From Thermoleophilaceae bacterium (GTDB taxonomy: Bacteria; Actinomycetota; Thermoleophilia; Solirubrobacterales; Thermoleophilaceae), in contig DASUWY010000043.1 of assembly GCA_036378175.1 (NCBI GenBank), positions 1 to 42,720 on the forward strand: DNA of 42,720 bases. The letters are read 5' to 3'. Shown here piece after piece: positions 1 to 42,720 of the stretch. Below the pieces are notes generated by a model that saw only the letters and a program-made list of their open reading frames with translations, had not been told where the DNA came from and made no database searches. The translations under genes and the position numbers were made by a program. Within the stretch, counting starts at the first letter, position 1; each line of letters starts with the position of its first letter.

Positions 1-2331
1 CGAGAGGCCGATCGCGGTCGCCTGCTTCTCCTGCGCGGCCTCGATGATGTTCGAGATCGGGACCTGCTTGCCGAGGTCGACGACGGTGTAGCCGTTGTTG
101 GTGAGGATCGTGTTGACGAGCGACTTGCCGATGTCGTGCACGTCGCCGAAGACGGTGGCGATCACGACGCGCCCCTTCGTGTGTCCCTCGATCCGCTCCA
201 GGTAGTTCTCGAGCTGCGCAACGGCGCGCTTCATCACCTCCGCGGACTGGAGCACGAACGGCAGGATCAGCTCGCCGGCGCCGAACTTGTCGCCCACCTC
301 CTTCATGGCGGGCAGCAGCACGTCGTTGAGCGTGGGAACCGCGCCGATCTTCTCCACCGAGGCGTCGATCTGCGCCTCCACGCCGTCCTTCTTGCGGCGC
401 AGGATGTGCCAGTGGAGCGCTTCCTCGGGTTCCATGTCCGCGGTGGGGTCGGCTTCGTCCTCGGCCGCCTGCTCGCCCTTCGCCTCGAAGTGCGCGATGA
501 AGCGCTCGAGCGCGTCCTCGCGGCGGTTGAACACGAGGTCGTCGGCGAGCTCGCGCTCGTCGTCCGGGATCTCCGGGTAGGGCGTGACGTCCTGCGGGTG
601 CACCATCGCGAGGTCGAGGCCGGCCTCCACCGCGTGATGCAGGAACACCGAGTTGAGCACCGCGCGTGCCACAGGCGAGACGCCGAAGGAGACGTTCGAC
701 ACGCCGAGCGAGGTCTTCACGCCCGGCAGCTCCTGCTTGATCAGCCGGATGCCCTCGATCGTCTCAACGGCGGACGGCCTCCACTCCTCGTCACCGGTGG
801 TGAGCGTGAACGTGAGAGCGTCGAAGATCAGCGCGTCGGGCGCCATGCCGTGCTCCTCGACCACCATGCCGTGGATGCGCTTGGCGATCTCGAGCTTGCG
901 CTCGCGCGTCTTGCCCATGCCCTCCTCGTCGATCGTCAGGGCGATGAGGGCCGCGCCGTGTGCCTTGGCGAGCGGCACAACCGTGTCCAGCTTGTCGCGG
1001 CCGGCTTCGAGGTTGATCGAGTTGACGATCGCGCGGCCGGGTATCTGCTCGAGCGCGGCCTTCAGCACGTGCGGCTCGGTGGAGTCCACCTGGATCGGCG
1101 CGTCCACCTGCAGCGAGATGCGCTTCACGAGCTGGCGCATCTGCTCGTCCTCGTCCTGGCGCTCGGTGAGCGCCACGCACACGTCGAGCACGTGCGCGCC
1201 GCCCTCCACCTGGTTCTCGGCGATCTGGAGAAGGCCGTCGTAGTCGTCGTCGAGCAGCATCTGCTTCGCGCGGCGGGAGCCCTGGGAGTTCACGCGCTCG
1301 CCCACGATCGTCGGCCGCGGCTCCTGCGCTAGCAGCGTGGCGCCCATCATCGAAGACACCTGGGGCGGCAGCGAGGCCTCGGGCCGCCGGTCCGGCGTCT
1401 TGCCCTTCACGCGCTCGGCAAGCGCCTCGATGTGCTCGGGCTTGGTCCCGCAGCAACCGCCCACGATCGACACGCCGTAGCGCTCCACGTACTCCTGGAG
1501 CGCGGCGGCGAGGGGCTCCGGCTTCTCGGGGAAGATCGTCTCGCCGTTCGGCCCCTGGAGCGGCAGGCCGGCGTTGGGGATGCAATGCACCGGTAGTGGC
1601 GAGTGCTCGCCGAGGAAGCGGATCGCGTCGCGCATGTCCTCCGGCCCGGTGGAGCAGTTGAGGCCGATCGCCTGCACGTCGAGCGCGGTGAGCGTGGCGA
1701 GCACCGATGCGATGTCGGTGCCGAGCAGCATCTTCCCGCCGTTCGGCAGCAGGGACACCGAGGCCTGGATCGGCACGCTGCGTCCGGTGGCCTTGAAGGC
1801 CTCGTGCGCGCCGAAGATGGCGGCCTTCACCTCGAGGATGTCCTGCGCCGTCTCGATGATCAGCAGATCGGCGCCGCCCTCCACGAGTCCGCGCGCCTGC
1901 TCCTCGAACACCTCCACGAGCTGGCCGAACGAGATGTTGCCGAGCGTGGGGTCGTCGGAGGCCGGGAGGAAGCCCGTGGGGCCAATAGAGCCGGCCACGA
2001 AGTGCTGCTCGCCCGCGGCGGCGCGGGCCAGCTCGGCGGCCTTGCGGTTGATCTCGAGCGTGTGGGCCTCGAGCCCCCACTCGCCGAGCTTCAGCCGCGA
2101 CGCCTGGAAGGTGTCCGTTTCGAGCACCTCGGCGCCCGCCGCGATCATCGACTCGTGCACGCTCTGGATCACGTCCGGGCGGTTGAGCACGAGCGCCTCG
2201 TGGCACTTGCCGGGCAGCCCGCCGTAGTCCTCCTGCGTGAGGTCGAGCTCTTCGAGAGTCGCGCCCATGGCGCCGTCGAAGATCACCACGCGCGAGTTGA
2301 TGGCCTCGAGGTAGTCCCGCATTGCGGCCAT
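1..2331 (-). CDS. metH: Cobalamin-dependent methionine synthase, 5' part (runs off left edge)
   Basis: Cytosolic enzyme that moves a methyl group from methyltetrahydrofolate via cobalamin to homocysteine, making methionine. 777 codons are visible and remain open at base 1. Domains in order: homocysteine-binding barrel (residues about 1-300) with the zinc cysteines in GLNCSTGPE (near 225) and GGCCGT (near 292); pterin-binding barrel from about 335 (TIVGERVNSQGSR); B12 cap and start of the B12 domain with the DVHDIGK motif near base 145, whose His is the lower cobalt ligand. The rest of the B12 domain and any SAM-activation domain lie outside the window. Start ATG at 2331 is chosen because the homocysteine domain begins directly (MAAMRDYLEAINSRVVIFDG); an in-frame ATG at 2322 is also possible. 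Divergent from the protease gene. No B12 or SAM riboswitch seen in the 83-base gap. Confidence 0.96.
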   Translation of the reverse strand, partial: MAAMRDYLEAINSRVVIFDGAMGATLEELDLTQEDYGGLPGKCHEALVLNRPDVIQSVHESMIAAGAEVLETDTFQASRLKLGEWGLEAHTLEINRKAAELARAAAGEQHFVAGSIGPTGFLPASDDPTLGNISFGQLVEVFEEQARGLVEGGADLLIIETAQDILEVKAAIFGAHEAFKATGRSVPIQASVSLLPNGGKMLLGTDIASVLATLTALDVQAIGLNCSTGPEDMRDAIRFLGEHSPLPVHCIPNAGLPLQGPNGETIFPEKPEPLAAALQEYVERYGVSIVGGCCGTKPEHIEALAERVKGKTPDRRPEASLPPQVSSMMGATLLAQEPRPTIVGERVNSQGSRRAKQMLLDDDYDGLLQIAENQVEGGAHVLDVCVALTERQDEDEQMRQLVKRISLQVDAPIQVDSTEPHVLKAALEQIPGRAIVNSINLEAGRDKLDTVVPLAKAHGAALIALTIDEEGMGKTRERKLEIAKRIHGMVVEEHGMAPDALIFDALTFTLTTGDEEWRPSAVETIEGIRLIKQELPGVKTSLGVSNVSFGVSPVARAVLNSVFLHHAVEAGLDLAMVHPQDVTPYPEIPDDERELADDLVFNRREDALERFIAHFEAKGEQAAEDEADPTADMEPEEALHWHILRRKKDGVEAQIDASVEKIGAVPTLNDVLLPAMKEVGDKFGAGELILPFVLQSAEVMKRAVAQLENYLERIEGHTKGRVVIATVFGDVHDIGKSLVNTILTNNGYTVVDLGKQVPISNIIEAAQEKQATAIGLS

Positions 2332-2350
2332 GCTAGCGGAAAAAACGGCC

Positions 2351-2376
2351 AACCTTGACACAATCTTGCCAAGGTT
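2351..2376. promoter_or_regulatory. Inverted repeat AACCTTG-N12-CAAGGTT, candidate operator
   Basis: A perfect 7-bp inverted repeat (2351-2357 and 2370-2376) with 12 bases between. It overlaps the -35 box and spacer of the promoter predicted for the protease and lies 20 bases upstream of the metH start, so a bound dimer could affect either divergent gene. No known regulator was matched. Confidence 0.4.
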
Positions 2377-2384
2377 TGTATGCA
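2355..2384 (+). promoter_or_regulatory. Predicted housekeeping promoter of the subtilase gene
   Basis: A consensus -35 TTGACA (2355-2360), 18-base spacer, and -10-like TATGCA (2379-2384). Transcription would begin near 2391, about 24 bases before the ATG at 2415. This explains why the in-frame TTG at 2355 is not a plausible translation start: it is part of the -35 box. Confidence 0.5.
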
Positions 2385-2414
2385 GCGGGCCTGCTTCCTT
2401 ACACTGCGTTCCGC

Positions 2415-3677
2415 ATGGGTGCGTGGGCGCGATGCGGGATCGCGGCAGTTCTGTGTGCAGCGCTGGTTCCGGCGGCTGCGTCCGCGGCGAGCAACGATCC
2501 GCTGCGCTCACACCAGTGGGGGCTGGACATGATCCACGCGGACGAGGCGCACGCCGTGACCATTGGCGCCGGCGCCAAGGTGGCGGTGGTGGACACCGGG
2601 ATCGACGCCGCACATCCAGACCTGGCCGGCCGGGTGGGACCCGGGTGGGACTTCGTGGACGGCGATGGCACGCCGCAGGATGGGAACGGCCACGGCACCC
2701 ACGTGTCCGGCATCATCGCGGCGGACGCGAACAACGGGATCGGCGTGGACAGCGTCGCGCCCGGTGCGACGATCATGCCGGTGCGGGTGCTCGACAGCAG
2801 CGGCTCGGGGGCGGACAGCACTGTGGCGCAGGGCATCGACTGGGCCACAGCGCACGGCGCGGACGTGATCAACCTCAGCCTCGGCGGCTCGGTGCCCACC
2901 TCCGGGTTGGGCATCCCCGACGCGATCGGCGCCGCCGTGCAGCGGGCCGTGAACGCGGGCGTGGTGGTGGTGGCGGCGGCCGGCAACGACGGGCTTCCGT
3001 TCTGCGAGAACAACTCGATGGCCGGCAAGGTGCTATGCGTCGGCGCGGTGGACAAGCGCGGCAACCGCAGCTTCTACTCGAGCTTCGGCTCCGGGTTGAG
3101 CCTGGTGGCGCCCGGCGGGTCGGACATCCCCGGGACCGACGAGGACGTGCTCTCCACCTGGAACGACGGCGGCTACCAGGAGCTGGCCGGCACCTCGCAG
3201 GCCACGCCGCACGTGTCCGGCGTGGCGGCGCTGCTCGTGTCGCTCGGCGTGCGCGGCCAGGCGGCGGTGCAGCGCATCCTCGCCACCGCCACGAACCTGG
3301 GGCCCTCTGTGCAGTTCGGGGCGGGGCTGGTGAACGCTCAGGCCGCTGTGGCCGGAATGGGCCAGAAGGGCGGAGGTGCGGAGGGCGGAAGCCGGCGCAC
3401 GCGGGTATCGCTCGCGCGGCGGATGCGGATGCGTTCTCTGCTCCGCCACGGGATCAGGCTCACGTGCAGGCCCGGCCCCTGTTCGGGCGTGGCGCGATAC
3501 CGGCGGGCGGTTGTGGCACGCGGGTCGGGGCGCGGACCGCTCGTGGTGTTGAAGCTGAATCGCCGCGGTCGTCGCAGGCTGACGGCGGCAATGACGAGGC
3601 ACCATCGGTTGCGCTTGCGCGTGACCGTGCGCTACTCCGGCGGCGCGGTGAGGCGGCGGGTGACCCTCATTCGCTGA
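2415..3677 (+). CDS. Secreted subtilisin-family (S8) serine protease
   Basis: 420-residue exported endopeptidase. A signal peptide (residues 1-25, hydrophobic run GIAAVLCAALVPAAASA) leads directly into the catalytic domain without a recognisable I9 propeptide, which is unusual for the family. The triad is visible: Asp60 in VVDTGID, His93 in NGHGTHVSG, Ser261 in AGTSQATPHVSG; Asn191 in AAGND is the oxyanion residue. After residue 340 there is a very basic tail with a Cys pair (CRPGPC) and predicted beta strands, of the type I associate with exported Thermoleophilia proteins. The start at 2415 is supported by the signal peptide and by the promoter at 2355-2384. Substrate unknown. Ends at a hairpin. 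Confidence 0.92.
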   Translation: MGAWARCGIAAVLCAALVPAAASAASNDPLRSHQWGLDMIHADEAHAVTIGAGAKVAVVDTGIDAAHPDLAGRVGPGWDFVDGDGTPQDGNGHGTHVSGIIAADANNGIGVDSVAPGATIMPVRVLDSSGSGADSTVAQGIDWATAHGADVINLSLGGSVPTSGLGIPDAIGAAVQRAVNAGVVVVAAAGNDGLPFCENNSMAGKVLCVGAVDKRGNRSFYSSFGSGLSLVAPGGSDIPGTDEDVLSTWNDGGYQELAGTSQATPHVSGVAALLVSLGVRGQAAVQRILATATNLGPSVQFGAGLVNAQAAVAGMGQKGGGAEGGSRRTRVSLARRMRMRSLLRHGIRLTCRPGPCSGVARYRRAVVARGSGRGPLVVLKLNRRGRRRLTAAMTRHHRLRLRVTVRYSGGAVRRRVTLIR

Positions 3678-3722
3678 GGTGTCTCCATTTGCCTGCGTAT
3701 ATGGCAGCCAGATGGAGACACC
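3678..3722 (+). terminator. Hairpin after protease gene, no T tract
   Basis: Perfect 11-bp arms GGTGTCTCCAT (3678-3688) and ATGGAGACACC (3712-3722), with a short inner TGCC/GGCA pairing. It begins right after the TGA of the protease and ends 20 bases before the next ATG. There is no run of T, so this is a hairpin-type terminator as common in high-GC Gram-positives, or an mRNA-protecting structure. Confidence 0.6.
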
Positions 3723-3742
3723 CCGGTTAGTACGCTCCCGCG

Positions 3743-4882
3743 ATGCCCGCACTGCTGCTCTACGGGGACACCGAGCGAAGCGCCGCGCTTCGCCACGAGG
3801 TGCCGATAGCGATCCTGGACCCGCTGCTCTATGCCGAGACCGGCGGGAGGTCGTTCATCTGCGCGTCCGCTCTCGAAACCGAGCGGCTGCGGGAGGCGCT
3901 TCCGGACGCTGAGCTGATCGATCAGGCGGAACTCGGCTTCTTCGAACTGCTGCGGAGCGGCATGCCGCGCGACGAGGTGGAGCTCGAGATCGTGTCGCGC
4001 GCGGTGAAGCAGGCGGGCGTGGGGGAGGCGATCGTGGACTTCGATTTCCCACTCGGGCTCGCCGAGCGCCTGCGCGCCGATGGGGTGAAGCTCACGGTGG
4101 ACGACCTGTCCGTGAGGCAGCGCCGGCGCGCGAAGAACGACGCCGAGCTCGCCGGCATCCGGCGCGCTCAGGTGGCGGCGCAGGCCGGCATGGCGGCGGT
4201 GGCGGCGCTGCTCAGCCGCGCCGACCCGCTGGACGGGACGCTCCACGTGAACGGCGGGCCCCTTCTCGCCGAAGAGGTGCGCGCGACGTTGCGCGAGGCC
4301 TGCCAGGCCGCCGGCGCGCCTGCGCCGCCGGACGTGATCGTGTCCTCCGCCTGGCAGGGCACCGGCCATGACCCGGGAGCGGGTCCGCTGCCGGCCGGCC
4401 TGCCGATCCACGTGGACGTCTGGCCCTGCGACGAGGCGTCAGGCTGCTGGGCTGACATGGCGCGCACGTTCGTGACGGGCGGCGAGCCGCCGGAGGAGGT
4501 GCTCCGGCAGGAGCGGCTCGTACTCGAGGTGCTGGAGAAGGTGCGCTCAACGGCGCGGCCGGGCGTGCGCGGCAAGGAGCTGCACAACATGGCGTGCGAG
4601 GTGTTCGAGCGCGAGGGCTACCGCACGCAGCGAACCGGCCCGGGTGAGCACCGCTCCGAGGGCTTCCAGTTCTCCCTCGGCCATGGCGTGGGCCTGCGCG
4701 TGCACGAGGATCCGAACGTGGGCCTGGCGGGGGACGCCCCGCTCGTGGAGGGCGACGTGGTGGCGATCGAGCCGGGCCTATGGATGCGCGACGTGGGCGG
4801 CGTGTGCTTCGAGGACCTGCTCCTCATCACGAGCGACGGGTGCGAGACCCTCACGGCCTTTCCGTACGACCTCGCTCCGTAG
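3743..4882 (+). CDS. M24-family metallopeptidase (Xaa-Pro aminopeptidase / creatinase type)
   Basis: 379 residues, cytosolic, no signal peptide. An N-terminal creatinase-like domain (about 1-130) precedes the pita-bread catalytic domain (about 135-379). The five metal ligands are all visible: Asp225 in HVDVWP, Asp238 in WADMARTF, His314 in LGHGVGLRVHE, Glu343 in AIEPGL and Glu357 in CFEDLLL. The enzyme therefore looks active with two divalent metals and probably removes residues before proline. Start ATG 3743 is the first after the hairpin. The 3' end overlaps the convergent small gene at 4851-5048 by 32 bases. Exact specificity cannot be read from the sequence. Confidence 0.9.
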   Translation: MPALLLYGDTERSAALRHEVPIAILDPLLYAETGGRSFICASALETERLREALPDAELIDQAELGFFELLRSGMPRDEVELEIVSRAVKQAGVGEAIVDFDFPLGLAERLRADGVKLTVDDLSVRQRRRAKNDAELAGIRRAQVAAQAGMAAVAALLSRADPLDGTLHVNGGPLLAEEVRATLREACQAAGAPAPPDVIVSSAWQGTGHDPGAGPLPAGLPIHVDVWPCDEASGCWADMARTFVTGGEPPEEVLRQERLVLEVLEKVRSTARPGVRGKELHNMACEVFEREGYRTQRTGPGEHRSEGFQFSLGHGVGLRVHEDPNVGLAGDAPLVEGDVVAIEPGLWMRDVGGVCFEDLLLITSDGCETLTAFPYDLAP

Positions 4883-5048
4883 GACGCTCCTCGAATCCGC
4901 GGCACTCGAGCACCGGCAGCCGCGGGTAGCGCGGAAACTCCGGCTCGGTCCGCGAACGCTCGCACAGCGAGAACACGGAGCCGCGGGTGTTGCGGACGAT
5001 CCGCTGGTGAGCGCAGCTGTCGCATAGCCCGGCCTGGAGCTCCACCAC
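4851..5048 (-). CDS. Small four-cysteine protein, possible zinc binder
   Basis: 65 residues from GTG 5048 (a second GTG follows directly). Four cysteines are arranged C9-x2-C12 ... C29 ... C49 within motifs AGLCDSCAHQR, SVFSLCERS and YPRLPVLECRGFEE. The spacing suggests a small zinc-ribbon-like fold. It reads like a conserved family rather than an antisense shadow, because cysteine, tyrosine and proline are placed in compact motifs and most of the gene lies in otherwise empty DNA. The last 32 bases overlap the end of the peptidase gene. Function unknown. Confidence 0.65.
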   Translation of the reverse strand: MVELQAGLCDSCAHQRIVRNTRGSVFSLCERSRTEPEFPRYPRLPVLECRGFEERPTERGRTERP

Positions 5049-5103
5049 GAGTGGCAGGCTAATCGGCTGTTAGCAACGGCGCCGTACCGGCTACTGGACC
5101 CAA

Positions 5104-5889
5104 ATGGGCGGCAGCCGCGAGCTCGACACGCTGCTTCGCGGCTTCCGCGCCGTCGGTCTCCGCGAGCTCGAGAGCCGCGCTGCGCTGCTCAAGCGCGTGG
5201 ACGTGAAGTACGTGGTGGGCTGGGACACGTTCGCCGCGCTGTGCGAGCGGCTCCGCACCGAGCACGAGGTGCTCGAGCTGGACGGCCGCCGCGTGTTCAA
5301 CTACGAGACCGTCTACTTCGACACGCCCGACCTCCGCTGCTACCGCGAGCACGCGGAGGGGCAGGTGCCGCGCTTCAAGGCACGCACGCGGCTGTACAGC
5401 GACTCCGATCGCTGCGTGTTCGAGGTGAAGGTGAAGGTGACTGGCGACGAGACGGACAAGCGCCAGATCGAGCATGCCGCCGAGAGCCGCGCGACGGTGA
5501 CCGAACACGCCGCCGCCTTCCTCGCCGACACTCTGCGCGAGAGGGGCATCGAGCCGCCCACGGCTCTCGAGGCGAGCCTTCGCACGCGCTTTCGCCGCTG
5601 CACCCCCGCGGCTGCGGCGGGGGCCGATCGGGTGACCTGCGACTTCGACCTCGAGCTCGCTCGCGACGGCGCGACCGGGACACCCCACCCTGCAAGCGTG
5701 GTGCTCGAGACAAAGAGCGAGACCGGCCACATCGCCGCCGACTCCGCCCTCGCCGACCTCGGCGCCGAGCCCGTGTCGTTCAGCAAGTACCGAGCGGGTA
5801 TCGAGCTTCTTACAGATCTTCCTGAGCGCGCGGCTCAGACGGGGCCCGGAACTGCGCCCGCTGCCGCCGGCCCTGCTGGAAGACGATGA
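5104..5889 (+). CDS. VTC-domain (CYTH superfamily) polyphosphate polymerase-like protein
   Basis: 261 residues. The tunnel-fold VTC domain is recognised from RVDVKYVV (catalytic-type Lys35), the strand motif YETVYFDTPDLRCYREH, the basic pair in PRFKARTRLY, FEVKVKV, the acidic ETKSE and the closing SFSKYRAGI. In eukaryotic Vtc4 this fold makes polyphosphate from ATP; bacterial stand-alone members are mostly uncharacterised. No membrane segment or SPX domain is present. The domain ends near residue 238; the last 26 residues (bases 5810-5889) are read through the end of the convergent DedA gene and look like low-complexity tail. Start ATG 5104 fits the domain start. Confidence 0.85.
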   Translation: MGGSRELDTLLRGFRAVGLRELESRAALLKRVDVKYVVGWDTFAALCERLRTEHEVLELDGRRVFNYETVYFDTPDLRCYREHAEGQVPRFKARTRLYSDSDRCVFEVKVKVTGDETDKRQIEHAAESRATVTEHAAAFLADTLRERGIEPPTALEASLRTRFRRCTPAAAAGADRVTCDFDLELARDGATGTPHPASVVLETKSETGHIAADSALADLGAEPVSFSKYRAGIELLTDLPERAAQTGPGTAPAAAGPAGRR

Positions 5890-6508
5890 GCACCACCAGC
5901 GCGATCGTGACGTAGAGCGAGTAGTGCGACACCTGGTGGACCACGTCCACCGCCCGCTGCCCGAGGCCGTAGCCCAGGCCCACCAGCAGCGCGGTCCAGA
6001 TCAGCGCGCCGATCACGTCGCAGATCAGGAACACCACCAGTCGCATGCGCGCCCAGCCCGCGGCGGCGTCGACGAGCACCGTCGGCACCGGCAGGACGTA
6101 CGCGAGGATCACGGCGGCCGGGCCGAAGCGATGCATCAGCCGCCGTACGCGCTCGGCGCGGCGCAGCCCCTTCGGGTGCGCGCCGCCCAGCATGCGCAGG
6201 GCTCCCGCGCCCCAGCGGCGGCCCGCCCACCAGTACGCCCAGTCGAAGGCGATGAGCGCCGGAATGCTCGCGACGAGCGCCACCGCCAAGTGGGCGTGGC
6301 CCGTTCGCGCAAGCGCGCCCATGGTCACGATCGAGGTGGTGGAGCCCCGGATCAGCTCGAGCAGCAGCGGATGGGTGCCAACAAGCGACGGCACGAGCGG
6401 CAGGAGCACGAGCGCGTACAAGCCGCTGATCGTGATCCCGGCGATGATCACCAGGTCCGCCGGCTCGGCGCGGCCTTCCCACGGGGTGCTCTGCCGGGGC
6501 TCGCTCAT
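5810..6508 (-). CDS. DedA-family (SNARE-associated) membrane protein
   Basis: 232 residues, about five to six membrane segments. Family features: the FDWAYWWAGRRWG motif near residue 90, the RFGPAAVILAYVLPVP segment near 130 with the conserved Arg/Pro of DedA transporters, and GALIWTALLVGLGYGLG near 180. DedA proteins flip undecaprenyl phosphate or phospholipids across the inner membrane. Start at ATG 6508; an in-frame GTG three codons upstream is possible. The open frame extends much further upstream but those residues do not look like protein. Convergent with the VTC gene, overlapping by 80 bases; divergent from the next gene. Confidence 0.85.
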   Translation of the reverse strand: MSEPRQSTPWEGRAEPADLVIIAGITISGLYALVLLPLVPSLVGTHPLLLELIRGSTTSIVTMGALARTGHAHLAVALVASIPALIAFDWAYWWAGRRWGAGALRMLGGAHPKGLRRAERVRRLMHRFGPAAVILAYVLPVPTVLVDAAAGWARMRLVVFLICDVIGALIWTALLVGLGYGLGQRAVDVVHQVSHYSLYVTIALVVLIVFQQGRRQRAQFRAPSEPRAQEDL

Positions 6509-6716
6509 CCTGTTCACGATAGGGCCTAAACCCGTAGGCGCGAAAGCGTGCGCTTGCGCTGACACTCGCCCGCGGCGCAGCGGTATTTCGGGAGTAGAAG
6601 CACGCCGCTCCCGGTAGCCCAGGCGGCAGGTGAGCCTCGACTTCCCCCTATCGAGCGTATGTCTCTGCGCGGCACAGGCCGGGACGGTCGCGCTGCCGTG
6701 CAATATCCCCGCGCGC

Positions 6717-7433
6717 GTGCGAGTAAGGAAGGCGGCGTGGGGCCTCGTCCCCCTTGCCTCGATCGTGCTGACAGTGGTGGCGCTGCGAGAGGCGGCGGGG
6801 GCGGCCGCGATGCTCACATACCTCTCCCTCGCGGCCGTGCCGCCCCTCGCAGCGCTAGCGCTGGCGCGCGGCGTCCGCTGGAGGAATCCGCGTCTGGCGC
6901 TGCTCGTGATTCCGCTGTTCCTCATCGCGTGGGGCCGGCGCAACGAGCTCTCCGGCCAGGTGGCGGCCGTGGTGCTGTCGATCCTTGCGTCCGTCACGCT
7001 CGCGATCCTGGTCACCCAGCTCGCGCCGCTCCGCTGGCTGAAGGTCGGGATCCTGCTCACCGCCGTGGGCGACGTGGCGATGATCGGCGCGCACTACCTC
7101 CAGCCGGCGCAGGACCTGCTCAACTTCGCCACCCCGAGCTTCGACCTGCCGGCTTTCCAGCGGGTGCTGCTGAGCGGGGTGGTGATGGGCTTCGGCGACT
7201 TCTTCGTGGCGGCGCTGCTGGGCGCTGTGCTTGCGGCCGAGGGCCATCGGTATCAGGACCGGGCGGCCGTGATCACGTTCGCCCTGGCGCTCGCCTTCGA
7301 CCTGCTCTTCATCGAGATCCCCGTGCTGCCGGCCACTGTGCCGGTGGCGGTGGCGCTGCTGGTGGTCGAGCGGCGGGCGCGGCGCGCGAAGCCGGAGCCC
7401 GCACCCGCGGTCGCCACCGCGGACACCGGTTAA
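6717..7433 (+). CDS. Polytopic membrane protein with GxGD-like motif, possible intramembrane protease relative
   Basis: About 238 residues with roughly seven hydrophobic segments. One segment carries ILLTAVGDVAMIGAHYL and the next GVVMGFGDFFVAALLGAVL, followed by a last segment with IPVLPATVPVAVALL. One Asp in each of two consecutive helices, the second in GFGD, then a Pro-Ala-containing helix, resembles the Asp / GxGD / PAL layout of presenilin-type (A22) aspartyl intramembrane proteases. The usual YD is replaced by GD, so this is a suggestion only. The GTG at 6717 is preferred; the frame is open from GTG 6630, but those 29 residues are Cys-rich and unlike the rest. Divergent from DedA; followed by a hairpin. 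Confidence 0.7.
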   Translation: MRVRKAAWGLVPLASIVLTVVALREAAGAAAMLTYLSLAAVPPLAALALARGVRWRNPRLALLVIPLFLIAWGRRNELSGQVAAVVLSILASVTLAILVTQLAPLRWLKVGILLTAVGDVAMIGAHYLQPAQDLLNFATPSFDLPAFQRVLLSGVVMGFGDFFVAALLGAVLAAEGHRYQDRAAVITFALALAFDLLFIEIPVLPATVPVAVALLVVERRARRAKPEPAPAVATADTG

Positions 7434-7463
7434 CCGCCCGCGCGGACGCAGGCTGGCTCCCGT

Positions 7464-7483
7464 GTCCTGGACGGCGCCAGGAC
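7464..7483 (+). terminator. Hairpin terminator GTCCTGG-N6-CCAGGAC
   Basis: Perfect 7-bp stem with a 6-base loop, 30 bases after the stop of the membrane protein gene, followed by the AT-richer GGATTATTGGTT. It likely ends that transcript. Confidence 0.6.
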
Positions 7484-7488
7484 GGATT

Positions 7489-7511
7489 ATTGGTTCATCG
7501 TCCATACCAAT
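7489..7511. promoter_or_regulatory. Inverted repeat ATTGGT-N11-ACCAAT
   Basis: Perfect 6-bp arms (7489-7494, 7506-7511) ending 14 bases before the ATG at 7526, in the only AT-rich patch nearby. It could be a repressor operator or a leader hairpin next to the ribosome site GGAG (7516-7519). Confidence 0.35.
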
Positions 7512-7525
7512 ATCCGGAGCTCACG

Positions 7526-7993
7526 ATGACCCGCCCCATCACAAGGAACTTCTGTAAGCCGGTCGCGGCAGGGCCGGACACCACGTATGCGGCTCTCACC
7601 CGCTTCCAGGCGCGGCCGCGGCTCGAGGAGGCGCTTGCCGCGCTGGGCGTCGAGGACCGCGTGATCTCGAGCCACCGTCTGGAGGTGGCGCCCCGGCGCG
7701 CCGTCGGCCATGCGCTCGTCTGGCGGCTCGCGAATGGCGGCCGCGTGGAGCTCACCTGGACAGCCTGCGTGACGAGCGACGGCGCGGACGGCTCACTGCT
7801 CTCGCTAAAGATGCGCGCCATCGCCGACAGCGCGATCACGCGCACGCACCTGCTGGCGGCGTGGCCCGTGCTCGGCCGGCTGGCCGAGGCGCACGCCCGG
7901 CGCGTCCTCGCCGCGGTGGCCGAGCTTGCCGACCGCTTCGACGAGGAAGAGGCCGTGCCCGTCGTGCGCGTGCCGGTGCGCCGCGCCGCCTAG
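7526..7993 (+). CDS. Hypothetical protein, 155 aa
   Basis: A soluble 155-residue protein starting at ATG 7526 with GGAG seven bases upstream. No family was recognised. The sequence alternates strands (VISSHRLEVAP, GHALVWRLANGGRVELTW, SLLSLKMRAIAD) and ends in a long helix (AHARRVLAAVAELADRF), an order seen in SRPBCC/START-like folds, but this is weak. Its TAG stop (7991-7993) lies inside the 6-bp target duplicated by the neighbouring insertion sequence, so the protein is unchanged by the insertion. Confidence 0.7.
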   Translation: MTRPITRNFCKPVAAGPDTTYAALTRFQARPRLEEALAALGVEDRVISSHRLEVAPRRAVGHALVWRLANGGRVELTWTACVTSDGADGSLLSLKMRAIADSAITRTHLLAAWPVLGRLAEAHARRVLAAVAELADRFDEEEAVPVVRVPVRRAA

Positions 7994-7994
7994 C
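7989..7994. repeat. Target-site duplication, left copy (CCTAGC)
   Basis: The 6 bases directly before the left end of the insertion sequence are identical to the 6 after its right end (9053-9058). They match the NCTAGN target known for IS481. Confidence 0.93.
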
Positions 7995-8020
7995 TGTAGT
8001 TCCTAGGTACGTTCGTCAGT
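7995..8020 (+). repeat. Left terminal inverted repeat of the IS481 element
   Basis: 26 bp beginning TGTAGTTCCTAGG. It pairs with 9027-9052 at 22 of 26 positions and itself contains a CTAG at 8003-8006. Confidence 0.93.
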
Positions 8021-8035
8021 AGGCCATCCGGGCCC

Positions 8036-8075
8036 CCTTGGAGGCTGAGAGGTGCGAACCAACTCAGTCCCAAGG
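8036..8075 (+). promoter_or_regulatory. Hairpin covering the transposase ribosome binding site
   Basis: Arms CCTTGG..CTGAG (8036-8049) and CTCAG..CCAAGG (8063-8075) form an 11-bp stem with a small internal bulge. The 3' arm takes up AAGG of the ribosome site AAGGAGG (8072-8078). A folded transcript would hide the ribosome site of the transposase start at 8086. Confidence 0.55.
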
Positions 8076-8085
8076 AGGACTCCGG

Positions 8086-9057
8086 ATGAAGCTTCACGGT
8101 AATGCCCGCACCTGTCCGAACAGCCGCAGGCTGCTCGTCGAGCGGATCGAAAGCAAGGCTTGGTCGCTGGCGACGGCGGCCGCGGCCGCCGGCGTCAGCG
8201 AGCGCACGGCCTGGCGTTGGCTGAAGCGCTGGCGTCAGGAGGGCGAGCGGGGCCTGCTCGACCGCAGCTCACGGCCGCACCGCTCGCCGACCCGGTTGCC
8301 GCAGCCAAAGGTCGACGCGATCGAGAAGCTGCGCAGGCTCTGGATGACGGCGGCGCAGATCGCCGAGATGTTGGGCCTCGCGCTCTCGACGGTGTCGCTC
8401 TGGCTCAAACGGATCGGGCTCGGGCGCCGCTCGCGGCTGGAACCGCCCGAGCCGCCCAACCGCTACGAGCGCCGCCATCCCGGCGAGCTCGTGCACGTCG
8501 ACATCAAAACGCTCGGGCGCATTTCCGAGCGCGGCGCCGGCTGGCGCGTCACCGGCAGCCGCAAAAGCCAGTTCAAGGCACACCAGGACGGCCGCAGCCG
8601 CGGCGTCACACGTTTCGAGTTCGTGCACGTCGCCGTCGACGACCACTCGCGCCTGGCTTACGCCGAGGTGCTCGACAATCTCGACGCGGTCACCGCCGTC
8701 GGCTTCCTCAAGCGCGCGGTCACGTGGTTCTCAGAACGCGGCATCGGCATCAGGGAAGTGATGACCGACAACGGCGCCGCCTACGTCTCATTCGCCCACC
8801 GCGACGCCTGCGCCCAGCTCGGCATCCGCCACCTGCGCATCAAACCCGGGCGGCCACGGACGAACGGGAAGGCCGAACGCTTCATCCAAACCCTCAAGAA
8901 CGAATGGGCCTACGCGCGCATCTACGGCAGCTCAGCAGAACGCACCGAGGCCCTCTCGTTCTTCCTAAACCACTACAACTTCAGACGCCCACACGGCTCT
9001 CTCGGCCACAAACCCCCAGCGTCACGACTGACCAACGTCGTTAGGAACTACACCTAG
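8086..9057 (+). CDS. IS481-family DDE transposase; stop codon supplied by target DNA
   Basis: 323 residues from ATG 8086, which has a perfect AAGGAGG seven bases upstream. N-terminal helix-turn-helix (about 18-110: SERTAWRWLKRWRQEG and STVSLWLKRIGLGR) binds the ends; the rve-type catalytic core carries the DDE triad in VHVDIK, MTDNGAAY and GKAERFIQTLKNEW. The C-terminal SLGHKPPASRL is typical of the family. The element ends with the first base of the last codon; the remaining two bases and the TAG stop (9055-9057) come from the duplicated target CCTAGC. No frameshift or truncation. Confidence 0.96.
   Translation: MKLHGNARTCPNSRRLLVERIESKAWSLATAAAAAGVSERTAWRWLKRWRQEGERGLLDRSSRPHRSPTRLPQPKVDAIEKLRRLWMTAAQIAEMLGLALSTVSLWLKRIGLGRRSRLEPPEPPNRYERRHPGELVHVDIKTLGRISERGAGWRVTGSRKSQFKAHQDGRSRGVTRFEFVHVAVDDHSRLAYAEVLDNLDAVTAVGFLKRAVTWFSERGIGIREVMTDNGAAYVSFAHRDACAQLGIRHLRIKPGRPRTNGKAERFIQTLKNEWAYARIYGSSAERTEALSFFLNHYNFRRPHGSLGHKPPASRLTNVVRNYT
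9027..9052 (-). repeat. Right terminal inverted repeat of the IS481 element
   Basis: Reads TGTAGTTCCTAACG on the minus strand, matching 22 of 26 positions of the left end. It overlaps the last codons of the transposase. Confidence 0.93.
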
Positions 9058-9058
9058 C
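9053..9058. repeat. Target-site duplication, right copy (CCTAGC)
   Basis: Identical to 7989-7994. It supplies the TAG stop of the transposase on the plus strand and the TAG stop of the lipoprotein gene on the minus strand. Confidence 0.93.
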
Positions 9059-9620
9059 CGCCCTGGACCGTCTTGCCGTTCTTGAAGTTGACGGTGGTGT
9101 GTGGCGCGGCCTGCACCACGATGCCGCGGAAGTGGCCGCTCGGGTTCTCTCGGCCGCTTGGATCGACCGCCACCGCCTTGCCGTAGAGCCCAGCCGAGAC
9201 CGTGTACTTGATCTTGAACGGGCCGGGCTGCACCGCGGTGACGTTCCACTTGAAGGTGGCCACCTGACCAGGCCTCAGCTCGCGGCCGAAAGCCGAGGTG
9301 CTCTGGTTGGCGGTGTCGCCGCCCACCGGACCGCTGTTGACGATGAACACCGGCCGGCTCGCGTCGGCGAGGTTGGCCTGCGTGCTGTTGCGGTTGAACG
9401 AGTCGACGGTCACGGACGGGTTCGGCAGCGGCCGGCTGTCGACGTTCTTCACCGTCACGACCATCACGGACCGCTTGGCGAGCTTCTGCTTGGCGGGGAA
9501 GCGCCCATGCACCTCGACCTTGAACTTGCCCGACGGCTCGTGCGCGTCCTGCTGAGACCCGCCGCACGCTGACAGCGCAAGCGCGGCGAGGGCAGCAAGA
9601 GCCGCTCCGCCTGCACGCAT
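9054..9620 (-). CDS. Predicted lipoprotein of unknown function
   Basis: 188 residues. The start at ATG 9620 gives a clean lipoprotein signal peptide with lipobox ALSAC (Cys19); an upstream in-frame start at 9644 would add eight residues before it. After the Cys comes a low-complexity linker and a beta-rich domain (FKVEVHGRFP, MVVTVKNVDSRPLPNPSVTV, RPGQVATFKWNVTAV, FKIKYTVSAGLYGKA) resembling an immunoglobulin-like extracytoplasmic fold. Anchored outside the cell membrane; role unknown. It is divergent from the mce operon 184 bases away, so a link to lipid transport is possible but unproven. Its stop lies in the IS target duplication. Confidence 0.8.
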   Translation of the reverse strand: MRAGGAALAALAALALSACGGSQQDAHEPSGKFKVEVHGRFPAKQKLAKRSVMVVTVKNVDSRPLPNPSVTVDSFNRNSTQANLADASRPVFIVNSGPVGGDTANQSTSAFGRELRPGQVATFKWNVTAVQPGPFKIKYTVSAGLYGKAVAVDPSGRENPSGHFRGIVVQAAPHTTVNFKNGKTVQGG

Positions 9621-9717
9621 TCCCTGCGCTCCCCTCGCGTCCAAAGCGGGCGGAACATACCACGGGGCAGCGCCGTTTCGACGCAGTTTGGAGGGTGGGG
9701 TACGCCACGGTTCCCGG

Positions 9718-9746
9718 TTGCCCGCCCAGAAGCGATCCCGTAGTCT
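9718..9746 (+). promoter_or_regulatory. Candidate promoter of the mce operon
   Basis: TTGCCC (9718-9723), 17-base spacer and TAGTCT (9741-9746) in the gap before the first permease gene, followed by GGGAGGAG (9788-9795) as ribosome site. Partial consensus only. I saw no operator-like palindrome here. Confidence 0.35.
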
Positions 9747-9803
9747 TTCCCGCCGGAGGAGAGGGGAGCTCTCGCTTCCCTGTTTACGGGAGGAGCCGAC
9801 GGA

Positions 9804-10610
9804 GTGGTTCGTGCAGTAGCTGATCGGGCGTTTCTACCTACCAAGAACCTGCTCGAACAGGTAGGGGACATGATGATCCTGACCGGCAAGACGATCTTGT
9901 CGGCCATCCGCCCACCGTACCCGTACGGCGGGGAGTTCGTGAACCAGTTCCTGTTCGCGCTGCGGCTCTGCTGGTTCCCGCTGCTCATCTCCACGGTCGC
10001 GATCAGCTTCGGCGCGCCGGGCCTCCAGGCGGGCAACTTCCTCACGCTGTTCGGCGCGATCGACCGGCTCGGCGGCTTCTTCGTCCTCACATCGATTCGC
10101 GAGTTCGGCCCCAACGTCACGTCGATCATCCTCGCCGGGGTGGCCGGCACGGCGATCACCGCCGACCTCGGCGCGCGCAAGATCCGCGAGGAGCTCGACG
10201 CCCTTCAGGTGCTCGGCGTGGACCCCGTGAAGAACCTCGTTGTGCCGCGCTTCCTGGCGCTGATGATCGCCACCGCGCTGTTCGACATCTACGCGATCAT
10301 CTTCGGCATCTTCGGCGGCATCCTGGCCACGCTGGCCTTCCACGCGCCGCTCGGCCCGTTCTTCTCCACCCTGCTCACGAACGCGTCCACCACCGACCTC
10401 TGGGGCTCGGTGCTGAAGACCACGATCTTCGGAGCGATCATCGCGATCGTCTCCTGTTACAAGGGCATGACCGCATCGGGCGGCGCCGAGGGCGTGGGCC
10501 GCGCGGTGAACCAGGGCGTGGTGATCGCCTTCATCGGGATCTTCGCGTTCAACTACGTGTTCACCCAGACGCTGCTGGCCACGCATCCCGAGATTTCGGT
10601 CATCAAGTGA
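9804..10610 (+). CDS. yrbEA: YrbE/MlaE-family ABC permease, first of the mce operon
   Basis: 268 residues with about five to six membrane helices. It is the integral membrane half of the Mce lipid importer and pairs with the next permease. The family signature is visible around residues 108-150: AGVAGTAITADLGARKIREELDALQVLGVDPVKNLV with the conserved EExDAL helix that touches the ATPase (quoted in parts: ADLGARKIREELDAL, QVLGVDPVKNL). TASGGAEGVGRAVNQGVV near the end is also family-typical. The GTG start at 9804 follows GGGAGGAG; an ATG at 9870 is the alternative. It is followed after 39 bases by the second permease. Confidence 0.93.
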   Translation: MVRAVADRAFLPTKNLLEQVGDMMILTGKTILSAIRPPYPYGGEFVNQFLFALRLCWFPLLISTVAISFGAPGLQAGNFLTLFGAIDRLGGFFVLTSIREFGPNVTSIILAGVAGTAITADLGARKIREELDALQVLGVDPVKNLVVPRFLALMIATALFDIYAIIFGIFGGILATLAFHAPLGPFFSTLLTNASTTDLWGSVLKTTIFGAIIAIVSCYKGMTASGGAEGVGRAVNQGVVIAFIGIFAFNYVFTQTLLATHPEISVIK

Positions 10611-10649
10611 TCGCGTTGAAGAAAGGGTGGCCAGTGACCGGAGTTCGCC

Positions 10650-11450
10650 ATGGGTAGAACCTGGTTGGCCGTTCCGCGGGATTGGGTCGCCTCCATCGGC
10701 GACATCGCCAAGTTCGCCGCTCGCGACTTCTACGAGATCTTCAGCGGCCGCATCATCAAGTTCTTCGGCGAGGTGCTGCGCCAGGCCGGCATCCTGATCC
10801 TGGGCTCCACGCTCGTGATCTGGAGCCTCGCGTTCATCCTCGGGCTCGAGTGCGGGATCGAGGGCGCCTACTTCAACCGCGCGGTGGGCGCGCCCGCGTA
10901 CGCCGGCGTGTTCTCGGCGTGGTGCGACCTGCGCGAGGTCATCCCGTACGCCTTCGGCTACATGATGGCCGCGAAGGTGGGCACGGGCCTCGTGGCCGAG
11001 ATCGGAGCCATGCGGATCTCCGACGAGGTGGACGCGCTCGAGGTGATGGGCATCAGCTCGATGACGTTCCTCTGCGCCACGCGCCTGCTCGCCGGCTGGA
11101 TCGTGCTGCCGTTCATGTACATCGCCGCCGTGGGCGCCGGGTTCTTCGCGTCCTATCTCGCGGTGGTGCAGCAGATCGGGGAGGTCTCGTCAGGTGGCTA
11201 CTTCCTGATCTTCTGGATGTTCCAGAACCCACCTGACTTGTTATTCAGCCTGATCAAGGCGATGGCGATGGCCACCCTGATAGTGGTGGTTGGCACCTAC
11301 TATGGGTACACGGCCAGCGGCGGACCGGTGGGCGTGGGAACCGCAACCGCGAAGTCGATGGTGTTCAACGTGGTGGGTGTCCACCTCGTGGGGATGCTCG
11401 GCACTCAGATCTTCTGGGGGTCGAACCCGAGGGCGCCGATTGGTGGATGA
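10650..11450 (+). CDS. yrbEB: YrbE/MlaE-family ABC permease, second of the mce operon
   Basis: 266 residues, about five helices after a cytosolic amphipathic N-terminus. Signature AEIGAMRISDEVDALEVMG at about 115-133 is the cytosolic coupling helix; YTASGGPVGVGTATAKSMV near 225 closes the domain. Forms the heterodimeric permease with the preceding product. The ATG at 10650 follows GACCGGAG. Its TGA overlaps the ATG at 11447, but the next gene more likely starts at 11462. Confidence 0.93.
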   Translation: MGRTWLAVPRDWVASIGDIAKFAARDFYEIFSGRIIKFFGEVLRQAGILILGSTLVIWSLAFILGLECGIEGAYFNRAVGAPAYAGVFSAWCDLREVIPYAFGYMMAAKVGTGLVAEIGAMRISDEVDALEVMGISSMTFLCATRLLAGWIVLPFMYIAAVGAGFFASYLAVVQQIGEVSSGGYFLIFWMFQNPPDLLFSLIKAMAMATLIVVVGTYYGYTASGGPVGVGTATAKSMVFNVVGVHLVGMLGTQIFWGSNPRAPIGG

Positions 11451-11461
11451 AAGGAGAGGGA

Positions 11462-12355
11462 GTGGCTGAGGAGTACGAGCGCACGGAGGAGGACGGGGAG
11501 CTCGCGCCCGAGGACCAGCCGACTCAGGTGGTGGACGACCGTTCGCCCGAAGAGCAGGAGGAGTACAAGTGGCATACCGGGGAGAAGCGCGACCACGGCT
11601 CCGATGACGCGATCGAGTTCATCGACGTCAAGAAGAGCTTCGGCCGCAACACGATTCTCAACGGCCTGAACCTGGGCATCCCCGACAACATGATCTCGAT
11701 GATCCTGGGCCCGTCGGGCACCGGGAAGTCGGTATGCATCAAGCACATGGTCGGCCTGCTCTATCCCGACGAGGGGGACGTGCTCGTGCACGGCGAGTCG
11801 GTGCCGAACATGGCCGATGACGACCTCTTCGAGATGCGCAAGAAGTTCGGCGTGCTGTTCCAGGACGGCGCGCTGTTCGGCTCAATGAATCTGTACGACA
11901 ACGTCGCGTTTCCGCTGCGGCAGCACACGGACAAGGCGGAGGACGAGATCGCCGAGATCGTGAACCGCCGGCTCAAGGAGGTAGGGCTCGGCGGGGCGGG
12001 GGACAAGATGCCGAACGAGCTCTCGGGCGGGATGCGCAAGCGGGCAGGCTTCGCGCGCGCGCTCGTGCTCGACCCGCAGATCGTGCTGTTCGACGAGCCG
12101 GACTCCGGACTCGACCCGGTGCGCACCGCTCTCCTGTGCGAGCTGATCAAGGAGATTCACGACGAGAACGGCGGCTGCTACGTCGTCATCACGCACGACA
12201 TCATGTCCGCGCGCCGCGTGGCCGAGTACATCGCGATCCTGTGGAAGGGGAGGATCGTGGAGTCCGGCCCGGCGGAGGAGTTGTTCAACTCCGACAACCA
12301 GTTCGTGCGGCAGTTCCTCTCAGGCGAGGCCAAGGGCCCGCTCGGGATGGAGTAG
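11462..12355 (+). CDS. mkl: Mkl/MlaF-type ATPase of the Mce importer
   Basis: 297 residues. Walker A GPSGTGKS (83-90), Q-loop LFQDGALFG, signature LSGGMRKRAGFARAL, Walker B IVLFDEPDSGLD and H-loop VITHD are all intact, so it should hydrolyse ATP to drive the permease pair. The first 45 residues are strikingly acidic (ERTEEDGELAPEDQP, SPEEQEEYKW), a non-conserved extension. Start: GTG 11462 has AAGGAG five bases upstream, a better choice than the ATG at 11447 that overlaps the preceding stop. In mycobacteria the ATPase gene usually lies away from the mce genes; here it sits between permeases and mce genes. Confidence 0.93.
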   Translation: MAEEYERTEEDGELAPEDQPTQVVDDRSPEEQEEYKWHTGEKRDHGSDDAIEFIDVKKSFGRNTILNGLNLGIPDNMISMILGPSGTGKSVCIKHMVGLLYPDEGDVLVHGESVPNMADDDLFEMRKKFGVLFQDGALFGSMNLYDNVAFPLRQHTDKAEDEIAEIVNRRLKEVGLGGAGDKMPNELSGGMRKRAGFARALVLDPQIVLFDEPDSGLDPVRTALLCELIKEIHDENGGCYVVITHDIMSARRVAEYIAILWKGRIVESGPAEELFNSDNQFVRQFLSGEAKGPLGME

Positions 12356-12406
12356 GACCGCTGTGCTGGCCATACGGCGCAAGATGCGTCGCCCCGACCA
12401 CCCTTC

Positions 12407-12426
12407 GGACGCAACGGGAGGCGTCC
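12407..12426 (+). promoter_or_regulatory. Intercistronic hairpin GGACGC-N8-GCGTCC
   Basis: Perfect 6-bp stem whose loop contains GGGAG, in the 89-base gap between the ATPase and the first mce gene, 18 bases before the TTG start. This is the largest gap inside the operon, so the hairpin may set the relative expression of channel proteins and ATPase or stabilise the downstream mRNA. Confidence 0.35.
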
Positions 12427-12444
12427 AAAGAATGAGACTCGCCT

Positions 12445-13845
12445 TTGCCCACTCCCACAACCCCGCATAACCCGTCGCCGCAAAGGAGGCGGCGCGGCGA
12501 GAGCGGCTCCGCGCTTGCGCGCACCATCGCGATAGTCGGCGTGATCATCGCCGTCGCGATCGTCGGCGTGCTGCTGTTCGGCGGCGGGGGCGGCTATCAG
12601 GTAACCGCCGAGTTCACTAGCGCGAGCCAGCTCGTGAAGGGCAACCTCGTGATGGTCGGCGGGGTGGAGGTTGGGAAGGTGAACGACATCTCGCTCGCGC
12701 CGAACGGCCTTGCGCGCGTGAAGATGAGCGTGAACTCGGCCTTCTCGCCGCTCCACCGGGGCACGGTGGCCACGATCCGGGTGAACTCGCTGTCCGGCAT
12801 CGCCAACCGCTATGTGTCGCTCCAGCCGGGCCCCAACTCGAACGACCCGATCAACAGCGGCGGCACCATCACGGCGGACAACACCAACTCCGCCGTCGAC
12901 CTCGATCAGATCTTCAACACGCTGGACAAGCGCACGCGGCGCGGGCTGCAGCAGCTCATCCGCGGCTCGGGCAGGCAGCTTCAGGGCAAGGGCAAGCTTG
13001 CGAACCAGAGCCTCCGCTACCTGGCGCCCGCCCTTTCGACGTCGTCGCTCGTCACGCAGGAGCTGGCGCGCGACCAGGTGGAGTTCCAGAAGTTCGTCAC
13101 CGACACCTCGAACGTGGTCACCACCATAGCCGGGCGGCGCGCCGACCTGTCGAGCCTCGTGGGCAACGCGAACGCGACGATGCGCGCGATCGGCAACGAG
13201 AACGTGTCGCTCGCACAGGCGCTCGGCGTGCTCCCGCAGACGCTGCGCCAGGCGAACACGACGTTCGTGAACCTGAACTCCACGCTGAACGACCTCGACC
13301 GGCTCGTGAACGCCTCGAAGCCGGCGACCAAGCGGCTGGCGCCGTTCCTCGCCCAGCTGCGCCCGCTCGTCCGCGACGCCACGCCCACCATCACGGATCT
13401 GCGCCATCTGATCCGCACACCGGGCGCGAACAACGATCTCATCGAGCTGCTCACCAAGCAGCCCAAGCTGGCGAGCCTCGCCAAGTCCGACTTCCCGCGC
13501 ACGATCCGGGCGTTCCAAAAGGGGCAGCCGGTGGTGGACTACCTGCGGCCGTACTCGCCGGACTTCACCGGCTGGCTCACGAAGTTCGCCGAGGGCGCCG
13601 CCAACTTCGACGCGAACGGCCATTACGCGCGCATCATGCCGATGTTCAACGCGTTCTCGCTCACGGACAACGCGAGCGGGTCGTTCCTCACCGCCGCGCC
13701 GCCGTCGCAGCGGATGGCCGGGTTCCAGACGCACCGCCAGGAGCGCTGCCCGGGCGGTGCCGTGCAGCCGGCGCCCGACGGCTCGAATCCGTACCAGGAG
13801 CCGCAGACCACATGTGACCCCTCGACCGTCCCGCCCGGCCCGTGA
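12445..13845 (+). CDS. mceA: Mce-family protein 1
   Basis: 466 residues. One membrane anchor (27-45, TIAIVGVIIAVAIVGVLLF) and the MlaD/MCE barrel (50-130: GNLVMVGGVEVGKVNDISLA, then SGIANRYVSLQPG) are followed by long helical repeats that form the needle or tube, and by the NFDANGHYARI motif near 390, a form of the FxGNGxY signature of actinobacterial Mce proteins. A Pro-rich tail with two Cys ends it. Start: TTG 12445 is the only start before the anchor in this frame apart from GTG 12541, which would cut the anchor. Together with five paralogs it should form the hetero-hexameric lipid channel outside the membrane. Confidence 0.9.
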   Translation: MPTPTTPHNPSPQRRRRGESGSALARTIAIVGVIIAVAIVGVLLFGGGGGYQVTAEFTSASQLVKGNLVMVGGVEVGKVNDISLAPNGLARVKMSVNSAFSPLHRGTVATIRVNSLSGIANRYVSLQPGPNSNDPINSGGTITADNTNSAVDLDQIFNTLDKRTRRGLQQLIRGSGRQLQGKGKLANQSLRYLAPALSTSSLVTQELARDQVEFQKFVTDTSNVVTTIAGRRADLSSLVGNANATMRAIGNENVSLAQALGVLPQTLRQANTTFVNLNSTLNDLDRLVNASKPATKRLAPFLAQLRPLVRDATPTITDLRHLIRTPGANNDLIELLTKQPKLASLAKSDFPRTIRAFQKGQPVVDYLRPYSPDFTGWLTKFAEGAANFDANGHYARIMPMFNAFSLTDNASGSFLTAAPPSQRMAGFQTHRQERCPGGAVQPAPDGSNPYQEPQTTCDPSTVPPGP

Positions 13846-15371
13846 GAAGGCTGGCCCTCATAGCTCTCGTGCTCGTGGCGGTGCCGGTGGTGCTCGTGTT
13901 CGGCACGGGCGCGGGCGGTGGAGGCGGAGGCGGCACGTACAGGGTCCGCGCGATCTTCGACTACGTCCGCGCGGTGCCGGGCGAGGACGTGAAGGTGGCC
14001 GGCGCGAAGGTCGGCACCATCGAGTCGCTCCACGTGACGCCAGACAACAAGGCCGCGGTGGTCCTGGCCATCAGCAAGGCCGGCTTCTCGCCCTTCCACA
14101 CGGACGCTCACTGCACGATTCGGCCGCAGTCGCTGATCGGCGAGACGTTCGCCGAGTGCTCGCCCGGCAGCATGCGCGCACCGGTGCTGCCCGCGATCCG
14201 GCGCGGCGACGGCAAGGGCCAGCACCTGCTCACCGTGCAGCACACGAGCTCGCCGGTGGACATCGACGAGATCAACGACATCATGCGCGAGCCCACGCGC
14301 CAGCGCCTGGCGATCCTGATCAACGAGTTCGGCACCGCGCTCGCCGGCCGCGGCAAGGACCTGAACGTGGCCATCCATCGCGCCAACCCCGCGCTGCGCG
14401 ACACCGACAAGGTGCTCGCCATCCTGGCTCAGCAGAACCGCACGCTCGCCGACCTTGCGAAGAACTCGGACCAGGTGCTGCAGCCGCTTGCCGCCAAGCG
14501 GCGCCAGGTGGCCGACTTCATCGTGCAGGCCAACAAGACGGCGCAGGCCACGGCCGCCGTGCGCGGCGACATCTCCGCCGGCATTCAGCGCTTCCCGGCG
14601 TTCCTGCGCCAGCTCAAGCCCACGCTCACCGACCTCGGAGCTCTCTCGGATGAGATGACGCCGGTGATCACCGACCTCGGGCGCGCGGCTCCCGGGCTCA
14701 ACCGCTTCGTGATCGAGCTCGGTCCCTTCTCGAAGGCCTCGATCCCGGCGATCAAGTCGCTCGGCCAGGCCGCGGACGTGGGCACGCCCGCGCTCGTGGC
14801 GTCCAAGCCGATCGCCACTGACCTCGCCCAGCTTGCGGTGAACGCGGACCCGGTGTCGAAGAACCTCGACGCGCTCCAGAAGAGCCTCACGGCCACCGGC
14901 GGGGTGAACAGGCTCATGGACTACATCTTCTTCCAGATGCAGGCCATCAACGGCTTCGACGGCATCAGCCACTACCTGCGTGCCGGCCTGATCCTCAACG
15001 CCTGCTCCACCTACGCGACGAAGGTCGTGGCGCCCGACTGCCGGGCCACCTTCGACAGGGTGAACTCGGCCAGCGCGACCTCGTCGTCGGCGTCCAGCTC
15101 CACGGGCGACCCGCTCCTCGACCGCACTCACGCCGCCATCCTGAAGGCGCTGAGCGGCCAGAATGTCGCGCCCGCCTCCTCCGGCGGCGGGACGAACGCG
15201 GCCGCGGCGAGGCAGCCCAGCCTGCTCCAGCGCTTCATCGCGCTGGCGAACCCGAACGTCGACCGCCAGCGCAAGGCTGCGCTGAACCGCATCCGCCGCG
15301 GCGCGAGCAGGGACGGCTCGCCGGCGCTCGGCCAGGCCGATCCCGCCCTCAACTACCTCCTGGGACCGTGA
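13842..15371 (+). CDS. mceB: Mce-family protein 2
   Basis: 509 residues. The GTG start at 13842 overlaps the previous stop (GTGA), implying coupled translation. Anchor at 3-20, a Gly-rich hinge (GAGGGGGGG), then the MCE domain (about 32-110: PGEDVKVAGAKVGTIESLHV, GETFAECSPG). The helical part contains the Mce-wide SSPVDIDEI and GKDLNVAI motifs, then INGFDGISHYLRA. Between about 405 and 418 it has a Ser/Ala linker, and the C-terminal 90 residues are disordered-looking and basic. One of six subunits of the predicted lipid tube. Confidence 0.9.
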   Translation: MRRLALIALVLVAVPVVLVFGTGAGGGGGGGTYRVRAIFDYVRAVPGEDVKVAGAKVGTIESLHVTPDNKAAVVLAISKAGFSPFHTDAHCTIRPQSLIGETFAECSPGSMRAPVLPAIRRGDGKGQHLLTVQHTSSPVDIDEINDIMREPTRQRLAILINEFGTALAGRGKDLNVAIHRANPALRDTDKVLAILAQQNRTLADLAKNSDQVLQPLAAKRRQVADFIVQANKTAQATAAVRGDISAGIQRFPAFLRQLKPTLTDLGALSDEMTPVITDLGRAAPGLNRFVIELGPFSKASIPAIKSLGQAADVGTPALVASKPIATDLAQLAVNADPVSKNLDALQKSLTATGGVNRLMDYIFFQMQAINGFDGISHYLRAGLILNACSTYATKVVAPDCRATFDRVNSASATSSSASSSTGDPLLDRTHAAILKALSGQNVAPASSGGGTNAAAARQPSLLQRFIALANPNVDRQRKAALNRIRRGASRDGSPALGQADPALNYLLGP

Positions 15372-15378
15372 TCGCCTG

Positions 15379-16794
15379 ATGGGTAGACGACGCGGACCAG
15401 CCGCACTCACCGGAAGCCCCGTCCTGATCGGGGCGGTGACCGTGCTCGTGACGATCGTGGCCGTGTTCCTCGCGTACAACGCGAACAACGGCCTGCCGTT
15501 CGTGCCCACCTACGAGGTGAAGTCCGAGCTGCCGAACGCGGCCAACCTCGTGAAGGGCAACGACGTGCGAATCGGCGGCGAGCGCGTGGGGGTGGTCTCG
15601 AACATCGAGCCGGTCCGCCACGCGAACGGTGTGGACACCGCCGTGATCACGATGAAGCTCGAGAAGCGGGTGGAGCCGCTGCCGCGTGACTCGACGGTGC
15701 TCGTTCGGCCGCGGTCGGCGCTCGGCCTCAAGTACGTGGAGATCACGCCCGGGCGCGCTGGGTCCGGCTATCCGGCCGGCGCGACCATCCCGCTGTCACA
15801 GGCGCAGCCGCGGCCGGTGGAGATCGACCAGGTGCTGAACATGTTCAACAAGCCCACGCGCATTGGTCAGCAGCAGTCGCTCACGGGCTTCGGCGACGCG
15901 CTGGCGGGGCGCGGGCAGGACCTGAACGAGGCGATCCTCGCGCTACGGCCGCTGTTCACCAACCTCCAGCCGGTGGCGGCCAACCTCGCCGCGCCGCGCA
16001 CCCAGCTTCGCCAGTTCTTCCCGGCGCTGGGGCGCGCAGCGTCGATCACCGCCCCCGTGGCCCAGACGCAGGGCGACCTCTTCGCGAACCTCGACACCAC
16101 CTTCACCGCCCTCGCGAGCGTGGCCAAGCCGTTCATCCAGCAGACGATCGCGAAGGGCCCCGCCACGCTCGACACGGTCACCGCGCAGCTTCCGCTGCAG
16201 CGGCCGTTCATCCGCAACCTCACCGGCTTCATGCGCGAGCTGCGGCCGGGCGTGGCCGTGCTGCCGCGCACCGCGCCGGTGTTGGCCGACGCTCTCACGG
16301 CGGGCGCGAAGAACCTGCCGCTCACGCCCCCGATGAACAAGCAGCTCGAGAGCACCTTCCGGCACCTCCAGCGTTTTGCCACGGACCCGCTGGTGCCGAA
16401 GGGCGTGCACCAGCTCAACCACACCTTCACCTCGCTCAAGCCCACGCTGGCATTCCTCACGCCGGTGCAGACCACCTGCAACTACGTGACTCTCTTCCTT
16501 CGCAACGTCGCGAGCCTTCTGTCGGTGGGCGATGCGAACGGCACGTGGCAGCGCTTCATCATCATCGCCACGCCCACCGGCCCCAACAATGAGGGCGGCC
16601 CCTCGAACGCCCCCGCCAACGGGCCGGACGTCGCGAACCACCTGCACGCCAACCCGTACCCCAACACCGCGTCGCCAGGCCAGACGAAGGAGTGCGAGGC
16701 GGGCAACGAGGTCTACACGCCCGGCAAGACGAGCATCGGGAACATCCCGGGCAACCAGGGCACGCGCACGGATGGGCAGGTGAAGACGAAGTAA
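15379..16794 (+). CDS. mceC: Mce-family protein 3
   Basis: 471 residues. Anchor at about 12-34 (VLIGAVTVLVTIVAVFLAY), MCE domain at about 38-130 (GNDVRIGGERVGVVSNIEPV; GLKYVEITPG), then PVEIDQVLNMFNKPTR and GRGQDLNEAI of the helical region. The tail (about 400-471) is rich in Asn, Pro and Gly and probably extends outward. Starts 7 bases after the preceding stop, and its stop overlaps the next ATG (TAATG). Part of the six-protein channel. Confidence 0.9.
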   Translation: MGRRRGPAALTGSPVLIGAVTVLVTIVAVFLAYNANNGLPFVPTYEVKSELPNAANLVKGNDVRIGGERVGVVSNIEPVRHANGVDTAVITMKLEKRVEPLPRDSTVLVRPRSALGLKYVEITPGRAGSGYPAGATIPLSQAQPRPVEIDQVLNMFNKPTRIGQQQSLTGFGDALAGRGQDLNEAILALRPLFTNLQPVAANLAAPRTQLRQFFPALGRAASITAPVAQTQGDLFANLDTTFTALASVAKPFIQQTIAKGPATLDTVTAQLPLQRPFIRNLTGFMRELRPGVAVLPRTAPVLADALTAGAKNLPLTPPMNKQLESTFRHLQRFATDPLVPKGVHQLNHTFTSLKPTLAFLTPVQTTCNYVTLFLRNVASLLSVGDANGTWQRFIIIATPTGPNNEGGPSNAPANGPDVANHLHANPYPNTASPGQTKECEAGNEVYTPGKTSIGNIPGNQGTRTDGQVKTK

Positions 16795-18248
16795 TGCGCC
16801 ACGCCCACCACAGAGGCATGAGCCCATTCCGCGCCGGCCTGATCGCGGTCGTGCTGGTGGCCGTGGCGAGCTACCTCGCGTTCGCCAAGCACATCCCCTT
16901 CACCTCGCATCCCTACCAGCTGAAGGCGGTGTTCCAGAACGCGTCGAACCTGCGGACGAAGTCGCCGGTGCGGATCGCGGGCGTGAACGTGGGCACCGTG
17001 ACGGGCGTGAAGATCTACAAGGACGCGAACGGCACGGCCACCGGCTCGGCCCTGGTGACGATGAGCGTCAGCAAGAACGGGCTGCCGATCCATTCGGACG
17101 CCACGCTCAAGATCCGGCCCAAGCTGTTCCTCGAGGGCAACTTCTTCGTGCAACTCCAGCCGGGCAGCCCGAGCGCGCCCTCCCTCAAGTCGGGCAGCAC
17201 CGTGCCGGTCACCCAGACGAGCGCGCCGGTGCAGATCGACCAGGTGCTGAGCTCGCTGCAGGCGGACACGCGCGCGAACCTGCAGGTGCTCGTGAAGGGC
17301 TACGGCGACGCGCTGAACGGCAAGCCGCTGCCGGGCGAGGACGCCGACCAGGTGCCGTCGGTGCGCGGGCTCACCGCGGCGCAGGCGCTCAACCGCTCGC
17401 TCAACTACTCGCCGCACGCGCTGCGCGGCACGGCGCTCGTGAACGAGGGCTTCCTCGGCCAGGACCCGCACGACCTCTCCAAGCTGATCGCGAGCACCCA
17501 GAAGGTCGCGGCGGCGCTCGACTCGAACGAGGGCGTGCTGCAGGACTTCATCACGAACTTCAACCGCACGACGGCCGCCTTCGCGGCGCGTCAGACCGAG
17601 CTGCAGCAGTCGATCCACCTGCTCGGACCGGTCCTGACCAAGGCAAACAGCACGCTGCTGCACCTCAACCAGTCGTTCCCGCCGACGCGCGCCTGGGCGA
17701 TCGAGATCCTGCCGGGCGTGCGCGAGACGCCGGCCACGATCGACGCGTCGTTCCCGTGGGTCGCGCAGGCGCGCAAGCTCGTGTCGCCGAAGGAGCTCGG
17801 CGGCCTCGTGAACGAGCTGCGGCCGTCGATCCACGACCTCGCGGGCGTCACCGACGAGTCGCTCAAGCTGATCCCGCAGCTCGACCTGATCAACCGCTGC
17901 GCCACCGGCGTCGTCCTGCCCACGGGAGACGTCCCGATCCAGGACGGCTTCCTCACCACGGGCCTGCCGAACTACAAGGAGTTCTGGCAGGCGATGGTCG
18001 GCCTCTCGTCCGAGTCGCAGAACTTCGACGGCAATGGCCAGTACACCCGCTTCCAGCCTGGCGGCGGCGATCAGAGCGTGCACACCGGGCTCTCCCAGAG
18101 CGGGCAGCTGTTCGGCAACGCGTCGAGCAAGCCGCTCGGCACGCAACCGAAGAAGCCGAGCCGTGAGCCGCCGTACAACTCGTCGGTCGCCTGTTACAAG
18201 AACCAGCTGCCCAACCTGAACAACGCGCCGATCGGAAGTGGGCCATGA
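16794..18248 (+). CDS. mceD: Mce-family protein 4
   Basis: 484 residues from ATG 16794, which overlaps the previous TAA; an ATG eight codons later (MSPFRAGLIAV) is the alternative. Anchor at about 11-28, MCE domain at about 38-125 (SPVRIAGVNVGTVTGVKIY; LEGNFFVQLQPGSP). The helical region has APVQIDQVLSSLQADTR and YGDALNGKPLPG, where GRGxDL is lost. NFDGNGQYTRFQPGG near 415 is the clearest copy of the FxGNGxYxR motif in this operon. Two Cys near the end may form a disulfide. Confidence 0.9.
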   Translation: MRHAHHRGMSPFRAGLIAVVLVAVASYLAFAKHIPFTSHPYQLKAVFQNASNLRTKSPVRIAGVNVGTVTGVKIYKDANGTATGSALVTMSVSKNGLPIHSDATLKIRPKLFLEGNFFVQLQPGSPSAPSLKSGSTVPVTQTSAPVQIDQVLSSLQADTRANLQVLVKGYGDALNGKPLPGEDADQVPSVRGLTAAQALNRSLNYSPHALRGTALVNEGFLGQDPHDLSKLIASTQKVAAALDSNEGVLQDFITNFNRTTAAFAARQTELQQSIHLLGPVLTKANSTLLHLNQSFPPTRAWAIEILPGVRETPATIDASFPWVAQARKLVSPKELGGLVNELRPSIHDLAGVTDESLKLIPQLDLINRCATGVVLPTGDVPIQDGFLTTGLPNYKEFWQAMVGLSSESQNFDGNGQYTRFQPGGGDQSVHTGLSQSGQLFGNASSKPLGTQPKKPSREPPYNSSVACYKNQLPNLNNAPIGSGP

Positions 18249-19597
18249 GCTCGGCTATCCGAAAGCACCTGCGCGACTTCGTGGCGATCATCGGCCTGTT
18301 CCTCCTGGCCGTCGCCGTGGCGGCCATCATCCTCAGCCACCAGCGGCTCTACCTGCCGAGCTGGGTGCCGTTCGTGGGCACGGACTTCTACACCGTGAAC
18401 GCCGAGTTCTCGACCGCGCAGGCGGTCGTGCCCGGCCAGGGGCAGACGGTGAACATCGCGGGCGTGCCGATCGGGGAGATCGGCGGCGTGAAGTTGCAGA
18501 ACGGCGTTGCGATCGTGCAGATGAAGATCAAGAAGTCGCAGCGCAAGGCACCGATTTACAAGAACGCCACCCTGCTCCTGCGGCCCAAGACCGGGCTCAA
18601 GGACATGTACATCGAGATGGATCCCGGTACGAAGTCCGCCGGCGCGGTGCCCGACGGCGGCACCCTGCCCGTGTCGAACACGCTGCCGGACGTGAACCTC
18701 GACGAGATCCTGTCGAACCTCGATGCGGACACGCGTTCCTACCTCCAGATCCTGCTCAACTCGGGTGCCGAGGCGTTCGGCAGCAAGGGTTACTCCGCGG
18801 ACCTGCGGGAGACGTTCAAGCGCTTCGACCCGACAGCGCGCGACACGGCGCGCTTCACACGCCTGCTCTCGCAGCGGCGGGACAACCTGCAGCGCGTTAT
18901 CCACAACTTCCAGCTGCTCACCACGGCGCTCGCCGGGCGCGACCACCAGCTCACGCAGCTCGTGGACGCCTCCAACGCGAACTTCCAGGCGATCGCGAGC
19001 GAGGACCAGAAGCTCGAGGAGACGCTCGGGCTCTTGCCGGGCACGCTGAGCACCGCCAACACCACTCTCGGCAAGGCGGACAAGCTCGCGCAGGTGCTCG
19101 GGCCGACGTTCCAGGCTCTGCGTCCGGGAGCGCGCGCGCTCGGACCGTCGCTCGCGGCAACGCGCCCGTTCCTCAAGCAGACCACGCCGATCATCAAGAA
19201 CCAGCTGCGGCCGTTCTCCGTGAAGGCGCAGCCAACGGTGCACGAGCTGCGAATCGCGGCGCAGCACCTCAACCCCGTGGCGCCGCGCCTCACGCGCACC
19301 GCGAAGTTCATCAACGTGCTGCTGAACGAGCTGGCCTACAACCCGCCGGGCCCGGAGGAGGGCTTCCTCTACTGGGCGGCGTGGGTGAACCACGCGGGCG
19401 CGTCGATCTTCTCCACGCAGGACGCGCACGGCGCCGTGCGGCGCGGCCTCTTCATCACGGACTGCACGAGCCTCGGCGTGCTCCAGGCGATCGAGACGCT
19501 CAACCCGCAGCTCAAGGTCCTGATCGACCTGCTGAACGCGCCGACTCAGCAGCAGGTGTGCGGTGGCGCCCCGACACCGACGGGGGCGAATCCCTGA
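18245..19597 (+). CDS. mceE: Mce-family protein 5 (position of LprK, but no lipobox)
   Basis: 450 residues; ATG 18245 overlaps the previous stop (ATGA). Anchor at about 12-35 (AIIGLFLLAVAVAAIILS), MCE domain at about 47-130 (QTVNIAGVPIGEIGGVKLQ; LKDMYIEMDPG), then DVNLDEILSNLDADTR. In mycobacterial mce operons the fifth protein is usually a lipoprotein (LprK type). Here the N-terminus has no Cys, so it is a plain membrane-anchored Mce protein. The helical region is shorter than in its siblings. The stop overlaps the next ATG (TGATG). Confidence 0.9.
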   Translation: MSSAIRKHLRDFVAIIGLFLLAVAVAAIILSHQRLYLPSWVPFVGTDFYTVNAEFSTAQAVVPGQGQTVNIAGVPIGEIGGVKLQNGVAIVQMKIKKSQRKAPIYKNATLLLRPKTGLKDMYIEMDPGTKSAGAVPDGGTLPVSNTLPDVNLDEILSNLDADTRSYLQILLNSGAEAFGSKGYSADLRETFKRFDPTARDTARFTRLLSQRRDNLQRVIHNFQLLTTALAGRDHQLTQLVDASNANFQAIASEDQKLEETLGLLPGTLSTANTTLGKADKLAQVLGPTFQALRPGARALGPSLAATRPFLKQTTPIIKNQLRPFSVKAQPTVHELRIAAQHLNPVAPRLTRTAKFINVLLNELAYNPPGPEEGFLYWAAWVNHAGASIFSTQDAHGAVRRGLFITDCTSLGVLQAIETLNPQLKVLIDLLNAPTQQQVCGGAPTPTGANP

Positions 19598-21177
19598 TGC
19601 AGAAGCAGGCTCCCAGCCTCGGGCGGATCCTCGTGATGGTGGGCTTCGCGTTCTCGTGCGTCGCGATCCTGCTCTACCTCTGGATCACCTTCGGCGGCCC
19701 GGTGCCGCTGCGGGCGAAGGGCTACCGCGTGACCGTGAACTTCCCCGAGGCGACCACGCTCGCCCAGCAGGCCGACGTGCGCATCTCCGGGGTGAACGTG
19801 GGCAAGGTGATCTCGAAGAAGGTGGTGGTGAAGAACGGGCAGGTGAAGCCGCTCACCGCCGTGACCATCGAGATCAACCACAAGTACGCGCCGATACCGA
19901 GCGACACGCGCGCGATCCTGCGCCAGAAGACGCTGCTGGGCGAGACCTACGTCGAGCTCTCACCTGGCAACCGCTCGGTGCCGAAGCTGGCCGACAACGG
20001 CACGCTTCCGAACGGGCAGGTGGCGCAGACCGTGCAGCTCGACGAGATCTTCCGGGCATTCGACCCGAAGACGCGACTGGCGTTCCAGACCTGGATGCAG
20101 CAGCAGGGCATCGCCTTCAACGGGCGCGGCCAGGACCTGAACGACGCGCTCGGCAACCTCACGCCGTTCGCGGAGAACGTGAACAAGGTGCTGGCGGTCC
20201 TTCACAACCAGCAGCAGGCCACGTCGCGCCTTGTGCGCAACACCGGAGTGGTGTTCAACGCTCTCACCGAGCGCGACGGCCAGCTCGCGGACCTGATCTC
20301 GAACTCGAACCGCGTGTTCCAGACCACCGCCTCGCGGGACCAGCAGCTGAAGGAGGCGTTCATCGCCTTCCCCACCTTCGAGGACCAGTCGCGCGCGATC
20401 GCCGTGCGGCTCACCAAGTTCGCCAACAACACGAACCCGCTGATCAACCAGCTGAGGCCGGCGGCGCGCCAGCTGTCGCCCACGCTGATCAGCGCCGCGA
20501 AGCTCGCGCCGAACCTCAAGGGCCTCTTCGAGGAGATTCCCGCGCTGGTGCACGCGTCGAAGCGCGGCCTGCCAGCGGTGTCGTCATTCCTCGACTCCAC
20601 GCGTCCCGTGCTGGCCCAGGCCGATCCGTTCCTGCGCAGCCTCAACCCGTTCCTCGACTGGGTCGGGCTGTACAAGCACGAGGCCGCCGCGTTCTTCGCC
20701 CTCGACACCGCCGCCACGCAGGCAACGGCCCCGGTGTGCGACAAGCCGGTGCAGCGCTGCACCGCCGCCAACAACGCGAAGCAGGTGCACTACCTGCGCA
20801 CCACCAACCCGGTGAATCCCGAGGCGCTCGCCGCCTACCCCAAGCGCATCGCGAGCAACCGCTCGAACCCGTACTTCCAGCCGCTCGGCTACCTCGACCT
20901 CGCGCGGGGCGGCCTCAAGGTCTTCGGCTCCTATCTCTGCACCACCAACCCGGTGCCGACCGTCGTGCAGACGATCGACCCGCTTCTCCCTGGCGTGGGC
21001 GCTGTCACGAGCCTGATCTCCCCAGAGACGTTCGCCCTGATCGACAAGTTCGTGTACGGCGGCAACGGCCCGGCGAACGTGCCATCGCCGCCGTGCAGGG
21101 AGCAGGCGCCTTTGGGCAATCTCATCGGGCAGAGCGGTCGATATCCGCATGTGACCGCTGCGCCTGATTCGCCTTGA
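19597..21177 (+). CDS. mceF: Mce-family protein 6
   Basis: 526 residues, the longest of the six. ATG 19597 shares a base with the preceding stop. Anchor at about 8-32 (GRILVMVGFAFSCVAILLY), MCE domain at about 43-130 (QADVRISGVNVGKVISKKVV; GETYVELSPGN). The helical region has QTVQLDEIFRAFDPKTR and GRGQDLNDALGNL. The C-terminal 150 residues hold several Cys (APVCDKPVQRCTAAN, YLCTTNPVP, PPCREQAP) that may be disulfide-bonded outside the cell. Last gene of the operon; a GGAGGTC repeat and hairpin follow. Confidence 0.9.
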   Translation: MQKQAPSLGRILVMVGFAFSCVAILLYLWITFGGPVPLRAKGYRVTVNFPEATTLAQQADVRISGVNVGKVISKKVVVKNGQVKPLTAVTIEINHKYAPIPSDTRAILRQKTLLGETYVELSPGNRSVPKLADNGTLPNGQVAQTVQLDEIFRAFDPKTRLAFQTWMQQQGIAFNGRGQDLNDALGNLTPFAENVNKVLAVLHNQQQATSRLVRNTGVVFNALTERDGQLADLISNSNRVFQTTASRDQQLKEAFIAFPTFEDQSRAIAVRLTKFANNTNPLINQLRPAARQLSPTLISAAKLAPNLKGLFEEIPALVHASKRGLPAVSSFLDSTRPVLAQADPFLRSLNPFLDWVGLYKHEAAAFFALDTAATQATAPVCDKPVQRCTAANNAKQVHYLRTTNPVNPEALAAYPKRIASNRSNPYFQPLGYLDLARGGLKVFGSYLCTTNPVPTVVQTIDPLLPGVGAVTSLISPETFALIDKFVYGGNGPANVPSPPCREQAPLGNLIGQSGRYPHVTAAPDSP

Positions 21178-21183
21178 GCAGTT

Positions 21184-21234
21184 GGAGGTCGGAGGTCGGA
21201 GGTGGGAGGGGCTTTCTCGCTGCAGCGTCCTCCC
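21184..21234 (+). repeat. GGAGGTC heptamer repeat with GGGAGG/CCTCCC hairpin after the mce operon
   Basis: Four tandem 7-base units GGAGGTC, GGAGGTC, GGAGGTG, GGAGGGG (21184-21211), seven bases after the last mce stop. GGGAGG (21204-21209) can pair with CCTCCC (21229-21234) around a perfect palindrome CGCTGCAGCG. Probably the end of the mce transcript. The same heptamer occurs as an inverted array at 26534-26605. Confidence 0.6.
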
Positions 21235-21238
21235 TAGG

Positions 21239-21253
21239 TGTTCTCTGAGAACA
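21239..21253. promoter_or_regulatory. 15-bp palindrome TGTTCTCTGAGAACA, candidate operator
   Basis: Perfect 7-bp arms around a single T, 77 bases upstream of the RND pump ATG, in the only free stretch before that operon. This form is typical of dimeric repressor operators such as TetR types. No such regulator gene is in the window. Confidence 0.5.
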
Positions 21254-21330
21254 GCTAGTTGGGATGGTTCGCGCAGCCAGGCCGCCTCTGACCTGACGCT
21301 GGCGCGCGGTTGGCGCTCTACCCTACGCGT

Positions 21331-24084
21331 ATGAGGGGTGCTGCTGTCTTTGCGCGCCTGGTCCGCTTCGTGGTCCGGCGGCCGATTCCCGTGCTCGCAG
21401 CGGTGGGGCTGCTCGCCGTGCTCGCCGCCGTGTACGCGCTGCGGATCCAGCCGAGCGCCTCCACGGATACGCTCGTCAATCGCTCGTCGCAGTCCTTCAA
21501 GGACACCGAACGCTTCAAGAAGGAGTTCGGCGACGACGCCGTGGTCGTCCTGGTGAAGGGCAACCTCGAGCGGACGCTGCTCACCTCGGACCTCGATTCG
21601 CTGATCAAGCTCGAGGGCTGCCTGTCCGGGAACGTGCCGGCGAAGAGCGTCGTGCAGAACGGGAAGGTGGTGGCGGCGGGGCTCGACCGCATGCCGCGCG
21701 TGTGCACTCAGATCGCGCAGGCGAAGGCGGCGAAGGTGGTGTTCGGGCCCGGCACGTTCACCAATACCGCGGTCGAGCGGATCGGCGAGGGCTTCAACGC
21801 GGAGCGCAACCAGGAGGCCGCGAAGGCCAACCAGGTGGCGGACGCCGCGCGCAGGGCCGCCGCCGCGAAGGGCTACTCGAAGGCGAAGCAGAACAAGCTC
21901 GCACTCGAGGCGCGCCAGCTCGTGTACGCCCAATTCGTGAAGCAGACGCTGCAGCTCGCGCTCCGCTACGGCCTCACGGGGCTGCCGGCGATCAACAACA
22001 CGGAGTTCGTCTCCCAGCTCTGGTTTGACCCGTCAAAGGGCGTGGGTGTGCCCAAGGCGCGCTTCGCGTTCCTCGCGCCGAGCCCCAACGCCGCGCTCGT
22101 GCAGGTGCGGCTCAAGCCCGGCCTCTCGGACGCGCAGCGGCGCCACGCGATCGGTCTGATCCAGACGGCCACGAGGGACAAGTTCTTCCGCATGCGGAAC
22201 GGCCAGCAGTACATCGTGAGCGGCGTGCCGGTTGTGGCGGACGCGCTGGCCACGTCGGTGCAGCACGCCGTGGTGGTGCTGCTGATCGCGGTGCTCGTGG
22301 TGATGGCGGCCACGCTCGCGCTCGTGTTCCGCGCTCGGATGCGGATGCTGCCGCTGGCACTCTCGCTGGCGGCCGCGGCGCTCGCCTTCGGTGCGATCAC
22401 GCTCGTGGGTGGCAGCCTGACGATGGCGTCAGTGGCCGCCCTGCCCGTGTTGATCGGACTCGCGGTGGACTACGCGATTCAGTTCCACTCGCGCTTCGAG
22501 GAGGGGGTGGCAGCCGGGCTCCGGCCCGAAGATGCCGCGCCCACCGCCGCGGCGGCCGGCGGGCCCACGATCGCGAGCGCGGGCCTGGCCACGGCGGTGG
22601 GCTTCCTCGTCCTGCTGCTCTCGCCGGTACCGATGGTGCGCGGCTTTGGCGCCGTGCTCGTGCTCGGCATCGCGCTCGCATTCGCCGTGGCGCTCACGGC
22701 GGGCTTCGCCGCGCTCTCCCGCTTCAGCCGCGTCCCCCGCGCCCGGCCTGACGACGTGCCGCCGCTGTTCCCGCGCGGGCGCGAATGGCTCGCGCGCGCG
22801 GCGGGCACGCGTCCGGGCAGCGCGGTGGTGAACGCATTCACCGGCGCGTGGGGATTCGTCCGGCGCACAGCCTCGGCCTCCGTGGCGAACGCGGTGGAGC
22901 GGCCGCGGCGCGTGCTGGCGGTGGGGCTCCTGCTCGCGGCGCTCGGCTGGGCGGCTGACACGCAGACGAAGGTGGTCTCGGACGTGACGCAGCTCGTTCC
23001 GCAGAACCTCCAGGCGCTGAAGGACGTGAAGCAGCTCGAGGCCGCCACCGGCGTGTCCGGCGAGCTCGACGTGACCGTGCGCGCCAAGGACCTCACGGAT
23101 CCGGGCGTGGTGAAGTGGATGACGAACTTCGAGCAGCGCGTGCTCGCCGCGCACGGCTACCAGCCCGGGGATCGCTGCAGCCAGGCGAAGAACCCGCCCG
23201 AGCTCTGCCCCGCACTGTCGTTGCCGGACCTCTTCAGCGCGAGCGGCCAGGCGATCACGCGCCAGGGCGTGCGCTCGCTTCTCGCCGCGGTGCCCACGTA
23301 CTTCTCGCAGGGCGTGATCTCGCCGGACCACACGGTGGCGAACATGGCCTTCGGCATCCGGCTCATGCCGCTCGACCGGCAGAAGAAGCTGATCGACGAC
23401 ATCCGCGGCCAGCTCCACCCGCCGCCTGGCGTGAGCGCTGACGTGGTGGGCCTGCCGGTGCTTGCGGCGGACGCGAACAGCCAGCTCTCGTCCACCGGCC
23501 GCCGCGCGCTCACGCTGCTCGCCGGGCTCGCGGCAGTCTTCCTCGTGCTGCTGGCGATTCGCCGGCGCCCTCGCGAGGCGGCCGTGCCGCTCATCCCGAT
23601 CGCCTTCGCCACCGGCTGGTCGGCGCTCGTCCTGTTCCTCCTGCGCATCCCGCTCAACCCGATGTCCGCCGGGCTCGGCGCCCTGGTGATTGCGATCTCC
23701 ACGGAGTTCAGCGTGCTGCTGTCCGCGCGCTACAAGGAGGAGAGAAGCAGCGGGGCGGGACCCGCCCGCGCCCTGGAGCGCACGTACGCGTCCACCGGCG
23801 CGGCGGTGCTCGCGTCGGGCACCACGGCCATCGCCGGCTTCGCCGCGCTGATCGCGTCGGACATCCGCATGCTGCGTGAGTTCGGCATCGTCACGGTGGT
23901 GGACCTCACCGTGTCGCTCTTGGGAGTGATGATCGTTCTCCCGGCCGCCCTCATGTGGGCCGAGCAGCATGGGCGCTTCACCCTCAGCGACCTCGATCCG
24001 CGCCGCGCGCTCTCCCGCCTCCGCTGGCCGCGCCTGCGGCGTCCGCGGCCCGAGGGCCCGGCGGTCGAGGCGCAGGGGCAGTGA
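21331..24084 (+). CDS. RND/MMPL-family lipid exporter (HpnN-like)
   Basis: 917 residues, twelve predicted helices in the usual 1+5+1+5 layout with two large outer loops. The helix-4 motif GLAVDYAIQFHSRFEEG (near 375) keeps the proton-relay Asp. The matching half-two motif AISTEFSVLLSARYKEE (near 787) has Glu instead of Asp. MMPL pumps use the proton gradient to move lipids or hopanoids to the outer envelope. ATG 21331 (MRGAAVFARLV) is chosen; the frame is open from 21310, but the seven extra residues are not part of the fold. Head of an operon: the next gene overlaps by 4 bases. A hopanoid substrate is possible but no squalene or hopanoid gene is in view. Confidence 0.9.
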   Translation: MRGAAVFARLVRFVVRRPIPVLAAVGLLAVLAAVYALRIQPSASTDTLVNRSSQSFKDTERFKKEFGDDAVVVLVKGNLERTLLTSDLDSLIKLEGCLSGNVPAKSVVQNGKVVAAGLDRMPRVCTQIAQAKAAKVVFGPGTFTNTAVERIGEGFNAERNQEAAKANQVADAARRAAAAKGYSKAKQNKLALEARQLVYAQFVKQTLQLALRYGLTGLPAINNTEFVSQLWFDPSKGVGVPKARFAFLAPSPNAALVQVRLKPGLSDAQRRHAIGLIQTATRDKFFRMRNGQQYIVSGVPVVADALATSVQHAVVVLLIAVLVVMAATLALVFRARMRMLPLALSLAAAALAFGAITLVGGSLTMASVAALPVLIGLAVDYAIQFHSRFEEGVAAGLRPEDAAPTAAAAGGPTIASAGLATAVGFLVLLLSPVPMVRGFGAVLVLGIALAFAVALTAGFAALSRFSRVPRARPDDVPPLFPRGREWLARAAGTRPGSAVVNAFTGAWGFVRRTASASVANAVERPRRVLAVGLLLAALGWAADTQTKVVSDVTQLVPQNLQALKDVKQLEAATGVSGELDVTVRAKDLTDPGVVKWMTNFEQRVLAAHGYQPGDRCSQAKNPPELCPALSLPDLFSASGQAITRQGVRSLLAAVPTYFSQGVISPDHTVANMAFGIRLMPLDRQKKLIDDIRGQLHPPPGVSADVVGLPVLAADANSQLSSTGRRALTLLAGLAAVFLVLLAIRRRPREAAVPLIPIAFATGWSALVLFLLRIPLNPMSAGLGALVIAISTEFSVLLSARYKEERSSGAGPARALERTYASTGAAVLASGTTAIAGFAALIASDIRMLREFGIVTVVDLTVSLLGVMIVLPAALMWAEQHGRFTLSDLDPRRALSRLRWPRLRRPRPEGPAVEAQGQ

Positions 24085-24818
24085 GCGAAGACCGCTTCGC
24101 GGATCTCGGCCCCGGCGATCGCAAGCAGTCTCCGGCGCAGCGCCTCGCCGAGCTCGACGAGCTGGACCTCGCCCGGGAGCGCGAATCGAAGCCCGCGGGC
24201 CCGCCGCCGCGACCTGCCGGCCGCTACATGTGGGTGGTGGGCGTGGTGTTCGTGCTCGCCGTGATCGTCGCGGGAGTGAACGCGCTCCGCCACAGCGGCG
24301 GGAGCCTGCGAGGCCCCGCACTGAACAAGCCGCTGCCCGAGTTCGCCGCGCCGCTCGCAACCAGCAGCCTCGACGGCGACGCGAATGTGAAGCAGCACAA
24401 GGGACAGTCGAACCAGCTGGGCGCCGTGCCCGCCTGCCAGGTGCACGTGCCCGGGAGCATCACCTCGTGCGAGCTGAGCCGCAAGCCGCTCGTGCTGTCC
24501 GTGATCGTGCCGGGGGCCACCAGGTGCGAGGCACAGCTCGACCTCTTCCAGCGCATGGCGGCCGCGCACCCGCGGGCGCAGTTCGCCGCGGTGGTGAGCG
24601 GCGGCAGCCATGCGAAGGTGGCGGCGCTCGTCCGCCGGCGCGGCTGGACCTTCCCCGTGGCGGTGGACCGTGATCTGTCCATCTTCAACCTGTACCGCGT
24701 GGCCGTTTGCCCCACCACCGTGTTCGCGCGGCGCGGGGGTGAGGTGAAGAGCACGTCGATCAAGCCGCTCACGGAGCAGCAGGTGCTGGCGGGCCTTCGG
24801 GCGGTCGGCGGGGCGTGA
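24081..24818 (+). CDS. Membrane-anchored thioredoxin-fold protein without CxxC
   Basis: 245 residues; GTG 24081 overlaps the previous stop (GTGA). A charged cytosolic N-terminus (1-48) and one membrane helix (49-68) precede an outward-facing domain resembling redoxins: PLPEFAAPL, KPLVLSVIVPGATRCEAQL, then VAVCPTTVFARRGGEV with the cis-Pro loop of the thioredoxin fold. There is no CxxC; two lone Cys (ACQVH, SCELSRK) plus one in TRCEAQ might act in peroxiredoxin fashion, or the fold is only structural. Its place directly after the pump suggests a partner in envelope work, but this is inference. Confidence 0.75.
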   Translation: MSEDRFADLGPGDRKQSPAQRLAELDELDLARERESKPAGPPPRPAGRYMWVVGVVFVLAVIVAGVNALRHSGGSLRGPALNKPLPEFAAPLATSSLDGDANVKQHKGQSNQLGAVPACQVHVPGSITSCELSRKPLVLSVIVPGATRCEAQLDLFQRMAAAHPRAQFAAVVSGGSHAKVAALVRRRGWTFPVAVDRDLSIFNLYRVAVCPTTVFARRGGEVKSTSIKPLTEQQVLAGLRAVGGA

Positions 24819-25462
24819 GCAGCGAGCCCCGCCTTCGCCGAGGCTGGGTCGAGGGGGAGCTCGCGGCGGAGTTCCCGGAGCTGAGCCTGATCCACACGAG
24901 CCTGCCGGTTCGCACCGGGCGCAGCCCGCGAGCGGTGAAGGAGCGGCTGAAGGTGATGAGCGATCGCTTCACCGGCCCGAAGGCGGTGCAGGTGCGTCAG
25001 CAGCCCGTGCCGTGGGCGTATCGCGTGTTCTTTCGCCAGATCGGCATCGACCCCGACCACACGCGCACGCCACCCGAGGCGGCCGCGCTCGAGCGCATGC
25101 GCGCGGGCGGCTTCAAGAGCTATGGCCTCCTCGACGACGCGCTCGTAATCGCGACCGTGGAGACTGGCGTGCCGGTCCTCGCATACGACGCAGACCGCGT
25201 GAGCGGGGAGCCGGGGCTGCGTCTTGCGATGACGGGCGAGCGCCTGGGCGGCGACGGCCGCGACCTGCGCGGCGGCGAGATCGTCGTGGCCGACGAGTCG
25301 TGCTCGCTGGCCGTGCTGTTTGGCGACACCGCGGCGCGCTGCGCCGCGCATTCCGGGATGCAGCGCGTGCTACTCGCCGCCGTTCAGGTGAAGGGAGTGC
25401 CCGACGTGAGCGCCGAGGAAGCGCTCTGGATAGCCGCGGAAACGCTTGGGGAGGCCGACTAG
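24815..25462 (+). CDS. Free-standing B3/B4 tRNA-editing-like domain protein
   Basis: 215 residues; GTG 24815 overlaps the preceding stop. The sequence matches the B3/B4 domain otherwise found in the beta subunit of phenylalanyl-tRNA synthetase, where it clears mischarged Tyr-tRNA. Seen here: VPWAYRVFFRQIGIDPDHTR, PPEAAALERM, VPVLAYDADRVSG and the closing LLAAVQVKGVPDVSAEEAL. Stand-alone copies are common in bacteria and probably hydrolyse misacylated tRNA or a related ester. Its co-transcription with a lipid pump has no clear logic. Confidence 0.85.
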   Translation: MSSEPRLRRGWVEGELAAEFPELSLIHTSLPVRTGRSPRAVKERLKVMSDRFTGPKAVQVRQQPVPWAYRVFFRQIGIDPDHTRTPPEAAALERMRAGGFKSYGLLDDALVIATVETGVPVLAYDADRVSGEPGLRLAMTGERLGGDGRDLRGGEIVVADESCSLAVLFGDTAARCAAHSGMQRVLLAAVQVKGVPDVSAEEALWIAAETLGEAD

Positions 25463-25508
25463 GCCGGTGGTACGATGGCCGGGAGAACCCGACCGGGAGG
25501 GCGTGGCA

Positions 25509-26012
25509 ATGGCCGAGGCACTCGCATCGAGGACGGTCGTCAGGCCGGGAGTGGACGAACGTGCGGCCCGCCGTTCGCTGCTCGATCAGATCGCGAAGCT
25601 CGAGGCCGAGCTGGCAAAGCTCTTCTGCAGTGCGTATCCGCGCACCGGGTTCGACTGGGCCGTTGCCTCGCGGGGCGGGCCTCGCATCCTCAGCCTCGGC
25701 GAGCTGGAGGCGATCCGCGACGAGATGGCGGAACGGCTCGAGGACAACCGCCGCGAACTGTCCGAGCGAACGCTCGTGGAGGAGCACAACCGCCGCCGTA
25801 TCGAGGAGATGCTGCTCGAGCCCGAGAAGCATCACTGGGTGCGAGTGAGCAACCGCGACATCGGCGAGCCGGGCTGCAAGCACTGGCATGTGCGCCCGCG
25901 CCTCGGGCTGCTTGGCATGCTGATGGGGTGGTGGCGAGTCCGCATCTCCTCCGGCTGTCCATTAGCCATGGGGCACGGCCCTGGGCCGCGCCCCGTATTC
26001 CGCTCGACATGA
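25509..26012 (+). CDS. Hypothetical protein, helical N-terminus and conserved HWHVRP C-terminus
   Basis: 167 residues from ATG 25509 with GGGAGGG ten bases upstream. An N-terminal coiled-coil-like region (DQIAKLEAELAKLF; IRDEMAERLEDNRRELSER) leads to a compact C-terminus CKHWHVRPRLG, GMLMGWWRVRISSGCP. Two His and two Cys there could bind a metal. I know of no function. It sits 46 bases after the B3/B4 gene in the same direction, probably the same transcript. Confidence 0.7.
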   Translation: MAEALASRTVVRPGVDERAARRSLLDQIAKLEAELAKLFCSAYPRTGFDWAVASRGGPRILSLGELEAIRDEMAERLEDNRRELSERTLVEEHNRRRIEEMLLEPEKHHWVRVSNRDIGEPGCKHWHVRPRLGLLGMLMGWWRVRISSGCPLAMGHGPGPRPVFRST

Positions 26013-26024
26013 ACCGCCACATCG

Positions 26025-26534
26025 ATGGGACGGCGTAGCCGCAAGCGCCCGCCGCGGGACGCTTCCGCGAGCGAGCGCCGGGCCACGACGCGGGCGGAGC
26101 GCGACGAGGCGCGGCGCAAGCGAGCTCAGCAGGCGGCTCGCACGCGCGCCTCCGACGACCCACGCCTGCCGGCGCCCTGGGGACCGTTCCCTCTCACCGA
26201 GCTCGTGGTGCTGCTCGCCCTCGGGCTGCTGGTGGCCGCCTTCGTCGTGCGCGGCGAGCGCGGCCGCACGATGCTGGCCGCGGGGCTGCTGCTCGGCTCG
26301 CTGGCAGGGCTGGAGGTGAGCATCCGCGAGCACTTCGCCGGCTATCGCTCCCACACCACGATCTTCGCCGCCGTGGCGGGCGTCCTGACGATCGTCGTGA
26401 TCACGCTGATCGTCCACCCGATCAAGCTCTGGATCGTGGGATTGATCGCGCTGGCGGTGGCCGGGCTCGTGTTCTATCTCGCGCGCGAGGCGTTCAAGAA
26501 GCGCTCGGGCGGGGTGGGGTTCAAGGCCAGATAG
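26025..26534 (+). CDS. Hypothetical membrane protein
   Basis: 169 residues. A very basic, Arg/Ala-rich cytosolic N-terminus (about 1-50) is followed by four hydrophobic helices (ELVVLLALGLLVAAFVV, MLAAGLLLGSLAGLEV, IFAAVAGVLTIVVITLIV, WIVGLIALAVAGLVFYLA) and a short basic tail. Start ATG 26025, 12 bases after the previous stop. Last gene of the operon begun by the pump. Function not recognised. Confidence 0.7.
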   Translation: MGRRSRKRPPRDASASERRATTRAERDEARRKRAQQAARTRASDDPRLPAPWGPFPLTELVVLLALGLLVAAFVVRGERGRTMLAAGLLLGSLAGLEVSIREHFAGYRSHTTIFAAVAGVLTIVVITLIVHPIKLWIVGLIALAVAGLVFYLAREAFKKRSGGVGFKAR

Positions 26535-26605
26535 AGGTGGGAGGTCGGAGGACGGAGGTCGGAGAAGAAAAGTCCTCCCACCTCCGCTCTCCGACCTCCG
26601 ACCTC
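26534..26605. terminator. Large inverted GAGGTCG-repeat hairpin between convergent genes
   Basis: The left arm (26534-26566) is made of GAGGTGG, GAGGTCG, GAGGACG and GAGGTCG units. The right arm (from 26573) is its near-perfect complement, about 28 of 33 positions, with a short A-rich loop around AAGAAAAG. The structure lies exactly between the last gene of the pump operon and the oppositely oriented IHF-like gene and can act as a terminator in both directions. It shares the heptamer with 21184-21210. Confidence 0.7.
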
Positions 26606-26609
26606 GTTC

Positions 26610-27017
26610 TCAGCGCGCGACCGCCGCGGCGGCGCCCACCAGTTCAAACGGCTCGTGCTCGAACGCCGGGGCCGTGGAGATGGCGCACGGCTCGCTGTAC
26701 CGGGCTGAAAGCCCGGTCACGAGCGCACTTCTCTGCCTCTCCGTGAATGTCCCGATCTGCTTGTTCTCCGGGATCCCCAGCGACACCAGCAGTCGGCGGC
26801 AGCGGGCACGGCCCCAACGCCGCTGACTCGTCAGCAGGTCGCTGATCGACATCGTCTCCGCCTCCCATGGACAGGTGCGGATGACCTCTACGACACTCGT
26901 TTCCTGCAGTGCGACCTTTCGCTTCAGCTCAGCCCGTGCAAGCCGAACGCGATTTGCCTGTTCGAGCGCGCGCAAGTGTTGTGGCGGCGCAGCATCGACC
27001 GTGGCGGTGTCGCCCAT
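26610..27017 (-). CDS. mihF: Integration host factor, actinobacterial type
   Basis: 135 residues from ATG 27017, which has a strong GGGGAGG six bases upstream. The H2TH DNA-binding architecture of mycobacterial IHF is visible: the long helix ALEQANRVRLARAELKRKVA (about 15-34), the MSISDLLTS strand-helix, RARCRRLLVSLGI (the helix-two-turn-helix region) and TFTERQRSALVTGL. The nucleoid protein binds and bends DNA without sequence specificity. Differences from the canonical form: a 14-residue N-terminal extension, a tail of about 30 residues (FEHEPFELVGAAAAVAR), and the usual PxVGK loop replaced by QRRWGRAR. It may be a specialised paralog; the symbol is by similarity. Confidence 0.75.
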   Translation of the reverse strand: MGDTATVDAAPPQHLRALEQANRVRLARAELKRKVALQETSVVEVIRTCPWEAETMSISDLLTSQRRWGRARCRRLLVSLGIPENKQIGTFTERQRSALVTGLSARYSEPCAISTAPAFEHEPFELVGAAAAVAR

Positions 27018-27214
27018 GAAACCTCCCCGCGTACTGCAACTATTGGATTTCACCACGATGCCGCGCGGCAATGCCCCGGATCGGGCGGACCCCAACTTCG
27101 CGAAGCCCGGCGTGTCCCTCTCTCCTGAAAAGCCGCGAGGCCGTGACCGACTCAGAAAACCTACGATGTGACCGGCGCATCGGTCAACCCTCGCCGGGTG
27201 GCCCAGTCGCTAAG

Positions 27215-27266
27215 AGCGGGCTTTTCTTTTCGTCGTCCCACTTGTCCAAATCTGGACAAGCCCGCT
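27215..27266 (+). promoter_or_regulatory. Structured leader of pyk: two competing hairpins
   Basis: The outer hairpin pairs AGCGGGCTT (27215-27223) with AAGCCCGCT (27258-27266). The inner perfect hairpin CTTGTCCAAATCTGGACAAG (27241-27260) shares three bases of the outer 3' arm, so the two compete at that edge. The first arm is followed by TTCTTTTC. The structure ends 33 bases before the pyk TTG start. As DNA, the inner 20-mer could also be an operator. Confidence 0.5.
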
Positions 27267-27299
27267 GGTCCGGATCGTCAGACTGTGGAGGAGGTGGAG

Positions 27300-28718
27300 T
27301 TGCGCTCGACAAAGATCGTGGCCACGATTGGGCCGGCCTCGCGTTCGCTCGACGTCCTCGAGCGGATGATCCAGGCGGGGATGGACGTGGCGCGCCTGAA
27401 CTTCGCGCACGAGACTCCTGAGGAGCACGCCGACACGGTCACGATGATCCGCCAGGCCTCCGAGCGGGCGGGCCGGGAGGTGGCGGTGCTTCAGGACGTG
27501 CCTGGCCCGAAGCTGCGGATCGGTCCCGTGCAGGACGGCGTGATCGAGCTGGGTACCGGCACACGGGTGGTCCTCACGCCTGAGAGGGTCGAGGGGACGT
27601 CCGAGAGGCTGCCGGTGGCGTGGCCGGGTCTCGCCGAGATCATGCACACGGGGGACGTGGCCTACCTGGCGGACGGCGCCATCCGGCTGCGGGTGGACGA
27701 GGTGAACGACGGCGAGGTGATCACCGAGGTGGAGGTGGGCGGCACGCTCGCGTCGCGTCAGGGGCTCAACCTGCCGAACGTGACGATGGCGCTGCCCGCC
27801 GTGAGCGAGGAGGACCTCCGGCTGATCGACGCGGGCGTGGAAATGGGTGTGGACCTGCTGGCGCTCTCGTTCGTTCGCAGCAGGGCGGATCTCGAGCCGG
27901 TGAAGGAGCGCCTTCAGGCGCACCGGCGCGACATCCCCGTGATCGCGAAGATCGAGAAGCCGCAGGCCGCGGCGAACGCCGAGGAGATCGTGGCCGCCGC
28001 CGACGGGATCATGGTGGCGCGCGGGGACCTCGGCATCGAGCTCCGCATCGAGGAGGTGCCGCTCGTGCAGAAGCGGCTGCTCATGCTGTCCGGGCGCTAC
28101 GCCAAGCCGGCGATCACGGCCACCCAGATGCTCGAGTCGATGGTGCACTCCAGCCGCCCAACGCGCGCCGAGGTCACGGACGTGGCGAACGCGATCTTCG
28201 ACGGAACCGACGCGGTGATGCTCTCGCAGGAGACGGCGATCGGCCGCTACCCGGTGGAGGCGGTGGCGATGATGGCGTCGATCGCCGAGACCACGGAGCG
28301 GGAGCTGCCGTATGGGCGCTGGCTCACCGACCGCGGCGGCCACCACAACGGCAGCGACGAGTCCGCCACCATCGCCTATGGCGCGGTGGGCGCCGCCTAC
28401 CAGCTCAACCTCAAGGCGCTCGTGGTGCCGACCCTCACCGGGCGCACCGCCGCGCTCATGTCCGCCCACCGCCCGAAGATGCCGGTGCTGGCCCTCTCGC
28501 CGCGCGAGGACGTCGTGCGCCGGCTGTCGCTTCACTGGGGCGTGCGGGCGCAGCTCAACGAGGAGCCGAGCGAGACATTCGATCTGCTCGAGGAGTGCTC
28601 TCAGGCAGCGAAGGCGGCAGGGATGGTCTCACCCGGCGATCGGATCGGCATCACGGCCGGGCTGCCTGCGGGGAAGGCGGGCGGTACGAACCTGTTCAAG
28701 GTTCACACGGTGGAGTAG
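27300..28718 (+). CDS. pyk: Pyruvate kinase
   Basis: 472 residues. Converts phosphoenolpyruvate and ADP to pyruvate and ATP, the last step of glycolysis. Visible: STKIVATIGPAS start, LNFAHETPEEH (the usual NFSHG is NFAHE here), B domain (about 70-165), IAKIEKPQAAAN with the catalytic Lys, MVARGDLGIE and TATQMLESM at the active site, and the C-domain to GGTNLFKVHTVE. Start TTG 27300 is chosen because GGAGG lies 8 bases upstream and the family begins RSTKIVATIGP; in-frame GTGs at 27285 and 27294 are alternatives. Preceded by a structured leader. Its last 90 bases overlap the convergent Cfa-type gene. Confidence 0.96.
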   Translation: MRSTKIVATIGPASRSLDVLERMIQAGMDVARLNFAHETPEEHADTVTMIRQASERAGREVAVLQDVPGPKLRIGPVQDGVIELGTGTRVVLTPERVEGTSERLPVAWPGLAEIMHTGDVAYLADGAIRLRVDEVNDGEVITEVEVGGTLASRQGLNLPNVTMALPAVSEEDLRLIDAGVEMGVDLLALSFVRSRADLEPVKERLQAHRRDIPVIAKIEKPQAAANAEEIVAAADGIMVARGDLGIELRIEEVPLVQKRLLMLSGRYAKPAITATQMLESMVHSSRPTRAEVTDVANAIFDGTDAVMLSQETAIGRYPVEAVAMMASIAETTERELPYGRWLTDRGGHHNGSDESATIAYGAVGAAYQLNLKALVVPTLTGRTAALMSAHRPKMPVLALSPREDVVRRLSLHWGVRAQLNEEPSETFDLLEECSQAAKAAGMVSPGDRIGITAGLPAGKAGGTNLFKVHTVE

Positions 28719-29915
28719 CGCGGAGGGCTCTCGCCTGAACCGCGGCTTGGCCAGCAGCACCTGCACGTCCCTGATCCGCCGTTCAGCGAAGCCCGCCTCG
28801 CAATACGCGAGGTAGAAGCGCCACAGACGCTGGAAGCGCTCGTCGTAGCCGCGCCTGCTGAGCTCGTCGGCCGCCTGCTCGAGGTTGGCGCGCCATGCGC
28901 GCAGCGTGGGGACGTAGTGGGCGCTGATGTCCTCGAGCCCGATGAGGCGGAGGTCGGTGTTCGCGGCCACCTCGCTCGAGATCACCTCCACGGAGGGAAG
29001 GCAGCCCTCGGGGAAGATGAGGTCGCGGATGAAGGTCGACGAGTGCTTCTCAACGTCGTAGGCGCGGTCGTCGATCGTGATCGCCTGGAGCAGCATCGTG
29101 CCGTCGGGCTCGAGCAGCCGTGAGCAGCGCTCGAAGAAGGTGCCGAACTCGCGCCAGCCCACCGCCTCGATCATCTCGATCGACACGAGCTTGTCGAAGT
29201 GGCCGCGAAGGTCGCGATAGTCCTCGAGCAGGAGCGTCACGCGGTCGTCCAGCCCAGCGTCATGGACGGCCCGCTCGGCGTACTCGTACTGCTCGCGCGA
29301 GAGCGTGGTGGTGGTCACCCGGCAGCCGTACTCGGCGGCGGCGTGGAGGGCGAAGCTGCCCCAGCCGGTGCCGATCTCGAGCACGTGGTCCTCGGGCTCG
29401 AGGCGCAGCTTCCGGCAGACCCGGTCGAGCTTCGCCAGTGAGGCCTCCTCGAGGCTCGTTTCCGGCGACTCGAAGAAGCCGCACGAGTAGGTCATGGTCG
29501 GGTCGAGCATCAGCTCGAACAGGTCGTTGCCGAGGTCGTAGTGCGCGGAGATCGCCTGGCGGGCCCGGTCACGCGTGTTGCGCCGGCTGTTGCCTCTCAG
29601 GTAGTTCAGTGGCGCGCGCAGAGGCGCGAGGCGGGCGCGCAGCCGGTCGTACGGCTCGATGTTGAGCGCGCACAGACGCACCACGTCGGCGGGATCGGGC
29701 GAGTCCCACAGCCCGTCCGCATACGACTCCGCCAGCCCGCGGCTCCCGCGGAGCAGCGCGGCCCAGACGCGCGGGGAGCGAACGTGGACCGTCGCGCTCG
29801 GCTCGCCATGGCCGAATCGGCGCCGGGTGCCGTTCTCGACGATCTCCACGCTGCCCACGCGCATGCGCCCGAGCATCGCGCCGATGGCAACCCGGCCGAC
29901 GCCCTCGGCGTTCAT
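28629..29915 (-). CDS. cfa: Cyclopropane-fatty-acid synthase-type SAM methyltransferase
   Basis: 428 residues. Family features: HYDLGNDLFELMLDPTMTYS (about 130-149), the SAM loop VLEIGTGWGSFALHAA, the EMIEAVGWREFGTFF active-site segment, and LIFPEGCLPS. Enzymes of this COG2230 family add a methylene or methyl group across the double bond of phospholipid acyl chains. Linked to a COG2907 flavoprotein and DUF1365, it may instead belong to the methyltransferases of furan or branched fatty acid routes. Start ATG 29915 overlaps the DUF1365 stop. The conserved part ends at LLAKPRF; the last 35 or so residues read into the pyk gene and look non-conserved. Confidence 0.92.
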   Translation of the reverse strand: MNAEGVGRVAIGAMLGRMRVGSVEIVENGTRRRFGHGEPSATVHVRSPRVWAALLRGSRGLAESYADGLWDSPDPADVVRLCALNIEPYDRLRARLAPLRAPLNYLRGNSRRNTRDRARQAISAHYDLGNDLFELMLDPTMTYSCGFFESPETSLEEASLAKLDRVCRKLRLEPEDHVLEIGTGWGSFALHAAAEYGCRVTTTTLSREQYEYAERAVHDAGLDDRVTLLLEDYRDLRGHFDKLVSIEMIEAVGWREFGTFFERCSRLLEPDGTMLLQAITIDDRAYDVEKHSSTFIRDLIFPEGCLPSVEVISSEVAANTDLRLIGLEDISAHYVPTLRAWRANLEQAADELSRRGYDERFQRLWRFYLAYCEAGFAERRIRDVQVLLAKPRFRREPSALLHRVNLEQVRTARLPRRQPGRDADPIAG

Positions 29916-30658
29916 CGCCGGGCTGCTCCTGGATGCGAGTACACCGGCACGCCTCGCAGCTTGAGCCGCAGCGCCTGACCGTAGATGCGGCTGAGCACGT
30001 GCAGCGTGTTCATCGGATGGCGCAGCGTGGCGAACGCGAGCGATCGTTCCGTGAGCTCCCGCCGGGCGAGGTTGAGCGTCGCGTCGAACGCTCGCTCGCC
30101 GGATCGGTGGCTTTCGATGTGCACGCTCAGAGTTTGCCCCGGAACCCCCACTCTCCATTCGTACTCGTGGTCCATTCCCATGAACGGAGACACGTGCAGC
30201 ACCTTGCTGGAGCGGCCGCTGAGCACGCGGCCGCCGTTCGAGTGCGAGAGGGCGTAGGCGTGGCGTTCGCCCCACGGCGTGTTGGTTACCTCCGCGAGCA
30301 CCGCCTCCACCCGCTCACCCGGCGGGTCGAAGCAGTAGTAGAAGCTCACCGGGTTGAAGCAATGGCCGAAGCTGCGGAGGTTCGTGAGGAGGCGGACGGG
30401 ACCCTCGGGCCGAGCACCGGTGAGAGCCTCCACGCGCTCGCGCACGGCACCGGCGAGGTCCGAGCGGGGGTCGCCCAGATAGTCCGAGCGGCGGAAGCGC
30501 ACGAGTCCGCGTCGCGGCGACGCAAGCCGGCCTCCGAGGAGATCCGGCAGCTCCTCGAGGTCGATGTACGCCATATAGATGGAGTACCGGAATTCGCGCG
30601 AACGAACCGCCACCCGGCGGTGGCGGACCGTGCCCTCATAGAGCGCGCTGGCGGTCAC
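29912..30658 (-). CDS. DUF1365 (COG3496) family protein
   Basis: 248 residues. GTG 30658 overlaps the stop of the preceding gene (GTGA), which fixes the start; further upstream the frame stays open but is not protein-like. Family motifs: ALYEGTVRHRRV at the N-terminus, RLLTNLRSFGHCFNPVSFYY (about 100-119), EVTNTPWGERHAY, KVLHVSPFMGM and the C-terminal YGQALRLKLRGVPVY. The biochemical role is unknown, but the family is nearly always between a COG2907 flavoprotein and a Cfa-type methyltransferase, as here, so it probably acts on modified acyl chains. Confidence 0.9.
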   Translation of the reverse strand: MTASALYEGTVRHRRVAVRSREFRYSIYMAYIDLEELPDLLGGRLASPRRGLVRFRRSDYLGDPRSDLAGAVRERVEALTGARPEGPVRLLTNLRSFGHCFNPVSFYYCFDPPGERVEAVLAEVTNTPWGERHAYALSHSNGGRVLSGRSSKVLHVSPFMGMDHEYEWRVGVPGQTLSVHIESHRSGERAFDATLNLARRELTERSLAFATLRHPMNTLHVLSRIYGQALRLKLRGVPVYSHPGAARR

Positions 30659-31899
30659 GCGAGGCGAGCTCCCAGCCGCTCGCACACCCGAAGCGCGCTC
30701 ACCACGCCGTCCTCGTGAAACCCCCAGCCCCAATACGCGCCGCAGTAGTGGGTGCGGGCGGTGCCGCTGATCTCCGCGTGCCGCTGCTGCGCCCGCGCGC
30801 CGCCCGAGGTGTAGACGGGGTGCTCGTACTCGATCGTCTTGATCACCTGGCCGGGATCGATCGCCTCGCCGCGGTTGAGCGTGACGCAGAACTCCCGGTC
30901 GGCGGACAGCGACTGGAGCCGGTTCATGTGGTAGGTCACCCGGGTGCGGCCGCTGCTCTCGCCGCCGAGGTGGTAGTTCCAGCTCGCCCAGGCGCGCCGC
31001 CGGCGGGGAAGCAGCCGGCGGTCGGTGTGGAGCACCGCCTCGTTGAGCTGGTAGGGGATCGCGCCGAGGATCTCGTGCTCGCGGTCGCTGGCGTCGGCGA
31101 GCATTCGCAGCGCCTGGTCGGAGTGCACGGCCAGGATCACGTGGTCGAAGGTCTCGGGCTCGCCGCCGCGCGGGATCACGCTCACCTGGTCCGCGTGCCG
31201 CTCGATCGCCGTCACGGGCACGCCGCTCCGGATACGGTCGGCGAAGCCCGCCGTGAGCGCATCAACGTACGTCTGGGACCCACCCTTCACGGTTCGCCAG
31301 TTGGGCCTGTCACGGAGGTGCAGCACGCCGTGATTGTCGAAGAAGCTGAACAGGAAGCGGGCCGGGAACGTCCACATCTGGCCCGGGTCCGCCGACCACA
31401 CGGCGGACGCCTGCGGCACGATCAGGCGGTCGATGAAGAGCCGCGAGAAGCGCAGCTGCTCGAGCCACTCCCCGAGCGACGGATCGCCATCGCCGGTGAG
31501 GAGGGCGCGTGCCTCGCGCTGGAAGCGCCGCACCTCCACGAGCATGTGGTGGAAGCGCGGCGACACAATGTGCCTGCGCGTGGCGAACAACCCGTTGGCC
31601 GACACGCTCGAGTACTCGAACTCGCCCGTGCTGTCGCTCACGCCGAAGCTCATCTGTGACGGTTGCCACGCCACGCCGAGGCGGGTGAGCAGGCGCTCGA
31701 AGTTCGGGTAGTTGCGGTCGTTGAAGACGATGAAGCCGGTGTCCACGTGGTGCGTCTCGTATTCGGTGTCCACCCGGATCGTGTTGGTGTGGCCGCCAGG
31801 CTTCGGCCCGGCCTCGAACACCGTCACCTCGTGCTCGCGCTGAAGCAGGTAGCCCGCCACGAGCCCGGACACGCCGGCACCCACGATCGCGATCCTCAT
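30655..31899 (-). CDS. COG2907-type FAD-dependent oxidoreductase (amine-oxidase fold)
   Basis: 414 residues starting at ATG 31899 with the dinucleotide-binding motif MRIAIVGAGVSGLVAGYLL and FEAGPKPGGHTNT. Further family marks: DTGFIVFNDRNYPNF, AVWSADPGQMWTFPA, WRTVKGGSQTYVDAL and the C-terminal YCGAYWGWGFHEDGV that closes the FAD site. Such proteins are annotated as desaturases or oxidases acting on lipids; in furan fatty acid producers a flavoprotein of this kind is thought to introduce the second double bond. Overlaps its neighbours by 4 bases on both sides, so the four genes are translationally coupled. Confidence 0.92.
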   Translation of the reverse strand: MRIAIVGAGVSGLVAGYLLQREHEVTVFEAGPKPGGHTNTIRVDTEYETHHVDTGFIVFNDRNYPNFERLLTRLGVAWQPSQMSFGVSDSTGEFEYSSVSANGLFATRRHIVSPRFHHMLVEVRRFQREARALLTGDGDPSLGEWLEQLRFSRLFIDRLIVPQASAVWSADPGQMWTFPARFLFSFFDNHGVLHLRDRPNWRTVKGGSQTYVDALTAGFADRIRSGVPVTAIERHADQVSVIPRGGEPETFDHVILAVHSDQALRMLADASDREHEILGAIPYQLNEAVLHTDRRLLPRRRRAWASWNYHLGGESSGRTRVTYHMNRLQSLSADREFCVTLNRGEAIDPGQVIKTIEYEHPVYTSGGARAQQRHAEISGTARTHYCGAYWGWGFHEDGVVSALRVCERLGARLA

Positions 31900-32813
31900 A
31901 GCTCGAGCCCCGTAAGTCGCACACATTCCGACCACAGCCGCGCACGCTCCTCATCCGACTCGCGGGTGCGGCGCAACACGTGCGTGGGCCGCCGCTCGCG
32001 GTCGTGCCAGAAACCGCCGCCTGGTTGCCTAGTGGCGGCCAGCCAGACGATCGTGTCCGCGCCCTCCTCCGGCGAGCGCAGCGCCGGCTTCATCAGCTTG
32101 TGGAAGCGTGGGAGCGACCGCTCGAGGCCCGGCGTGTCCACCCAGCCGGGGTGCATCGAATGGGCCGCAACTCCGTGCGGGTTCAGCCGCTCCGCCCACA
32201 TCTCGCCGAGCACCACCTGGGCGCGCTTGTGGCGGGCGTACACGGCAGTGCCGTCGTAGTCGTGGCGCTCCGACTGGAGGTTGTCGACGGGGAGGCGCGC
32301 CGTGTACATGCCGCCGGAGGACACGTTCACGATCGTGGAGGGTGCGCCCGCCTCGAGCGTGGGAACGAGCAGACCGGTGAGGAGGAACGGGCCCAGCACG
32401 TTCGTGGCGAGTGCGAACTCGTTGCCGTCCACCGACAGCGAGCGCTCGGCGGACAGCACGCCCGCGTTGTTTACGAGCACGTGGAGCTCAGGCTGCTCGT
32501 CGCGGAAGCGGCGAGCGAACTCGCGTACCGAGCGGAGGCTCGACAGATCGCACTCCCACACCCGTTCGGCGCCGCTCTGCTCGCGCGCCCGCTCGCCACG
32601 CTCCTCGTCGCGCGCCAGGATCTGCACCCGCGCGCCGAGTCCGGCGAGAGCCGTCGCGGCCGCGAGACCGATGCCGCTCGTGGCGCCCGTGACCATCACC
32701 AGGCGCCCGTCCATTCGCGGAAGTTCGCCCCACCAGCGGCTCCTGACGGAGTAACCGAGCCGGCTGTAACCCGGCACGACCGTGAGGTCTAGCGCGCGGT
32801 CCAGGGCATGCAC
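31896..32813 (-). CDS. Short-chain dehydrogenase/reductase, DHRS12-like
   Basis: 305 residues. Cofactor motif VTGATSGIG (about 41-49), HVLVNNAG, NVSSGG with the catalytic Ser, and YARHK with the catalytic Tyr and Lys. The N-terminal extension ALDRALDLTVVPGYSRLGY is characteristic of the DHRS12-like subgroup and supports the GTG start at 32813 over the ATG at 32714. First gene of the operon SDR, flavoprotein, DUF1365, methyltransferase. The substrate is probably a lipid aldehyde or ketone, by context only. An ECF-type promoter lies 29 bases upstream. Confidence 0.92.
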   Translation of the reverse strand: MHALDRALDLTVVPGYSRLGYSVRSRWWGELPRMDGRLVMVTGATSGIGLAAATALAGLGARVQILARDEERGERAREQSGAERVWECDLSSLRSVREFARRFRDEQPELHVLVNNAGVLSAERSLSVDGNEFALATNVLGPFLLTGLLVPTLEAGAPSTIVNVSSGGMYTARLPVDNLQSERHDYDGTAVYARHKRAQVVLGEMWAERLNPHGVAAHSMHPGWVDTPGLERSLPRFHKLMKPALRSPEEGADTIVWLAATRQPGGGFWHDRERRPTHVLRRTRESDEERARLWSECVRLTGLEL

Positions 32814-32841
32814 CGGAAAAGCCTAATTCGACCCACACCCT

Positions 32842-32870
32842 GTTTACGAGGGGGCTAGCCGTACGGATCA
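32842..32870 (-). promoter_or_regulatory. Candidate ECF-sigma promoter TGATCC-N18-TAAAC of the lipid-modification operon
   Basis: On the minus strand the -35 element TGATCC (32870-32865) is followed by exactly 18 bases and TAAAC (32846-32842), about 29 bases before the GTG of the SDR gene. The consensus I know for the RpoE (ECF11) factor of Rhodobacter, controlled by ChrR and singlet oxygen, is TGATCC-N18-TAAGA. No rpoE or chrR gene is in the window. Confidence 0.5.
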
Positions 32871-32916
32871 GAGGTGGCGTATTCGCGCCAACTACGAAAC
32901 GAGACGCTCGCCGCCG

Positions 32917-32935
32917 GGTGGCAGATTCTGCCGCC
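32917..32935 (-). terminator. Hairpin after the SPT-like gene
   Basis: GGTGGCAG (32917-32924), loop ATT, CTGCCGCC (32928-32935): an 8-bp stem with one G-T pair, 37 bases beyond the stop of the SPT-like gene, between it and the next operon's promoter. No T tract. Confidence 0.45.
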
Positions 32936-32971
32936 GGTAACCGATGGCATTGTCTGCCACGCGGGGGACGG

Positions 32972-34213
32972 CTACGAAATCAGCGAAGCCTCGCGCCCCA
33001 CGCGCTCGAAGATCTCGAGCGCGCGGTCGAGGTGCTCGCGCTCGTGCGTGGCCATCACGCTCGTGCGCAGCAGCGCGTGGCCGTGGGGCACGGCGGGATG
33101 GATCGCGACGTTCGAGTACACGCCCGCGTCGTACAGCGCCTTCCAGAAGAGCACGGCCTGCCAGTCGTCGCCGATCCGCACCGGCACCACCGAGGTGAAC
33201 ATCTCCGAGCCGTCCGCCATCCGCACGGGGTCAACCACGTCGAAGCCGAGCGAATGGAGCCCGCGGTTCAGATAGCGGGCGTTCTCGAGAACCTTGGCGA
33301 ACAGCTTCGGCCCCTCGTCGGAGCGGCAGATCTTCACCGCCGCCAGCGCCGCTCCCGTGGCCGCCGGCACAGCGGACGCCGTGAACAGGAACGCGCGTGA
33401 CTGGATCCGGAGGAACTCGATCACGTCGGCCGGCCCCGCGATGAAGCCGCCGCAGCTCGCGAGCGACTTCGAGAAGGTGCCCATGCGCAGGTCCACCTGG
33501 TCCTCGAGGCCGAACGCCTCGCAGGCGCCCGCCCCGCGCGCGCCGAGCACGCCCACGCCGTGCGCCTCGTCCACCATCAGCCGCGCGCCGTGCTGCCGGC
33601 AGAGCTCGACGATCGGCGGCAGGTCGCACACGTCGCCCTCCATCGAGTACACGCCGTCCACCACCACGAGCACGCCGCCGCCGTCGTTCGCCGCCCGCTC
33701 GAGCATCTGGCCGAGCTTGTCGAGCCGGTTGTGGCGGAAGGGGCGCAGCTTCGCCCGCGACATCATCACCCCGTCCATGATCGAGGCGTGGTCGCCTGAG
33801 TCGCAGATCACCGTGTCGCCCGGGGCGAGGATCGTGGACAGCACGCCGACATTGGCCTGGTAGCCCGTGGTGAAGACGATCGCGTCGCCGGTGCCCATCC
33901 ACTCGGCGATCTCGCGCTCGAGCTCGAGGTGGAGCGGCGTGGTGCCGTTCAAAAGGCGCGAGCCGGTGAGCCCGGTGCCGTAGGTCTCGAGAGCCTCGCG
34001 CGCGGCCTGCTTCACGCGCGGGTCGCCCGTGAGCCCGAGATAGTTGTTCGAGCCGAGCATCACGCGCTCCTTGCCCTCCACCTCCATCAGCGGGCCGGCT
34101 TCCGACTCGATCAGGCGAAAGAAGGGGAGGAGGTCGTGCTCGCGCGCCGCCTGGAGCTGCTCCATGCGCTCGTGCGTGCGCGCCTTCTCGAATAGATCAG
34201 TGACCGTTGGCAT
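32972..34213 (-). CDS. Alpha-oxoamine synthase, serine palmitoyltransferase-like
   Basis: 413 residues, PLP enzyme condensing an amino acid with an acyl-CoA or acyl-ACP. PLP site: Lys249 in GTFSKSLASCGGF, Asp215 and His218 in MVDEAHGVGVLG, ring-stacking His142 in SGDHASIMDG. Features I associate with SPT rather than BioF or KBL: PFFRLIESEAG, VMLGSNNYLGLTGDPRV, RPFRHNRLD, VVDGVYSMEGD, and the C-terminal VYSNVAIHPAVPHGHALLR and TSVMATHEREHLD, close to my memory of Bacteroides Spt. It would make 3-ketodihydrosphingosine from serine and palmitoyl donor. No biotin or threonine-degradation genes nearby. Divergent, 23 bp from a GNAT gene. KBL or AONS activity is not excluded. Confidence 0.82.
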   Translation of the reverse strand: MPTVTDLFEKARTHERMEQLQAAREHDLLPFFRLIESEAGPLMEVEGKERVMLGSNNYLGLTGDPRVKQAAREALETYGTGLTGSRLLNGTTPLHLELEREIAEWMGTGDAIVFTTGYQANVGVLSTILAPGDTVICDSGDHASIMDGVMMSRAKLRPFRHNRLDKLGQMLERAANDGGGVLVVVDGVYSMEGDVCDLPPIVELCRQHGARLMVDEAHGVGVLGARGAGACEAFGLEDQVDLRMGTFSKSLASCGGFIAGPADVIEFLRIQSRAFLFTASAVPAATGAALAAVKICRSDEGPKLFAKVLENARYLNRGLHSLGFDVVDPVRMADGSEMFTSVVPVRIGDDWQAVLFWKALYDAGVYSNVAIHPAVPHGHALLRTSVMATHEREHLDRALEIFERVGREASLIS

Positions 34214-34236
34214 GGTTCGGATAAGGTGCCGCGCCG

Positions 34237-35385
34237 ATGTCTGTCGAAGTGCGTCCCGTTGAATCGCGCAGCGACCTGATGCGCTTCATCAAGCTGCCGT
34301 GGCGGCTGTATCGTAACTCGCCCCGCTGGGTGCCGCCCCTCATCTCGGAGCGCAAGCACCACCTGGATCGCGAGAAGAACCCGTTCTTCGAGCACGCCGA
34401 GGCCGAGTACTTCCTCGCCTGGCGCGACGGGCACCCGGTCGGCCGGATCAGCGCCCACGTGGACCACCGCTTCAACGAGTTCCAGAAGAACGAATGGGGG
34501 CTCTGGGGCTTCTTCGAGTCCGAGGACGACCCCGAGGTGGCAACCGCGCTGCTCACGCACGCCGAGCGCTGGCTGCGTGCGCGCGGGCGGGACAACATGG
34601 TCGGCCCGATGGACTTCACCACCAACCACGAGTGCGGGCTGCTCGTGGACGGGTTCGAGCGGCCACCCCAGATCCTCGAGAACTGGCACCACCCGTACTA
34701 CGGCGCGCTGATTGAAAACTATGGCCTGAAGAAGGTGATGGACCTCTACAAGTGGGAGCTGCACATCTCCGACAGGGAGAAGATGCTCCCGATCATGTTC
34801 GAGCTCGCGGACCAGGTGGAGTCGAAGTACGGCGTGAAGGTGCGGCCGATGAGCAAGCGCAACTTCGAGCATGAGGTGCGCGCCTTCATGGAGGTGTACA
34901 ACGCCGCCTGGGAGAAGAACTGGGGCTTCGTGCCCCTCACCGACGCGGAACTGCGGGCGTACGCGAGGGAGCTGAAGCCGATCCTCGACGAGAACTGGGC
35001 GTGGATCGCCGAGTCTGAGGACGGGAAGGTGGTTGGCGCGGCGCTGTCGATCCCCGACTACAACCAGGTGCTCGCCAAGCTGAACGGCCGCCTCCTGCCG
35101 ATCGGCTGGGCAAAGGCCCTGCGAGCGCGGAAGAAGATCGACTCCGTGCGGGTCTTCGCCCTCGGCGTGAAGCGGGACTGGCAGCACACCGGGATCGCGG
35201 CCAAGTTCTATGTGGAGCACTTCAACTCGGCCGGCCGCACCCCTCAGACATGGGGCGAGATGGGCTGGATCCTCGAGTCGAACACCGCGATGAACCGCGG
35301 AATGGAGGCGATGAACGGGCGGATCGTGAAGCGCTACAGGCTGTACGAGAAGGCGCTGAACGGGGACCGTCCGACCGGGGAGTAG
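34237..35385 (+). CDS. GNAT-fold protein, candidate N-acyltransferase (ceramide-synthase-like)
   Basis: 382 residues, soluble. Family motifs: FIKLPWRLYRNSPRWVPPL (about 16-34), KNPFFEHAEAEYFLAWRDG, GPMDFTTNHECGLLVDGF, YYGALIENYGLKKVMDLYKW; a second GNAT-like half holds GAALSIPDYNQVLAKLNGR and ALGVKRDWQHTGIAAKFY with the Q-x-x-G/A-type acyl-CoA loop, and GEMGWILESNTAMNRGME at the end. The family is usually labelled N-acetyltransferase or hypothetical. The reported bacterial ceramide synthase of Caulobacter is also a GNAT protein; whether it is this same subfamily I cannot verify. The pairing with the SPT-like gene supports acylation of a sphingoid base. Confidence 0.8.
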   Translation: MSVEVRPVESRSDLMRFIKLPWRLYRNSPRWVPPLISERKHHLDREKNPFFEHAEAEYFLAWRDGHPVGRISAHVDHRFNEFQKNEWGLWGFFESEDDPEVATALLTHAERWLRARGRDNMVGPMDFTTNHECGLLVDGFERPPQILENWHHPYYGALIENYGLKKVMDLYKWELHISDREKMLPIMFELADQVESKYGVKVRPMSKRNFEHEVRAFMEVYNAAWEKNWGFVPLTDAELRAYARELKPILDENWAWIAESEDGKVVGAALSIPDYNQVLAKLNGRLLPIGWAKALRARKKIDSVRVFALGVKRDWQHTGIAAKFYVEHFNSAGRTPQTWGEMGWILESNTAMNRGMEAMNGRIVKRYRLYEKALNGDRPTGE

Positions 35386-35399
35386 ACTCGCACGGCTCC

Positions 35400-35726
35400 A
35401 TGCACGAGCCTGCGCACGATCCCATCCAGCCCGGCGACGCCGAGCCGCGCCACCTTCCGGTCCACGCGCCGGTGGTGGAGGCGCGGCCGATCGAGCGCGC
35501 GCCGGCGGGCGGGCTGCAGGCCTGGTTTGCGTCGCTCCCCGCTCCCGCCGTGGCTGCGGCGGGCGGGTTCATCATGGGCGTGGTCACCTGGGTCGCCGTG
35601 CGGGTGCTGCGCGGCGGAGGTCGCCGGCGCTCGCTTGGGCGGGCAGGCCGGCGCGGGCGCCGGGGCGTGGAGATCGCGAGCAGCCGCTCGTTCCTCGTGG
35701 ACGTCCATCTGCTGAAGGACAGGTAG
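35400..35726 (+). CDS. Small protein with one membrane segment
   Basis: 108 residues from ATG 35400, 14 bases after the GNAT stop and likely co-transcribed. A Pro/Glu/His-rich N-terminus (1-40), one hydrophobic segment (AVAAAGGFIMGVVTWVAVRVL, about 50-70), then a strongly basic stretch (GGGRRRSLGRAGRRGRRG) and a short conserved-looking end SRSFLVDVHLLKDR. Topology would place the basic part in the cytosol. No known family. Confidence 0.6.
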   Translation: MHEPAHDPIQPGDAEPRHLPVHAPVVEARPIERAPAGGLQAWFASLPAPAVAAAGGFIMGVVTWVAVRVLRGGGRRRSLGRAGRRGRRGVEIASSRSFLVDVHLLKDR

Positions 35727-35775
35727 CGCCCTGGCGGTCGTCGAGGTCGACGTCCGCCCCCGCGGTCCGTACCGG

Positions 35776-36582
35776 ATGCCGCGCGCCGGGCGCGATGGGC
35801 TGGTCCGGCGCCGCGAGCGCGCGCTCGTGCGGCTCTTCCACGTGGGCGAGGATCCCGTGGTGGTGCACGCGTGGGCGGCGGGTTCGTGCGTGCGCTTCCG
35901 CGCCGAGTCGCGCTCGCGCGACGCCTGCGAGTACGGCGTGGAGCGGATGCGCTTCGCCACCGGGGTGGATCACGACCTCGCCCCGTTCCACCGGGAGTTC
36001 AAGTGGCACCCGCTGCTCGGCCCGATCATCAGGCGGCGGCCGTGGATTCGTCCCACGCGGCGGGCCGAGCCGTGGCAGGCGCTGGCCTGGGCGATCACCG
36101 AGCAGCTGATCGAGACCGAGCGGGCGGAGGAGATCCAGCGCCGCCTCGTGTACCGCTACGGGCGCCAGAGCGCCTGCGGCACGCTGCGGGACACTCCCGC
36201 GCCGGCCCTGATCGCCGGGCGTGCTCCGGCAGAGCTCCAAGCGTGCGACCTGGCCGGGAAGCGGGCGCTCGCGATGATCCGCGCCGCCCGCGAGGTGGCC
36301 GCGGGGCGCGCCGACCTGACGCAGCACGAGCCGGCGTGGAAGCGGCTGATCACGATCCGCGAGATCGGCACGTGGACGGTCGACAAGCTCGCCTTCGAGG
36401 GGCAGGGCCGGGACGACCGAATTCCGGCCGGCGACCTCGCCTACATCAAGCTCGTGGGCCGCACGGCGCGGCTCGGGCGCCGGGCCACGGAGGACGAGGT
36501 GCGCGAGTTCTTCGAGCCGTTTGCGCCGTTTCAGGGGCTGGCCGGCACGTACCTGCTGGCCGGCAGGTTTCTCGCGGCCTAG
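35776..36582 (+). CDS. AlkA-like DNA-3-methyladenine glycosylase (HhH-GPD)
   Basis: 268 residues. Base-excision repair enzyme that removes alkylated purines. The helix-hairpin-helix and catalytic loop are seen in LITIREIGTWTVDKLA followed by RIPAGDLAYIKLVG, where the Asp of GDL is the catalytic residue. WQALAWAITEQLIET (about 98-112) is the typical first helix pair, and FEPFAPFQGLAGTYLLAG the last. The reading frame continues upstream with VVEVDVRPRGPYR, which fits the AlkA N-terminal strand, but offers no ATG, GTG or TTG; a CTG at 35731 is the only near-start. The true start may be that CTG. Ends overlapping a convergent small gene by 4 bases. Confidence 0.85.
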   Translation: MPRAGRDGLVRRRERALVRLFHVGEDPVVVHAWAAGSCVRFRAESRSRDACEYGVERMRFATGVDHDLAPFHREFKWHPLLGPIIRRRPWIRPTRRAEPWQALAWAITEQLIETERAEEIQRRLVYRYGRQSACGTLRDTPAPALIAGRAPAELQACDLAGKRALAMIRAAREVAAGRADLTQHEPAWKRLITIREIGTWTVDKLAFEGQGRDDRIPAGDLAYIKLVGRTARLGRRATEDEVREFFEPFAPFQGLAGTYLLAGRFLAA

Positions 36583-36776
36583 TCCTGTTCGTCGCGCGGC
36601 ACGATGCGAGTGGCGGCCACTTCCTCGCCGCTGCGCGTGTCCGGGTAGACCACGTACACGCCTGGCGCCCCGCCGAACCAGGTCTGGATCCCGGCTTCCC
36701 CCACGTAGAGGGCCGCACGCTGCGACCCATCCTCCTGCTCGACCCACACCTTCTGGCCTTCGTGGAACGGCTCCAT
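36579..36776 (-). CDS. Small conserved-looking protein, 65 aa, SH3-like
   Basis: 65 residues from ATG 36776: HEGQKVWVEQEDGSQRAALY, VGEAGIQTWFGGAPGVYVVY and DTRSGEEVAATRIVPRDEQD. The strand pattern with Val/Trp/Gly suggests a small barrel of the SH3 type. Not an obvious shadow, since the DNA between the glycosylase and the next gene is otherwise empty. Function unknown. Confidence 0.65.
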   Translation of the reverse strand: MEPFHEGQKVWVEQEDGSQRAALYVGEAGIQTWFGGAPGVYVVYPDTRSGEEVAATRIVPRDEQD

Positions 36777-36822
36777 GGGCCGATCTTCTTCGCTCCGCGG
36801 CGCGGCGTCGAGGGTGCGCGCA

Positions 36823-37323
36823 CTAGGTCACGTAGATCACGTAGGGGTCACCCTCGAGGACAGTCGACCCTGCGGCTCGCATACCGATCTTCTCGGCAAC
36901 GCGTCGCGATGCGGAGTGTTCTGGGTAGACGAGCGCCACGAGCCGAGTCAAGCCGAAGCGCGTGCTGGCGAGCTCGCGGACGGCGCCCGCCGCTTCGCTG
37001 GCAAGGCCGTGGTTCCAGAACGTCTTCTTGATGTGCCAGCCGATCTCCGTTTCGTCGGTGCCGTGGAGGTCGAGCGGCCGGATGCCGCAGTAGCCGGCGA
37101 AGCCACCGCCATCGGTCGTGAGCTCGACGCACCAGAAGCCGTAGCCGCGGGCGCGGTAGAGCGCGAGGTTCCGGTTGATCCAGGCCGACGCCTCCGGGCG
37201 AGTCCGGAGGCCCGGGTAGAAGCGCATCTGATCCGCATCTCCGAACATGCGGGCGAGATCGTCAAGGTCGTCGGGCCGGAACTCGCGCAGCCTCAGGCGC
37301 TCTGTCTCAGCGATCGCCGCCAC
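36823..37323 (-). CDS. GNAT acetyltransferase, RimJ/RimL type
   Basis: About 166 residues. ETERLRLREFRPDDLDDLAR opens the domain, FAGYCGIRPLDLHGTDETEI and GWHIKKTFWNHGLASEAAGA give the central strand and the acetyl-CoA loop (here WNHGLA), and LVYPEHSASRRVAEKIGM is the typical late helix. Transfers an acetyl group from acetyl-CoA to a protein N-terminus or small molecule; target unknown. GTG 37323 is chosen as the start because the conserved domain begins six residues later; ATGs further upstream near 37390 would add low-complexity sequence. Divergent from the reductase gene. Confidence 0.85.
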   Translation of the reverse strand: MAAIAETERLRLREFRPDDLDDLARMFGDADQMRFYPGLRTRPEASAWINRNLALYRARGYGFWCVELTTDGGGFAGYCGIRPLDLHGTDETEIGWHIKKTFWNHGLASEAAGAVRELASTRFGLTRLVALVYPEHSASRRVAEKIGMRAAGSTVLEGDPYVIYVT

Positions 37324-37443
37324 TTGGATCGGGAGCGAGGCTATTGCGCGCGATGGATGCCTTGCCTGGCGATGAGTTCGTTGCAGCATTCGGGTCTGGA
37401 ACATGCAAACGCTTCGCACTTCAAAAGAGCTAAGGAGACGGCA

Positions 37444-37992
37444 ATGGGCGAGATCCTGGTACACGAGTTCATCTCCCTCGATGGTGTGTATGAGAACCCG
37501 GCGTGGACATTCGACTTCGGGTTCGATCCGAGGATGGGGGAGACGCTGGCGGCTGTGACGGGGGCCAGCAAGGCGATCCTTCTCGGCCGCCGCACCTACG
37601 AGATGTTCTATCCGGCGTGGTCCAGCCGCACCGTCGAGGACGACCCCGGCGCCCCCTTCTTCAACGAGTCGCCCAAGTACGTCGTCTCGTCCACGCTCCA
37701 CACCGCCGACTGGAACAACTCCACGATCCTCGGCGCGTATGACGCGGACGCGATCCGTTCGCTGAAGGACGAGGTGGACGGCGACATCTACGTGAGTGGC
37801 AGCGGCACTCTGGTGCGCGCGATGCTCGCGGACGGCCTCGTGGGCCAGCTGCACCTCTTCGTGTACCCAGTGGCGCTCGGATCCGGCGAGCGGCTGTTCC
37901 ACGAGGACGGCGGCACGACCAAGCTCGAGCTCGCAGCGAGTGACACGTACGCCAACGGCGTCGTTCACCTCGCATACGCGCCGGCGCGCTGA
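37444..37992 (+). CDS. RibD C-terminal/dihydrofolate reductase-fold protein
   Basis: 182 residues from ATG 37444 with AAGGAG seven bases upstream. The family motifs are ILVHEFISLDGVYENP at the start, AILLGRRTYEMFYPAW (NADPH-binding turn), PKYVVSSTL, DIYVSGSGTLVRAMLADGLV, HLFVYPVALGSGERLF and the C-terminal YANGVVHLAYAP. Small stand-alone proteins of this family are NADPH-dependent reductases of unknown substrate; this is not the riboflavin enzyme itself, which carries a deaminase domain. Monocistronic by layout. Confidence 0.88.
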   Translation: MGEILVHEFISLDGVYENPAWTFDFGFDPRMGETLAAVTGASKAILLGRRTYEMFYPAWSSRTVEDDPGAPFFNESPKYVVSSTLHTADWNNSTILGAYDADAIRSLKDEVDGDIYVSGSGTLVRAMLADGLVGQLHLFVYPVALGSGERLFHEDGGTTKLELAASDTYANGVVHLAYAPAR

Positions 37993-38036
37993 TCCGTCTC
38001 GCCCGCCTCGACCTGTAGCGCTCGCGTTAAGCCGCG

Positions 38037-38065
38037 TTGACACGCGCGGAGGGCGTTCCTAGTGT
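38037..38065 (+). promoter_or_regulatory. Predicted promoter TTGACA-N17-TAGTGT, leaderless
   Basis: Consensus -35 TTGACA (38037-38042), 17-base spacer, -10 TAGTGT (38060-38065). The expected transcription start is at about 38072, next to the GTG at 38073. The in-frame TTG at 38037 is therefore part of the -35 box, not a translation start. Confidence 0.6.
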
Positions 38066-38072
38066 CCGATTT

Positions 38073-38558
38073 GTGTCCCTCGCAAGCCGCCTCGTAGGAC
38101 AGCCGCGCGAAGTCTGGCGAGAGCTGTTTCGCCCGCCGGAAGAGCTGCCGGTGCCGCGCGAGTTCGCCAAGGATCTCGATGATCTCCGCAAGCTCGCATG
38201 GGAGGGGCTGTACTGGGAGGGCGAGGTGGAGGACATGCTGTACGCGGTGCGCGAGGACGCGCCGCTGACGGATGTCGCGCCCGGCAGCGGCAGGCTGGTG
38301 AGTCGCTACTGCGAGATGCGGCGAGAGCTGCGGCACATCCAGGCCCCGGAGCTCCAGCGGCACGTGCGCGCGCTGAGCGAGATCTTCGACTACCTCGCCC
38401 AGCTGCTGCACCACGCCGTGGCCCTTCTGGCCACGAGCTGGCGCTCCGAGCGCCTGCGTGACCAGCAGCGGCGAGTTGGGCCCGTGGGGCCGCAGGGGGA
38501 GCGCCTGCGCCGGATTGTGGCGGAGCTCGACCGGCTCGCGGCCGTCGAGCGCCGGTAG
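38073..38558 (+). CDS. Hypothetical helical protein
   Basis: 161 residues from GTG 38073. Nearly all helical: PREVWRELFRPPEELPVP, FAKDLDDLRKLAWEGLYWEG, SRYCEMRRELRHIQAPELQ, RALSEIFDYLAQLLHHAVAL. No membrane segment and no family I recognise. There is no ribosome site before the GTG, and the promoter just upstream implies a leaderless mRNA. Convergent with the Crp/Fnr gene, 7 bases apart. Confidence 0.7.
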   Translation: MSLASRLVGQPREVWRELFRPPEELPVPREFAKDLDDLRKLAWEGLYWEGEVEDMLYAVREDAPLTDVAPGSGRLVSRYCEMRRELRHIQAPELQRHVRALSEIFDYLAQLLHHAVALLATSWRSERLRDQQRRVGPVGPQGERLRRIVAELDRLAAVERR

Positions 38559-38565
38559 CACGCGC

Positions 38566-39390
38566 TCAGCTTGCGAGGCCTGCCTGTCGCGCAAGTTGCT
38601 CGAGATCGGCGGGCGGCTCGCCGCGGAGCAGCCATGAGCGGTCGGGAGTGCGCTCCACCACGCCCGCCGTGCGGAGCTGCTTGAGGGCGCTCGTGATCGA
38701 TGGCCGCTGTGACGCCGTGATGCCGGCGAGCTGTGCATGTGTGACCGGCAGCGAAAGGCGTATTCCATCGGGAGTCACGTGCCCGTAGCGCTCAGCGAGG
38801 TGCCATAGCGTCATGGCCAGGCGGTCGGAGATCTTGGGGATGCCGTTCACGGCCGCCTGCAGGCTCAGCCTGCGCGCCCGCATTATCAGCCGGTGGACGA
38901 GGGCGGCGGACACCTCGGGCAGGTGCGCGATCTGAAGCGTGAACGCACGCTCGAGGTGGGCCAGACGCATCTCCGTTAACACGGTGGCGGTCACGAGGGG
39001 TGCGACCGACAGCGTGCCGTCGTCGACGATCCATGGGCTTACCACGTCGCCCGGTCCCATCAGCTCGTAGTGCTCGCGGCGCGGGATCCCAACGCACACG
39101 AGCACGAACCCGTCGAGGATGAGCGAGCCGAGATCGCCCGGCTGAGGCTGCGGAAAGTACTCCCACGGACCGCGGTCGAGCCTGACCTCGCGAGCCCGCA
39201 CGGAACGCCGGGCGGCGGCGAGCCGCTCGGCGTCGAGCATCGAGCCGAGATCTGGGTCCTCGTCGATGACCCGGACGAGCAGCTCGCGACCGGCCAGCGG
39301 CACCGGCCGGTCGGCACCGTCCGACCCGAGGCCGAATAGCGAGGCGGTCTCCGGCTCTGCCATCACGCGATCACGCGGCGGCTGGCTCAT
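38566..39390 (-). CDS. Crp/Fnr-family transcription regulator
   Basis: 274 residues. A poorly conserved N-terminal part (1-55) precedes a cyclic-nucleotide-binding-like barrel (about 60-160, LGSLILDGFVLVCVG, ELMGPGDVVSPW), a long dimer helix (LSLQAAVNGIPKISDRLAMT) and a Crp-type winged helix (LPVTHAQLAGITASQRPSIT, SALKQLRTAGVVERTPDRSW). The phosphate-binding Arg motif of cAMP-binding members is not seen, so it may sense another signal; no Cys cluster for iron-sulfur sensing. Start 39390; ATG 39363 is the alternative. Lies 15 bases after the MpsC-family gene, probably one transcript. Confidence 0.82.
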   Translation of the reverse strand: MSQPPRDRVMAEPETASLFGLGSDGADRPVPLAGRELLVRVIDEDPDLGSMLDAERLAAARRSVRAREVRLDRGPWEYFPQPQPGDLGSLILDGFVLVCVGIPRREHYELMGPGDVVSPWIVDDGTLSVAPLVTATVLTEMRLAHLERAFTLQIAHLPEVSAALVHRLIMRARRLSLQAAVNGIPKISDRLAMTLWHLAERYGHVTPDGIRLSLPVTHAQLAGITASQRPSITSALKQLRTAGVVERTPDRSWLLRGEPPADLEQLARQAGLAS

Positions 39391-39405
39391 GGCGCACCCC
39401 CCGGC

Positions 39406-39780
39406 CTAGGAATCCGGTGCCCGCTCCAGCACGAAGATCTCGAACGACCGGACCGGGTGGAACACGATCTGGCTGTGGTAGTCGATGACCCTGCGGCCGG
39501 TGATCTCGCCCACGAGCTGCATCGCCTCCTCCGCGACCGTGCTCTCGTACTCCAGCCGGAAGCGCCGGATCTCCTCTTCCTTGCCGGCGGCGAGAAGCGT
39601 CTCCTCCCCGCGCGTCAAGCCCTCTTCGAGCGCGATGAACACGTACTCGTCGTCGAGTAGCCACGCCTTCGCCGCCGCCGGCCCGCGTCCGTACTGCTTC
39701 TTGAACAGGCCGACGATCGCGTTCTCGAGCGCCGTGCGGATGGAGCCGCCGTCCTCTGAAGCTGTCGTTTCGGCTGCCAT
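39406..39780 (-). CDS. MpsC-family (DUF2294) protein
   Basis: 124 residues from ATG 39780. Family motifs: IVGLFKKQYGRGPAAAKAWL (about 24-43), FIALEEGLTRGEETLLAAGK, and VGEITGRRVIDYHSQIVFHP near the end, then SFEIFVLE. Pfam describes the family as part of a sodium-translocating membrane-potential-generating system, but this small soluble protein has no membrane segment and its role in most bacteria is unclear. An upstream extension of the frame to 39894 is Ser/Arg-rich and not part of the family. The 242 bases beyond its start hold no feature that I can identify. Confidence 0.82.
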   Translation of the reverse strand: MAAETTASEDGGSIRTALENAIVGLFKKQYGRGPAAAKAWLLDDEYVFIALEEGLTRGEETLLAAGKEEEIRRFRLEYESTVAEEAMQLVGEITGRRVIDYHSQIVFHPVRSFEIFVLERAPDS

Positions 39781-40022
39781 GCGGGCGATGTACCCATAGG
39801 TCAGCGAGGTCACGCGCCCGATTTGCGGGGGGGAAAGCAGGGATCTGGAGGAACAAGAGCGGCTCCGTTCGAGGTCGCTACGCATCGACCCCATGGCCCG
39901 CCCGTACCCACGAACGTGTCATCCAGCCGCTTCTGACGAGCCTGCCGGTGCTCCTCGTGAGAAAGTGTCGGCCTGCCCCCACGAGCGTACCACCGTTGCG
40001 GCAGTGCCCCTGAGTTGGCGCG

Positions 40023-41450
40023 TCAGCGATACAGCACGGCGTTTCGGTCCGAACGCGCGCCGGCGAACGCCTTCGGCCGCCCGCCCTGCACGTCGAGATA
40101 CGAGAGTGCGCGCGCCACGCCGGCCATGTTGCCGTTGTCGTGGTCGATCATCCAGGTCTCGAGCGCCACGCGTCCATTCGCCGTCTGCACGAGCCGGAAC
40201 GCGCGGGCCTGCTGCGGATAGTCCGCGAGCGAGGACGTGGTGATCACCCAGTAGCCGCCGGCGGGCGTGCGTCGCGCCTCGATGCGGTTGCGGTGGCTGT
40301 TGCCGGCGATTGCGGCGATCACGCGCGGGTCGCGGTCGAGCAACGCGAGCGCCGGCTGCGCCTCCGGGAAGCTGGTGAGCGCCTGGTGCGAGAACACAAC
40401 CACCCAGCGCTTTCCCGCGCGAGCGAGCTCGCTCTTCAGCCACGCCACCTCCGCCGGCGGCAGCGTGCCGCCAGAGCCCTGGTCGCGATGCACGGTGTCG
40501 AGCACGATCGCGCGGACGTCGGTGCCGATGTCGAAGGAGTAGCGGAGCAGCGGTCCGGTGCCGCCCGCTGCGCTCGCGGCGCGCAGGCGGGCGAGAAGTT
40601 CGGCAGGCCGCAGCAGGCGCCGGCCAGGATCGGGCGGCGTGCGCGTGGTGCGGCCGGGAAGCCCCCCGGCGAGCAGGCGCGCCACCTCGGCTGCGGCGAA
40701 GCGCTCGTTTGCAGCCGACACCTGCACCGATGGGTCGAGCTGAACAACGCGGGGCGACCCGGTGGCCACGGCATTCAGCGCCGGCGTGGGCGCAATCTCG
40801 CCCTGCACGAGCAGGTCGTGGTTTCCCACCACCGGGTACCACGGCGCGTTCAGCCCCGGTGAGCGGAAACGGCGTTCGGCGGCGAGGAGCAGCCCGGGGT
40901 GACGCGGGGCATCCACGTCCGGCCGGTAGTAGAGCGGGTCCGGATTCGAGCTGCTCTGCACGCCGCTGTAGCCGGGCGCGCCGCTGTTCGGGTCGACCGT
41001 TCCGCCACGCAATACCGCGAGCGCCTGAGCGAGCTCGTTGGCCTGGTCGTTGTCGATCAGGTCGCCGGTTTCCACCACGGCCTGCGGGTGAAGGGAGTCG
41101 ATCGCCCGCACGGTGGCGGCGAGTACCTGTGGCGAGAGCGCCTCCTGCGGCCGGAAGGTGGAGCTGAAGGCGCCGCCGTAGCGGTCGAGGAACGGCACGC
41201 GCGCGGGCGACTCCTCATCCCGAACGTGAGCGTCCGTGAACTGAGCGAACAGCGCGAGCTGCCGCACCGGCCGCGACCGCAGCGCGAGCTCGGTTCGATG
41301 CACGAATGGCTCACCGGGGCCACGTGCAAGCTCCCCGGTGTGACCGGGATCGACCCAGGTTGAGCGCAGCGTGGAATCGGTGGAACCCGAGCTCCCGCAG
41401 CCGGCCAGCGCCCCGGCGGCCACGAGCAGGAGAACGAGAACACGCTTCAT
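40023..41450 (-). CDS. Lipoprotein metallophosphoesterase
   Basis: 475 residues. Signal peptide with lipobox ALAGC (Cys18), so anchored on the outer face of the membrane. Calcineurin-like metal sites in order: Asp73 and His75 in FTDAH, ETGDLIDN, VVGNHD, and VVVFSHQALTSF. The last motif, usually GHxH, is GNSHRN here, keeping one His. Large inserts with Pro/Ser-rich sequence (VDPNSGAPGYSGVQSSSN, PGRRLLRPAELL). Substrate unknown. Starts one base after the stop of the FtsX-type permease gene, so the two form an operon. Confidence 0.88.
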   Translation of the reverse strand: MKRVLVLLLVAAGALAGCGSSGSTDSTLRSTWVDPGHTGELARGPGEPFVHRTELALRSRPVRQLALFAQFTDAHVRDEESPARVPFLDRYGGAFSSTFRPQEALSPQVLAATVRAIDSLHPQAVVETGDLIDNDQANELAQALAVLRGGTVDPNSGAPGYSGVQSSSNPDPLYYRPDVDAPRHPGLLLAAERRFRSPGLNAPWYPVVGNHDLLVQGEIAPTPALNAVATGSPRVVQLDPSVQVSAANERFAAAEVARLLAGGLPGRTTRTPPDPGRRLLRPAELLARLRAASAAGGTGPLLRYSFDIGTDVRAIVLDTVHRDQGSGGTLPPAEVAWLKSELARAGKRWVVVFSHQALTSFPEAQPALALLDRDPRVIAAIAGNSHRNRIEARRTPAGGYWVITTSSLADYPQQARAFRLVQTANGRVALETWMIDHDNGNMAGVARALSYLDVQGGRPKAFAGARSDRNAVLYR

Positions 41451-41451
41451 C

Positions 41452-42720
41452 TCAGTCGCTCCTCAGCCCCGCCACCACGGGCTCGCGCTCGAGCCGCCGC
41501 CCCGCCAGAGCCGCGGCCGCGAGGGCCAGGAGGAAGAGCGCGCCGGCGACGATCGCCACCTGGCCCGCTCCGACGTCGAGCGGCAGCGCCACATAGCTGG
41601 CCGCGAGGCGGCTCACCAGGGGACCGAGCACAGCCAGCTCGAGCAGAACCGCCGCGGGCGCGGAAGCCAGCACCACCACGAGCGCCGCGCCCACGAGCAC
41701 GAGCCGCACCTCGCGGCGGCCGGCGCCGGACGCGCGGAGCACGGCGATCGTGGAGCGCCGCTCGCGGGCTGTGAGAGCCAGCGCCTGCACGAGGATGTAG
41801 AGGCAGACCAGCCCGTCCACGAGCGCGACGGCGCGCAGCAGCGCGGCGAGTATGGAGAGGAAGGACGTACTGCGGGTGGTGGCGGCCGTGGCCCTCTGCG
41901 CGGGATGGCCGCCGGCGAACAGGCGCCGGGCCACCGCTCGCTGGTTCGCCCCGGGCGCGAGCTTCACGGCGATCTCGCCGCTGAGCGACGGGTCGGCGGC
42001 GAGCAGGCGCGCCGGCCGTGTGTAGACCACGCGACCGTCGTTGTCGAACGCGCGCACGAGGCCGGACACGCGGAAGCGCACCTCGCGCCCGTTCTGCAGC
42101 TCGATGGCCAGCTCGCTGCCCGGACGCACGCCGAGCGCATCGGCGACCCCGGTGCCCACCTCCGCCTCGCCGGCGGAACGCAGGCGGCGGCCGGAGGCGA
42201 GCGGCGGGTCCTCGAACGGGGTGTGGTCCCCGGGGTAGGCCACCACCTTCAGGCTTTCGCCGAGCAGGAAGGAATCCGCCGCGAACTCCACGTAGCGCGG
42301 CGAGACCGCCTGCACGCCGGGCACGCGGCGGATCGCGCCCGCGTCCGAGGGCGGCTCGCTGACGGTGAACTGATAGCGCTTGCCCACGAGCCCGGGGTCG
42401 TTCCGAAGGCCGTTCAGCAGTGTGGCCATGCCGAGCATCGCGAGCACCACTCCCGCCGACACCGTGAGCACCGCCACGGTGGCGAGGGCGCGTCCGCGGC
42501 GTGCCGCCGCCAGGCGCATGCCCATGCCGAGAAAGCCGGCCGGGAAGCGGGAGCCGCGCGACACCGGCGCGAGCTCGCCACGGCGCAGCACGCTCACCAC
42601 GGGCCGCCGGGCGGCGCGCCACGCCGGCAGCGCTGCGGAGCCGGCCACGAGCGCCACCACCAGCAGGAGCCCCAGCGCGAGCGGGCCGAGCAAGGCGCTG
42701 CCGGGCGGTATCTCGTTGAT
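41452..42720 (-). CDS. FtsX/MacB-type ABC transporter permease, 3' part (runs off right edge)
   Basis: 422 codons, open at the right edge, so the N-terminus is missing. A membrane helix followed by PAWRAARRPVVSVLRRGE marks the end of a first FtsX domain. A second unit begins with LGMGMRLAAARRGRALATVA and a helix (about 80-100), an extracytoplasmic domain (VPGVQAVSPRYVEFAADSFL, RPGSELAIELQNGREVRF), and three last helices with RERRSTIAVLRASGAGRREV, the cytosolic coupling motif of the family, ending in RRLEREPVVAGLRSD. It would move a substrate or drive a periplasmic process with a separate ATPase, not in view. Co-transcribed with the phosphoesterase. Confidence 0.88.
   Translation of the reverse strand: MNEIPPGSALLGPLALGLLLVVALVAGSAALPAWRAARRPVVSVLRRGELAPVSRGSRFPAGFLGMGMRLAAARRGRALATVAVLTVSAGVVLAMLGMATLLNGLRNDPGLVGKRYQFTVSEPPSDAGAIRRVPGVQAVSPRYVEFAADSFLLGESLKVVAYPGDHTPFEDPPLASGRRLRSAGEAEVGTGVADALGVRPGSELAIELQNGREVRFRVSGLVRAFDNDGRVVYTRPARLLAADPSLSGEIAVKLAPGANQRAVARRLFAGGHPAQRATAATTRSTSFLSILAALLRAVALVDGLVCLYILVQALALTARERRSTIAVLRASGAGRREVRLVLVGAALVVVLASAPAAVLLELAVLGPLVSRLAASYVALPLDVGAGQVAIVAGALFLLALAAAALAGRRLEREPVVAGLRSD

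What the first reader, a model, noticed from the sequence alone, without database searches (positions are those of the whole stretch)
32842..32870. Singlet-oxygen-type ECF promoter in front of the SDR / COG2907 / DUF1365 / Cfa operon
Seen: TGATCC, exactly 18 bases, TAAAC, 29 bases before the first gene, in the right orientation. Known: in Rhodobacter sphaeroides the RpoE-ChrR system uses TGATCC-N18-TAAGA, and in many Proteobacteria the same gene set (SDR, COG2907 flavoprotein, DUF1365, Cfa-type methyltransferase) sits with rpoE and chrR and is linked to singlet-oxygen response and furan fatty acids. Inferred: this Gram-positive lineage carries the target operon and a matching promoter, so photo-oxidative control of membrane lipids may extend to it. 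A six-base -35 plus exact spacing arises by chance only rarely, but the -10 is imperfect.
Basis: partly seen in the sequence, partly recalled or inferred. Interest (0 to 1): 0.66.

Follow-up and report, generated by a model that had tools for sequence, protein, structure and literature searches.

The report
SigK-type stress promoter driving furan-lipid genes
The DNA box in front of this lipid-modifying operon in an uncultured actinobacterium is very probably a genuine stress promoter, but it most likely answers to a relative of the tuberculosis sigma factor SigK and its membrane anti-sigma RskA rather than to the Rhodobacter singlet-oxygen pair RpoE-ChrR, which gives a testable idea of what SigK-type switches are for.

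Summary
The box is real. On the minus strand, TGATCC-N16-CGTAAAC (32870-32842) lies 28 bp before an overlapping SDR-ufaD-ufaO-ufaM operon, the furan-fatty-acid gene set. It matches every specified base of the published ECF11 consensus TGATCC-N16-CGTA; the supposed poor "-10" is a good one read two bases late.

It is conserved. In 41 related ufa operons, 18 upstream regions score above the 99% shuffle threshold on the sense strand and none on the antisense strand.

No full-length ChrR was found in this genome or in 100 relatives. Instead, the same exact box stands directly before an ECF sigma gene on contig C76 of this genome. That sigma is closest to M. tuberculosis SigK, and its partner has zf-HC2, one membrane helix and an RskA_C domain. 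Orthologous sigma genes carry the box in 43 of 72 cases and sit beside ufaDOM in genus g40. Elsewhere in Actinomycetota, SigK/RskA-like pairs also neighbour ufa genes.

Best reading: a SigK/RskA-type regulon (autoregulation, ufa operon, tatAC, a Tat-exported ferritin-like protein, possibly egtB) using an ECF11-like promoter. A photo-oxidative signal is plausible but untested. New variant of a known kind.

The parts
32865..32870 (-). -35 element TGATCC of the ECF promoter
   Evidence: read directly; conserved before orthologous ufa operons and before the cognate-candidate sigma genes
   Evidence: read directly; among the sigma-gene boxes with a 15-18 spacer all are N16 or N17 followed by CGTA or CGAA
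32814..32841 (-). short leader between the -10 and the first start codon (28 bases)
   Evidence: coordinates; transcription start not mapped
31896..32813 (-). first gene: short-chain dehydrogenase/reductase, 305 aa; in most relatives the operon starts without it
   Evidence: Pfam adh_short 2.8e-28; ortholog in the same place in G001/L092
30655..31899 (-). ufaD-type COG2907 flavoprotein (likely start ATG at 31899, overlapping the SDR stop)
   Evidence: Amino_oxidase 1.6e-24, NAD_binding_8 9.5e-17; D-O-M order in relatives; start
29912..30658 (-). ufaO-type DUF1365 protein (likely start GTG at 30658, overlapping the ufaD stop)
   Evidence: PF07103 2.5e-72; start
28629..29915 (-). ufaM-type cyclopropane-fatty-acid-synthase-like SAM methyltransferase (likely start ATG at 29915, overlapping the ufaO stop)
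   Evidence: CMAS PF02353 5e-88; start

Best explanation
The site is a promoter for an ECF sigma factor of the SigK/RskA type encoded elsewhere in the same genome (contig C76: sigma 24142-24717, anti-sigma 24714-25412). Proposed working: in unstressed cells the membrane-anchored anti-sigma holds the sigma through its N-terminal zinc-finger-like domain. When the anti-sigma is inactivated (signal unknown; oxidative or photo-oxidative damage at the membrane is the leading guess), the sigma is freed, reads TGATCC-N16-CGTA in front of its own gene (positive feedback), the SDR-ufaD-ufaO-ufaM operon and a few other units (tatA-tatC, a Tat-exported ferritin-like protein, perhaps egtB and FAD oxidases), and membrane lipids are converted towards methylated/furan fatty acids that scavenge oxidants. 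Shown here by sequence: the box, its conservation, the operon, the sigma/anti-sigma pair with the same box, and their linkage to ufa genes in relatives. Inferred: that this sigma reads the box, the signal, and the lipid product.
For: (1) Exact TGATCC-N16-CGTA both here and 36 bp before the C76 sigma gene; 7 exact sites in 4.29 Mb. (2) The box precedes 43 of 72 distinct orthologous sigma genes: 48 of 72 have TGATCC on the sense strand within 230 bp, against 8 on the antisense strand and 2.4 expected in shuffles; spacing always 16 or 17 although 15-18 was allowed. (3) With a scoring matrix whose -10 and spacing come only from sigma-gene boxes, 18 of 41 ufa upstream regions pass the 99% shuffle threshold on the sense strand and 0 on the antisense strand (0.4 expected); the own site ranks fourth. 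(4) In genus g40 sigma, RskA and ufaDOM lie together, with boxes before both transcription units in G066, G090 and G078. (5) Sigma closest to SigK 4nqw (3e-23, 85.6 bits) before RpoE 2q1z (70.7 bits); profile 107.8 against 90.9 bits; anti-sigma has RskA_C 3.4e-19, zf-HC2 6.2e-10 and one hydrophobic helix. (6) In other Actinomycetota a SigK-like/RskA-like pair lies near ufa genes in 8 of the 31 loci examined. (7) Of 22 relaxed sites in the genome 9 are intergenic in promoter position, including tatAC and a ferritin-like gene; the same gene families neighbour sigma/ufa in G076 and G078. (8) Literature: Rv0449c belongs to the M. tuberculosis SigK regulon (PMC5547695); light induces SigK-type targets in M. 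kansasii (PMC9861118); a SigK/RskA-like pair is induced by singlet oxygen in R. capsulatus (PMC7074977).
Against: No transcription start, binding or expression data. The congeneric genome G001 (88% complete) has operon and box but no ortholog of the sigma was found; G072 (95% complete) likewise, though 3 of its 35 candidates were not scored. About half of the ufa operons in the order lack a recognisable box, and genus g37 has GCAACC instead of TGATCC, so some are under other control. About 40 sigma-70 family genes exist in this genome, so another ECF could read the box. egtB carries the box in only a few relatives. The sigma is below the NCBIfam SigK cut-off (139.7 against 226).
Confidence: 0.83

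Rival explanations
1. One reading: a true ECF11 sigma with a ChrR (cupin) anti-sigma controls the operon.
For: Promoter matches the ECF11 consensus exactly (PMC5507510); same target genes as the R. sphaeroides RpoE regulon.
Against: No ChrR above cut-off in this genome (95% complete) or in 100 relatives; the match in this genome is N-terminal only and is the RskA-type protein itself. Cupin_7 matches in the genome lie on contigs C81, C47 and C79, not beside the candidate sigma on C76. The sigma carrying the same box is closer to SigK.
Confidence: 0.04
2. The box is a real ECF promoter, but a different ECF of this genome reads it.
For: About 40 sigma-70 family proteins in the genome; other ECF-RskA pairs lie just upstream of ufaD in G085, G079 and L244; G001 has the box but no C76-type sigma was found.
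Against: Among the exact sites in this genome only the C76 sigma has the box directly in front of its own start, and its orthologs keep it.
Confidence: 0.1
3. Chance match in a GC-rich intergenic region.
For: Seven exact sites occur in 4.29 Mb and three of them lie inside genes.
Against: Position, orientation, conservation across genera and the sense/antisense contrast of 18 to 0; box and spacer kept in G001 while adjacent sequence differs by an indel.
Confidence: 0.02
4. TGATCC is over-represented because TGA is often the stop codon of the upstream gene.
For: In G001 and some g40 genomes the TGA of the box coincides with the upstream stop.
Against: ATCC and the CGTA at N16/17 are not explained by a stop codon; in this window the upstream stop is about 100 bp away.
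Confidence: 0.01

Closest known systems
SigK-RskA of Mycobacterium tuberculosis (ECF18/19) with its Rv0449c promoter
   Same: ECF sigma plus single-pass anti-sigma with RskA_C; autoregulation; SigK-like/RskA-like genes close to COG2907-DUF1365-Cfa genes in several actinobacterial loci
   Different: -35 is TGATCC here, where mycobacterial SigK uses CCATCC (from memory; CCATCC-N16/17-CGAAT is seen before ufaD in L410, L419, L420); no cysteine in the sigma, so no C133-C183 disulfide (PMC7509140); sigma and ufa operon are on different contigs in this genome
RpoE-ChrR of Rhodobacter sphaeroides / PSPTO_1043-1042 of Pseudomonas syringae (ECF11)
   Same: promoter consensus TGATCC-N16-CGTA and ufa/cfa target genes
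   Different: anti-sigma is RskA-type and membrane-anchored, not ChrR with a cupin zinc domain; sigma closer to SigK
rpoE-chrR locus of Rhodobacter capsulatus
   Same: reported to resemble SigK-RskA more than RpoE-ChrR and induced by singlet oxygen (PMC7074977)
   Different: that genome is reported to lack homologs of the RSP_1087-1091 (ufaD/ufaO) operon; different phylum
UfaM-UfaD-UfaO furan fatty acid pathway
   Same: all three families present in overlapping gene order
   Different: extra leading SDR; no furan fatty acid measured in this lineage as far as the searches made here show

Membership tests
ECF11 / RpoE-ChrR system | promoter TGATCC-N16-CGTA | tested here: met
ECF11 / RpoE-ChrR system | sigma of the ECF11 group | tested here: not met
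   candidate sigma scores higher with SigK (85.6 bits) than RpoE (70.7); profile 107.8 against 90.9. No ECF11-specific model or tree was available, so this rests on relative scores
ECF11 / RpoE-ChrR system | ChrR anti-sigma: N-terminal zinc domain plus C-terminal cupin domain | tested here: not met
   TIGR02451 over cut-off in 0 of 101 genomes; the adjacent anti-sigma is zf-HC2 + RskA_C
ECF11 / RpoE-ChrR system | induction by singlet oxygen | not testable with these tools
   needs a culture
SigK-RskA system | anti-sigma with N-terminal zinc-finger-like domain, one membrane helix and RskA_C domain | tested here: met
   zf-HC2 6.2e-10, RskA_C 3.4e-19; hydrophobic stretch at residues 99-117, H-x3-C-x2-C
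SigK-RskA system | sigma belongs to SigK (ECF18/19) | tested here: inconclusive
   best solved match is SigK but below the NCBIfam SigK cut-off, 139.7 against 226
SigK-RskA system | paired cysteines in SigK (94% of ECF18, 56% of ECF19, PMC7509140) | tested here: not met
   no cysteine in this sigma; 26 of 73 orthologs have any
SigK-RskA system | autoregulation (promoter of the sigma's own specificity in front of the sigma gene) | tested here: met
   by sequence only: same box 36 bp before the sigma gene and before 43 of 72 distinct orthologs
SigK-RskA system | CCATCC-type -35 | tested here: not met
   TGATCC here; the mycobacterial motif itself is recalled, not read here
UfaD-UfaO-UfaM furan fatty acid pathway | COG2907 flavoprotein, DUF1365 protein and Cfa-type methyltransferase together | tested here: met
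   COG2907 itself inferred from Amino_oxidase match and gene order
UfaD-UfaO-UfaM furan fatty acid pathway | furan or methylated fatty acids in the lipids | not testable with these tools
   needs lipid analysis

The most novel reading that the evidence does not exclude
SigK-RskA in actinobacteria and RpoE-ChrR in Proteobacteria are two regulator versions attached to one membrane-oxidation response, with the ufa operon as shared core target. The unknown trigger of SigK, including in mycobacteria, would then be singlet oxygen or oxidised membrane lipid, and the first output methylated/furan fatty acids.
Probability: 0.3. Interest if true: 0.8.

Novelty: new variant of a known kind. Interest (0 to 1): 0.58.

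Why it matters
The signal and role of the SigK regulon are described as unknown or obscure in two papers read here (PMC5547695, PMC9861118), while the biochemistry of the UfaM/UfaD/UfaO enzymes is known (PMC7380195). A conserved SigK/RskA-type promoter in front of exactly these genes turns an open question (what does SigK sense and do?) into a direct test: light plus photosensitiser or lipid oxidation, then RNA and fatty-acid analysis. It also shows how similar the promoters of ECF11 and SigK-type sigmas can be, so a promoter box alone should not be used to name the sigma.

Tried and rejected
Full ChrR search (TIGR02451) and cupin search (PF12973): no ChrR-like pair; the three weak cupin hits in the own genome were not followed further. 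Conservation of the box before egtB was tested as a possible regulon member and as a control: a box in only 3 of 29 relatives (two of them in one genus, one of the three 272 bp away), so egtB is at most an occasional member. The ferritin-like gene has no homolog in relatives at E<=1e-20, so its box could not be checked by conservation. Among the 80 ufa loci the TGATC-type box within 400 bp of ufaD was found only in Solirubrobacterales/Actinomycetes loci, so it is not a general property of ufa operons. The primary paper on the mycobacterial SigK consensus is not held.

Full report
Observation. On the minus strand the window reads TGATCC (32870-32865), 18 bases, TAAAC (32846-32842), then 28 bases to the GTG start of the first gene. 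The pattern with a 17-19 spacer is expected 0.06 times in the window and occurs once; with N18 it occurs once in the whole genome. The same site read as TGATCC-N16-CGTA matches every specified base of the ChIP-seq consensus published for the P. syringae ECF11 sigma PSPTO_1043 (PMC5507510), so the '-10' is a good CGTA rather than an imperfect TAAGA.

The operon. SDR (adh_short), COG2907-type flavoprotein (Amino_oxidase), DUF1365 and a CMAS methyltransferase. With the likely starts (31899, 30658, 29915) each downstream gene overlaps the stop of the one before by four bases, so one transcript is very likely. The last three are the families of UfaD, UfaO and UfaM, which make furan fatty acids in R. 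sphaeroides and R. palustris (PMC7380195). The same D-O-M order is found throughout the order and in many other phyla. The organism belongs to Solirubrobacterales: the contig of the congeneric G001 is named Thermoleophilaceae.

Conservation. In G001 the box, the spacer and the -10 are kept (TGATCC-N17-CGTATAAG) while about 100 bases just upstream differ by an indel. A scoring matrix was built whose -10 and spacing came only from boxes in front of sigma genes and whose -35 was TGATCC with tolerance for mismatches. Applied to 200 bp upstream of 41 ufa operons (own site included), it puts 18 regions above the 99% level of dinucleotide shuffles on the sense strand and none on the antisense strand, where 0.4 would be expected. 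Genus g19 has TCATCC; genus g37 has GCAACC with CGTA at N16, which this matrix does not reach but which one search shows. In one search the -35 variants had been chosen after reading the sequences, so one search is the fairer test. Among the 80 ufa loci, those of Proteobacteria, Nitrospira, Gemmatimonadetes, Planctomycetes and others lacked the TGATC-type box within 400 bp of ufaD.

The regulator. No ChrR reaches its cut-off in 101 genomes. Among seven exact TGATCC-N16-CGTA sites of the genome, one stands 36 bp before an ECF sigma gene on contig C76, followed at once by an anti-sigma gene. The sigma's best solved relative is M. tuberculosis SigK, ahead of R. sphaeroides RpoE. The anti-sigma has zf-HC2 and RskA_C, a single hydrophobic helix and an H-x3-C-x2-C motif. 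Orthologs occur in 72 of 101 relatives, and 43 of 72 distinct genes examined carry TGATCC-N16/17-CG[TA]A in front, with spacing only 16 or 17 although 15-18 was allowed (one search counts 44 of 73 with one gene present twice). In genus g40 (G066, G090, G076, G078) sigma, RskA-type gene and ufaDOM are neighbours; G066, G090 and G078 have boxes before both units (the G090 ufaD box is TGATCT), and G076 has TGATCC before ufaD with a poorer -10.

Regulon. With CGTA or CGAA at N16/17 the genome has 22 sites, against 5 for the pattern read backwards. Thirteen lie inside genes; nine are intergenic in promoter position: this operon, the sigma gene, tatA-tatC, a divergent Tat-signal ferritin-like gene, a BBE-type FAD oxidase, an FAD oxidoreductase of the geranylgeranyl-reductase superfamily, egtB (TIGR03440 over cut-off), a small protein of unknown family, and ftsH (identified by reading, not by a family search). 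tatA-tatC lies between the sigma pair and ufaD in G076, and a ferritin-like protein gene next to the anti-sigma in G078, which independently links these gene families. egtB has the box in only a few relatives.

Wider pattern. In Actinomycetota outside the order, SigK-like and RskA-like genes lie within the fetched flanks of ufa genes in several genomes (L414-L419, L421, L422), in L417 and L419 just downstream on the same strand. L410, L419 and L420 have CCATCC-N16/17-CGAAT before ufaD, although L419 also has one antisense match in the same stretch. A second ECF group with its own RskA-like anti-sigma precedes ufaD in G085, G079 and L244, with a fasciclin-like gene end upstream in two of them (recognised by eye). 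Rv0449c is a SigK-regulon gene in M. tuberculosis (PMC5547695); that Rv0449c-Rv0447c are the UfaD/UfaO/UfaM homologs is from memory. Light induces the SigK-type target genes mpk83 and mpk70 in M. kansasii (PMC9861118), and a SigK/RskA-like pair is induced by singlet oxygen in R. capsulatus (PMC7074977). Among the best-ranked papers returned, none treated furan fatty acids together with actinobacterial SigK.

Verdict. Works like: an ECF11-type membrane-oxidation response. Is a member of: more likely the SigK-RskA kind, with formal ECF group placement open. Photo-oxidative control is an inference supported only by analogy.

Noticed in passing
L105 (G085), L116 (G079), L244 upstream of ufaD: A second, different ECF group with an RskA-like anti-sigma lies just upstream of ufaD, preceded in G085 and G079 by what looks like the end of a fasciclin-domain gene, reminiscent of MPT70/MPT83 in the SigK regulon.
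   Followed up: partly
genus g37 and neighbours: L100, L107, L110, L114, L118: ufaD is preceded by GCAACC-N16/17-CGTA instead of TGATCC, suggesting a lineage-wide shift of -35 specificity or a regulator swap.
   Followed up: partly
L137 (G078) 1408-8190: Photolyase, a MerR regulator with a DICT sensory domain and an NAD-epimerase-like protein flank the ufa operon near the sigma/RskA pair: a light-damage-flavoured neighbourhood.
   Followed up: partly
G000 contig C77 4621-4687: Two divergent TGATCC boxes 15 bp apart, one towards tatA-tatC and one towards a Tat-signal ferritin-like protein that has no homolog at E<=1e-20 in 100 relatives.
   Followed up: partly
G000 contig C24 129035: Box in front of egtB (ergothioneine synthesis); seen again in G019 and, with TGAACC, in G006, not in most relatives.
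   Followed up: yes
own genome G000: 42 sigma-70 region 2 matches, several with long fused C-terminal regions: a rich sigma repertoire.
   Followed up: no
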